A stretch of 44,470 nt of DNA from a virus, in IMG/VR virus record IMGVR_UViG_3300035698_019624, positions 1-44,470 of that record; one strand, 5' to 3'. This document shows, one piece after another, positions 1 to 44,470 of this stretch (position 1 is the first letter of the stretch; every line of letters begins with the position of its first letter). The notes beneath the pieces were generated by a model that saw only the letters and a program-made list of their open reading frames with translations, was not told where the DNA came from and did no database searches. The translations under genes and the position numbers were made by a program.

Positions 1-31
1 AGCTCCTAAAGCTAAGAAAGCTAAAATATAA
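1..31 (+). CDS. 3' end of an upstream gene (partial)
   Basis: An open frame enters from the left edge (codons from base 2) and ends with TAA at 29-31, encoding a short Ala/Lys-rich tail (APKAKKAKI). Its stop shares an A with the ATG of the next gene (TAATG), the same coupling used repeatedly in this window, which is why I take it as real. Only nine residues are visible, so no function can be assigned. Confidence 0.55.
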   Translation, partial: APKAKKAKI

Positions 32-1674
32 TGTCAAACGTACAAGTATTTAATGATAGATTTTCTTATGGCAATCCAGCTTTTGCTGCAATTGAAGATG
101 TTGTTGATACATTAGTTGATACAACTTTAGAATCTTTATCGCCATCTTTAAAAGAGATGGCAAATACTGTACGTAGACATAGTGTTCTTTTAAAAAAGAA
201 AACAACTAAAGAAATATATTTCTGTATAATTGAACATGCAGATCCTCGTATAGCTTTAGTTTTAGCTGCTTCAAGAGACAAAACTGGACTGAGATTATTC
301 CCAACATTAGAACAAGTTAAAGAAGCTATGTTTGGTCCTCTCAGTCCTGATGATACTACTTTTATTGATGGACAAAATAATATATTTGTTCAAGGAATAA
401 AAAGAGTAGCAGCAGCATTAGCAGCAAGTGTTATTATTGGGCAATTAGCTCAAATTCCTGAACAAGCTAAACATGCTGATGTATTAGAAACACAAGCATT
501 AGCTGATTTAGATCGAATTATATCAGTTCCTGATATATTAAAAGAAGCTATATCTTCTGTTAATAAATTAGATGGTACTGTTAATCAAGCTTTCTTTTTC
601 GAGAATAGAAGTTTTTCTTTAAATAGTACTCTTAATATAAGTATATTTTTATCAACAGAATTATCGCCATCTTGGATTTCTGTTGGTTCGTTTAGTGGAA
701 ACATTACTACAAGTGATATTGTTATTGCGATAGCTGATGCTATCAATACACAAACTTTAGTTAGTAATCAAGGAAATATTGTTGCAAGTCCTATAATAGA
801 TGGCAAAAATAAATTTCATAGAATAGAATTTTCTGCAAGAAACAGAGATTCAACAATTCAAAACGAACTTATTATTGTTCGTATAGTTAATTTAGAAAAT
901 ACAATAAAACAAGATCTTCCTTTTAAATGGGGTACAGAAGCAGAATGGATGGGGATAGGTGAAGTTAATTCAGCTATTTTAACTGTTCAACAAGGAAAAA
1001 CCACAACAGCTATACAAAATTCTGCAAACAGAACTGGTAATCCAACTGTCCTTTATTTTAAAAGAGCACCAGTAAACTCTGGTAATCAAGTATTAAGTCA
1101 GTCGGGAATTATTATATCAGATGCTACTTGGGCTAGCACGTCTTTGATATATAGAATTAGTCCTACACAATCGGATGCTGTTACTGTTCTTTTTGAAAGA
1201 GAAACATCTGCAGATCCAGTAATACAAGCTAATTTAGATTCATATAGACCATCAAAATTAGCTTTAGCTTTGCTTAACGCTTTGTTTATTAATAAAAGTG
1301 CAAGTAAAGCATTAGGTGCATTAATTCGTAACGACGATCCTAGTAGTGCAAATGCAATGACAGCAATAGAATTAGTAGCATTTAATGCTATGAATCCACA
1401 GGTGTGGATGATACTAGATTTATTGCAAATACCATCTGACATATTAGTTTCAGTTGGAAATCTTAATGGACCTGTAACACCATTTTCTTCGTTGCCAAAA
1501 ACAGTTAGAGTTGAAACACATTACGAATTTAGGTTATCTGCAACTAGTATTGATAATCCTACTTCTTCAGGAACTAATTTCTTATCAAAACCAAAAGTAT
1601 TACGTTTAAAAGAAAGTAGTCCATTAAAAGATTTATTTAAAGATGCTACTTATCATTCAAGGAACTTTTTGTAA
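31..1674 (+). CDS. Putative virion/tail protein, 547 aa, unrecognised
   Basis: I do not recognise a family. The start at 31 is fixed by TAATG overlap with the upstream frame. Residues 1-190 look alpha-helical, with an Ala-rich hydrophobic stretch around residues 125-140. The rest is rich in Ser, Thr, Asn and Ile with short beta-type strands, typical of phage structural proteins. It ends in a TAATG overlap with the following 269-aa gene, so the two are translationally coupled. The position just upstream of the sheath is where neck, head-completion or tail-terminator proteins often lie in contractile-tail phages, so a connector or tail-completion role is possible. That is inference from position only. 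Confidence 0.8.
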   Translation: MSNVQVFNDRFSYGNPAFAAIEDVVDTLVDTTLESLSPSLKEMANTVRRHSVLLKKKTTKEIYFCIIEHADPRIALVLAASRDKTGLRLFPTLEQVKEAMFGPLSPDDTTFIDGQNNIFVQGIKRVAAALAASVIIGQLAQIPEQAKHADVLETQALADLDRIISVPDILKEAISSVNKLDGTVNQAFFFENRSFSLNSTLNISIFLSTELSPSWISVGSFSGNITTSDIVIAIADAINTQTLVSNQGNIVASPIIDGKNKFHRIEFSARNRDSTIQNELIIVRIVNLENTIKQDLPFKWGTEAEWMGIGEVNSAILTVQQGKTTTAIQNSANRTGNPTVLYFKRAPVNSGNQVLSQSGIIISDATWASTSLIYRISPTQSDAVTVLFERETSADPVIQANLDSYRPSKLALALLNALFINKSASKALGALIRNDDPSSANAMTAIELVAFNAMNPQVWMILDLLQIPSDILVSVGNLNGPVTPFSSLPKTVRVETHYEFRLSATSIDNPTSSGTNFLSKPKVLRLKESSPLKDLFKDATYHSRNFL

Positions 1675-2483
1675 TGGAGCGTGTAGCACCAACAGTTAGA
1701 CAATTAATTAACGCAGTACTTGGTTCAATAGCGACTCATCCTAGAATAATAAACCCTGAAATTTATTATCCAATTGTAGGTGCTGATGAACAAAAAGAAG
1801 AAGTTAAGATAATTAAATATAGAAATTATGATGGTATTGAATTACAAGAACCTGGCTTAGTACTAGACGTATTTCCTTACTATTCTAGTAGAACATTTTC
1901 TAGTGGATTGAGAGCAAAGTCTGGTGGAAAAAGTGTTGCTTTTAAACCAATGACTTTAAGCCATAATTCTAGAAATAGTAATTATCAGGAAGCTACTTAT
2001 AATGTAGTTATTCAATTAAATTATCAAGACGTAGCTATTAATAATACTGCAACATATAAATATGATGTAATGTCAAGTACTGGTTCTGATTTTTTACAAA
2101 TACCTCACGGATATAATGTTAGAACTCGTGAACAAAATTTGATGGATTTATATGGAAATAAAATTGTAGGCGTTCATAATTTTAATGACCCTAATTTATA
2201 TCAAGAAAGTATAAACATAGAAGTAGATATAAATCCAGGAGAAGAAATCCTACGAGAATATTTAGATTTACTTCGTTTAGTTGTAAATGATATGCCAACT
2301 TTATTACCATTTTCTATAAGAGATGGTTTTGTTAAAGAATTTGATTTTCCAACTACTTCTTGGAATAGAACTAGTTCAGATATTTATTTTCATTTTGCTT
2401 GGTTATTAGTAGAATTCGTAGTATTTCCACCAGGAGGTTGGGGCAATTTAAAAACAATTGAAGAAATAATCATATCAGATTAA
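1674..2483 (+). CDS. Putative tail completion/terminator-type protein, 269 aa
   Basis: The start is set by TAATG overlap with the preceding stop, with an AAGGAA ribosome site about 10 nt upstream. The protein is mixed alpha/beta with no membrane segment or known catalytic motif. It has an aromatic, acidic C-terminal half containing a Pro-Gly-Gly turn. It is the last gene before the sheath, separated from it by 87 bp. Neighbourhood suggests a sheath- or tube-terminator or neck protein, but I cannot match it to a named family by eye. A generic structural protein is equally possible. Confidence 0.75.
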   Translation: MERVAPTVRQLINAVLGSIATHPRIINPEIYYPIVGADEQKEEVKIIKYRNYDGIELQEPGLVLDVFPYYSSRTFSSGLRAKSGGKSVAFKPMTLSHNSRNSNYQEATYNVVIQLNYQDVAINNTATYKYDVMSSTGSDFLQIPHGYNVRTREQNLMDLYGNKIVGVHNFNDPNLYQESINIEVDINPGEEILREYLDLLRLVVNDMPTLLPFSIRDGFVKEFDFPTTSWNRTSSDIYFHFAWLLVEFVVFPPGGWGNLKTIEEIIISD

Positions 2484-2491
2484 ATAAGATT

Positions 2492-2515
2492 CATTTTTCG
2501 ATAACATTTTTCGAT
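2492..2515 (+). repeat. Direct repeat CATTTTTCGAT x2 upstream of the sheath gene
   Basis: The 11-bp word CATTTTTCGAT occurs at 2492-2502 and again at 2505-2515, a 13-bp period, in the intergenic region before the sheath. Such a helically unphased but close direct repeat could be a regulator or sigma-factor site for the most strongly expressed late genes. No canonical -35/-10 pair is evident here. Confidence 0.5.
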
Positions 2516-2570
2516 TAGATTAACTAAAGAGAAATACGATATTATTCAGTTAGGTTTATACAACATATAT

Positions 2571-5369
2571 ATGACAACCTCAGTACCTGGAAGTAATTAC
2601 GCCTTCCCAAATATTAAATTTAATGAAAGTACTATTGGTCCTGTTCCTTTTACTCCCGAATGGAGAAATACTATTGGTTTAGCTGGTGTATTTAATAAAG
2701 GTCCTCAAGGTCCAATTCAAATTAATTCACGACAACAATTTAACGCTTTATTTTCTGAAGATGACTCTGCTGGTTCTATCTTTGTTAGACAAGCAATGTT
2801 GCAAGGTGCAACAAACTTTTCTATCAGTAGAGTAATGCCTTCGGCACGTTCTGCAGTCGGAACAGTTAGTTTGCAATCTGGAACTAATCCAACAATTAAT
2901 GAAGCTCATGTTTCGCCATCTGGTCCAAAAACCATTGGTTTAACATTAAACATTAATTATGTTGGTTCTCCAGTTATTAGACCTGGTGTATATATTGGTT
3001 CACCAGTTCGTATTAATTCAATATCTCAATTTCTTCCTGTATTTGAAGGAATTGGATATTTTGATGCAACTATTCAAGAAAAAATTGTTCTTGCATCAAT
3101 TACTCCTTCAGCCGCAGTAACTTTAAGTTTTATTGATATTGCTGCTAGTGGAATTTCTTTAGTTTCTATTAGTTCTTCTACCGATTCTGCAGGAACAGCT
3201 ATTGTACGAAGTAAAGTTAAGCCTGGTTTAGTTATAACAAAAGATGTTGCTGACGCTAGTACGACTGCTCTTCCAGTAGGCGGTTTACAAATTCTTTCAT
3301 ATCCTTATGAAAGTGCAACTGGTGTGTATTCTTTTTATGTTAAAGGAACTATAACTGGTGCTGTAACAGCAACTCCAACATCGGTAGTTGTTGGTGCTCC
3401 TACAGGAACTGATTATTATATTTTACGTTATCAGTATCGCACTCCAAGTGGAAGTCTTTTGCCAAGTACAACTATTTCAACAAACACGTATGATGTAGTT
3501 GGAAGTGCTCAAGGTTTCTTTACTGTTGGTAATTTGGTAAAAACTTTTCAAGATATTAAGTTTTTAAATAATGCTGCTGGTGTTATAACTGAAGTTAATA
3601 CTGGAATTCAAGTTGCTTTGGGAGACACCAACAACAGTGATCCAATGGAACTTATTCCTGGTTCAGTATTCACTGTTCCGTTTATTAAAACGTCAGTATC
3701 TATTGGAGAAACTGATGCTAATGCTCCTGGCTTCCCAGTTACTAGTAAAGCATTTATTGGTGGAACATCTTCTTCAGATATTCTTACCAATCTTAGATTA
3801 GAAATGCTTAAAAATGAATTTGTAATGGGCTTACTTGATGGAGTAGACCTTAATATTTCATTAGTTCCTAACAGCGTTTCATTTACAACTAATTTCCAAT
3901 CAATTGAAGCTAATCGAGTTTATTATAAATTAACTCGCACTGTGTCTTCTGATAGTCCACAAGACATTCTATTTGGTGCTTCAGGCGCTGTTTACGACAC
4001 TAATCTTCCAATGAGTGGTGGTCGTGATGGAATGAAAAGCGCTTCTCGCTTTTTGTATGATGCTAACGGAAATGCTTTAGTTTATATTGAATCTCTATCT
4101 CCTGGAGTTAGTGGAAACAATATTCGAGTTACTGTACGTCCAGCACCTCCAGGAAAATTCAGAATAGACGTAAGAGACGATGCTGCAATTAATAATGCTG
4201 TAGTAAATCCTCCTGAAACTTTTCTTCTTTCCAACTACACAGTTGATAAAGAAACTGGTTTATATGGAGAAACTGCAGACTCTAAGCTAATACGAGCGTA
4301 TTTTGTTCCAGTTTATGAGAATCTAGTTAGTGAGATTGCAACTTCTACTTTTGATCTAACTCCTCAACGTGTTGCTCCTCCTCTATCAGCACTGGAAAAT
4401 TCAATTCAAATCAACAATCCTCTGCATCCTGCTCATCGTGGTGTAGCGTACTTAACTGGAATATATCTTCAAAATGGATATGAACCAGTTGATTATAAAG
4501 TTACTGCCCCTAGTGACAATGATTATGTTGATGCTATTCGTCGTTTAGAAACGGAAGATGTTGCTATTCTTTGTGCTGCTTCATTAAATGTTGGAGACGT
4601 TCGTTATGAACGTGCAATTACTGAACTGCTTGTACAAGCTGAACAATCAACTACTTTTAATGGATTAAGAGTATCTGTTGTTGCTACTTCTCCTAACTTG
4701 TCAGCATCAAGAAGTGAAACAGTTACTGCTGGTATTAGCAGTGACCGCTTAGTGGTAGTTTCTGGATTTACTCGCATGGCAGGAGTACGTTCTGTTTCTA
4801 CTTCTCCTGATGGATTCTATGCTGGTATCCTTGCTTCTATTCCTCCTCATGTATCGCCTGCGGCGGTGTATGCTGGTAAAAGTATTAATGGAGTATTACG
4901 CACTGATACTAAGAATGACCCATCTTACCTTAACTCTTTAACGTTAAGTCGTATTGAAGTATTACACTTCGATAACGGAATGCAACTGTATAAGTTTCTT
5001 AATGGTCTTACAACTTCAAGTGATCCAACTACTAAGTGGGTTGCTATACGTCGTTTGGCAGATCAAATCATTATGGATTTGTATCGTAATCTTCAATGGG
5101 TACGTTCACTTCCACATGATGCTGGACTTCGTAGTCGTGTTGCTAGTGCAATAGATGCATATCTTCGTACACTAATGCGTGGTGGTCAGATTTATACATA
5201 TCAACCAACGATATGTGATGAATCCAATAACACAATTGATGATATTTCACGAGGTTATCTAAACGTTCGTGTAACATATACTCCTGTGTTTCCTGCTGAC
5301 TTCATCAACGTTGACTTGTTAAGAGATATTACTAGTGAATTCTCTTTAACAACTTCGGTTGGTCGTTAA
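2571..5369 (+). CDS. Contractile tail sheath protein
   Basis: This is the sheath subunit that forms the contractile cylinder around the tail tube. At 932 aa it is longer than typical sheaths (roughly 400-700 aa), with extra beta-rich material in the middle that probably decorates the outer surface. Residues 36-61 carry the usual N-terminal sheath signature (GLAGVFNKGPQGP followed by a QFNALF element). The last about 230 residues hold the conserved core, including the RRLADQIIMDLYRNLQWV helix and a terminal strand region ending in FINVDLLRD. The tube gene follows directly. Arg codons here are often CGT/CGC, whereas most of the window uses AGA, as expected for a highly expressed gene. The start is ATG 2571; there is no clear Shine-Dalgarno sequence. 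Confidence 0.95.
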   Translation: MTTSVPGSNYAFPNIKFNESTIGPVPFTPEWRNTIGLAGVFNKGPQGPIQINSRQQFNALFSEDDSAGSIFVRQAMLQGATNFSISRVMPSARSAVGTVSLQSGTNPTINEAHVSPSGPKTIGLTLNINYVGSPVIRPGVYIGSPVRINSISQFLPVFEGIGYFDATIQEKIVLASITPSAAVTLSFIDIAASGISLVSISSSTDSAGTAIVRSKVKPGLVITKDVADASTTALPVGGLQILSYPYESATGVYSFYVKGTITGAVTATPTSVVVGAPTGTDYYILRYQYRTPSGSLLPSTTISTNTYDVVGSAQGFFTVGNLVKTFQDIKFLNNAAGVITEVNTGIQVALGDTNNSDPMELIPGSVFTVPFIKTSVSIGETDANAPGFPVTSKAFIGGTSSSDILTNLRLEMLKNEFVMGLLDGVDLNISLVPNSVSFTTNFQSIEANRVYYKLTRTVSSDSPQDILFGASGAVYDTNLPMSGGRDGMKSASRFLYDANGNALVYIESLSPGVSGNNIRVTVRPAPPGKFRIDVRDDAAINNAVVNPPETFLLSNYTVDKETGLYGETADSKLIRAYFVPVYENLVSEIATSTFDLTPQRVAPPLSALENSIQINNPLHPAHRGVAYLTGIYLQNGYEPVDYKVTAPSDNDYVDAIRRLETEDVAILCAASLNVGDVRYERAITELLVQAEQSTTFNGLRVSVVATSPNLSASRSETVTAGISSDRLVVVSGFTRMAGVRSVSTSPDGFYAGILASIPPHVSPAAVYAGKSINGVLRTDTKNDPSYLNSLTLSRIEVLHFDNGMQLYKFLNGLTTSSDPTTKWVAIRRLADQIIMDLYRNLQWVRSLPHDAGLRSRVASAIDAYLRTLMRGGQIYTYQPTICDESNNTIDDISRGYLNVRVTYTPVFPADFINVDLLRDITSEFSLTTSVGR

Positions 5370-5376
5370 TAAAAAA

Positions 5377-5402
5377 GTTAGTTAGTTGAAAAACTAACTA
5401 AC
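5377..5402 (+). promoter_or_regulatory. Perfect 11-bp hairpin with GAAA loop between sheath and tube
   Basis: GTTAGTTAGTT (5377-5387), loop GAAA, then AACTAACTAAC (5392-5402) form a perfect stem with a GNRA tetraloop. It is followed by AAATATTT rather than a U-tract, so it is a poor intrinsic terminator on the plus strand. It could act as an mRNA-stabilising or processing hairpin at the 3' end of the sheath message or the 5' end of the tube message. Confidence 0.6.
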
Positions 5403-5425
5403 AAATATTTACATTTATAAAATAT

Positions 5426-6214
5426 ATGACATACATAGCAGGTCCATCTTTAACATCAACCAACGGTAATAGTGTTAGTACTATAGGCGGAGCCGTTGTT
5501 AATAACGCAGGTCTCGATCCTTTTCAAGGTTATGATGCTAGTGTTTGGGTTTTAGACCAAGCAACTGGTAAATACAACCTTGTAGGAGAATTTACATCAG
5601 TTCAAGTCACTGTCCAAAATGCTACAGAACCTTATCTAGAACTCAATCAACGTATTCCCCGTTACTTAGATGGTGAATTACAAATAGGTTGGGTACTTGA
5701 ACGAGGAATGATTGATGTACGAATTCTTCAACAAACCTTTGGTATTAGTACTCTTTCTCGCGAACTTAAACTTTCACGTAACTCTAGATTCCAAATTGTG
5801 TTTGAAATTAACGCACCAGAATTAGATAGAGTTAACAACACTGTAAGTGCAGGTCGTGGTTCTGTCGGTAATGGCGGATTATTAGTTTATCCTTCGCAAG
5901 CTGGTACGTTTAGTCAGCCTAAAGCGAAAGGTCAAATTAGATTATCTAATTGCAAAATTGACAGTTTAACCTTTGGTGCAACTGCTGGTCGTAACGTAAT
6001 AGCTAACAGGTGGGAAGGTTTAGCTGAAGGCATTGAAGAAGTTTCTACTACTTCTGTGTGGGCTGGTACAGCTCTAGGTTCAACTCAGACTGCTCAAGAT
6101 TCATTCCAGAACATTGGTACAGTTAACCAAGGTTTAGCTGGTAGTCAAGCAGGAAGACCAATTGGAGTATCTAGTACAGTATTAAGTAGTAATGGTACTG
6201 CTGACGGTTTTTAA
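5426..6214 (+). CDS. Tail tube protein
   Basis: This is the inner tube subunit of the contractile tail, at 262 aa. It lies immediately after the sheath gene and is followed by a strong terminator, so sheath and tube form their own transcription unit. The protein is beta-rich. It contains VWVLDQATGKYNLVGEF near residues 40-56 and an ELNQRIPRYLDGELQIGWVLERG segment near residues 73-95, resembling tail tube proteins that polymerise as hexameric rings. The C-terminal 45 residues are Ser/Gly/Thr-rich and probably flexible. The ATG at 5426 follows an AT-rich leader without a Shine-Dalgarno sequence. The call rests on position, size and fold-like pattern. Confidence 0.88.
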   Translation: MTYIAGPSLTSTNGNSVSTIGGAVVNNAGLDPFQGYDASVWVLDQATGKYNLVGEFTSVQVTVQNATEPYLELNQRIPRYLDGELQIGWVLERGMIDVRILQQTFGISTLSRELKLSRNSRFQIVFEINAPELDRVNNTVSAGRGSVGNGGLLVYPSQAGTFSQPKAKGQIRLSNCKIDSLTFGATAGRNVIANRWEGLAEGIEEVSTTSVWAGTALGSTQTAQDSFQNIGTVNQGLAGSQAGRPIGVSSTVLSSNGTADGF

Positions 6215-6232
6215 TAATCAGATACAAATATA

Positions 6233-6270
6233 AAAATCCGGTTAACATTATGTTAGTCGGATTTTTTTTT
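6233..6270 (+). terminator. Intrinsic terminator after the tail tube gene
   Basis: AAATCCG pairs with CGGATTT across an extended stem (GTTAACA with TGTTAGT, two G-U wobbles) and is followed by nine to ten T residues at 6261-6270. This is a textbook rho-independent terminator separating the sheath-tube unit from the baseplate genes. Confidence 0.9.
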
Positions 6271-6278
6271 AAATTTAA

Positions 6279-8081
6279 ATGGCAAGAAAAGATAGAGATT
6301 TACTTAAAGCTAAAACTGGACTTAATAGAACGCCAGATATTATTGCTAACGCTATTGCAAATCCTTTAGTTGTTAGAGATTTTTACAAAGGTTCTGAACT
6401 TGGTGATAATTGTCATTTTAAAAATGGAGCTATTCCAGTTGCTGTTATAACAGATTTAAAAGGAACAATTATTTCTGGTAACGCAATTGTAAGTGCAGAA
6501 GGTATAGTTCAAAATCCTTCAGATACACCTGGATGGTTAGTATCTGGATGTAAAATTATGGTTACTAGGTTTTGGGCTGCTTCTACAGCATCTATTGCTC
6601 TTACATGTTCTTTTAAACAAGGTCAAGTACCACCCCAAGTACCAGAAGTATTAAGTTATGAAAGAGACTTTTGTGTTTGGATTGGTTTTATAAATGAAGT
6701 TAGAGCTGTAGTTCAATCAGATCTTAAAAATGGTTTGCTTGTAAGAACGTTTGTAGGAGTAATAGAAAATCAACAAGTAACTTGTTCAGCAACTGGCGGT
6801 GTTACTTTGCAAATTCAAGCTAGATGTAGAATGAAATGGCTTATGGATTCTATGGTTTATCTTTCTCCAGATGAACTTAAGAAAACTGCAGAAAATGAAG
6901 ATAAAGCTTCTTCTTTTTTAAGACGTTCAGACTTAATTTTAAAAATAGCACAAAGAGGAATTGGGCAAGGAGATGAAACTGAATGTATTGATTGTGGAAA
7001 ACAAATATTAAAAAGTAAAGAATATACTATTGATATTGAAGATGATGCTTTAATTAATAGTGATACTTGGTATGAAAGTAAAGGTCCTTTAGTTGGTAAA
7101 ACTAGAACTGATTTAGAAGTTCAAGAAAATCCTGAATTTCGTATATTTGTTGGAAGAGCAGGTATTCAACTAGAACAAGCTAGTGCATTTTTAGTAAATC
7201 AACAATTATCAATTGAAATAATTAAATTTCTTGCTTTACAAGAAGTATTTCCAACAGAAGTATTTCAAGATAGTAGAGATGGTAACTTTTATTTCTGTCC
7301 AAGAGCTAATGATATAACTGGATTAGTCGATCCTAAAAGATTTTTTAGAACTTATTATTGGGGCGGTGCACCTGAAGATTCTAATGTTAATCAATCAACA
7401 CATTCTTTTAGAGAAGAAAGAAGTTCAATTAGTTTAAAAACAAATTTTTTGATTGATAAGTCAGCTCCTTTATCTGATAATTCAGGTCAGGACGATTGGA
7501 TGATTCATTTAAGAACTAAACCTGATGCTTTGAAAAATGTTAGATTTGCTTGTAAAATTCAACGTATAAGTGACCCGACTATACAATCTTTAGCAGAAGC
7601 AGCAACTGTTGCGTTAGCAATGGCAAGAATTATGGGTCGTGAAACAAGAGCAGCAATGATTGTTGTTTCAGGAGATCCTTCTTTAATTCCCGGTGAAGTA
7701 ATTCAAATTATCGGTTCACCAATGTTAAAGAATGGAGGAAGAGATCAAGTTAATTCAGATCGTTCAATGTTTCTTGAATACAACGAACGTTACAAAGATA
7801 ATGTTAAAGAATATGGAGAGCAGGCATTTAACGGTGTTGATGAAAAAGAAATTGAACTTCCTGTATATGATAAATCTGTCGCAAAATTTAGTGTTAGTCC
7901 AGAAGCTCAAGACCCTAGTGAAATTATGTGTAAAACAACTTCACAAGTTCAAGGTGAAAATGGAATTGGTTTTAATAAGGAACCTGAAACTATATTTAGA
8001 ATTGATGCAGTTATGCATAAAATAAACATGGGTGGTAGCACTGGATATACTTCAGAGTGTGCATTACTTAGCCCTTTCTGA
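6279..8081 (+). CDS. Putative baseplate hub protein (gpD/gp27/gp44-like)
   Basis: A 600-aa protein placed after the tube and ahead of the spike-type gene, the position of the hub in Mu-like order. Around residues 435-485 it has an Arg-rich helix (ALAMARIMGRETRAAMIVV) followed by GDPSLIPGEVIQIIG, the pattern seen near the C-terminus of hub proteins. Around residue 325 it has VFPTEVFQDSRDGNFYF, also hub-like. It contains a CxxC pair (ECIDCGK, near residue 240) and several further Cys residues, unusual in this Cys-poor gene set. The ATG lies only 8 nt after the preceding terminator and there is no ribosome site. The next Met is about 90 codons downstream, so this start is kept. Family call is by motif reading only. 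Confidence 0.6.
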   Translation: MARKDRDLLKAKTGLNRTPDIIANAIANPLVVRDFYKGSELGDNCHFKNGAIPVAVITDLKGTIISGNAIVSAEGIVQNPSDTPGWLVSGCKIMVTRFWAASTASIALTCSFKQGQVPPQVPEVLSYERDFCVWIGFINEVRAVVQSDLKNGLLVRTFVGVIENQQVTCSATGGVTLQIQARCRMKWLMDSMVYLSPDELKKTAENEDKASSFLRRSDLILKIAQRGIGQGDETECIDCGKQILKSKEYTIDIEDDALINSDTWYESKGPLVGKTRTDLEVQENPEFRIFVGRAGIQLEQASAFLVNQQLSIEIIKFLALQEVFPTEVFQDSRDGNFYFCPRANDITGLVDPKRFFRTYYWGGAPEDSNVNQSTHSFREERSSISLKTNFLIDKSAPLSDNSGQDDWMIHLRTKPDALKNVRFACKIQRISDPTIQSLAEAATVALAMARIMGRETRAAMIVVSGDPSLIPGEVIQIIGSPMLKNGGRDQVNSDRSMFLEYNERYKDNVKEYGEQAFNGVDEKEIELPVYDKSVAKFSVSPEAQDPSEIMCKTTSQVQGENGIGFNKEPETIFRIDAVMHKINMGGSTGYTSECALLSPF

Positions 8082-8113
8082 TATAATTAAGAAGTACTAG
8101 TTCAATGTTTTAA

Positions 8114-8410
8114 ATGAAAGTTGCAAGTAATAAATCTTCTCATGTTTACTTAATTCACGCTTTTGGTACTGACATGTTTAAGATTGGTATTGCAACTGAT
8201 TCATTTAAAAGAATCAAAACACTACAAACTGGAAGTCCTGTCGAACTTCAACTAATAAGAAATGTTAAATGTAAATATCCAAGTATGTTAGAAAATGAAT
8301 TACATACTGGTATATTTAATAAATACCATTCTCATGGAGAGTGGTTTAAAATACCTAAAGAAGAATGTGTAGCTTTATTTGATAAACATACCATTCCTTA
8401 TCAACTATAG
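8114..8410 (+). CDS. T5orf172/GIY-YIG-superfamily protein
   Basis: A 98-aa stand-alone domain. VYLI (11-14), FKIG (22-25), Arg33 in a helix, LQTGSP (37-42), Glu60 with His64, and the closing GEWF (75-78) match the T5orf172/MUG113 branch of the GIY-YIG nuclease superfamily. In that branch the second half-motif is KIG and the catalytic Arg and Glu are retained. It probably cuts or binds DNA and may be a homing-type or accessory nuclease. It has its own strong terminator and sits alone between the hub gene and a ribbon-helix-helix gene, which suits a small acquired gene. Activity is inferred. Confidence 0.85.
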   Translation: MKVASNKSSHVYLIHAFGTDMFKIGIATDSFKRIKTLQTGSPVELQLIRNVKCKYPSMLENELHTGIFNKYHSHGEWFKIPKEECVALFDKHTIPYQL

Positions 8411-8440
8411 AAAAAGAACCCCAATTTAATTGGGGTTTTT
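8411..8440 (+). terminator. Intrinsic terminator after the T5orf172 gene
   Basis: The stem AACCCCAATT / AATTGGGGTT (8417-8426 and 8428-8437), with a short T-rich apex, is preceded by A residues and followed by TTTTT. It is a strong rho-independent terminator. Confidence 0.92.
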
Positions 8441-8446
8441 AATAGC

Positions 8447-8472
8447 AATTTTATCTTGGATAGGATAAAATT
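8447..8472. promoter_or_regulatory. Perfect 9-bp inverted repeat, candidate operator for the RHH gene
   Basis: AATTTTATC (8447-8455) and GATAAAATT (8464-8472) form a perfect inverted repeat with an 8-bp spacer, 24 bp ahead of a gene whose product starts with a ribbon-helix-helix DNA-binding domain. There is no T-tract after it, so it is not a terminator. RHH proteins commonly bind palindromes in their own promoter, so autoregulation is a reasonable inference. Confidence 0.5.
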
Positions 8473-8496
8473 AAGATACATTCTTTCTTAGTTTAC

Positions 8497-9426
8497 ATGA
8501 ACATTTCAATTTCTTCGAGAGTTACACCTGAAATCAAAGCTTCTCTTAAAACTTATTCTGATATTAATTCAATATCAATGAGTGAAGTAATTAGACGTGC
8601 TTTAGAAAGCTATCTAGAACAGCCTACAACAGTAGTTAATAATACTATTGAAGAATTCACGCCATCTTTAATAACAACAGTCTACGAACCACCTGATCCA
8701 GAATTAGAAGATAATATTACTACAATCGATATTGGTTTTACAGGTTCAGAATTAACTGTTCAACCAAAGTATAAATCTGAATTTGACATGTTGATGGGAG
8801 TTAGCGAAATTGCTAAACGAAATAATTTAAATCACTGGGAGGAAGAAGAATTAATATGGGCTAATAGAGAATATTTTGAATATGACAAACCTTTAAATCG
8901 TGAGTCTTTTAATAGTGATAAATTATTTGAAAATGCTATATTTCTACAAACAGCGGAAGTACCAGAATTAACTGAAGAATATTTAGCATCATTTGAAAAA
9001 AGATATTCTGAGGAAGAAATAAATGATAAAGATTTAGAAGAAATAGAACAACGTATTGCTGAAATTCAAGAAACATTATTTTGTTCTAACGAAGGAATGG
9101 TTGGGGTATATTACATTAATGAATCTATTAAAGAAGATTTAACTCAAATAGAAATAGAAGAAATTGATGGTTTAATACTGACTGGAGTATTAAATGCTTA
9201 TAGAATAATGCATTTTGAATATTTGAATAGTGAATATGATATTATACAATATTGTGTTTTAAGAGAATTTAAAAACAACCCAGAACTTATCGAATTTGTA
9301 TCTGAAAAATTAACTTATTATGATGATGGCATAACTACATTGTTTGACAATCATCAAAGAATGGAATACAAAGAATTAGGAAAAAAAATGGATACAAATA
9401 ATAGTTGGAGCCGAATTCTTAAATAA
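8497..9426 (+). CDS. Ribbon-helix-helix protein with long acidic C-terminal region
   Basis: A 309-aa protein. Residues 3-42 form a CopG/Arc-type RHH domain: a short beta strand (ISISSRVTPEI), helix A (KASLKTYSDIN) and helix B starting SMSEVIRRALESYL. This is a dimeric DNA-binding fold. The remaining 265 residues are very acidic, with Glu-rich helical stretches around 165-200, and match nothing I recognise; this part may bind a partner or mimic DNA. It has its own terminator downstream and an inverted repeat upstream, so it is probably an independently expressed, self-controlled regulator. It could also be the antitoxin-like half of a pair with a neighbouring gene. Confidence 0.8.
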   Translation: MNISISSRVTPEIKASLKTYSDINSISMSEVIRRALESYLEQPTTVVNNTIEEFTPSLITTVYEPPDPELEDNITTIDIGFTGSELTVQPKYKSEFDMLMGVSEIAKRNNLNHWEEEELIWANREYFEYDKPLNRESFNSDKLFENAIFLQTAEVPELTEEYLASFEKRYSEEEINDKDLEEIEQRIAEIQETLFCSNEGMVGVYYINESIKEDLTQIEIEEIDGLILTGVLNAYRIMHFEYLNSEYDIIQYCVLREFKNNPELIEFVSEKLTYYDDGITTLFDNHQRMEYKELGKKMDTNNSWSRILK

Positions 9427-9441
9427 GTATTTATCGTATTT

Positions 9442-9469
9442 AAAAACCTTTGGAAGTAAAGGTTTTTTT
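9442..9469 (+). terminator. Intrinsic terminator after the RHH gene
   Basis: AAAAACCTTT (9442-9451), loop GGAAGT, then AAAGGTTTTT (9458-9467) followed by further T residues. This is a clear rho-independent terminator 16 bp after the stop codon. Confidence 0.9.
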
Positions 9470-9470
9470 A

Positions 9471-9499
9471 TTGCTAATTTTTTTAATTTAATGTAAAAT
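9471..9499 (+). promoter_or_regulatory. Candidate sigma-70-type promoter for the 211-aa gene
   Basis: TTGCTA (9471-9476) and TAAAAT (9494-9499) are separated by exactly 17 bp, directly after a terminator and 25 bp ahead of an ATG. They match the consensus at 4/6 and 5/6. The region is very AT-rich, so a chance match is possible, but the placement after a terminator requires a promoter somewhere here. Confidence 0.45.
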
Positions 9500-9524
9500 A
9501 ATAATATACCTGATAAAAAAAAGC

Positions 9525-10160
9525 ATGATGAATCCACCCAAAGTGAGAACTGACAGACCTATTTTAAATAGTGAAAGAGATTATCAAGAACAAATTATGT
9601 TACTTGGTTCTTATTATAAAACAAGGAAACTTTCTCAAGAAATTCCTGTTTTTATAACACCTAAAGAACAAAGATATATAGATTTTGCATTTATTTATCC
9701 TTCAGCTATTCATGCTTTTGAATTGAAAAAAAGAGAAATTAATTTTAAAGACGTTAGCGAAAAATTAAAAAATAAAGGATATTGTGAAGCGTTGAGAAAT
9801 ACTTATCCTAAGCGTAAGATAACTTTAACATTTATATCTCCGCGAGATTTTGATGTGGATGCAAGAACATTAATTGAACTAAATAATAATGAATTTAATG
9901 TTGATGTAAAACATAAAACTTTTTCAACATTTATTTTTAAATTGGTAAAATTAATGATTTCTGATTCGCCAGAACACACTAAATGGCATTATATAAAAGA
10001 ATTGAAATTTATTTTTAAAAGGTTTGAAAAAAACCATCTTATTGAAACTGTAAATTATCTTTTACTGGTTTTATCAGAAGTAAGATATAATGCATTATTT
10101 CCGCTATACGATAATTTGTATTTTGAAATAAGAAATGAATTATTAGAATTAATTAACTAG
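9525..10160 (+). CDS. Putative PD-(D/E)XK-like nuclease, 211 aa
   Basis: Residues 51-70 read YIDFAFIYPSAIHAFELKKR: Asp53, then Glu66-x-Lys68 at the end of a hydrophobic strand. This is the D-(x)n-ExK core of restriction-endonuclease-fold nucleases, with an upstream helix (SERDYQEQIMLL) that could add the first acidic residue. The C-terminal half is helical with no known motif. The gene stands alone between two terminators in the accessory island. Either of two adjacent ATGs (9525 or 9528) could start it; neither has a good ribosome site. Function as a DNA nuclease is inferred from one motif. Confidence 0.65.
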   Translation: MMNPPKVRTDRPILNSERDYQEQIMLLGSYYKTRKLSQEIPVFITPKEQRYIDFAFIYPSAIHAFELKKREINFKDVSEKLKNKGYCEALRNTYPKRKITLTFISPRDFDVDARTLIELNNNEFNVDVKHKTFSTFIFKLVKLMISDSPEHTKWHYIKELKFIFKRFEKNHLIETVNYLLLVLSEVRYNALFPLYDNLYFEIRNELLELIN

Positions 10161-10194
10161 AAAAAAAAACCCTCAACGTTGAGGGTTTTTTTTT
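10161..10194. terminator. Fully palindromic bidirectional terminator
   Basis: An A-run followed by CCCTCAACGTTGAGGG and a T-run form a perfect palindrome centred on AACGTT. The A- and T-runs give a U-tract in both directions. It directly follows the nuclease-like gene and can also stop leftward transcription from the minus-strand gene at 10402-10989. Confidence 0.92.
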
Positions 10195-10401
10195 ACAAAT
10201 ATATGTTTTTGCAATTTTAACAGATTGTTCAAGATATTCTGTTTTTGGAGTTATTTATTATAATTACTTAAGGCTTTCAACTTCCTTACGTAAGAACAAA
10301 TATTATTTAGTAACTTAAGTTTATCTGAAAACTAGTCTAAAATAGCAGGGGCGGTAGAAGTGTTGATAATACAAGTAAAATAGAAGCAATAATTTTCAAA
10401 T
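10195..10401. other. 207-bp convergent intergenic region
   Basis: There is no ORF, tRNA or terminator here. It contains ACTTAAG twice (10266-10272 and 10313-10319), a perfect 10-bp palindrome CTTACGTAAG (10285-10294), and a conspicuous GC-rich patch GCAGGGGCGGT (10346-10356) in an otherwise AT-rich stretch. It lies at the 3' ends of two convergent genes, so a promoter is not expected. A small RNA or a remnant of acquisition is possible but unsupported. Confidence 0.4.
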
Positions 10402-10989
10402 TTAATTAACAATAAATTGTTTATATTTCTCGTTCATAATTAACCTACTAGTTTCACAATTAATTTGGTATTGGATTTCTTTTAAAAAAGCAGAATAAAA
10501 GAAAAGAGTGTCTTGTTGTTTGTAGTTTCCAACAATATTAATTATTTTATTTACATTCGTTTCTTTTAGTTTTAACCAATCTAAATAAGAAATATTCATT
10601 TTTAATTTAGAAAATTCGAATACTAAATCAATTTCCTGATCTATGTAGTTTTCAGAAGATTTTAAAAGTTGTTCATCTGTCATTGGTGTGTATTCTGTTT
10701 TTTCTTTTGTTTGTGAGTTTTCTTCATAAATAAAACCAATTGAACAATTAACATTTTTTAAAATATATTTTGTAATATGTTCAGAAGGTTTAATTACTTC
10801 TCCTGTAAAAAATATACATTCAATACTATCAATACCTTCTTCTGTGATAAACAATTCGTTAAAATTAGTTCTAATTGTTTCTATAGAATTAGCTCTATTT
10901 TTTAATCTTGCAAATCTTTTAGATAAAGATATATCCCAATTGTTTACATTAATTTTTAATTTCCAATTAGAACGGTTAATTTTATACAT
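10402..10989 (-). CDS. Unrecognised 195-aa protein on the minus strand
   Basis: I do not recognise this protein. It is a soluble-looking, Lys/Asn/Ile-rich protein with a basic N-terminus (MYKINRSNWKLKI) and helical C-terminal half, with no membrane segment or catalytic motif visible. It is one of only two minus-strand genes in the window and is divergent from the spike gene at 11054 with a 64-bp gap. Opposite orientation inside a late operon marks it as accessory. The frame is free of stops over the full length and has an ATG start, and no plus-strand gene overlaps it. Confidence 0.7.
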   Translation of the reverse strand: MYKINRSNWKLKINVNNWDISLSKRFARLKNRANSIETIRTNFNELFITEEGIDSIECIFFTGEVIKPSEHITKYILKNVNCSIGFIYEENSQTKEKTEYTPMTDEQLLKSSENYIDQEIDLVFEFSKLKMNISYLDWLKLKETNVNKIINIVGNYKQQDTLFFYSAFLKEIQYQINCETSRLIMNEKYKQFIVN

Positions 10990-11053
10990 AACAGTGGTTA
11001 GCCAATCAATCCTTTAAATATAGATAATAAAAGCATACTTATAACATAACTCA

Positions 11054-13027
11054 ATGGAAATTAATACAGTTTATAATCACTATAGAAATAACAAGAATAC
11101 TCAGTTAAATAATTATACAGCTAGAGCCCTACCAGCAAGTGGTCCAATTCAAGGCTACATAGCTAGTGTATCTAAGTTAGATGCAATAACTGATTCTTAC
11201 AAAGTGATTATTCCAAGTATGAATAACGCCATTGTAGATCATGTACCTAGAAGACAAAGTGATGGTTTGGTTGGTGCAAATGGTGTAGGAACAAAACCAA
11301 TACCTTTAAGACCAGGACAACCTGTTTTAATTGAATATTTAAGTAGAACTAAGACACCTATTATTACAGGAAGTTTATTTCTTAATGGTAATTTAGATAT
11401 TTGGAAAGAAGGAAAAGTTCCGTCTATTGATTCTAAAAGTGAGTTTAGTAATAATGCATTATTTAATGTTCCCACACATCCAGTTTCTTTATCTTATGGT
11501 GGGTTTACAAGTTTATCAGTTGAACCTTTAACTATAAGAAGTAAGTCTCCTAATCAACCATTTGAGTCTCCTTCTTCAATAGAGATTCCAGGTAATTGGG
11601 AAGTAAAAACAGAACAAGGTGATACATTTTCTGGTACTGTAGGTAAAAATGTTAATTTTGGTACAAGTAAAACAAATGTGGCATCTGGAACTAGAAGTAG
11701 TTTAGCTGATGTTCCAATTGATAATGCACTTAATACTATAACTACATTTGAAGTATTTGTTAATAGAGAGACAGATAGATGGTTTAGTTTTGTTGCAGGA
11801 CAAATGATACCAAAATCTATAAGACCACATATACCAAACGAACTAACAGATTCTTTTTTTAAACCAGTATCTCAAAAATTAAATCAAGTTCTTTCCTTTA
11901 TAGAAAAAGCTTCTAATCAGTCTAGACAACAACTTAATTTTTTACAAAGAGATTTATTACCTAAAGTTAAAAATGCAACTGATGCGTGGGGTGAACATAA
12001 TATTCCAAAAACTCTTACATCTATTGGATCTATTTTTGGACTAACTAATAGTTTTGATGTAAAAATAAATTTTTCTACAGGAGTTCCAAGTATTGATAGG
12101 TATATTAACACTCAAGCTAATGCTTTGGTTAACGAAGTATTAATTGATCTAGGATTAAATAATTACGTTGACTTATTAACTTTTAATCACAATGTACCAA
12201 GTATTATTACTGGCAAACAACCACTTCCATTATCTATGGAAAATGGTATGATATTTGGTGGTCTTATTGGAAGAACAGCGTCTTTTAATCCTAGTAATCA
12301 ATCTTTATCAGCATTACCAATTGATTTAATTACAGGACCTTATACATATGAGGTTGCTGATATAGAAAGACCTACAAGAGTTGAAGGTATAATGCCTTTT
12401 AAATTAGTTCATCATACCTTAAATAATATTGACTTTACAAAAGAACCACATAAAGCATTAGCATCGTTGCTAACAAAGTACGGAGTTCCTAATGCTGAAT
12501 ATTTGACAGATTCTTTAAAAGAATTAATGGATACAGGTTCTTTACAAAGTATATTAAAAATATTATTATCTGTTGGTAATTCTGAAGATAAATTATTATT
12601 AGCAACGTTAGCTAACTTTTTTATTAAAGATGTTGATTTAATATTAGATATTATTTATGAAACAACATCGTCAATGCCTTTAATATCTTCATGTCCTGCT
12701 ATAGACCAGGAAGTAAGATTAGTTTTAACACAAGCACAAGAAGGAAATATAGCTGAAATTAATAATAATTTTAGAACTTATTATGGATTAGATGATTTGA
12801 ATATAATTAAATTAGTTACGGATACAACAAAATTACAAAATTATTTAAACAATACTACAGATTTAAGAGGTATTGTTGATACATTGTTTAATAAAGACAT
12901 ATTAGGATTTTTAGTTGAAGTAATTTATTTAACTACTGGAAATGATTTAAACCAATTACAATTTACTAAAGACGAATTATCATACTGGTTGAATCAAGTG
13001 TTGTTAAAAAAAGTAATGGGAGCTTAA
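11054..13027 (+). CDS. Baseplate spike/central protein with N-terminal OB-fold-like domain
   Basis: A 657-aa protein. Residues about 34-120 read like the gp5/gpV OB-fold of central spike proteins: GYIASVSKLDAITDSYKVIIPS, a Pro-rich loop, then LRPGQPVLIEYLSRTKTPIITGSLF, matching the 'G-q-V-l-v-e-f ... P-v-I-t-G' pattern. The middle has further beta segments, and residues about 480-657 are alpha-helical with no recognised fold. The order hub, spike, gp25-like, J-like matches Mu-type baseplate operons. The first gene after the accessory island, it begins a run of overlapping baseplate genes and is separated from the next start by one base. No Shine-Dalgarno sequence is seen at 11054. Confidence 0.65.
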   Translation: MEINTVYNHYRNNKNTQLNNYTARALPASGPIQGYIASVSKLDAITDSYKVIIPSMNNAIVDHVPRRQSDGLVGANGVGTKPIPLRPGQPVLIEYLSRTKTPIITGSLFLNGNLDIWKEGKVPSIDSKSEFSNNALFNVPTHPVSLSYGGFTSLSVEPLTIRSKSPNQPFESPSSIEIPGNWEVKTEQGDTFSGTVGKNVNFGTSKTNVASGTRSSLADVPIDNALNTITTFEVFVNRETDRWFSFVAGQMIPKSIRPHIPNELTDSFFKPVSQKLNQVLSFIEKASNQSRQQLNFLQRDLLPKVKNATDAWGEHNIPKTLTSIGSIFGLTNSFDVKINFSTGVPSIDRYINTQANALVNEVLIDLGLNNYVDLLTFNHNVPSIITGKQPLPLSMENGMIFGGLIGRTASFNPSNQSLSALPIDLITGPYTYEVADIERPTRVEGIMPFKLVHHTLNNIDFTKEPHKALASLLTKYGVPNAEYLTDSLKELMDTGSLQSILKILLSVGNSEDKLLLATLANFFIKDVDLILDIIYETTSSMPLISSCPAIDQEVRLVLTQAQEGNIAEINNNFRTYYGLDDLNIIKLVTDTTKLQNYLNNTTDLRGIVDTLFNKDILGFLVEVIYLTTGNDLNQLQFTKDELSYWLNQVLLKKVMGA

Positions 13028-13028
13028 T

Positions 13029-14264
13029 ATGACTGAATTAAAAGGGTTTTACGGAGTTAATTTATTTATAGATCAAAATGAACTTAGATTTGGAGCTATT
13101 GATCAAGAAAAAAGTTTATTTCAACGACATTTTAATAGACAAATATTGCAGTCTCACATACGTTTACTACAAATTCAAAATCATTATGCTAATAGTTACT
13201 TATCGTCTTCTGATCCAACTGTAGGTCAAGTAAAAGATTTACTGTTTTCATTAGCTATTAATTTTTCTTTAAGATCTTCTCAATGTGTAGACAGGTCTAA
13301 CACAAAATTAACAACTCATGCTAATAGGTTTTGGAAGTCTGCATATGGAACGGATTTTGCTAGTTACATTTTTTCAGATTCTGATGTAAAAGATTATGAT
13401 GGTTTTGGCGGAGTTGTTGGTTCTGTTGCTTATAGTTTTATTAATACAGAACTTAATTTTAATAATCCTAATTTAACTCCGAACAAACCTATTACTTTAT
13501 TAAAATATTATCTAGATTCTTTTTGGACACAAAATAATATTAATTTTACTTCAAACCCTAGAATAAAAAATTATCAATTATTATCTAGAATATTTTCGTC
13601 TTCATTGCCGTTAGAACAAATAGAACAAATATTAAATTCTATATATTTTAAATTAACTCAAAATTTAGAACCAGAGGAAAAGCCTATATATTATCTTATG
13701 AGACGAACAATGATTAATAATAATCACTGGCTTAATTTAAGACAACGTTTTATTATGGGAGAAATTTCACCAGAATTATTAAAAATATTAAAAACATTTA
13801 TTCTTCAATCTAATCAATCAGATTATTTTGGTTTAGAAATAATTAATATATTAGATTTAGAAAGAATTTCTAACAACATTTTGAAAGAAAGCCAACCAGG
13901 AGGATTTGTTTTATACTACTTAGCTTTCGCTGTTCAAGGTTTGATTGAAGCTGCCATAAGACTTTCAAGCTTAAGTGATGATAATTTAAATACTTCTTTT
14001 CGAGTATGGTGTAGTCAAATAACAAACAAAGAAATTAAACTAAAATTAATAAGTGATTTATATACAACAATAGATGCTTTTGATTGTTTGTCATTATTTA
14101 ATTCTATTGAGGAAGCAAAAGAATTTTCGTACAAAATCTATTTATTAGCTGTACAACTTTTACCTCAAGAAGAATTTAATACAAAAGACACTAGATTACT
14201 TAAATTTATAGATTTTAATAGAAATGAACCAATAAAAGTAGGAGATTTACAAGTAGATGTTTAG
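13029..14264 (+). CDS. Unrecognised baseplate-operon protein, 411 aa
   Basis: No family is recognised. It is a largely alpha-helical protein with many Leu, Ile, Asn and Ser residues and no transmembrane segment or catalytic motif. It starts at ATG 13029 just after the preceding stop, with GGGAG 9 nt upstream, and overlaps the next gene by 8 bp, so it is translated together with spike-type proteins on both sides. A structural or chaperone role in baseplate assembly is the natural guess from context. Confidence 0.85.
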   Translation: MTELKGFYGVNLFIDQNELRFGAIDQEKSLFQRHFNRQILQSHIRLLQIQNHYANSYLSSSDPTVGQVKDLLFSLAINFSLRSSQCVDRSNTKLTTHANRFWKSAYGTDFASYIFSDSDVKDYDGFGGVVGSVAYSFINTELNFNNPNLTPNKPITLLKYYLDSFWTQNNINFTSNPRIKNYQLLSRIFSSSLPLEQIEQILNSIYFKLTQNLEPEEKPIYYLMRRTMINNNHWLNLRQRFIMGEISPELLKILKTFILQSNQSDYFGLEIINILDLERISNNILKESQPGGFVLYYLAFAVQGLIEAAIRLSSLSDDNLNTSFRVWCSQITNKEIKLKLISDLYTTIDAFDCLSLFNSIEEAKEFSYKIYLLAVQLLPQEEFNTKDTRLLKFIDFNRNEPIKVGDLQVDV

Positions 14265-15912
14265 TACAGTTTCTAAAAAATTTGAACCATCTTTTCAAAA
14301 TATAATTAACGTAGAAGATTCTTCTTTTATTAGAGTATCTACGTTTAACAATGTGGACGTAGCACTTGTTACTAATTTTGATAATGCGTTTTATAATGTA
14401 GAATTAATTTCTAATAACTCAGTAGTTTTTTCTTCCAATGAAATATCAATTACTGCAACATTAACTGGAAGAGATGGAAATCTTTTATCTAATGTTCCAT
14501 TAGTATTAAGAGTACTAACAGATTCTACTAATCCAAGTATTCAAAGAATTCAAGCACCATTTGCAATAACAAATAATGCTGGTATAGCAAAATTTAAAGT
14601 TAATTTTTATCTATTTAATTTTTTAACAAAGATTAATGTATGTGCTTATCCAATTCTTGCCAATGATTATGGTTCATTAATTCCATTTATATCTTCAAGT
14701 CCACCTTTTGAAAAAACTAGTAATATTATTCAGTTGATATTATCTAATTTAACATCAGAAAATATCAACTTAGAAAACGAAAGAACAAAAGAATTAGAAA
14801 ATAATACATTTTATTCTTCTGCTTTAAACACTCTTAAGCAAGGTTTAAATCAATACTTTAGTGATGAAACAGTAAACCAAAGTGTACGCGATAAAACGCC
14901 ATCTGGTGGATCTGGCAATAGCATTTATTCTAGTTTAAATGTAACTAATCCAGAATTGCAAAGCCCGTATCATCAAGATATATTGTCTACTAAAACTTTG
15001 CAAGGATTTACAAAAATTGCTACTGATAGACTTTCAACTTGGAGTACAGATTTATTAAAAAATGTCCATTTTGAATCAGACACCTCAGAAGTTGGAGTTG
15101 TTAATACAGTATTACAAACTGTTCAAGCAACTTTTCCATCGTTAAATCTTAGCGTTGTTCCTTATAAAAAGTTTGTTTCAGAATCAGGAAAAGTTACTGC
15201 TACTGCTTTAAAATCTAATTTAGCAGATTATAGCCAAGGTAACGAAGTTGAAAGAAATGGAGGGACTAAACAATTTGAAACAAATCAATTTAGAGTTCAG
15301 GCATCTACTTTTTCATCATTTGATTCTCCTGTAATAAATCTTACAAGTCAACAACAAATTGTTCAATCTAAATTTAATCATACTCAATCTGATTTAATTC
15401 AACAATCTTCTTTACAGTCTTGGGCAAGAGCTGAAGATACTATGTCACAAATGTCTTCTAATAGAATTATTGTTACTAGTAAATGTAAAACTGATTATGC
15501 AGCTAATGTACAAGAAATATATGGTGGAACGGTAAGATATCAAGATTCTTTATGGAATCAAGTTGGACAAAATTCTCAACAGACTGTAAGTGATGTATCA
15601 GCAAGTACTGGTACAGGATATGGTTCTAGTATGAATGTTGCAACAAATGATTATAATGTTGTTAGTAAACAAGGTACAGTAAAAATTCAAGCAGCTAGCA
15701 AAGTTTTCATTACAGGATCTATGACTTTTATTAATTCTCCAGGAGGAAGTTTAGGGACATCTTTGAAATCATTTACTAAAATTCCTATTCCAAAACCTTA
15801 TAGTAAAGTTGAAGGAAATCAACCAGGTGGGAAAGTTCAAAATAATAACGATACTCCTGAAGCTCCTATAACTATTGCTGGTCCTCAAATATCAAATCAG
15901 GATGTATTTTAA
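14257..15912 (+). CDS. Spike-like baseplate protein with Ig-like domain
   Basis: A 551-aa protein. Residues about 60-130 look like a bacterial Ig-like/invasin repeat (ISITATLTGRDGNLLSNVPLVLRV, then ITNNAGIAKFKV). The middle is Ser/Gln-rich and long. Residues about 400-500 are short repetitive strands (MSSNRIIVTSKCKTDY, KQGTVKIQAASKVFITGSM) that suggest a beta-solenoid needle like those of tail spikes. The last 45 residues are Pro/Asn-rich. It starts 8 bp inside the previous gene with AGGAG upstream and ends in TAATG. It may be the needle part of the central spike, or a receptor-contact protein. Confidence 0.6.
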   Translation: MFSTVSKKFEPSFQNIINVEDSSFIRVSTFNNVDVALVTNFDNAFYNVELISNNSVVFSSNEISITATLTGRDGNLLSNVPLVLRVLTDSTNPSIQRIQAPFAITNNAGIAKFKVNFYLFNFLTKINVCAYPILANDYGSLIPFISSSPPFEKTSNIIQLILSNLTSENINLENERTKELENNTFYSSALNTLKQGLNQYFSDETVNQSVRDKTPSGGSGNSIYSSLNVTNPELQSPYHQDILSTKTLQGFTKIATDRLSTWSTDLLKNVHFESDTSEVGVVNTVLQTVQATFPSLNLSVVPYKKFVSESGKVTATALKSNLADYSQGNEVERNGGTKQFETNQFRVQASTFSSFDSPVINLTSQQQIVQSKFNHTQSDLIQQSSLQSWARAEDTMSQMSSNRIIVTSKCKTDYAANVQEIYGGTVRYQDSLWNQVGQNSQQTVSDVSASTGTGYGSSMNVATNDYNVVSKQGTVKIQAASKVFITGSMTFINSPGGSLGTSLKSFTKIPIPKPYSKVEGNQPGGKVQNNNDTPEAPITIAGPQISNQDVF

Positions 15913-16592
15913 TGGAATCACATGAATTGCCCTATGATAATAAACAATATTTACTACCTTTAAATATTTTTAACTTAACATTTAATAAGTTTTTAATATT
16001 AACAACTAACACAATTAGAGTTGATATTACTAATGCACCTTCTTATTTAGAATTTGTTGTTGGTAATAATTTAGTATTTTTTAATTCAAACAATGTCGAA
16101 ATTTTAAAAGGGATTATAATAAACGAAGATAAAATTAATAGGAATATTATTGTTTTAGTAGAAGTTTGGGATGAAACAATCACTTACGCAAAATATGCTA
16201 GAGTTTGGACACTCTTTCAAGAATCCATTGATTTCATTCAACCTTTAGATAATTATCTTCAATATGCTTCTAGTCCAGATCCATCAATATTAGACATTTC
16301 TATAAACGTTAATACTCCTCATTCTGCAGGATTAATAGGATGGACATTATCGTATAAGAATAATGATAATTTTATTGAAGTATTGAAGGGTAACGACTTG
16401 TTAACAAACGGTCGGATATATGTAGAATTTAATGATTATTCTTTTAAACAAGGGACTTATTTAATAAAAGCTACAAGATACGATAATTTAATGTTTCCTA
16501 TTAAATCTGATTCAAGAATTATACCTATATTTCAAACAAGTAAATTTATTATTGTCTCTGAATATTCTCAATACGCTTCTTTAAATCTGTGA
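15912..16592 (+). CDS. Unrecognised baseplate-operon protein, 226 aa
   Basis: A beta-strand-rich, acidic protein of no recognised family. It starts by TAATG overlap and ends in a GTGA overlap with the gp25-like gene. Residues 120-225 look like an Ig-type sandwich, with alternating hydrophobic strands ending YLIKATRYD. A small wedge or accessory baseplate subunit is plausible from the location. Confidence 0.8.
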   Translation: MESHELPYDNKQYLLPLNIFNLTFNKFLILTTNTIRVDITNAPSYLEFVVGNNLVFFNSNNVEILKGIIINEDKINRNIIVLVEVWDETITYAKYARVWTLFQESIDFIQPLDNYLQYASSPDPSILDISINVNTPHSAGLIGWTLSYKNNDNFIEVLKGNDLLTNGRIYVEFNDYSFKQGTYLIKATRYDNLMFPIKSDSRIIPIFQTSKFIIVSEYSQYASLNL

Positions 16593-17068
16593 CATATTCT
16601 TTTTCCAAATACGAACAACAAGGTATATCTACACGATCAAATGCTGCATCTGGTGTGGATATTTTTCTGGCAGAAATGGGAGATATTGAGGTAGTAAACG
16701 GAGATTTTAGGCTAGTTAAAGGAAATACTAATATTGTAAAAGCTTTTCTTAGAAGACTTAATACTCCTCCTTATGGATATAAAAGATTTATGAGAACTTT
16801 TACTGGTATTACAGAAATTGGCGAAACTTATGGAAATGATATGTATTTTTACTTATCTGCTCCCATTACTACGTTAAGCTTAGAAAGTATATTAAAAGCT
16901 TTGGAAGAAGCAGCAAGAGAAGATCAAAGAATAGAAGTTATGGATATCGGTGTTGCTTTTAAATCTATTAATCAAGTTTACATACAAAAATTTAAGTATA
17001 TTATTAAGGGCGAAGATGAACTAAGATCTTTAAGCTTAGTTTTAGATAATGGAATAAATAATGTTTAA
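16589..17068 (+). CDS. Baseplate wedge protein, gp25/Mu gp46-like
   Basis: A 159-aa protein. It has the family pattern GDIEV (31-35), GDFRLVKG (38-45) and KAFLRRLNTP (51-60), followed by a Gly-Tyr segment and a C-terminal helix-strand pair (ILKALEEAAREDQRIEVMDI). Proteins of this lysozyme-fold-derived family form the inner ring of the baseplate wedge with the J-like subunit encoded next. The start is GTG, overlapping the upstream TGA (GTGA). It overlaps the J-like gene by 8 bp, consistent with co-assembly of the two products. Confidence 0.85.
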   Translation: MTYSFSKYEQQGISTRSNAASGVDIFLAEMGDIEVVNGDFRLVKGNTNIVKAFLRRLNTPPYGYKRFMRTFTGITEIGETYGNDMYFYLSAPITTLSLESILKALEEAAREDQRIEVMDIGVAFKSINQVYIQKFKYIIKGEDELRSLSLVLDNGINNV

Positions 17069-18143
17069 TCCTAGAAATATTCAAGACATACAAATAGGCT
17101 TTTTTAAGTACTTAGCAGAAAATGGTTCAGCATTAACTGATATTGCACCTGGTAGTGTACTTCATTCTTTAACTCGTTCTTTCGCTGGTATTCATTATGA
17201 ACAAGATTTAGTTCTTAATGAATTATCTAATAGTATGTTTTATTCAAACGCTATTGGATCTGATTTAGATAGATTGGCTTCTAATTTTAATTTATTGAGG
17301 CGTAGCGGTGGAGTTTCAACAGGGTTTGTATTAACTCTTAGTAGTGATCCCAATGTGTCAATTGAACCTAATACTATACTTACTGATACAACTACCAATC
17401 TTCAATTTATTGTTAACCTTTCTTTTTCTGTAAAAATTCTAAGTTTTATAGAAGCAAAAATACCTATTACTGCAGTTCAACAAGGATTACAATATAACTT
17501 AAAAGCTGGAAGTAAATTAATATCTCCTTCTTATCCAAATGTTAATTTCATTGTTGGTACACATAGAACAAACAATGGAGAAGTTTGTGGAAACATAGGT
17601 TTTGGTGCATCCCCAGAATCTGATGATTCTTTTAGATCAAGAATTATTGAATTTATTTCTAATAGGCGTGGAACAACACAACAAGCTATTCGTGCTGCAT
17701 TACTAGAGAATAATATTATTGAAGAAGTATTTTTTAAAAATACTATTCCTGGATTATTAGAAATATATTTAGATTCACCAAACATTCTTACTCAGATAAA
17801 TTTTCTTGAATTTTCTAATATTGTAAATTTAATAAAAGCTGCTGGAGTAACATTTACCTTATTTCAGGCTATAAGACAAAATACAGATATACAAATATAT
17901 ATTTTACCTTTGCCACAAGTTGATAAAGATACATTGACTGAAAATATACTTAATATAACAACTAGGTATTTATTTTCTCTTAGTGTAGGACAATTATTTT
18001 CCAGAGAAGCATTAATTAAACAAATAGTTTCTACTGGAAGCGTTGTACAAGCTCAAATTATTACACCGACTACAGATATTCAACCACCTAATAATGCTGT
18101 TGTAAGATCAAATAATATATGGATTACTTATGACGCATTATAA
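17061..18143 (+). CDS. Baseplate J/Mu gp47-like wedge protein
   Basis: A 360-aa protein, normal for the family. The N-terminal part has the typical ...DIAPGSVLHSLTRSFAGIHYEQD segment, the GSDLDRLASNFNLLRR helix, and the signature ESDDSFRSRI at 186-195. The C-terminal domain consists of beta-alpha repeats ending TPTTDIQPPNNAVV. These proteins (gp6 in T4) build the baseplate wedge that holds the sheath-contraction trigger. It overlaps both neighbours (8 bp and 14 bp). Confidence 0.92.
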   Translation: MFNPRNIQDIQIGFFKYLAENGSALTDIAPGSVLHSLTRSFAGIHYEQDLVLNELSNSMFYSNAIGSDLDRLASNFNLLRRSGGVSTGFVLTLSSDPNVSIEPNTILTDTTTNLQFIVNLSFSVKILSFIEAKIPITAVQQGLQYNLKAGSKLISPSYPNVNFIVGTHRTNNGEVCGNIGFGASPESDDSFRSRIIEFISNRRGTTQQAIRAALLENNIIEEVFFKNTIPGLLEIYLDSPNILTQINFLEFSNIVNLIKAAGVTFTLFQAIRQNTDIQIYILPLPQVDKDTLTENILNITTRYLFSLSVGQLFSREALIKQIVSTGSVVQAQIITPTTDIQPPNNAVVRSNNIWITYDAL

Positions 18144-20637
18144 AGAAAACTTTTATTATTTCTTTTACACTCATTTAGCACAAGAGCCAACTTTTACAAA
18201 GTGGGTTGATTTAATTCAGGAAAGTGTAACAAATTATCCTGCTAATTATGGTGCTAATAATTTAATGATTCGCATAAGTGATTCTATTAAAGGTGATTAC
18301 ACTAACTCATCTCAAAAAAACTATTCTAGAAATCTTCAATTAGGAAACAATCCGTCTTTAATAGCCGGGCAAGGAGAATTAAAGGTATCAGTAGACGAAG
18401 GTGAAACTGGATTAGATGCATCTTATAGAATAACAGTTGATAAAAGTCTTACGGTTGATTCTACATTGCAACCTATTAAAAACTTTTCATTGCTTTGGAA
18501 AACTCCTATTTATGAATCAGCATTAATAAAAACTGCTGATTATGTTTGGATCGAACCAAATCTTAGTTTTAATTATCCTTATGCTATTGGTGCTGAAGGA
18601 GCAGAAATTCGTCCTGCTTGGTTTGATACTATTGATAATCCTCATTATACTATTAGTGATTCTCTTCAACCCGTTTGGACAAGTATAACTGCTGATTCTA
18701 GCTTAAAAGTTTCTCAAACATTTCTTATTGATGCTTATGCAAGAACTGTATTATTTACTACTGATACAACATCATACTATAATCTTTTAGACATAGACAT
18801 AACCGAATTTGAACCTTTGGATTCGGAAATACCAAAAGAAGTTTTAATAATTGAAAACTTTCCTAAAATTGTTAACGCTTTATTTATAAAATACTCGGAA
18901 GAAAACCTTACAAAATCTCATACATATAAACTAAATAATAGAGGATACATTCCATCGTCTATTATTGGCTCAGACATGAAAATGTCTTCTTTAACTGAAA
19001 TTGCTTTTGGAATATTAAGTTTAATTTCTTTTCAAGAAGATAATTTACTATATTTGTTATTGTCTGAGATAACGTATATCTGGGCTAATAATTTAAAAAA
19101 TGTTGATCCATTAACTTTAAAATTAACTACAGATGATACGGTTATTGCTGGTTTTCCAACAATATTATACAAAGTAATTTCTAATGATGAAAGCGCTTGT
19201 TTTTATGAAAAAAACAGAGATATATTAGAAAATTCTTGGTTAGGTTTTGCTTTAGTAGAAGCAACTAAATATTTTAGAGATAGACCAAATCATAAATTAA
19301 TAGAGTTACCGCCTTATTTTGGTGACGTATTAAAGCAGTTGGGTCAATTAGTTAGCATAAGTGTTGAAGAATCCACAGGATTGTCCATAACTAATTACGA
19401 TGATTTTGGGTACAGTTCACAAACATTTAGTTATGAAACTAGTTGTATTAGCTCTTTATTTTTAACTTCTTTATTATCCATACAATACGACGAATTTGTT
19501 CATTTTAAAGCAGCAAAAGAGTATTTGGCTATAAATGATTTAGTTGATTTTGAATTTAATGATAGTTATAATTTATTAGGAAATAAAGAAAAAGCAAACA
19601 CATATATTGCTTATATTTATTGGTTATACCATTTTAAAAAGTATGACACTTTAAATCAAGCTATAACAACTATATCAAGTTTTAAAAACTTAATTGCGTT
19701 CACTGATAGACAAGATAGTTTATGTTCGTATATGTTTACTTTATTAAAAGAGAAAAACTTAACTGCGTTAAATATTTCAAACTGGTTATATACTTCTTTG
19801 TTTAATAATGTTGCTGAAAATATATACGGTAAAATTGATTCTGAAAATTTACCAAGTTTTATAATTTCTTCTTCGTGTAATTTAACAAAAAATAATTATA
19901 TATTTTCTCAAAATAGTTTTTATCTTAACGCTGACGAAGCAGAAGCCGATACTACTTACAATAAACAAACAGCTCAGAGATTACAACCAAATGGATATCA
20001 TTGGCAATCTATCGAAGCTTTAGAAAACGGAGAATTAGGTAAACTAATAAACTCTTATTCAAGTTTAACTTTTTCTAATTCTTTGTTGATGCATGAATTA
20101 TTTAATAGTATAAGTATATTAACTAGTCAAGGAAAAATTCTAGATGCTTGGTGTAAATCTTTTTCTGTTAAAAGACATTATCTTCAATCTGACTTTTTTA
20201 CTAAAACAAATTTATTAACTAGGATTAATTTAAATTTATCTGCTAAAAGTGGTTTAATAGATTTAATAGAAAATTGTTATAAATTAAATAGATATAAAAT
20301 TGTTGAACCAAAATTAATCAATCAAATATTTATAAAAGATTTAAGTACTCAAGTTTTTACAGAATATAATTTCAATTCTTGGTCTGAATTTATTAATGCA
20401 TTTAAACTTAATCCATCAAATTTTAATACATTATATGTTTTTGATTGGCAACATCAATTAAAGGAATTACCTCTTAATTTATTGTTAGGATTTTTTATTA
20501 TAGAAACTCCTGATTATATTCAAGGACTTATTGACGATTTATTATTATGCGTAGCTGCTGGTATTAATGCAACAATACACTATAAGATGTATCAGCAAAT
20601 TAATGTTAAATCTAAAACTTATATAAAAATTAAATGA
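18130..20637 (+). CDS. Large baseplate protein with tail-protein-I/gp48-like C-terminal region
   Basis: An 835-aa protein directly after the J-like gene, the position of gpI/gp48 in P2- and Mu-like operons. Around residues 667-720, GKILDAWCKSFSVKRHYLQSDFFTK followed by a short LINLNLSAKSGLIDLIENCYKL-type helix resembles the 'LD-x-lG-...-R-...-yR' core of tail protein I, and the end (LLLCVAAGINATI) also fits. The N-terminal 600 residues are extra and unrecognised. They could correspond to the large wedge component (gp7-type) fused to the gpI-like part. It starts 14 bp inside the previous gene without a Shine-Dalgarno sequence and ends in an ATGA overlap. Confidence 0.55.
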   Translation: MTHYKENFYYFFYTHLAQEPTFTKWVDLIQESVTNYPANYGANNLMIRISDSIKGDYTNSSQKNYSRNLQLGNNPSLIAGQGELKVSVDEGETGLDASYRITVDKSLTVDSTLQPIKNFSLLWKTPIYESALIKTADYVWIEPNLSFNYPYAIGAEGAEIRPAWFDTIDNPHYTISDSLQPVWTSITADSSLKVSQTFLIDAYARTVLFTTDTTSYYNLLDIDITEFEPLDSEIPKEVLIIENFPKIVNALFIKYSEENLTKSHTYKLNNRGYIPSSIIGSDMKMSSLTEIAFGILSLISFQEDNLLYLLLSEITYIWANNLKNVDPLTLKLTTDDTVIAGFPTILYKVISNDESACFYEKNRDILENSWLGFALVEATKYFRDRPNHKLIELPPYFGDVLKQLGQLVSISVEESTGLSITNYDDFGYSSQTFSYETSCISSLFLTSLLSIQYDEFVHFKAAKEYLAINDLVDFEFNDSYNLLGNKEKANTYIAYIYWLYHFKKYDTLNQAITTISSFKNLIAFTDRQDSLCSYMFTLLKEKNLTALNISNWLYTSLFNNVAENIYGKIDSENLPSFIISSSCNLTKNNYIFSQNSFYLNADEAEADTTYNKQTAQRLQPNGYHWQSIEALENGELGKLINSYSSLTFSNSLLMHELFNSISILTSQGKILDAWCKSFSVKRHYLQSDFFTKTNLLTRINLNLSAKSGLIDLIENCYKLNRYKIVEPKLINQIFIKDLSTQVFTEYNFNSWSEFINAFKLNPSNFNTLYVFDWQHQLKELPLNLLLGFFIIETPDYIQGLIDDLLLCVAAGINATIHYKMYQQINVKSKTYIKIK

Positions 20638-21158
20638 GAAGTACAGAAACAAATCTTAGTAAAGTAAAGAGAGCTTTAAATTATTATGTAACTACAAATA
20701 ATTTATTTTGGATTGCTGTTGGAAAAACACAGCCTTGGATTAATGAAGATTTACCTCCATTACCATCACCTTCTTTAACCCTTTTACCTGAATGTTATGG
20801 ATTTATTTATGTCCATAAAACAACCTTGTGTTCTAGGGATATTACTGGTGAAATTATTGTTGATAACGCTATATATAAAAGTGTTACTTCTAATGATTTA
20901 TCTATTTTAGTTAATGCTAAATCAACCTATTTATATTTAGAAGCAACATTACCACAAGCTAGTTTACCTGCATCTTACAGAGCTTTAGGTTTGTGTAATA
21001 ATTTAACGTTTACTAACCAACCAACACCTTTAGTTGAGGGAACTTATGTTGGGTTTAATAATGTTTTGAGTTATCAATTAGAATGGGTTTCCACTTTTGA
21101 AAAGATTGAACCTAATCCTTTGATTAATCATACTATACAATTAATAAGGAGTTTTTAA
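20634..21158 (+). CDS. gp8-like baseplate wedge/fibre-attachment protein
   Basis: A 174-aa protein. The N-terminal segment FWIAVG (25-30) followed by PWINEDLPPLP (34-44) resembles a short motif I associate with gp8-type wedge proteins of T4-like and other myoviruses ('...vGr-..-W-de-.-PP-p'). The rest is beta-rich. It overlaps the upstream gene by ATGA and the downstream gene by TAATG with AAGGAG just ahead. The match is a short motif, so the assignment is moderate. Confidence 0.5.
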   Translation: MRSTETNLSKVKRALNYYVTTNNLFWIAVGKTQPWINEDLPPLPSPSLTLLPECYGFIYVHKTTLCSRDITGEIIVDNAIYKSVTSNDLSILVNAKSTYLYLEATLPQASLPASYRALGLCNNLTFTNQPTPLVEGTYVGFNNVLSYQLEWVSTFEKIEPNPLINHTIQLIRSF

Positions 21159-22348
21159 TGGTAGATAATCTTTTATCTATTGATCCTATTAACTTCACAA
21201 CAAATGTTAACTTCTTGCAGTCAGTTCGTTCATTTGATAATTTATTATCTACTAGTAGTCCTACTAAAACTGTAGATATAAAGAATTCTGAACAAGCACA
21301 ATCTTTTTTTGAATCTAGTCAAACAATTGATATTAATGCAAGTGTTAATGTTAAATCAGATAATATTTTTAATGTTCCAGCTTTAGATCCTGCAGATATT
21401 ATTGCATCTGCAACAGAGTTTAGTATTAGTTATATTGATGGAAGTCCTAAAACTTTTAAATTTTCATTATTGCCAGCAGTAGAAGTTAGAGGAAGTACAT
21501 CTACAGCACAAGTACCAGAAATTAAACCTGGTATTTTAATGCGAACTAGTATGAATCAAAAAAGATTTTCTATACCAGGTGGTCCACCTGTATTTCAAAC
21601 ATTAGGCGTTGAACAAACTATACTTCAAATGGTTGGTATGTTTATAGGAAATGAAGGTATAAACAACACCGAGGGTGTAAACAGTGCAAGCGCATTGTAT
21701 AACATTAATGCAGCATTAACAGCTAATAAAACTGCCTCGTTTTTTGATAGAGAAATAGTTCAAAGAGGAAGCCCTGTTAAAATATTAATTGCTTCTATTC
21801 CTTTAAAAGATGATTCCAATCCTAATGAACAATCTCTAGTGCTTAGTTATAATGCTTTAATACAATCTGTAAGATATTTCTATACTAGAGTTGACAGAGT
21901 GTATTATGCTGTAGACGCATTATTGTTAGATTATAAACAATATGGAGTTCAAGTAGAGAAGCCCAACTTAAACATTGTTTCTAACGTAGGAAAAGCTAGT
22001 AATACTAATATACCAGTTGTTGGAGCAGACGGTAAGCCTGTTTTAGATATTAATGGAAAGCCCTTAACACTTGATGAAAAAGGGGCTGTAGTGGATTCTT
22101 CAAAACTTTCTGAAGAACCTAAACTTATTGGATTAGATAAAAACGGAAATGCTGTTTTAGATAAAGACGGTAAACCAGTAATTGGACAAGACGGTAAACC
22201 TTTAGTTCAGGTATTGACTATAGTAGATCATAAACATAATGCTACATGTGGTCATAAACGCACAACAGATGGACAGTTAGTTCCAACTACTTATACAAAA
22301 CCACCAACTACGGTAACACCTTCTGCAACCCCTAAAGGAGGTCGTTAA
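21158..22348 (+). CDS. Tail protein with DGKP repeats and His/Cys cluster, 396 aa
   Basis: Residues about 85-170 are a beta-rich core containing KRFSIPGGPPVFQTLGVEQTILQ, reminiscent of tail/baseplate proteins that precede LysM-type domains. From about residue 288, short repeats of the form (D/N)GKP(V/L) occur about every 8-12 residues. They are followed by DHKHNATCGH with His358, His360, Cys364 and His366, a possible metal site, and then a Pro/Thr-rich tail. A strong ribosome site (AAGGAG) precedes the start. The repeated tail could be an extended stalk. Function is unknown beyond the baseplate context. Confidence 0.65.
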   Translation: MVDNLLSIDPINFTTNVNFLQSVRSFDNLLSTSSPTKTVDIKNSEQAQSFFESSQTIDINASVNVKSDNIFNVPALDPADIIASATEFSISYIDGSPKTFKFSLLPAVEVRGSTSTAQVPEIKPGILMRTSMNQKRFSIPGGPPVFQTLGVEQTILQMVGMFIGNEGINNTEGVNSASALYNINAALTANKTASFFDREIVQRGSPVKILIASIPLKDDSNPNEQSLVLSYNALIQSVRYFYTRVDRVYYAVDALLLDYKQYGVQVEKPNLNIVSNVGKASNTNIPVVGADGKPVLDINGKPLTLDEKGAVVDSSKLSEEPKLIGLDKNGNAVLDKDGKPVIGQDGKPLVQVLTIVDHKHNATCGHKRTTDGQLVPTTYTKPPTTVTPSATPKGGR

Positions 22349-23541
22349 TGACTATTAAAAGTGTATTAGAACAATTTAGTGTTGCGTTTGGAACTTGGAA
22401 TGAAATACAAACTAATGTTAAAGAAGGAAGATTGGCTTACATAGCACAATTTCCTGGTTCAGTCATTATATTGAAACCTTGGTCTTCAGAAGTTAGTTTG
22501 ACTAATTTTGGATATTTAGCAAATACTAAATACAAAATATTTGATGAACAAAATAAATTTTTATATTCTGGTGTAGCTTTACAAGATAGTTCTGACGAAA
22601 ATAATTATATTTTTGGTAGTTATTTAATTGACAAAGAACATATAACTAAAGAACATGGTGGCTTATTACATCTATCTTTTAACACTGTTAATGGTAAAAA
22701 AACAATATTAATATGGTGTTGCACTAAGTTAAACAATTCTCAAATAGAAAGTCAAATTAGTGCATGGGAACAGCAATATTCGGATACTAATAATAAACAA
22801 ACTATGGATGAAATATTTCTTAATTGTAAATATCTTCCATCTAATAGTAAAATCCGCTTATATTTTCTCCCTGGTTCCTGGAATGAAGTTTTGTCAGAAG
22901 AAAATCTTATTCAAAGAGCAATATCTATTACAGAATATCACGGAAATTCTTATATATCTTTATATCCTAATAAATCAGGATGGTATCTTTTTAAATATAT
23001 TTTAGAAGGAGAAGAAGAAGTTTCTTTTAATCTTGACATAGAAAATATTTTAGGACCTGGTTTTCAACGAATTCGTAAACGAAATTCGTTTTATTTTATT
23101 GGCTTAGAAAATGCTTCGATATCTTCTACTGCTTTTTCTGCACAACTATCTCAACTAGATAAACGTTATGTTTGGTTGGATAACTCAGGAAAAATGCGTA
23201 TTGATGCAAATTTATTCTTTTCAGAGTTGGCTGTGCACGAAGGTACTTCAACTATAGAAGCTAATTATAATACTATTCAAGTTGTTTCATTAAATGAACA
23301 AATAAATAGAACTATAATAGAGAACATTAATGCTCGTGTAAAAACTTTGTATACTATACTACCAGAGTTAACGGATATTATGGAGACAAGTATATTTAAA
23401 ACAGGAATGTTTGGTATACATGATCCAATAGAAAGTGCTATATTTTATGATTATTATTCTTCTGATGATGGTACTTTAGCTGGTGCTTTCTCAAACGGCT
23501 CTACAATTGTTTTTTCTGACCCTTCTTTGTTACACATATGA
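22348..23541 (+). CDS. Unrecognised tail-associated protein, 397 aa
   Basis: It starts at TAATG with an excellent AAAGGAGG ribosome site and ends in an ATGA overlap. The protein is beta-rich and aromatic, with several Trp residues in the N-terminal third. A C-terminal helix (SLNEQINRTIIENINARVKTLYTILPEL, near residues 310-340) may trimerise. No catalytic or membrane motif is visible. Position between baseplate and small fibre-like genes suggests a baseplate periphery or fibre-network component. Confidence 0.8.
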   Translation: MTIKSVLEQFSVAFGTWNEIQTNVKEGRLAYIAQFPGSVIILKPWSSEVSLTNFGYLANTKYKIFDEQNKFLYSGVALQDSSDENNYIFGSYLIDKEHITKEHGGLLHLSFNTVNGKKTILIWCCTKLNNSQIESQISAWEQQYSDTNNKQTMDEIFLNCKYLPSNSKIRLYFLPGSWNEVLSEENLIQRAISITEYHGNSYISLYPNKSGWYLFKYILEGEEEVSFNLDIENILGPGFQRIRKRNSFYFIGLENASISSTAFSAQLSQLDKRYVWLDNSGKMRIDANLFFSELAVHEGTSTIEANYNTIQVVSLNEQINRTIIENINARVKTLYTILPELTDIMETSIFKTGMFGIHDPIESAIFYDYYSSDDGTLAGAFSNGSTIVFSDPSLLHI

Positions 23542-23930
23542 AATCTATTTATTTACGAAACGGCTTTCAAAATCATGTTTTCGGATTAACCACTCTGGCA
23601 AAACCAGATAAATACTGGTTAAACGTATATTCTTCAGATCCTGGTTTAAATCCTACTTGGCTATTACCTGCTGCTATATTTTCGCCAAGAGAAATTACAG
23701 ATTTTTCAATTGCAGATAATATTGTTCGTATTGCAGAAGAAATACAATTAGGTCCAGTTCCAACTGGACAAACATCTCAAATTAGCTTTTTTGTATTGTT
23801 TGGTCAGTTTGGTATTGCTACACCATCTTATTCGCCTTTATTTACAGGACAATTTCGTGCTACACGAACTGTTCCTGAAGGTGATTTTCTTTTGTTTACT
23901 TCAAATAGTATTGTATTTACAGAGGTTTAA
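23538..23930 (+). CDS. Small beta-rich tail protein, Gp80-like
   Basis: A 130-aa protein. The sequence YWLNVYSSDPGLNPTW near residues 26-41, then RE.TDFSI, then SQISFFVLFGQFG, resembles a small phage family ('...vaLhtsdPg...', 'itFp.a...isyfgl') often found beside tail fibres. It overlaps the previous gene by ATGA. It is probably a decoration or fibre-base subunit. The family comparison is from memory of the pattern, so the name is tentative. Confidence 0.5.
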   Translation: MKSIYLRNGFQNHVFGLTTLAKPDKYWLNVYSSDPGLNPTWLLPAAIFSPREITDFSIADNIVRIAEEIQLGPVPTGQTSQISFFVLFGQFGIATPSYSPLFTGQFRATRTVPEGDFLLFTSNSIVFTEV

Positions 23931-23932
23931 TA

Positions 23933-24667
23933 ATGACACTTACGCCACAAGCTATATTGGGAGATCCAATTACAGGAATTGGTGCTGAACCATTTCGAAG
24001 TAGTCTGGCAAAATATAACGCACATATTCATGCTTTAGTGAATCCGTTTAATTTTCTTCAATCTGGTATTAAACTTGGAGATTCTCTTACAGCAGAAAAT
24101 TTATGTGGAATCACAGTATTACCAAGCAATACGGTAGTTACTATTATTACTCCTACTTCGATTACTTTAAACAACAACGCTACTCGCACTGACAACTGTA
24201 GATTAGCTATTAATGTTAATCAATTATTTTTAGATAATGTTTCATCAACTATCGGTTCTCCTGTTTTAACTATTACTAATCAAAACTCTGCTGGATTTAT
24301 TAGTTCTAATAGTTTTAAAAATCTGAGTACTTTTGTACTTTCTGGTTTTTTACAAACAGTAGAAACTGGGTTTAAACCTTTATTATTAAAAGCACCTTTT
24401 TCTTGTTATCTTGTTGGTGCAAATTTTATTGCTGAAGGTGGAAAAGTGAATGTAAGTGTTGAATTTAAATCTAATACATATACATTTGTTAAACGTATTG
24501 ATTTAGGAGATTGCAATAATAATTCGTTAGTAACGCATGATTTAACATTACAAAACAGTGTTAGAAATTCATTATTAAATGTTAATCAAAGTATTGGAAT
24601 ACTAATAAACACTGTGGAAACTAATACTAATTTCACCTACACTCTAGTGTTTGCTAAAGTTGTTTAA
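23933..24667 (+). CDS. Unrecognised structural protein, 244 aa
   Basis: It starts two bases after the previous stop, with AGAGG upstream. It is rich in Asn, Thr, Ser and Val with a beta-strand pattern throughout and no catalytic motif, as in fibre or head-fibre proteins. The short N-terminal segment QAILGDPITGIGAEPFRSS may dock it to the virion. Its last 17 bases overlap the terminase frame. Confidence 0.8.
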   Translation: MTLTPQAILGDPITGIGAEPFRSSLAKYNAHIHALVNPFNFLQSGIKLGDSLTAENLCGITVLPSNTVVTIITPTSITLNNNATRTDNCRLAINVNQLFLDNVSSTIGSPVLTITNQNSAGFISSNSFKNLSTFVLSGFLQTVETGFKPLLLKAPFSCYLVGANFIAEGGKVNVSVEFKSNTYTFVKRIDLGDCNNNSLVTHDLTLQNSVRNSLLNVNQSIGILINTVETNTNFTYTLVFAKVV

Positions 24668-26435
24668 AAAAACTAAGACAGAACCAACATTTGATAACCT
24701 TGAAGATGTTTTTAAAGACTTTGTTGTAACTGCAGAAAAAGCAATAGGTCAACAAAAAGATTTATATATACCTGATGTAATAGAGTTTACAGAAACTTTT
24801 TTAAATTTAGGTAATATTGGATTAACTATTTATCAACGTTTAATTCTCAAATGTTTGTATAATCTTAATTTGTCAGAAGAAGATTTGTCGATCTTAGAAT
24901 ATTGGAAAAGTACTGATAAAACTACATTTGATTTCGATATTAAAAATAAATATCAAATATTAGTTATACAAGCAGGACGACGAAGTTCCAAAACTCTTCT
25001 TGCTGGTATAATTGCTACTTATGAATTTTTTTGTTTAGTGCGTATAGGAAATCCTCAAGCATATTACAAGATTGCTAGTGGTTCTCCTATAGGCATTCTT
25101 TGTTTAGCAACTACTTCTGATCAAGCTAAAAGAACTATTTTTAGACAAGTTCAAGGTTTAGTTAAGAGTGTTCCTTACCTTCTTGATTTAGAAAGTAAAG
25201 GAGAAATATTTATTGGTAAAGAAGAAATAGCTTGTGAAAGCAAACAAGTTTATCTTTATGCTGGTAATAGCAAATCTGGTTCACAAGTAGGTGCGAACCT
25301 TAAATGTTTAGTAATGGATGAAGTAGCACGTTTCCAGTCTGCAGATGGGGATAATAATGCATTAGAGTTGTGGAGTAACTTAGGTATTGCAGGTGCACCT
25401 TTTAAAAGCCAAGCTTTAAGAGTAGCCATTTCGTCAGCTTGGGAAGATGGAGATGCTATTGAACAACTTTATAATACTGCTAAAGTTACTCCTTCAATGA
25501 TTGGATTTAATTGTTGTAGTTGGGATATTAACCCGATTATAGCGGCAAGAGATAATGAAGTAGTTATGGCAGAATATGCTGCTAACCCGATAATAGCTGC
25601 TTTAGAGTTTGAGAATATAAGACCTAAAGCAGCTATGGCTTTTCTTAATTACGATGAAGTTAGAAGAGCTTTTACTGGTAAATCAATAATAAAAGTTCAA
25701 AGAAATATTGTTTATGAACCTAATCCTTTAGTAGAATTAAATTTAGTTGAATGTGAAACAACTAAATCTTATTCAAGTGTAATTCACGTTGACCCAGCAA
25801 TTCAAAAAGATGCTTATGCTTTGGCAATGGGACATCTTAAATACGAAACTAATTCTGATAAACCTTTAGTTGTTATTGATTTTATATGTGCTTGGGAACC
25901 TGATGTTAATACTCAAGTCAAATTGTCAAATGTATACGATTTAATAAAAGAGATACATCAATATAGAAATATATTAAAAGTGTCAGCAGATCATTTTAAC
26001 AGTGCTGAAACTATGCAAAAACTTAATGCAGATGGTATTCCTGCGGAAAGTGTATTTTTCTCTAATAGAACTCAGATAACAATGTATGACACTGTTAGAA
26101 CTTTGTTACACGAAAATAGATTAATATTACCAAATGATTCTTTTTGGACTCCTTTACTACAATTAGAATTAGCAAGAGTTGAATTGAAAAATGGTGGTAC
26201 TAAAATAGACCATCCAAAAACTGGAAGTAAAGACATTGCAGATGCTGTTGCTGCTGTATGTACTATACTTTTAGGAAATCCTATTAGTATTAATAAGAAT
26301 AAGCCAGTATTAAAAGCAGCAACTGTCAGCCAAACATTTAAAGTTCAACAGATAAATAAAAAAAATAAATTTAAAGAAAAATTACATAATCATAATAATG
26401 TAATTACAAAATTTAGGAATTTAAAACCAATTTGA
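24651..26435 (+). CDS. terL: Terminase large subunit (ATPase and nuclease)
   Basis: The DNA-packaging motor that pumps DNA into the prohead and cuts it, 594 aa. The ATPase domain has Walker A GRRSSKT (109-115), Walker B LVMDE (220-224) and a coupling motif near SSAW (261-264). The nuclease domain has Asp381 (HVDPAIQKDAYA), Asp447 (SADHFN) and Asp528/Asp531 (GSKDIADAVAA). The C-terminal 50 residues are Lys/Asn-rich. The frame is closed by TAG at 24645 and has no ATG before motif III, so translation must begin at TTG 24651 or TTG 24660. It lies among tail genes, with no small terminase subunit recognised nearby. Confidence 0.96.
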   Translation: MLKLFKKTKTEPTFDNLEDVFKDFVVTAEKAIGQQKDLYIPDVIEFTETFLNLGNIGLTIYQRLILKCLYNLNLSEEDLSILEYWKSTDKTTFDFDIKNKYQILVIQAGRRSSKTLLAGIIATYEFFCLVRIGNPQAYYKIASGSPIGILCLATTSDQAKRTIFRQVQGLVKSVPYLLDLESKGEIFIGKEEIACESKQVYLYAGNSKSGSQVGANLKCLVMDEVARFQSADGDNNALELWSNLGIAGAPFKSQALRVAISSAWEDGDAIEQLYNTAKVTPSMIGFNCCSWDINPIIAARDNEVVMAEYAANPIIAALEFENIRPKAAMAFLNYDEVRRAFTGKSIIKVQRNIVYEPNPLVELNLVECETTKSYSSVIHVDPAIQKDAYALAMGHLKYETNSDKPLVVIDFICAWEPDVNTQVKLSNVYDLIKEIHQYRNILKVSADHFNSAETMQKLNADGIPAESVFFSNRTQITMYDTVRTLLHENRLILPNDSFWTPLLQLELARVELKNGGTKIDHPKTGSKDIADAVAAVCTILLGNPISINKNKPVLKAATVSQTFKVQQINKKNKFKEKLHNHNNVITKFRNLKPI

Positions 26436-26982
26436 CTTTTTCTAATATTTCATATATAGATTCAATAAATTTTTCTTTAGTGCTTTCATTGTAAATGTCA
26501 TAAGTAAAATCGGCACTTTTAGAAAGAATATTATTTATTTCTGAAACAAATTCATCTGATGTTCTTGGTTCTACATTTCTATAAATATTTATATGAATAT
26601 GTATTGTGCCAGAACTTTGTAAATTTTGTAAGAAATTCATTTCAGACAAATTTCTTATGGAGGTAAATATAAAATTATCTGATTTGGATAGAAAAATATT
26701 TCGTTTCATGTCATAGATAGAATATGATGGAAAATAAATTTTGAAACAATGATAGATTTCTTGTAAAACAGTGTGCATTGAATACTCACTACCATCAGGA
26801 ATAAATTCTTTTCCAAGCTTGCTATCTAATGTTCCTGCTTCTAAATTTAATACTTTCTCAAAAAAATCTTTCATCATAAATATAGGATGAATATATTTAG
26901 CATCTAATTCTTTTTGAAAAATATCTGTTGCAACTGTTTTTCCTACGCCAGTAACGCCGTTAAGACTAATAAAATAGCCCAT
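26413..26982 (-). CDS. Deoxynucleoside monophosphate kinase-like P-loop protein
   Basis: A 189-aa protein. The N-terminus has a P-loop, GVTGVGKT (9-16). Residues 103-120 (NFIFTSIRNLSEMNFLQNL) match the 'v-R-...-E-...-l' segment of the T4 gp1-type dNMP kinase fold. HINIYR (130-135) and the closing SADFTYDIYNES with a C-terminal helix match its 'h-i-.-R' and 'aD-..-i-N-dg' elements. The likely role is phosphorylating dNMPs for phage DNA synthesis. It is antisense to the late genes and convergent with the terminase, overlapping it by 23 bp, so it is expressed separately, probably earlier. Another small nucleotide kinase is possible. Confidence 0.72.
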   Translation of the reverse strand: MGYFISLNGVTGVGKTVATDIFQKELDAKYIHPIFMMKDFFEKVLNLEAGTLDSKLGKEFIPDGSEYSMHTVLQEIYHCFKIYFPSYSIYDMKRNIFLSKSDNFIFTSIRNLSEMNFLQNLQSSGTIHIHINIYRNVEPRTSDEFVSEINNILSKSADFTYDIYNESTKEKFIESIYEILEKVKLVLNS

Positions 26983-27031
26983 TATAGATCCTTTATTATT
27001 TGTTTAACTAGAAATAGTTTAATTATTAATC

Positions 27032-27550
27032 GTGAATATATACAGCCCAATTTACATTAAATATATTAATCCAATAATAACGTCACAAGAAGATACTAAT
27101 GCGTTAATAAGATTAGTTATTACTCCTCCTGCTTCCGGTTCAATTTCATATTATCAGTTTTTACCAAAACCAACAACTATTGATTTAAATAGTGCTGGCG
27201 AATTAAAAATAAAACTGGCTAATACTGATAATTTTTATATTAACGGAAGATACGAAGTAAAGTTTTATTTTGTAAAACCAAATGGAAAACGAACTGATAC
27301 TCCTTTTTTAACTCAAAGATGGAAAGTTCCATCTTCATCTTTTCAAAGAACAAAAATTGTTACTCATCCTTTTAATCTTGATTCAATGGATGAACCAATA
27401 TATGAAATAATGAGTACTTCTTTAAACTCGGATTTTTATATAGAAAACAATACCTTAATATTTAATTCTCCTCCTTTAGCTAATACAACGTTTAGTATAA
27501 ACTACGTGTACGCTCTAAGTTTAGGTGACATATTAGATGAAATAGAATAA
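27032..27550 (+). CDS. Unrecognised structural protein, 172 aa
   Basis: It starts at GTG 27032; the next in-frame Met is about 115 codons downstream, so GTG is required. The protein is beta-rich with an immunoglobulin-like strand pattern (LIRLVITPP, ELKIKL, RYEVKFYFVKPNGKRTDTP) and no catalytic motif. It overlaps the giant gene by TAATG, which ties its translation to it. A tape-measure-associated or tail-tip accessory role is a guess from that coupling. Confidence 0.8.
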   Translation: MNIYSPIYIKYINPIITSQEDTNALIRLVITPPASGSISYYQFLPKPTTIDLNSAGELKIKLANTDNFYINGRYEVKFYFVKPNGKRTDTPFLTQRWKVPSSSFQRTKIVTHPFNLDSMDEPIYEIMSTSLNSDFYIENNTLIFNSPPLANTTFSINYVYALSLGDILDEIE

Positions 27551-30500
27551 TGGGAACAGTATACGATTTCAGAGAAAACGATAAAAGAACTAGAGAATTT
27601 ATCTCTGGTGCACCAAGAAATTCTTTAACTGCCACTCTTTATGAGTGGTCAAAAACGAGCACTCCAGATTTTTCAAATGCTAAAGGCATAATTGTTAATA
27701 CTGGAAACATTTCTGCTAAAGAATATCAAGCTAGAATTAATTCTCTTAATAGTAAGAAAGTAAATTTTAGAACATTTGGTACTGCTGGAGGAGATCAAAG
27801 ATTACATGCTAAAACATATGCAACTGATACAGAAGCACTTATTTCTACTGGTAATTTCTCTGATTCTGCAACAAGGTTTTCTGATACGTATGCTGCAAGA
27901 AAAGAAAGCAATAAACTTAATCAAGTTAATATTAGTTATAAAACTAATGATAAAGACTTAGTAAGTAAGATACGACAATTTCATAGCAACTTGTTTGCAG
28001 GAAAACCTACTAATTCTAGTAGTAATTTTCTTGTAGGTGCTAATACTAACTATGCAGTTAAAAGTTCTATAGAAGAAGCTCAACCAAACTCTGATATTAC
28101 TTTAGTTTCTGCTTATACTAATGATATTTCAATTTTTGGAGCTTTGGCAGGTGCTGTTAAGAAAGGTTCAAATGTAACTTTAATAACAACACTAAATTCT
28201 AATATTAAAACATCGCCTTCTAATCCAGTATACGAAGATATAAGAGGAAATTTATTAGAAAGATTACAAGCATCAGGAGTTAATGTTTTAGCTCAAAGAG
28301 CTGATGATCCTTTATTAATCCATGCTAAAGCTTTAAATATTAAAAATTCTTCTGGTGAAGTATCTTACCTTGGTTCTTCAAACATAACTAATCCTAGTAT
28401 GAGTGAAGATTCATATGATGTTTTAGTTAAATTACTAGATACCGACGCTAGTGAAGCTGGTAAAATTATTCGTTCAATAAAAAATATTGATTTAATTAAA
28501 CCTGATTTAAGAAGATCTAAAGTTAAAAAACATTCACAAAAAAAAGCAAAACCATTTTCTGGAATAGAATTACGAACACTGTCAGCAGGAACAGATTCAT
28601 TATATAGTTCAAATATAAATCATGAGTGGCATAATGCAGATGGAAATCTAGCAATATCTAAGCACGAAGATGCAATGCCTTATTTTCCTACTGCATTGCC
28701 AGATAAGTTTTTACAACAAATGGCAAGAAGTGGTGGAAGATCTACCATGTATCAAGACTTATACAAAGCAAGAACTGGTGAAGAAGCTGGTTCTGGTATA
28801 AGAGCATTAGACGAACAAATGTCTAATCTTGGTTTAGGTTTGGGCTTAAATCAAGCTATAGGTGTAGATGTATATAAAACTGGTCGTGGTGTATTAGGTT
28901 CCGTTTTATCAGGAGTTGGAAGGTCTTTAGATTTTCTATTTGGTGATCCTTATTATGAAGAATCAGAAGCACTTAGAAAAGGAAAAAAAGAAGGTTCTGT
29001 TAAAAAATTTCTTGGTATAGCATCAACTAATAAAAAAGATAATGAAGGTTCTTTTGAATCTTTGATTAATCAAACATATGATATGGCTGTTGGAGTGTCT
29101 CAAGCAATAGCTGTATATGCGGCTGTTAATATGCCATTACAACATGCTTTAGCAAAACTAGAACAAGAAACAGTAAATTCATTATTAGCTTCTCCAGATA
29201 CAAATAGAAAATGGCATGGTGCAAGAACTAAATTTGAAGGAATGCAAAGACGTGTTATATTTGGTAATCGTCTTGGAGAAAAAATAAGTGATCTTGTAAA
29301 CACTAATAAAGATGTTACCAGTAATCTTTTAGATTCTTTGGTAAATCAAAAAGGAAAGTATGCTAGTGCAGCAGTAGAAACAGTTGCTGACAATTATTTA
29401 CATGGAATACAAATGTTATCTTTTGAAGATAATGTTGGTGTATTATCTATGTCTAATAAAATCAGAGAATTTGATCAGTTTAGATTTGCTAATATTCTAA
29501 AACCAATATTTCAAACAATAAACCCCTATGAAGTGGGTTCTCAAGATGATACTTTAGTTCAAATGAGTCTTAATAAGATTCAAGAAATTGCAGGGCACAA
29601 ATTAAGTTTGTCTTCTAAAGTATCTGAGTCTTCTTTATTAGGAAGACAAACTTATGTGAAAAACATAGGTGAAAGTCGTGTTGGTGAAATAGCTAAAAGC
29701 ATGGACCGTTTGGGGGCATTACTTCCTTTAAACATAGCTTATTGGTCTCCAGCTATTCGCAATACTTTAGGTTTACCAAAATTTGATCCAAGTAAAAATA
29801 TGACTTGGAGGGATATTTTCAGTATTGAAGAAGTAACAAAATATGTTCCTAAGTTTTACTCTGCTATTAGTAACACTTTAATTAATCCTTTAGCAATTGT
29901 TGACGGAGTAAAGTCAATTGGAAATAGCAAAGGAATAAAAACAAACTTAAAAGAATTTGTTAACAAAGCTTTTCCAATTATTAAAACTGTTCCCAAAGCT
30001 TACAAATTATGGTCACAACAAAGACAAGTTAATAAACAGTTAAAATCATTAACTGATTTGGCTCCTTCTTTAAAGTATTCTGTTAATTTTGATGGATTAA
30101 ATAATCTTTCAGATGTTTATGATACTGCTGAACAATCTTATAAAACATTAAGCAGTCAATTAAATTCATTTTCTAGTAATAAAGGTATAAAATTATTTCA
30201 AGAAAATCAATTAAATTTAACTCAGAAAACAACGGGTTATTTATCTGGAAGAAATCTTAATATTGATGGATTGATAAATCATCCATTATTAGATAAAACT
30301 CTACCAAAATATGCTGCAAAAAGAATAAAAAGAGCTGGTAGTGTAGAACAATTAAAAGCAAGCAAATTTAAAAGTCTTTTAGGGACTGTTGGTTTAGTAT
30401 TATTAACAGATTTAGCAACAGATAATTTTTTATTACAATCTGGTTCAGATTTAATTACTCAACTAAAAGCTAAAAAAGAATTAGAAACTAAAGATGGAAC

Positions 30501-33500
30501 AGTTGCACAGTTTCAATTTGATGGTAAAGCTCCTGGTGCATTTGCTTTAAGTGTAGGGTTAGCTGCTGGAATTAGTACTGGATTTTTAATACCGAAAGTA
30601 GTTGATTCTAAACTAAATTTTGGAATGAATTTGAATTCAGAAGAATTAGACAGCGGTTTTATGGCTGCTAAATCAACTATAGAAAAAGTTGGTACTTCTG
30701 CTCAGGTTGGTAATCCTGCTAATTTTGTTGGAAAATTAACTAAAGCAAGAGCTGATTATAGTGAATTAATACAAGGATTTGGTAGACATAAAACAATTAA
30801 ATTTAATAAAAATTTAGCAATTACTGCAGGGTTAACTTCTGCATTATTTACATCATTGGCATTTAAAGGTGCTGCTGGTATCGCTAACGCTTTATTTAAT
30901 AGAAATAAAGGAGTTAATTTAGATTCTGTTGGTGCTTTGATGTCAGCTACCACAGAAAAATTATTAGTTGATTCTCAAGCAACTGCAAAAACTAATCAAG
31001 ATTGGTCTGATGTTGCTCTTGGAAAATTAATTGCTGAAAAGAACTTACTTAAAAAACAAGATGGAAATAATAGTGTTTATTCAACCGCTGCTCAAATAAC
31101 TACACCGTTTTTTCAAGTAGCAGGTTTGATGAAAATGGACGAACAAGCTAATAAAGCTGTGTTTTCTATTGGATTTCAACTTGCTCCTGTATTGGGTTTA
31201 GGATTTTCACCTATACTTCCTTTTGGTTATAAAATAGACCCAAAAAGAATTGATAAAAATAAAACTGATCAATCTAATTTTGCTGATAAATTTGGTTTAC
31301 CTGGACAAATTATTTCAGGTGTATTTAATATTGGTGGAAATATTACTTATGAAAAAGACAGCCCGATAATTAATAATATAGAATTTATTGGTTTAGCTGC
31401 TCTTGCAAGCGCTTACAATAGACCTGTTACTAGAGTTGGTAGAGCTTTAATAGATAAGCTACCTCGTGGCGTACAAGCTGATTTGTACTTACTAGGTAAG
31501 CAAACTAAATCTATTAGAAAATACACTAGTGGAGCTATGAACTTATCTAGAAGTATGGCAGAAGGTATAACTGTATTGCCTTTTGTAGCTGCTCATGGAA
31601 CTGCACAAGCAGTAACAAAAGTGTTTGGAAAGATGGCTTCTAATAATATTTTTAAAAAAGTGTTAACTGGATTTATTGCTTATAGCGTAGCAAGTGTAAT
31701 GTCTGGTGTTCCTGAAAATGAAGAAACTGATGTAAAATCCCAAATTCAAAAGATGATTCCTGCCGGAATTGGTATTGCAGCTATAGTTAGTGTAAACAAA
31801 GTATTATCATTATCACCTATAAATTCTAGTCGTTTTATTAGAACAGCATTACCTTTTTATCTTGCAGCTTCATTAGGAAGATTAATGTCTGACAATGATT
31901 CAGGTTATACGCAAAAAAAATTCTCTCCTTATGAACAATTTAATGCATTTATTGGTAGTGGTTTAATATTTGGTGGATTATTACATTCTTCAGGAGCATT
32001 TGCTCGTACTGACGATATTACTGATACTTTATTATTTAAATATTCGTCTAAAAAGCGAAATAAAGTATTAAGAGAAGTCATGTCTGAATTAGAACCTGAA
32101 AAAATTATATCTGTAACAAAACATCTTGGCAAATTAATGCCAACAAAAGGTTTTAAACGAATAAAAGCCGATGACAATCTTTTGAAATCTTTGTCATTAG
32201 AAACTCTTGTTCAAAGAACTAGTTTATACGAAAGTAAAGAAGTAACAGAAGGAGTTTTAAGACATGGGAAAATTAAAGCGTTTACTGCAAGATTGAGATC
32301 TGCTGGTAAAGCATACGCTACTCTTACTTTGGGATCTTCTTTAATTGCGAATTTACTTAACGATTCTCAACTAGAAAGTTTATACAAAGTTCCTATTATT
32401 GGTCAAGTAGTTAGATTATTTAGTGGAGTCGATCCAAGTAATAATATTTCTGGTAAAAAACGAACAAATCGATTACAAAGTTTTGTAAGTAAAGTTTTAA
32501 AAACAGCAACATTAGGTATATTAGATTTTGATAAAGCAACTGGTGCTTATCAAGATAAGTCAGATCCTTTCTTAGCTGTATTTGGAGGTCTTGGTGCATC
32601 GTTTAGAGAAGGCGGAAGAACAACTGAATATTTTCAAGTTGCTTCTCCTTTTTCTGACTTATCTTTTAGTTCTTACAAAATTGGTAAAATGGCTGCTTCA
32701 GGTTCTATTACTAATATGGAAGTATTAGCTAAGGGAACTCCTGCAGGATTAAATGCCAATCAAGCTCTTCGTTTAAGAATTGCAAGATTAAGAGGCGCAA
32801 CTCCTAGAAAAGATAAAATGCAAATTGATAAAGTTTTATCAGAATATGCGTTAGAATCTTTAACTTCTTCTGGTATAAAAAGATCTATTAATGTTCAAAA
32901 CTTTTTAGTTAAAAACTTAGCTCAACAAAGACCTAGTGAAATAGGTTTAGATATGTATAGAGAAGGTTTAGTAACTGGTTCTGTTAGTTCTAAAGTAATG
33001 AAAGGATCTAGATTAAAAAGAATATTTGATCCTCTTTCTACACTAAAAGGTTCTTTTACAACTAATTCTAAACGCCCTGAAACTAAAGATGCAACTATAA
33101 GTACTATTGATGACTGGGCAGAAACTGGTTTGTGGAAAGAGAAAATGGTTAATTCTGAAGTACTTAGAGGATTAACTAACCCGTTAACTATTGCTAATAA
33201 ATTGAATTTTCCAGCAGCTTATATTCCAGTAGCTGCATTAGTTATTGGTTCTACTGCATTAGCATTAATGGAAAGTTTTTCATCTTTGGCTAATATAGGA
33301 GCAAAACAAAGTTTAATTGATTTAGCTAATGATTCAAAAATCTTTAATTCCAGACCAGTAACTAATAAAAAGAAATTTGTATTTACCAGTTTTATTGAAG
33401 CAGCTACTAATAAAATGTCTGTTATACAAATTGACTTAACAAAATTAGACAACGTTGGTTATGTATTTGGTTTAGATGCTGATAATGCTTTAAGTGAACT

Positions 33501-36500
33501 AGTAGAATCTAATTCGCCACGTAAATTAGCTAGTACAGTTTCTAATGCTTATTCAAAACATCTTGGCTCTGTTAATAGATTTTTTAAAGATAATTTTTCT
33601 GCTGAATTAAATAAAAATTTAGTTGAAAGTTTTAATCCAAATGTATTTAAAAACAACGTTAGAGAACAACTAACTACAAATCTATCTAAATCTTTTAATA
33701 GAACTTCTATTAAAACAGCTAGAGGAAGAGTATCGTATTATGATTCTGTATTTGGTGGAAACTCTAAAATCAATCCAAGTTTAGATAAATATGTTACTTA
33801 CTTAATGGATGGTTCAGAAGAATTCCAAGGTATTACTTCTGCTATTGATGAGGTACTTGAATATGCTAAAGAATCTTATAAAGGAAATGCGCCAGTTGGT
33901 TCAGAAATGTTTGTTAAAAGAAGAGTTGAATTACTAGATGTTTTTGAGAAAACAACTGGTTTTAAATCTTTTGTTGAAACAATTGAACGACCGTTAACTG
34001 GCGAGTACAATCTCAGTACTAATGAAATAGAAAATATTAAATCTTTTAAATCTGGAACAGAAATAAATGAAGCTTCTTATAAGTCTATAAAAGAAGCAAG
34101 GAACAGTATGAAATTAGTTAATGAAGCTGATTATGCTGTTAATTCTAATAAATCAAAAATATATAGATTTGGTTTAGAAAGTAATGTATCTTGGAGTCAA
34201 AAAGGTATTGGTTCTGTATTAGATGCTGGTAAAGGTGCTTCTATTTTATTAGGTCAGTATGTAGAGAAAATTGTACCTGCTTATGAAATAATTGAAGGAG
34301 CAAGTTTAGCATTAGACAAATCTAAACCAGATTATTTAAGACAGTCTGGTGGTGAAAGTGCTATTCGTTCTTTTGTTACTACTGCAATTTCTGTTGGTAT
34401 TTCTGCTGGTTTAACATTTCTTGGTTTACCTGCTTTTGCATCTCTTGCCATTGGCGTTACGTCTATGATGGGATTCCAACTTCTTACTGGAATGAATAAA
34501 ACCTTAAGAGATTCTCAAGATAATTTTGTTAAAGGTTTTTCTAACCTTGTATTCAAACCAGTAAAAACTATTGCTAAAGTATTTAAACCACTAGGTTTAG
34601 ATAATGCTTTTGAAACTGTTGCAGGAACTATTTTAGCGCCGTTTGGTGGTGCTATATCTTTAATGGCAAAAGCTATTAATAGTTTTACAAGCAGTGTTAC
34701 AGGACCTTTGTTGGCAGAAATGATACAAGGAATGGATAAAGCTTCTCCTTGGCAACAAATGCTAGGACAAATTTTTCTTCCACAAACTGCTTACACAGCA
34801 GAAGCTAACAGTAGGTTTTCAAAAAGAGCAACTCTAGTTAATACAATTAAACAAAGTACTAAGATTGGTGGTATTCCTGAGTTATATTCAGAAATAAACG
34901 GCGGTGCTTACTATGACTCTTCAAGACATTTTATAGATGATGCAACAAAGAATAAAGTATATGGACAATCTTATGCTGGTGGTGGAAGAATATTATCTTC
35001 TTTCTTAAGTACTGGTATACGAATGTCTAATATTATGAGAATGTCTTTAGAAAGAAAAAGATTTCTATCAGATCATTTTGTTGTAGGCTCTGCAATTACT
35101 AGGATGAATACACCTCATGAACCAAATATTTCTGGAATGATGGGCATGTCAGGTTTACTTCTTGCATTTGCTAATAAAAAACGTATATTTAAAGCTTTAG
35201 GAAAAGTTGGTACTGCAGGTATTAGTAGATTTGATAGTGTTATGAAATCTTCTATGGGTATTTCTCCTAAAGCGTTTATAGACAAAGCTATAAACTTAAA
35301 AACATTAGCTCAGGAAGTATTAGTTACTAAAAAGCCAAAATTCATTCCAGACTCTTTTAAGGGCGGACATCTTGGACATAAAGTTGCTTATAAATTTAAC
35401 AACTTCTTAGAAGGAATTAAGTTTAATTTAAAAGCTTCTGTTGAAAGTTTATTCCAGAAAAGTAAAGTATTATCTTATTCTGCTAATACAGTTGAAGTAG
35501 CAACTGAAGCTAGTAAGAATTTTGAAAGATTATCAGGTCAATTATTTGGTTCTGCCAAAGGAATGGCTCAAGTAAATGCTCCAAAAGGATTTTCAACTTA
35601 TGCAAGCTTAGAACAATCTGGTATGTATAACATTAAGAAAAATGCAATTAGATTATCTTCAACTACTGAATATGGTTTGGGTTCTTCTTTTGTTAATAAA
35701 GTATTTAAAAGTAAGTCTGAATTTATTGCATTGCATGAACTTGGTCATTCTTACGATTCACTTACTGGAGTTAGATTAGGTTTAGGTAATATTAATTCTA
35801 TTGGTAATCAAGGTCGTTTAAACAATAAACAAATACGAGAAGTTGTTAGAGGAATGGCAAGAGATTCTGTCATTCAATATGCTTCTGGTAATAAACTTAG
35901 TAAAAAATTAATTAGTAAGATTTATAGAGATGAAGTAAGTGCTTCGACAAGAGCTTTAGTTCAAATGAACAGTAATAATTCTGAAGATTTGGGTTTATTA
36001 CTTAACAAATTAGCTCAAGAAGGAAAAGTTTCTAACATTAAAGAATTTAAACAGTTAGTAAAAAATACATCTTCAGAAAATGTAAAAGATTCAGGTATAA
36101 GATTTCTTCAAAAGAAACTTAACATAACTGTTGGTCCTGAATTGAAAGGATTAATGAAAAGTGCTGGTACTGTAAAAGAAAAGTTATTTGCATCTGTTTC
36201 TTACAAAAAATTCTTAGGAAATAGTAATGTAAAAAATACTTTTTTAAATAGAAGTAAATCACACATAGGAGATTTTTCTTCTAGTTTATTAAAAGAACAG
36301 TTTAATGACTTACTGTCAAAGCCTACTAAAAATCAACACATATTTGTAACTGCTATAGATAAAGCTTTTAGAGCTTCAGTAGTTGCAGGTTCTGGTACGG
36401 TCGTTGGTAAAGATTTAATAAAAGGTTCTTTAATTGAAGGAACCAAAGATGTATATTCAATGATTAATAAACCATTGATAAATACAACGAGAAATCTTAA

Positions 36501-39500
36501 TGCACGATTAGGTCGTCTTGGTTTAAATTTATTTGATGTGTTAGATGTTGGGTTTACTGGTCTTGACTTAATGTTAGGTCAAGAATCAGTTAATCAAGCA
36601 CGAAACGTTAATAAAGATCTTTCTGTTTTATATAGACAAAGTGGTGCTCGTGGTTTAGTTTCTAATAGAACTTCAATAATGAAGTCTTTAGAAGATAGTA
36701 AAAGCAATCAACTTGGAGCTTTAACTGGAAACTTGTTTGGTGTTTCTGGTTCTTTGCTTTCTCCTAATCCTATATACGGATTAGTTGGAGGAGCAGCAGC
36801 AACTGCTTTTGGTTTAATAGGATTTGGTGGATTAAATAAATATTTAGCTAATAGAGATTATGAAAGAGCTTTACAAGGTCATGGTACTTATGACCCAATT
36901 CAATCTCAGGGATTATATTTAAGATCTCACAGAGGTTTTGAACAAGCAAATGCTGTAGGTAATGCTTTGTTTGAAGCACCAAGAAGTTTCATGGGTAAAC
37001 AATTAACTAAAGTTGCAAAATTTGGTAAAAAGCATGTTTTACCAATACTATCTAAAGTTGGTAAAGTTTTTGACTCTTTATTAAATGTTGGCTTAACTGG
37101 AGTAACGGGCGGCGTTATGGCTGCCATAGGAACTTCAATTATATCTACAATAGGATCTGCTACACTTCTTGCTGTGAAGTCAGGTAAGGCTATTTCTAGA
37201 TCAATTAAAAATATTTCAAAATTATCTAATTTTAAATTACCTGATTTTGGTAATTTTAAGTTGCCCAAATTTAATATGAGCTTGCTTAGTAAATTATCTA
37301 ATATTAAAAATATTAAAATTCCTAATATTTTAAAGAATTTTAAATTACCAAGTATTAATTTTAGTAATTTTAAAATTCCAGGTATTGACTTTAGTAAATT
37401 AAAAATTCCTAATATTAATTTTGGTAATATTAAATTAAAATTACCTAAAATTAATTTAGATTTTTTAAAGAATATTAAGATGCCAAGTCTTGATAAGTTG
37501 AGAAGTTTTAAATTACCAGACTTTAATATATTTAAAAATATTAAATTACCAGGTTTTGATAAGTTGAAAAACTTTAAATTACCTAAAATGTCTGGTGGCA
37601 AGTTAGGACAATTTATTAAAAATGCTCCTGGAAAACTATTTAGTATTTATAAAGATTTCTTTTCAACTAATATATCTTTTAACAAACTTAAGAATGTTAA
37701 CTTTAAAGGTTTGGTTGATAAAGACAATCTTAAATATCAATATTGGCTTTGGTCTAATACTACAAAATCTGGGAGAGGAGTTAAAAGTTCGTTAGATAAA
37801 GCTGGTAGAGTATTGTCTTCTGCTAAATTTAAACTTGAAGATGCTGCTGCTTCTTTGATGAATCCTAATACTTATAAAAGTATTAAAGATGCAGCAATAA
37901 ATTCTATGTTTACTATTAATAGTAAAGCTGGGAAAGCTTTTAATTCTTTAAAATATTCTTTATCTAGAGGAGTTTCTAAAGTTCGTAATTTTAATAGAAG
38001 TATGAATTTTGGCTTTGTTAATAAAGCTACGTCTAGATTAAAATCAGGTGTTAATAAAGTATCTTCTTCTTTAAAAAACGCCTATACAGTAGCAAGCACA
38101 GTATTAAGAAATTCTACTAATATTGATAATTACAGATATCAATATTGGCTATGGGCTAATACTTCAAAATCAAGTAAACTTTTAACAAAAGCTGGTTCAA
38201 CTATTAATGATTTATTTACTAATGGAATGGATTTAGTAGGTAAAAGTATTAATAGAATTAAACCTGGTGGAGTATTTAAAACAGTTAAATCTATTGGTAC
38301 TAAACTTGCCACTTCCTTAAAAGATTTATCAAGTAGATTACCTAAATTTAACCTTAGTTCTGCTGTTGATAAAGCTAGTATGCTTGGTAAAAAACTACTA
38401 ACTGGTGCTACTAAAGTAGTGAGTTCTTCTTTTGGATCTTTAGCTTCACGTTCTTTATCTTTTGCTAGTAAATTATACAAACCAATTCTTAACTTTGGTA
38501 TAAGAGCAGAAACTGCTGCTATTAAGAAAATTAATAGATTTGTTCCTAGCATTGGCAGAACATTAGCAATTAAAGGATTTAAAGAAACACTAATCGATGC
38601 TATTAGTCCATTAATTGATATAACAACTTTTGGAAGTGGTGTTTTAGAAATATCTCAATTAAATAAAAAATCGACTTTAGCTGATGTTGAACAAGCGTAT
38701 GCTAAAGCTTCAGGAGCTAAAGGTTCTTTAGTTGGTAGTATTCTTGGTTTTACAGCAGGAGGAGGCTTTGGTGACTTTATTGGTTCCTTAGCTGGAAATT
38801 TAATTGGTTCTAGCTTTAATAAAGCTAAGTTACGATTTGATACAAAAGACTTTGGCGCAGCTACTATATTAGAAGATCAAGTAAAGCCTCTTATTAGAGA
38901 TTCTGCACTAGCTTATCAAGTAGGTAAAAATGTATCAACCAAGTTAGTTAAACCTTTAACTGGTATGTATTTATCAAGTTTGAGACAAAAAGCTGGCTTG
39001 CAAACTTTAGCTAAATCTGCACAAGGTTCACGTGCACTATTAAATAAAGGCATTAATCCAAACCAATTTAAATTAGCTAGACATGAAAAATTAATATTAA
39101 ATATTAACAACTCTGGTAAGTCTGCTTTTGCTAAACAAGTCGCTAAAGCTTCTACTAGATTAAAATCAGTTGGTGGTACTGCAGGTCAGCGTGTTATTTC
39201 TAAAACTCTTCGAGCTGGAGGAAAAATTGGTAAAACTGCAGTAAAAGCATTTTCTTTGTTAAGTCCAGTTATTGATACTTATTTAATTGGAAGTGGTTAT
39301 AACAAATTAAGAAATGCAGAAACTCAAGCTGAATTTGTTTCTGGCAATAGAAGAATGATGGGTTCTTCCGGTTCTTTAGCTGGTGCTGTAATAGGGGGTT
39401 CTTTACTTGGACCTATTGGAGCTATTGCAGGAAGTTTAATTGGTGATTTTGCTGGTAATATGTACGGAGAATATATTGGTAAAGAAGCGCATAGAAAAAG

Positions 39501-42500
39501 ATTGTCAGGAAAAGATTTAGCTAATAATCAATTAGGTGGAGGTATAATTGGTGGTGTTTTAGTTGGTGCTGGTGCTGTTGGTTTAGCAGCTTTAGGTGTT
39601 ATTAGTGCTCCTTTGATATTAGCTGGTGTTGCTATAGGTGCATTAGCAGGTGCTGCTATTGGTGGTTATAATTATGTTAAAAATAATAATAAAGAAAAAT
39701 TAACAAAATCTATATATGAAAAACCTAAACAAAAAGAATTTAAAGATTCAGTAAGAATTGAATCAACTCAACAAACTCCTGTTAAACCTTTATCTCAAAA
39801 TAATAGTAAAACATCTAAAGGATTTTTTACACCGTTATTAGAGTATGTTTTTGGTTCTCCTGCTCAAGCTAGTGAGTTGAATACAATAAAAAATATTCAA
39901 CAAAAAACAACAGATAGAAAAGCTTCATATAAAGAATTAATTCCAGTTAAATCTTCTTATAAGAAAGTATTTAAATCTGAATCTAAAAAGCAAAAAAATG
40001 CTGCTGATTCTATTGGAAATTTCTTAACTAAAATTACTAATTCTGCTGTTAAATTTTTCCTTAAAGCAAAAGATGCTTTAATGAATTTAGTTCAAGCAGG
40101 GTCAGATGCTGCTAGTAATGTTATTCAAGGTGGAGTAAATTTAGTAACTGGAGTTGCTGATACAGCCTTAGATATTGCTTCTGGCGGTTCAGTTGGTGCT
40201 GGTCGTATTCCTATTTTAAGTGGTGAATATAGTTCTTTAAATAAACTTATTCCACAACTTGCTAGTAATAAATATTTTAAGACTGATACTGAAGATGGTA
40301 GATCTAGAATGGTTATAGCTGTCAGTATTGGTGCTACAGAAGCTTTTGGAGCAGGTCAGACTGGTACTGATTTCTTTACTAGAAGAGGTGGTACTGGCAA
40401 CAATATGAAAGGACTTGCTCAATACAATTTAGCTTACCATTCTTCTTTTATTGATACTCCAGAAAAATACAAAGACTACCTAGGACAACATTTGTCTGGA
40501 GAACGAGTATTACCAAATAGTCAAAGTGCTGGTAATCCTGGCAAAAGATTGAGTGATGCAATTAAATCCGGAGAAGTAAAATCTGGTCCTGATTTAGAAA
40601 GGTTTTTAAGAAAAATTCAACTAGGTGGTTCGAATTGGCAAGGTTTAGATGATGGTTGGAAGCGTAATCCTGGTCTATCTAATCAATTATTTAATTATTT
40701 AAAATCTCCTCCTGCTCCTTCAATTGTTAGAAATGATAAAGTTTCTAACACTGCTTCTGGTTCATCTGTTGCATCTGGTGTTTCAAAAGGTCCATTGTTT
40801 GGATATGCTAGTCCTTCAGCTACACAGAATTGGTCTCAAGTATTAAATGGTTCTGTTACTCCTGGACAAAGTTTAAAAGCTTCAAGAGGTGGTGGTTCTA
40901 GACTGCATAATGGAATTGACTTTGATGGTACAGAAGGTTTGTCTTCCAACGATTTAGTTAATGTTATGTTTCCAGGTTCGGTTGTAACAACTGCCGCTTG
41001 GGGAGCTGGAGGCTATGCAGACCAAGGTGGTGGAAGAAGTAATGCAATACAAATAAAATCTGCTTTACCTGGTGGAGGTTCTTTTTATATGGATTATGGA
41101 CACATGAAAGAATCTACTTTTAAAGTTAAAACAGGATCACAAGTTGCTGCAGGACAAAATTTGGCAAGATTATCTGTTAATGATGAAGCTAGTCAAGGCG
41201 GACATTTAGATTTGAAATTGCAAGTTCCTACTAGTTTTGCTAACAAACAAGGTTTTAGCCAAGGTTCAAGAGGAAAAGTTGAAGGATATACATATGTTGA
41301 TGTAAAACAATTTATGTCTTGGTATCAAAAACAAGTTGATGCCAAACCTGTAGTTTCAACTAGTGTACCTAATGCTTTAGTTAAAACACAAGGAAACATT
41401 TCTGCTAATGTTGTTGCAAACAAAGTTGGTAGTAAAAAAACAGCTACTGTTGCTCAATCAGGAAATGTTGCTCCTGCTTCTGGAACTGTTAAAACTACAA
41501 AAGCACCTACTGTTTCTAACGCAAGAGTTATTACAGCAACTCCTTATGATGTTATTAGCTTTAGTGGACAAACTAATAATTCTGGAGTTCGTGGTAATTT
41601 TGTTGTTAAGAAATACGAAGATGTAAGTCCTCACTGGAATGGTAGTGGTGGTTATACAACTTACAAACGAGATTCTAGATTTAAAACTGGGTGGAAATCA
41701 ATGGTTGGTGATCTCCAAGTATCTGACCTTGCTTTGTACAGAAATGATAACGAAAATGTAGAAGTAAGAGCCGCAGCTAGTGGTACTGTTGTTTCTGCTG
41801 GTGGTTCTTATGGGCTTGTTGGTATTAAAACATCAAGTGGAGAAGTTGTACGAATGCTTCACAATACTGGAATAACAGTTGCTGTTGGTCAAAAAGTACA
41901 ATTTGGTCAAATTGTAGGACGACAAGGAGATGCTGGTACTGGTAATGGTGCATATCACGTTCACTTAGAAGCTTCTGACGCTACTACTAAACGTTATGTT
42001 GAAGCACTTGTATCTGGAACGTATAAAGACACTGATATCGGGGCTGGGTCAATTAATCCAGATGGAACTTCTATAGTTAGTGGCGGTAGTTCAGGTACTA
42101 AAGCAATGGAAGAAAATACTAATAGTTCTTTAGGTTCAAGAATTGTTCGAAGTATTACTGGTTTTCTTAAAGGCTTTATGGTATTTAATGTATTTAAAGC
42201 AGTCGCTGCTTTAGGTAATTTTGCTGCTAATAAAGTTATGTTAACTAACGGAGCTTCTGGTGCTAACAGAGTAAAAAAACGTGGTGAGCGACCAATGAGA
42301 GAATTACTTAATGCTTGGGGTGCATATGCTCCTGCAAGACAAGAATCGTCTCTTAATAATGGTTCTCCTAGTATTGTTAATAGAACGTCTCAAACAGCTC
42401 AACAAACTGTTCCATTAACAACACAAGTTCCTAACATGCCTGGTGCGTCAGACGATCAACGATGGGCTATACGAACAATACAAGCAGCTCAAAGAATTGG

Positions 42501-43386
42501 TGTTAGTCCAAAAGATTTAATGGCTGTTATGTATTTTGAATCTGATTGGATTCCTAATAACAGTAACAATGTTAATCCTAACAATAGAGATGCTTCAGGT
42601 GCTGCTGGGCATATTGGCTTAATTCAATTTGGTCCTGATTATAGAAGAACTAAAGGAATAAGCAAAGCTCAGATTGGTAAAATGGATAGAGTTCAACAAA
42701 TGGATTTAGTTGAAGATTATCTATTAAATTACGTTGCAAACGGAAGACGCGATGTTTATCAAAAAGGTGGAGTTAAAGCTTTATACGGTGCAATTCTAGC
42801 AGGAGATGCTAGTGGAAGATTTAACGATTCAAAAGACGAATACGGCACATCTGTAAATAATGCTGTAGGACGGATGAACAGTAAAGTTGGTAATAAAGCA
42901 GATATATTGTTAAATTCAGTTGGATACAATAGTAAAACTGGAACTTTCAATGTCCCAAAAGCTCCTAAACCACCTGCTGCTGAACAAGTTAAAAGAGTTG
43001 TAAAATCTGATGGTAAGCAAGCACAAGCAGAAATAAATAAAATAGTTGCTTTTACTCTAACTGACACACCTCAAGCTATTAATGTTTTAAATCAATTGAC
43101 TACATCTTTTGAAACAGCTATGGTTTCTGTTAATACTAAGAAACAATTAACTGGTGCTATAAAAGTTATAATTCCAGATGTTGAACAAATTGCTTTAGCT
43201 GACACTGCTGTCAACGGAGTTATGAATACTGAGGTTAATACTAATGTTATTGATAATAATGGAAGAATTAAAATTAATTTTAATAAAGAAGCAGGATATA
43301 TTGCTTCTAACTGGAAACAAATAACTGGAGCTGACAGTATAAGTGAATATCAGAACATGGAAACAGGTCTGACAGAAAATGCTTAA
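27550..43386 (+). CDS. Giant 5278-aa tape-measure-like multi-enzyme virion protein
   Basis: A single uninterrupted frame of about 580 kDa. In order: PLD-like domain (20-300); a long helical, Lys/Ser-rich body with hydrophobic segments near 996-1016, 1090-1112, 1371-1388, 1402-1416, 1467-1483, 1891-1912 and 2276-2308; HELGH zinc motif (2729-2733); KLP repeats (3227-3347); glycine-zipper modules (about 2990-4044); a lysozyme-like segment (4225-4385); two M23-like domains (4440-4565, 4725-4824); an SLT-like domain (4970-5107). Hydrophobic segments and C-terminal wall hydrolases are typical of tape measure proteins that are ejected into the host. No other tape-measure candidate lies between tube and baseplate. 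Tape-measure identity is inferred. A separate giant ejected or adsorption protein is the alternative. Confidence 0.75.
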   Translation: MGTVYDFRENDKRTREFISGAPRNSLTATLYEWSKTSTPDFSNAKGIIVNTGNISAKEYQARINSLNSKKVNFRTFGTAGGDQRLHAKTYATDTEALISTGNFSDSATRFSDTYAARKESNKLNQVNISYKTNDKDLVSKIRQFHSNLFAGKPTNSSSNFLVGANTNYAVKSSIEEAQPNSDITLVSAYTNDISIFGALAGAVKKGSNVTLITTLNSNIKTSPSNPVYEDIRGNLLERLQASGVNVLAQRADDPLLIHAKALNIKNSSGEVSYLGSSNITNPSMSEDSYDVLVKLLDTDASEAGKIIRSIKNIDLIKPDLRRSKVKKHSQKKAKPFSGIELRTLSAGTDSLYSSNINHEWHNADGNLAISKHEDAMPYFPTALPDKFLQQMARSGGRSTMYQDLYKARTGEEAGSGIRALDEQMSNLGLGLGLNQAIGVDVYKTGRGVLGSVLSGVGRSLDFLFGDPYYEESEALRKGKKEGSVKKFLGIASTNKKDNEGSFESLINQTYDMAVGVSQAIAVYAAVNMPLQHALAKLEQETVNSLLASPDTNRKWHGARTKFEGMQRRVIFGNRLGEKISDLVNTNKDVTSNLLDSLVNQKGKYASAAVETVADNYLHGIQMLSFEDNVGVLSMSNKIREFDQFRFANILKPIFQTINPYEVGSQDDTLVQMSLNKIQEIAGHKLSLSSKVSESSLLGRQTYVKNIGESRVGEIAKSMDRLGALLPLNIAYWSPAIRNTLGLPKFDPSKNMTWRDIFSIEEVTKYVPKFYSAISNTLINPLAIVDGVKSIGNSKGIKTNLKEFVNKAFPIIKTVPKAYKLWSQQRQVNKQLKSLTDLAPSLKYSVNFDGLNNLSDVYDTAEQSYKTLSSQLNSFSSNKGIKLFQENQLNLTQKTTGYLSGRNLNIDGLINHPLLDKTLPKYAAKRIKRAGSVEQLKASKFKSLLGTVGLVLLTDLATDNFLLQSGSDLITQLKAKKELETKDGTVAQFQFDGKAPGAFALSVGLAAGISTGFLIPKVVDSKLNFGMNLNSEELDSGFMAAKSTIEKVGTSAQVGNPANFVGKLTKARADYSELIQGFGRHKTIKFNKNLAITAGLTSALFTSLAFKGAAGIANALFNRNKGVNLDSVGALMSATTEKLLVDSQATAKTNQDWSDVALGKLIAEKNLLKKQDGNNSVYSTAAQITTPFFQVAGLMKMDEQANKAVFSIGFQLAPVLGLGFSPILPFGYKIDPKRIDKNKTDQSNFADKFGLPGQIISGVFNIGGNITYEKDSPIINNIEFIGLAALASAYNRPVTRVGRALIDKLPRGVQADLYLLGKQTKSIRKYTSGAMNLSRSMAEGITVLPFVAAHGTAQAVTKVFGKMASNNIFKKVLTGFIAYSVASVMSGVPENEETDVKSQIQKMIPAGIGIAAIVSVNKVLSLSPINSSRFIRTALPFYLAASLGRLMSDNDSGYTQKKFSPYEQFNAFIGSGLIFGGLLHSSGAFARTDDITDTLLFKYSSKKRNKVLREVMSELEPEKIISVTKHLGKLMPTKGFKRIKADDNLLKSLSLETLVQRTSLYESKEVTEGVLRHGKIKAFTARLRSAGKAYATLTLGSSLIANLLNDSQLESLYKVPIIGQVVRLFSGVDPSNNISGKKRTNRLQSFVSKVLKTATLGILDFDKATGAYQDKSDPFLAVFGGLGASFREGGRTTEYFQVASPFSDLSFSSYKIGKMAASGSITNMEVLAKGTPAGLNANQALRLRIARLRGATPRKDKMQIDKVLSEYALESLTSSGIKRSINVQNFLVKNLAQQRPSEIGLDMYREGLVTGSVSSKVMKGSRLKRIFDPLSTLKGSFTTNSKRPETKDATISTIDDWAETGLWKEKMVNSEVLRGLTNPLTIANKLNFPAAYIPVAALVIGSTALALMESFSSLANIGAKQSLIDLANDSKIFNSRPVTNKKKFVFTSFIEAATNKMSVIQIDLTKLDNVGYVFGLDADNALSELVESNSPRKLASTVSNAYSKHLGSVNRFFKDNFSAELNKNLVESFNPNVFKNNVREQLTTNLSKSFNRTSIKTARGRVSYYDSVFGGNSKINPSLDKYVTYLMDGSEEFQGITSAIDEVLEYAKESYKGNAPVGSEMFVKRRVELLDVFEKTTGFKSFVETIERPLTGEYNLSTNEIENIKSFKSGTEINEASYKSIKEARNSMKLVNEADYAVNSNKSKIYRFGLESNVSWSQKGIGSVLDAGKGASILLGQYVEKIVPAYEIIEGASLALDKSKPDYLRQSGGESAIRSFVTTAISVGISAGLTFLGLPAFASLAIGVTSMMGFQLLTGMNKTLRDSQDNFVKGFSNLVFKPVKTIAKVFKPLGLDNAFETVAGTILAPFGGAISLMAKAINSFTSSVTGPLLAEMIQGMDKASPWQQMLGQIFLPQTAYTAEANSRFSKRATLVNTIKQSTKIGGIPELYSEINGGAYYDSSRHFIDDATKNKVYGQSYAGGGRILSSFLSTGIRMSNIMRMSLERKRFLSDHFVVGSAITRMNTPHEPNISGMMGMSGLLLAFANKKRIFKALGKVGTAGISRFDSVMKSSMGISPKAFIDKAINLKTLAQEVLVTKKPKFIPDSFKGGHLGHKVAYKFNNFLEGIKFNLKASVESLFQKSKVLSYSANTVEVATEASKNFERLSGQLFGSAKGMAQVNAPKGFSTYASLEQSGMYNIKKNAIRLSSTTEYGLGSSFVNKVFKSKSEFIALHELGHSYDSLTGVRLGLGNINSIGNQGRLNNKQIREVVRGMARDSVIQYASGNKLSKKLISKIYRDEVSASTRALVQMNSNNSEDLGLLLNKLAQEGKVSNIKEFKQLVKNTSSENVKDSGIRFLQKKLNITVGPELKGLMKSAGTVKEKLFASVSYKKFLGNSNVKNTFLNRSKSHIGDFSSSLLKEQFNDLLSKPTKNQHIFVTAIDKAFRASVVAGSGTVVGKDLIKGSLIEGTKDVYSMINKPLINTTRNLNARLGRLGLNLFDVLDVGFTGLDLMLGQESVNQARNVNKDLSVLYRQSGARGLVSNRTSIMKSLEDSKSNQLGALTGNLFGVSGSLLSPNPIYGLVGGAAATAFGLIGFGGLNKYLANRDYERALQGHGTYDPIQSQGLYLRSHRGFEQANAVGNALFEAPRSFMGKQLTKVAKFGKKHVLPILSKVGKVFDSLLNVGLTGVTGGVMAAIGTSIISTIGSATLLAVKSGKAISRSIKNISKLSNFKLPDFGNFKLPKFNMSLLSKLSNIKNIKIPNILKNFKLPSINFSNFKIPGIDFSKLKIPNINFGNIKLKLPKINLDFLKNIKMPSLDKLRSFKLPDFNIFKNIKLPGFDKLKNFKLPKMSGGKLGQFIKNAPGKLFSIYKDFFSTNISFNKLKNVNFKGLVDKDNLKYQYWLWSNTTKSGRGVKSSLDKAGRVLSSAKFKLEDAAASLMNPNTYKSIKDAAINSMFTINSKAGKAFNSLKYSLSRGVSKVRNFNRSMNFGFVNKATSRLKSGVNKVSSSLKNAYTVASTVLRNSTNIDNYRYQYWLWANTSKSSKLLTKAGSTINDLFTNGMDLVGKSINRIKPGGVFKTVKSIGTKLATSLKDLSSRLPKFNLSSAVDKASMLGKKLLTGATKVVSSSFGSLASRSLSFASKLYKPILNFGIRAETAAIKKINRFVPSIGRTLAIKGFKETLIDAISPLIDITTFGSGVLEISQLNKKSTLADVEQAYAKASGAKGSLVGSILGFTAGGGFGDFIGSLAGNLIGSSFNKAKLRFDTKDFGAATILEDQVKPLIRDSALAYQVGKNVSTKLVKPLTGMYLSSLRQKAGLQTLAKSAQGSRALLNKGINPNQFKLARHEKLILNINNSGKSAFAKQVAKASTRLKSVGGTAGQRVISKTLRAGGKIGKTAVKAFSLLSPVIDTYLIGSGYNKLRNAETQAEFVSGNRRMMGSSGSLAGAVIGGSLLGPIGAIAGSLIGDFAGNMYGEYIGKEAHRKRLSGKDLANNQLGGGIIGGVLVGAGAVGLAALGVISAPLILAGVAIGALAGAAIGGYNYVKNNNKEKLTKSIYEKPKQKEFKDSVRIESTQQTPVKPLSQNNSKTSKGFFTPLLEYVFGSPAQASELNTIKNIQQKTTDRKASYKELIPVKSSYKKVFKSESKKQKNAADSIGNFLTKITNSAVKFFLKAKDALMNLVQAGSDAASNVIQGGVNLVTGVADTALDIASGGSVGAGRIPILSGEYSSLNKLIPQLASNKYFKTDTEDGRSRMVIAVSIGATEAFGAGQTGTDFFTRRGGTGNNMKGLAQYNLAYHSSFIDTPEKYKDYLGQHLSGERVLPNSQSAGNPGKRLSDAIKSGEVKSGPDLERFLRKIQLGGSNWQGLDDGWKRNPGLSNQLFNYLKSPPAPSIVRNDKVSNTASGSSVASGVSKGPLFGYASPSATQNWSQVLNGSVTPGQSLKASRGGGSRLHNGIDFDGTEGLSSNDLVNVMFPGSVVTTAAWGAGGYADQGGGRSNAIQIKSALPGGGSFYMDYGHMKESTFKVKTGSQVAAGQNLARLSVNDEASQGGHLDLKLQVPTSFANKQGFSQGSRGKVEGYTYVDVKQFMSWYQKQVDAKPVVSTSVPNALVKTQGNISANVVANKVGSKKTATVAQSGNVAPASGTVKTTKAPTVSNARVITATPYDVISFSGQTNNSGVRGNFVVKKYEDVSPHWNGSGGYTTYKRDSRFKTGWKSMVGDLQVSDLALYRNDNENVEVRAAASGTVVSAGGSYGLVGIKTSSGEVVRMLHNTGITVAVGQKVQFGQIVGRQGDAGTGNGAYHVHLEASDATTKRYVEALVSGTYKDTDIGAGSINPDGTSIVSGGSSGTKAMEENTNSSLGSRIVRSITGFLKGFMVFNVFKAVAALGNFAANKVMLTNGASGANRVKKRGERPMRELLNAWGAYAPARQESSLNNGSPSIVNRTSQTAQQTVPLTTQVPNMPGASDDQRWAIRTIQAAQRIGVSPKDLMAVMYFESDWIPNNSNNVNPNNRDASGAAGHIGLIQFGPDYRRTKGISKAQIGKMDRVQQMDLVEDYLLNYVANGRRDVYQKGGVKALYGAILAGDASGRFNDSKDEYGTSVNNAVGRMNSKVGNKADILLNSVGYNSKTGTFNVPKAPKPPAAEQVKRVVKSDGKQAQAEINKIVAFTLTDTPQAINVLNQLTTSFETAMVSVNTKKQLTGAIKVIIPDVEQIALADTAVNGVMNTEVNTNVIDNNGRIKINFNKEAGYIASNWKQITGADSISEYQNMETGLTENA
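27607..28470 (+). other. PLD (HKD)-like domain at the N-terminus of the giant protein
   Basis: Two half-motifs are present. The first is His86-x-Lys88-x4-Asp93 with Asn102 in a TGN turn. The second is His258-x-Lys260 followed by GSSN at 275-278, with Lys265 where the Asp usually is. Spacing of about 170 residues is normal for the two HKD lobes of a phospholipase D-superfamily enzyme. The catalytic His and Lys are intact in both. The family includes lipases and nucleases, and the substrate cannot be told from sequence. Confidence 0.8.
35698..35980 (+). other. HELGH zinc-metallopeptidase-like region inside the giant protein
   Basis: His2729-Glu-Leu-Gly-His2733 follows a short strand (EFIAL) and is followed by SYDSLTG, the classical HExxH helix. 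Sixty-two residues later, YRDEVSASTRA places Glu2795 in a helix, a plausible third zinc ligand of the gluzincin type. It lies mid-protein rather than in the C-terminal hydrolase block. Confidence 0.65.
37228..37590 (+). repeat. KLP repeat tract (eleven copies) in the giant protein
   Basis: Residues 3227-3347 contain eleven copies of K-(L/I/M)-P-x-(F/I/L), mostly preceded by NF or NI (for example NFKLPDF, NFKIPGIDF, KLKIPNINF). Spacing is about 8-16 residues and the tract has almost no acidic excess. The DNA repeats words such as TTTAAATTACC. The strict K-hydrophobic-P register suggests a regular extended or solenoid structure. Confidence 0.85.
37729..38173 (+). repeat. Duplicated YQYWLW segment in the giant protein
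   Basis: The segment (L/Y)(K/R)YQYWLW(S/A)NT(T/S)KS occurs at residues 3394-3408 and again at about 3528-3542, 134 residues apart, each followed by a basic helical stretch. This indicates an internal duplication of a roughly 130-residue unit. Function is unknown. Confidence 0.75.
40222..40704 (+). other. Lysozyme-like segment in the giant protein
   Basis: Residues 4225-4385. A helix carrying GATEAFG (Glu4264) is followed by a Gly/Asn-rich loop (GGTGNNMKGLAQYN) and a helical C-terminal part. This resembles goose-type lysozyme or transglycosylase folds where a Glu ends a helix ahead of a 'G-l-x-Q-y' element. It begins after an AxA stretch (AQAS, 4105-4108). The call is tentative, based on layout next to the M23 and SLT domains. 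Confidence 0.4.
40867..41244 (+). other. M23 peptidase-like domain 1 (giant protein)
   Basis: Residues about 4440-4565. His4453-N-G-I-Asp4457 is the M23 HxGxD motif, His4518 lies in YGHMKE, and the closing motif reads GGHLDLKL with His4552. The usual last motif is HxH; here the second His is Asp4554. The fold looks complete, with TGSQVAAGQNLARL matching the M23 'V-x-x-Gq-x-i-g' turn. Confidence 0.72.
41722..42021 (+). other. M23 peptidase-like domain 2 (giant protein)
   Basis: Residues about 4725-4824. It has the M23 barrel pattern (VEVRAAASGTVVSAGG, VRMLHN, VAVGQKVQFGQIVGRQGDAG) and an intact terminal HVHLE (His4803, His4805). No HxGxD motif precedes it. The equivalent region has GDLQVSD without His. 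Confidence 0.75.
42457..42870 (+). other. SLT/lytic transglycosylase-like domain (giant protein)
   Basis: Residues about 4970-5107. A helix ending MAVMYFESDW supplies the ES motif with catalytic Glu4997. It is followed by SGAAGHIGLIQF, whose GLIQF lies at 5023-5027, as in Slt-type transglycosylases. The domain would cleave the glycan strands of peptidoglycan during entry. Confidence 0.85.
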
Positions 43387-43424
43387 ATTCAATACACTTA
43401 AATAAGTAAAAGAAAATAATAAAT

Positions 43425-43793
43425 ATGAGCGCAGTTAATCAAGGTTTACCAATTTCGGGAAGTGCTAACGGGCTGCCAATTGCTCTTGTAGCAGCAGCAC
43501 AGCCAGGTACTTTAATTCATACATCTTCTTCCGTTTCTGATGATTATATTTGGTTGTGGGCAGTTAACGCAAGCGACTTTAACTGCGTATTAGAAGTATA
43601 TAAAGGCAATGCTATTTTAGGATACTCCTTAGATAACACAGTTATTCTTACTCCTAAAAGTAATAAACAATTAATTGAACCTGGTATTTTAACTAATGGT
43701 GCTATTGAAGTTAGGGGATTTGTTACTTTAAACAGCCTATCTCAACGAGCAAATGTTTTAGTTTCTGGGTTTGCTCACAGGAGACTTGATTAA
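43425..43793 (+). CDS. Small beta-sandwich virion protein next to the fibre gene
   Basis: A 122-aa protein. Its pattern, NGLPIALVAAAQPGTLIHTSSSVSDDYIWLWAVN, then VLEVYKG, then IEPGILTNGAIEVRGF, resembles small phage proteins commonly encoded just before tail-fibre genes ('GtliHta', 'DeiWLyAvN', 'PGl.l.ng'). Their exact role is not known to me. It ends in TAATG overlap with the fibre start, with AGGAG upstream. Confidence 0.7.
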   Translation: MSAVNQGLPISGSANGLPIALVAAAQPGTLIHTSSSVSDDYIWLWAVNASDFNCVLEVYKGNAILGYSLDNTVILTPKSNKQLIEPGILTNGAIEVRGFVTLNSLSQRANVLVSGFAHRRLD

Positions 43794-44470
43794 TGAGTAA
43801 TCGTAGAGAATTTTCAGTATTAAATTTAAATAAAAATTTTGTATTTACTGGTAATTATAGTTCTAGTACTATTTATCAGAAAAACGAAGTTGTTATTTTT
43901 AACGGTCAAATGTGGTTGTATTTTAATGAAGCTCCTTTAGCTAACATTGAACCAAATATTGTTAACGTTACTTCGTGGCAAAGTATTGATGGTAATAGTA
44001 AAGTTTTAAGCGGTATATTAACTGCTAGACCTATTGCAATTAATAGTAATTCAGGAAGGACATATTATGCTACAGATACGCAAGAATTATATTTATCTAG
44101 TGGAAGTTCTTGGACTACTATAGCTAGAGTTGCACCTGCTTCTAATACAGTTCCTGGATTAGTGCGAGTATTTAACAATAATGTTAATCCAGTAGTTTAT
44201 AGAACAGAAACTACAGACACTCTGTTATCAGGAAAAGCTAATATTGGTGCAAATACTGATATTACTAGCCTTAGTTCAACAACTGATATTACTAGTACTA
44301 ATATTACTAGTACTAATTTAACTTTAACAACTGGTAATCTTAATTCAACCCCTTCAACTGCTGACCCTGGAACTAGAATAATTAATAAAGCTTTTTCTGA
44401 TGCAAGGGCATTAGCTTTTGTTAACTCTAACATGAGGTTTACTAACGATTTCTATTTAGGAGTTTCACCA
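43793..44470 (+). CDS. Tail fibre protein, N-terminal part (runs off the window)
   Basis: The open frame from ATG 43793 continues for 226 codons to the last base without a stop. Residues 17-66 (FTGNYSSSTIYQKNEVVIFNGQMWLYF... SWQSI) look like a small carbohydrate-binding-type domain: 'Y...Y..gd.V.y.g..w' closing on a Trp. From about residue 140 there is a Thr/Asn/Ser-rich shaft with the tandem TDITSTNITSTN, then an ADPGTRIINKAFSDARAL helix. It is translationally coupled to the preceding gene. Receptor binding is inferred; the tip lies outside the window. Confidence 0.8.
   Translation, partial: MSNRREFSVLNLNKNFVFTGNYSSSTIYQKNEVVIFNGQMWLYFNEAPLANIEPNIVNVTSWQSIDGNSKVLSGILTARPIAINSNSGRTYYATDTQELYLSSGSSWTTIARVAPASNTVPGLVRVFNNNVNPVVYRTETTDTLLSGKANIGANTDITSLSSTTDITSTNITSTNLTLTTGNLNSTPSTADPGTRIINKAFSDARALAFVNSNMRFTNDFYLGVSP
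44285..44320 (+). repeat. Short tandem repeat in the fibre shaft
   Basis: The unit ATTACTAGTACTA recurs in tandem, encoding (D/N)ITSTN repeats in the fibre shaft. It is in frame and could expand or contract without breaking the protein. Confidence 0.6.

Follow-up and report, generated by a model that had tools for sequence, protein, structure and literature searches.

A cysteine-free giant protein encoded after the terminase of a Ma-LMM01-related phage is a candidate ejected tape measure with an apparently exchangeable N-terminal nuclease slot

The 44,470-nucleotide stretch of viral DNA analysed here (the window; IMG/VR record IMGVR_UViG_3300035698_019624) encodes a cysteine-free protein of 5278 residues in a single ATG-to-stop frame (27550..43386; window features lie on the + strand unless marked otherwise). 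We consider it probable that the virions of this contractile-tailed cyanophage relative contain the giant and eject it into the cell, most likely in the role of tape measure within the tail tube, and that its N-terminus is a cargo slot holding a PLD domain that is most likely a nuclease. The frame, the domains, the homology to other giants, the absence of cysteine and the exchange of modules were observed directly in this analysis and are described below.

Judged by its sequence, the window covers part of the genome of a contractile-tailed phage whose relatives include Microcystis phage Ma-LMM01 and Microcoleus phage My-WqHQDG, and among these relatives are viruses of bloom-forming cyanobacteria. 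The window encodes a contractile tail sheath (2571..5369), a tube-like protein orthologous to Ma-LMM01 gp092 (5426..6214, E = 5.6e-46) that is probably the tail tube by position, a baseplate wedge protein and a terminase large subunit (TerL, 24651..26435) whose 33% identity to the Ma-LMM01 protein places the phage in that lineage. TerL and the sheath are 31-34% identical to those of Ma-LMM01-type Microcystis phages and My-WqHQDG, and the gene order sheath, gp092, gp093, baseplate, gp111, TerL, small ORF, giant is conserved. The window also has a dNMP-kinase-like gene between TerL and the giant (26413-26982, - strand), and its small ORF of 172 residues (27032..27550), in the position of Ma-LMM01 gp119, has no PHROG match and a stop codon that overlaps the start of the giant. 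TerL found no relatives as a single query and 23 loci as a three-row alignment. At G003:C1:2254-6582 (L034, L057, L058), TerL is one 1446-residue frame with a large insertion near residue 104 that is likely an intein. A search of host genomes gave one match to the tube protein, in an Elainella saxicola assembly where the giant was not found; this relative of the tube protein points to cyanobacterial hosts.

An unannotated giant follows TerL in every relative with enough downstream sequence. The lengths are 2898 residues for Ma-LMM01 gp120, 2766-2902 for IMG/VR contigs, 3209 for L033, 4151 for My-WqHQDG WOL31340 and 4390 for L032. Residues 81-1807 of the window giant (27790..32970) form a conserved core that is homologous to the giants after TerL in Ma-LMM01, My-WqHQDG and the IMG/VR relatives. 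Alignment of the core to a profile of six relatives' giants with hhalign gave one collinear match of 1634 columns (E = 1.6e-17, probability 98.9), and blastp matches the same region in pieces. The C-terminal two thirds, residues 1808-5278 (32971..43383), include the hydrolases and are lineage-specific, as no homology to the giants of the relatives was detected; motif scans of viral contigs found no direct relatives of the window giant. The unannotated gp120 of Ma-LMM01 and its Fukuivirus orthologs (2898 residues) share the locus after TerL, the homologous core and the lack of cysteine with the window giant, but gp120 is about half as long, has lost the second HxK motif and contains no detected wall hydrolase, the M23 domain of Ma-LMM01 being in a separate gene, gp095. 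My-WqHQDG WOL31340 shares the locus, a PLDc_2 domain with both HxK motifs and the collinear core; unlike in the window giant, its PLD domain occupies residues about 950-1190 and is preceded by a hydrophobic stretch at the N-terminus, and no C-terminal hydrolases were detected.

The N-terminal PLD-like domain covers residues about 40-335 (27667..28554). Profile search matched PLDc_2 to residues 172-300 (E = 1.6e-13), and the match passes the Pfam cut-off. The first motif reads H86-A-K88 followed by T100-G101-N102 and the second reads H258-A-K260 followed by S276-x-N278, giving the two HxK motifs, each with a following G/S/T-N element, that characterise the PLD superfamily. The histidine, lysine and asparagine of both motifs are invariant in an alignment of the window, My-WqHQDG and L032 giants, and shuffled copies of the window giant never gave two such HxK motifs within 260 residues. 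An AlphaFold model of the domain from two sequences had a pLDDT of 35, too poor for a fold search. The PLD superfamily includes phospholipases as well as nucleases.

A sister giant has a different domain in this place. The L033 giant (G004) is 71% identical to the My-WqHQDG giant over its residues 257-3208 (~2950 residues), and the two proteins match again over the first 25 residues of L033. Residues 27-1214 of the My-WqHQDG protein, which contain hydrophobic segments and the PLD domain, are replaced in L033 by about 230 residues with an SNase domain (PF00565, E = 1.3e-13, L033:699-1500). On inspection of the sequence, DADT, RLEGVDAPE and DKFGR in L033 look similar to known SNase active-site segments. 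The exchange is local, because the DNA on both of its sides is about 71-78% identical. In the Ma-LMM01 group the first HSK is kept and the second motif has decayed to HYN; Ma-LMM01 has a hydrophobic insertion after motif 1 that L025 lacks. For the N-terminus of the Ma-LMM01 protein, hhalign did not demonstrate homology to PLD, and motif, position and spacing suggest a PLD remnant in this group. The N-terminal region of the giants thus looks like an exchangeable nuclease slot, holding PLD in the window giant, My-WqHQDG and L032, a putative PLD remnant in the Ma-LMM01 group and SNase in G004. The exchange of PLD for SNase is the best available hint that the window PLD domain acts on nucleic acid. 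The window domain is probably a nuclease because an SNase domain sits there in the sister giant, which favours the nuclease side of the "lipase/nuclease" N-terminus proposed in the initial annotation.

Three wall-hydrolase-like domains were located near the C-terminus. M23 domain 1 (40903..41223) scores 32.1 bits against PF01551, for which the cut-off is 28.7; its HxxxD is present as HNGID and its terminal HxH reads HLD. M23 domain 2 (41617..42021) scores 42.6 bits at 41752-41979, lacks the first histidine of HxxxD and keeps HVH. Each domain therefore departs once from the canonical zinc-ligand set of intact HxxxD and HxH, and we assign an M23-like fold to both without claiming canonical catalysis. 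Domain 2 aligns along its length (residues 4690-4824) to the peptidase of the phage A-1(L) hub (8kea, E = 2e-21). The peptidase domain of the A-1(L) hub lyses Anabaena cells in vitro, and mutation of its conserved residues abolishes activity or expression (PMC10966104). The SLT or lytic-transglycosylase-like domain (42442..42870) contains FESD at residue 4996 and GLIQFG at residue 5023. It matches the solved lytic transglycosylase 9udh (E = 4.5e-7) and Leptolyngbya phage endopeptidases (E = 2e-6), and the glutamate of FESD corresponds to the catalytic residue; the PF01464 match (E = 0.0049) is under the Pfam cut-off. Several relatives carry M23 as a separate gene in the baseplate cluster, and in the available sequence of the window phage M23 is found in the giant only.

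Seven TM-like hydrophobic segments are present in the window giant, compared to 8-17 in the relatives' giants. A glycine-zipper segment lies beside TM-like segments at residues 3941-3979 (39370..39486; PF13488, E = 4.3e-5) and at 23.8 bits is just under the Pfam cut-off of 25. Ten repeats of the F/I/L-K-(L/I/M)-P type occupy residues 3228-3348 (37231..37593). Just after them, the segment YQYWLW[SA]NT occurs twice, 134 residues apart (residues 3396 and 3530; window positions 37735 and 38137). A HELGH motif at residue 2729 (35734..35748) marks a possible zincin. The chance of this motif in a shuffled copy of the giant is about 1%, its region has no profile, PDB or phage match and no counterpart found in the relatives' giants, and an AlphaFold model of the region, with a pLDDT of 39, was likewise not good enough to search for similar folds. 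The initial annotation of the window had named six enzyme modules in the single 15.8-kb frame, and four are supported. The continuous frame and the hydrophobic segments were confirmed, the PLD-like module proved to be a two-motif PLD domain, both M23-like modules exceed the Pfam cut-off and the SLT-like module stands on its match to 9udh and falls short in Pfam. The internal HExxH zinc peptidase comes down to the HELGH motif, and the lysozyme-like stretch at residues about 4233-4390 (40246..40719) gave no profile or homolog match.

None of the 5278 residues of the window giant is a cysteine, and about 34 would be expected from the other genes of the window (55 cysteines in 8625 residues). Cysteine is also absent from the giants of My-WqHQDG, L032, L033, Ma-LMM01 and L006 and from thirteen further Fukuivirus-type giants, some of them partial; the L025 giant has one. 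The residue is thus nearly missing from about 25,000 residues of this family. Ejected proteins were analysed as controls. Lambda gpH, T7 gp15 and gp16, N4 gp50, gp51 and gp52, P22 gp7, gp16 and gp20 and two tape measures, from A-1(L) and P74-26 (5006 residues), have no cysteine, and T7 gp14 is the only ejected protein checked that has one. The other virion proteins checked in N4, P22, A-1(L) and P74-26 carry 1-8 cysteines with the exception of one P74-26 protein. The whole control set is small and hand-picked, and cysteine is generally scarce in virion proteins. The window sheath has 2 cysteines in 932 residues, and Ma-LMM01 also has cysteine-free proteins of 577 and 652 residues. The absence of cysteine points to an ejected virion protein and is taken as evidence, not proof.

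Tail length narrows the choice of tape measure in Ma-LMM01. The A-1(L) tape measure spans 104.5 nm with 689 residues, or about 0.152 nm/residue (PMC10966104). The tail of the close relative MaMV-DH01, whose giant has 2899 residues, measures 230-260 nm (PMC9927357), and at this spacing a ruler of at least 1500 residues is needed. The only Ma-LMM01 proteins of that length are gp064 (24 cysteines, DADGD), gp080 (one cysteine in the 3463 residues read) and gp120 (no cysteine). Of these, only gp120 has many TM-like segments, nine compared to one in gp080. If gp080 is not the ruler, it follows that gp120 is the tape measure. Two shorter proteins were rejected as candidates: gp108 (1359 residues, ~206 nm) contains DUF4815 and seven cysteines, lacks TM-like segments and matches nothing in the window, and gp098 (1177 residues) has three cysteines and no TM-like segments. 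Fully extended, the 2898 residues of gp120 would reach about 440 nm versus the 230-260 nm tail of MaMV-DH01, so much of gp120 cannot be ruler, and the assignment fits only if about half of it is. The gene sits after TerL and not after the tube, an unusual place for a tape measure. The tape-measure profile phrog_167 matches the window giant (E = 8.8e-11) mainly over the repeat and low-complexity region, and the conserved core matches no tape-measure profile. The tape-measure-like entry machine suggested by the initial annotation is supported indirectly, by homologs in contractile-tailed phages, the lack of cysteine, the hydrophobic segments, the C-terminal wall hydrolases and the exclusion of most other candidates in Ma-LMM01.

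The lineage encodes a second set of giants, comprising Ma-LMM01 gp080 (3562 residues), My-WqHQDG WOL31285 (at least 2622) and an ORF of the window phage's sister contig (L059:3717-7724, at least 1336). Synteny and one short stretch of conserved sequence connect them. The L059 contig reaches about 7.5 kb further upstream than the window; its ORF is in the gp080 position upstream of the head genes, is open at the contig end and has no cysteine and two PLD-type HxK motifs with 189 residues between them (chance 0.0002). The gp080-type PLD domain is under the Pfam cut-off in Ma-LMM01 (E = 1.9e-6) and is present as the motif only in the window phage. The sequence NLGDFDGD is common to gp080 (L030, residue 2537) and WOL31285 (L031, residue 1509). 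The motif has a chance of about 0.11 per shuffled protein but is conserved in both giants, and the P74-26 tape measure carries this RNA-polymerase-type motif as VDFDGDT. Pfam and PDB gave no match for it and PHROG no function, and the two giants that carry it are candidates for an ejected virion RNA polymerase. Ma-LMM01 gp064 (1673 residues, L071:43811-48832, - strand, 24 cysteines) contains the motif NEGDADGDQCGG, which suggests a second, non-ejected RNA polymerase. As a tentative extension, the lineage may deliver two giants that lack cysteine, one a tape measure with the nuclease slot (PLD or SNase) and the other a protein with a PLD-like N-terminus and, in two relatives, DFDGD of the RNA-polymerase type. 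The two giants would then form a modular set of effectors that the tail delivers and that act as infection begins.

Storage of the giant in the capsid is a rather unlikely alternative to the tape measure. The giant would then be an ejected protein like N4 vRNAP or T7 gp16, and a different protein, for example the gp080-type giant, would be the ruler. Capsid-stored ejected proteins are cysteine-free too, the gene follows the terminase rather than the tube, the tails known from the group are too short for the giant, and the P23-45 tape measure is fused to a DFDGD RNA polymerase (PMC10770324), a motif that gp080 has within NLGDFDGD. The near-lack of TM-like segments in gp080 versus 7-17 in gp120 and its relatives argues against this assignment, and the wall hydrolases suit a tape measure whose C-terminus lies at the tail tip. 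The near-lack of cysteine throughout the family fits ejected proteins and is unexpected for a cytosolic polyprotein, which makes it very unlikely that the giant is a late non-virion product from which an internal HExxH peptidase cuts separate enzymes, some for lysis. Several unrelated enzymes do share the chain, a HELGH motif is present and zincins are thought to process polyvalent phage proteins (PMC5512222), but the HELGH region has neither profile support nor a counterpart in the relatives' giants.

That the PLD domain is a phospholipase opening the membrane at entry is improbable, given that the 71%-identical sister giant does without the PLD module and has the SNase nuclease in its place and that the second HxK is gone in the Ma-LMM01 group, where the activity must be dispensable for entry. 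Both activities occur in the superfamily, hydrophobic segments are on the same chain and the substrate of this domain is putative on either reading. The fusion of separate genes by a frameshift or misassembly, which the initial annotation had named as refuting its reading, is highly improbable. The giant is present in only one metagenomic assembly, and the two independent IMG/VR contigs that are 99.85-99.99% identical to the window, up to position 24378, both end before it. A codon score was trained on the other genes of the window and the giant was cut into 300-codon blocks for comparison of the three frames. The true frame scored above zero and both shifted frames below zero in 17 of 17 blocks, third-position GC stays even along the frame, and neither a frameshift nor a join showed in the coding signal. 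The near-identity of the flanking 24 kb across independent assemblies also argues against an artefact, as does the one giant frame that each relative with sufficient downstream sequence has at this locus.

With the giant as an ejected tape measure, we infer its place and orientation in the virion, its ejection and the activity and substrate of its enzymes as follows. The C-termini of tape measures sit at the baseplate in A-1(L) (PMC10966104) and 80alpha (PMC11661146), and 80alpha N-termini contact the neck (PMC11661146). The C-terminus of the giant is placed at the baseplate by analogy with these solved tape measures. The M23-like and SLT-like domains at the tail tip would reach the wall first and open it, and the hydrophobic and glycine-zipper segments would next help to conduct DNA through the inner membrane. 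The N-terminus, beside the neck and the DNA, would enter last and bring the PLD phosphodiesterase into the cytoplasm, where this most likely nuclease would probably target host nucleic acid.

These results provide a candidate identity for the largest unannotated proteins of the Microcystis-phage relatives, and would add exchangeable nucleases to the one RNA polymerase for which fusion to a tape measure was described in 2024. Cargo carried into the cell by a tape measure becomes testable with the isolated phages Ma-LMM01 and MaMV-DH01, and the lack of cysteine offers an inexpensive way to test phage protein sequences for ejection. No paper linking a tape measure protein with phospholipase D was found in the open-access literature.

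Several known systems share parts of this architecture. The baseplate hub gp15 of A-1(L) (8kea) has the experimentally lytic peptidase domain that aligns to M23 domain 2, in a hub protein rather than a candidate ejected giant. Polyvalent proteins are large injected-type chains of unrelated enzymes (Iyer 2017, PMC5512222); the window giant shares the enzyme mix, with putative delivery. That survey does not mention PLD, phospholipase or M23 and describes polyvalent proteins as scarce in cyanobacteria (PMC5512222). Sle1 and Tme, tape-measure-related effectors of bacterial contractile nanomachines, combine an N-terminal coiled coil with a C-terminal functional domain (PMC13277306) and resemble the window giant in having exchangeable domains on a tape-measure-like backbone. 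The closest precedent is the tape measure of P23-45 fused to an RNA polymerase. The 5002-residue gp96 has an N-terminal RNA polymerase, transmembrane segments and a metallopeptidase and is found at full size in virions, and the fusion is missing from some P23-45 relatives (PMC10770324). The P74-26 tape measure P74p95 (5006 residues) is annotated 'contains metalopeptidase domain'. These two proteins soften the initial view of the window giant as exceptional. They share with it the giant chain, the N-terminal enzyme cargo and the transmembrane segments, and the P74-26 protein is also cysteine-free; unlike the window giant, they carry RNA polymerase instead of PLD, belong to Thermus siphoviruses and have a demonstrated presence in virions (PMC10770324). 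By analogy, the window giant would work in outline as P23-45 gp96 does, with another cargo and more wall hydrolases.

Follow-up and report, generated by a model that had tools for sequence, protein, structure and literature searches.

An exchangeable, probably nuclease-bearing slot in a probable tape-measure protein of Ma-LMM01-like cyanomyophages

What would a phospholipase D (PLD) superfamily domain be doing at the N-terminus of a phage protein that resembles a tape measure? The question is raised by a virus record of 44,470 bases, called the window here and analysed over its whole length, in which a giant ORF begins with such a domain. An earlier note on this DNA had offered two functions for it, attack on host lipid and cleavage of nucleic acid.

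The window encodes a tail sheath, baseplate proteins and a terminase large subunit (TerL), and therefore derives from a contractile-tailed phage (Table 1); the sheath and baseplate genes lie in the same cluster as the giant gene. Among phage records, the closest TerL sequences were those of the Microcystis phages Ma-LMM01 and MaMV-DC (33%) and the Microcoleus phage My-WqHQDG (31%). Relatives were collected via alignments of TerL, which yielded some 50 from IMG/VR, mostly metagenomic contigs. Single-protein pattern searches of IMG/VR with the window's own PLD domain or TerL returned no loci, and tblastn searches of phage records with the PLD domain or with aa 1-2997 of the giant protein gave no match. 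The order TerL, small gene(s), giant gene was kept in Ma-LMM01 and MaMV-DC, in My-WqHQDG and in most of the roughly 50 IMG/VR relatives. TerL kinship and gene order mark the window out as a piece of a Ma-LMM01-like cyanomyophage, and the hosts are presumably cyanobacteria, as judged from Ma-LMM01, My-WqHQDG and a match in a cyanobacterial MAG. Two further ORFs were observed in the window: one of 189 aa (26413-26982), which matches AAA_22 weakly, is situated on the minus strand between TerL and the giant gene and opposes the direction of the cluster, and one of 309 aa (8497-9426), within the structural cluster, starts with an Arc/CopG-like ribbon-helix-helix segment.

Table 1. Positions of the features discussed, in window coordinates
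Feature	Position	Strand	Residues	Basis or remarks
Tail sheath (contractile tail)	2571..5369	+		phrog_30392, E=6.5e-52
Baseplate J-like wedge protein	17061..18143	+		phrog_6, E=4.9e-27; PF04865
Terminase large subunit (TerL)	24651..26435	+		PF03354, sub-threshold; 33% identity to Ma-LMM01 terminase
Gene directly 5' of giant ORF	27032..27550	+	172 aa	Position and size only
Giant ORF, probable tape-measure/ejection protein	27550..43386	+	5278 aa	Place after TerL, hydrophobic segments, M23, glycine zipper
Two-lobed PLD/HKD domain, proposed nuclease module	27574..28479	+	about aa 9-310	PF13091, AlphaFold2 model, structure matches, family profile
First HxK (LHAK)	27805..27813	+	H86-A-K88	H, K invariant in 12/12 intact homologues
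Lobe-1 TGN turn	27847..27855	+	T100-G-N102	T100, N102 invariant in 12/12
Second HxK (IHAK)	28321..28329	+	H258-A-K260	H258, K260 invariant in all 12 homologues
Lobe-2 GSSN turn	28372..28383	+	aa 275-278	N278 in 12/12, S276 in 11/12
Start of conserved body	28672..29889	+	aa 375-780	Common to relatives with PLD, SNase, EEP or decayed-PLD N-terminal domain
Glycine-zipper segment	39370..39486	+	aa 3941-3979	PF13488, E=1.1e-4, slightly under Pfam cut-off
First M23-like peptidase segment	40906..41220	+	aa ~4453-4557	Approximate; placed by HNG..D and GGHLDLKL motifs
Second M23 peptidase segment	41752..41976	+	aa 4735-4809	PF01551, E=1.3e-14
Weak lytic-transglycosylase (SLT) match	42478..42642	+		E=0.07, under Pfam cut-off

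The giant ORF starts at an ATG that overlaps the TAA stop of the preceding gene. Its product is very long, is encoded near tail genes, and combines eight strongly hydrophobic segments (by hydropathy) with wall-degrading domains, as a tape measure would; it was the sole candidate seen for that role, since the other ORFs in the window are all of 932 aa or less. Two M23 stretches were reported by Pfam, and these, the glycine-zipper segment, which adjoins hydrophobic helices (hydropathy), and the weak transglycosylase-like segment are all on the C-terminal side. In this context the giant protein is likely a tape-measure/ejection protein, and it is most likely present in the virion and ejected from the tail. 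The tail of a relative, MaMV-DH01, measures 230-260 nm (PMC9927357). Elsewhere in the giant protein, a zinc-peptidase-like HELGH motif without a Pfam match was seen at aa 2729 (35734-35748), in a region that aligns with the C-terminal portions of the giant proteins of L031 and L033, together with a stretch of KLP/KIP-rich repeats (37219-37600, about aa 3224-3342).

The N-terminal domain matched PF13091 (PLDc_2) at E=1.8e-15 and 57.4 bits, where the cut-off is 27, and the match was therefore far beyond chance. H86/K88 and H258/K260 were located exactly where the earlier note had put them, with the TGN and GSSN turns likewise kept; the span that it gave, 27607-28470 (aa 20-307), lies inside the domain, which proved to be wider. 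The acidic residue of the HxKx4D pattern is present after the first HxK as D93 (H86-A-K88-T-Y-A-T-D93), absent after the second, and variable in homologues. An AlphaFold2 model built from a 13-sequence alignment (pLDDT 87.4, pTM 0.89) aligned end to end with complete bilobal PLD enzymes. Over residues 1-320, the match to PLD3 had a Z-score of 27.3 (rmsd 2.7 Å, 279 aligned), and further matches were to PLD2 (Z 27.2), E. coli phosphatidylserine synthase (26.2) and Streptomyces PLDs (about 24). Matches differing by no more than 1 in Z were treated as tied; PLD2 ties with PLD3, and the fold alone therefore cannot separate nuclease from lipase. Because the two HKD motifs form a single active site in the aligned PLD enzymes, the expectation that they meet at one active site was borne out by homology. 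On this model, the domain appears to be a complete two-lobed HKD fold with both active-site half-motifs, and the claim that a probable tape-measure protein begins with such a domain is supported by the Pfam match, the motifs, their conservation and the predicted fold.

An iterated profile found the domain with both sites intact in 12 proteins, whose median pairwise identity was 24%. Ten columns were invariant in all 12 (H86, K88, T100, N102, G206, L239, G243, H258, K260 and N278), seven of them motif positions (hypergeometric p about 1.6e-11, in an alignment that was partly anchored by the same motifs). Motif invariance at 24% identity matches what would be predicted from selection for catalysis. 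When solved structures were searched with the family profile, the best match was the endonuclease Nuc (1byr, E=1.1e-12), followed by phosphatidylserine synthase, polyphosphate kinase, phospholipase and PLD3; a virion nicking-joining enzyme from a poxvirus, a PLD homologue, was also recovered. In a viral structure library, the PLD proteins of a Terrestrivirus, a Pithovirus and a poxvirus were on top, and among tailed phages a query TM-score >0.4 was reached by a Ma-LMM01 protein alone. One Ma-LMM01 protein is labelled 'PLD phosphodiesterase domain-containing' in BFVD/UniProt.

Comparison of the giant proteins revealed that the conserved body begins shortly after the module wherever it could be aligned. 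An intact PLD domain occupied this slot in 12 lineages (the window, L031, L032, L033, L034/L045, L043, L048, L050, L051, L058, L003 and L019). The module is not always N-terminal: 900-2000 aa precede it in L003, L019, L034 and L058, and in L058 it lies at aa 1999-2311. The L058 giant protein also has sub-threshold matches (15542-18541) to eCIS_core (DUF4157), Peptidase_M91 and SprT, hinting at a possible link with contractile-injection effectors.

A decayed PLD domain was found in the slot in Ma-LMM01 gp120 and its kin, in L023 and in L037; the fold and the first HSK are retained, and the second HxK has become HYN. Pfam gave no PLD match in gp120, where the decayed domain is detected by alignment and by profile comparison (99.3% probability). 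The HYN followed by KGTDV.Y that replaces the second HxK in gp120 (L002, 22513-31209), L023 and L037 is conserved across these distant phages, which suggests that the decayed domain may retain a non-catalytic role. The corresponding domain of the L035/L039/L041/L047 group was at first taken as a different domain; sequence-profile comparison gave no decision, and a low-confidence model (pLDDT 58) with Z-scores of up to 13.1 to PLD suggests that it is probably a decayed PLD as well, with the second HxK also lost.

Such losses bear on whether the window's domain is an enzyme at all, since they mean that it may also have a structural role or be dispensable, or that some lineages can do without its activity. 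That a structural or adaptor domain is present, with the PLD fold kept and enzymatic activity absent or irrelevant, would fit the persistence of decayed copies in Ma-LMM01, L023, L037 and probably the L035/L039/L041/L047 group, but in 12 lineages, the window's included, conservation within the domain is highest at the active-site residues, and elsewhere other enzyme domains replace it, so that the PLD fold itself is dispensable. We regard a purely structural role as improbable, the most so of the readings weighed here.

These replacements were of two kinds. A Staphylococcal-nuclease (SNase) domain fills the slot in six lineages, with PF00565 matches in L022 (E=3.3e-12), L040 (2.7e-14), L053, L054 and L055, and with the motifs read from the sequence in L027/L052. 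In one lineage, L030, the slot holds an Exo_endo_phos domain (PF03372, 3.5e-12), which is DNase-I-like (EEP) and has the full motif set TFNL/QEV/HLK/GDFN/DHV/SDH. On a TerL tree of 31 rows, L003 (PLD) and L022 (SNase) were sisters (100/100), L043 (PLD) was the nearest neighbour of L040/L038 (SNase) in a small clade (100/99), and L030 (EEP) fell beside L037 (decayed PLD; 100/100). The SNase label requires five changes on the tree, with at least four of them forced by well-supported branches. In L003 and L022, a leader of ~22 aa is 82% identical and the body 72% identical over 2484 columns, with the module between them replaced; body identity in the other two pairs was 39% (L043/L040) and 36% (L037/L030). 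Chimeric assembly was considered as a source of these swaps and rejected, as the six SNase lineages are on different contigs, the leader and the body are shared by L003 and L022, and the L040 version was recovered in a second contig, L038, with 423/430 residues identical. To judge from these alignments, the slot is apparently a fixed place before the conserved body that has been refilled repeatedly by SNase and once by a DNase-I-like domain.

Cleavage of nucleic acid is common to the Nuc/PLD3 branch of the PLD superfamily and to the unrelated SNase and DNase-I-like folds, so that a nuclease, rather than a lipase, is the simplest function that all occupants of the slot could share. Our preferred reading, which we consider likely though well short of certain, is that the window's domain is an active HKD phosphodiesterase that acts as a nuclease and is delivered into the infected cell as the N-terminal cargo of the giant tape-measure/ejection protein. 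Both catalysis and nucleic acid as the substrate are predicted here from sequence comparison. The lipid attack that the earlier note had offered beside nuclease action is disfavoured by the SNase and DNase-I-like domains that sister phages put in the same slot. A phospholipase would hydrolyse host membrane lipid and help the tail to cross the outer or inner membrane, which would suit the PLD fold, the structural resemblance to true phospholipases (PLD2 and the Streptomyces PLDs) and the hydrophobic segments and cell-wall hydrolase domains of the giant protein. Sister phages, however, replace the domain by SNase or by EEP, the latter with motifs like those of extracellular nucleases, and the nearest profile match by sequence was Nuc. 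The swap to SNase is hard to explain for a lipase because SNase acts on nucleic acids; we know of no lipid-active SNase. We therefore hold a phospholipase to be unlikely.

For the delivered nuclease, both delivery and target can be proposed. Upon infection, the M23 and transglycosylase-like segments would serve to breach the cell wall, with the hydrophobic and glycine-zipper segments forming or lining a passage through the membrane. The nuclease, as part of a protein that is most likely ejected by the tail, would enter the envelope or cytoplasm with the genome or just before it, and in the cell just infected it would cleave nucleic acid, most likely the DNA or RNA of the host or that of competing elements. 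Phage DNA could itself be damaged by a general nuclease produced late in infection, and this counts against the proposal. SNase enzymes usually need calcium, which could keep the SNase version silent in the cytoplasm of the producing cell; the PLD version, being metal-independent, would escape such silencing.

The nuclease might instead act on the phage's own DNA, trimming, nicking or releasing, as the particle is assembled or the genome ejected, the genome end that sits where the tape measure is closest to the head. The N-terminus would be nearest to the genome if the wall-degrading C-terminal end exits first, the N-terminal cargo of the Thermus phage P23-45 is proposed to act on incoming phage DNA (PMC10770324), and the profile links the domain to the poxvirus nicking-joining enzyme. 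Exchange among unrelated and generally non-specific nucleases fits defined processing of the phage's own genome less well, and the second HxK is lost in Ma-LMM01-type phages; this role, too, we consider improbable.

No dedicated nuclease-inhibitor or immunity gene was identified. The 172-aa gene upstream of the giant ORF was considered as a module-specific immunity gene, which is unlikely because a gene of similar size (~150-300 aa) occupies the same place in most relatives, whichever module comes next, as compared by position and size.

The closest counterparts of the window's protein are Ma-LMM01 gp120 and My-WqHQDG WOL31340, both recorded as 'hypothetical protein'. These homologous giant proteins also follow TerL and carry a PLD domain ahead of the same body. 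Gp120 differs in the loss of the second HxK; in WOL31340 the domain is intact, with ~900 aa in front. The earlier note's remark that an HKD domain is not known from the start of usual tape measures agrees with the literature searched, where nothing relevant was found on a tape measure with an HKD, phospholipase D, nuclease or thermonuclease domain; the feature is not peculiar to the window, however, being shared across the Ma-LMM01-like group and partly decayed there. Nuc/NucT-type nucleases and the PLD3/PLD4 5' exonucleases share the HKD fold with its HxK and GSxN sites. Nuc is a single-lobe protein that forms a dimer, whereas the window's domain has two lobes in one chain, is fused to a phage protein of 5 kaa and has a predicted activity.

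Among enzyme-bearing tape measures, gp96 of P23-45 (5002 aa) has a virion RNA polymerase at its N-terminus (PMC10770324). Like the window's protein, it is a giant tape measure with an N-terminal enzyme, a metallopeptidase and membrane segments, and its enzyme is proposed to act at genome entry; it differs in carrying an RNA polymerase rather than a nuclease and in belonging to a non-contractile tail, and the portion of the source used here describes no exchange of cargo folds (PMC10770324). Polymorphic toxins, T6SS DNase effectors (Tde1, PoNe) and tape-measure-related CIS effectors (Sle1, Tme) resemble the window in joining a delivery protein to interchangeable toxin domains and in delivery by contractile machines, and Tde1 crosses membranes by a glycine zipper (PMC10240207). 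In the window, by contrast, the module lies toward the N-terminus, the carrier is an infecting phage and not a bacterial weapon, and no immunity gene was recognized. Phage polyvalent proteins are likewise large and multidomain and are presumed to accompany phage DNA into the host, and some include a ParB-like DNase domain (Iyer et al., 2017; PMC5512222); they are not described as tape measures, and tape measure, HKD, phospholipase and SNase were all absent from that text when it was searched.

Wall hydrolases are known as parts of tape measures, and in one phage so is an RNA polymerase. Enzyme-fused tape measures thus have a precedent in P23-45, and our comparison suggests that what is new is a single slot that holds different folds in related phages. 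Whether a group of cyanobacterial myophages delivers a nuclease with the tape measure and exchanges PLD, SNase and DNase-I-like domains as polymorphic toxins do, as a general tail-borne means of attack on host or rival nucleic acid at entry, we judge to be evenly balanced. Ma-LMM01 and MaMV-DC exist as isolates, with the decayed domain, and parts of the idea are therefore testable. If it is true, a tape measure with such an exchangeable nuclease slot would be a carrier of polymorphic effectors, phage tails would be tied to contractile injection systems and to the DNase effectors of T6SS, and the giant 'hypothetical' gene of Ma-LMM01-type phages of bloom-forming cyanobacteria would gain a concrete function.
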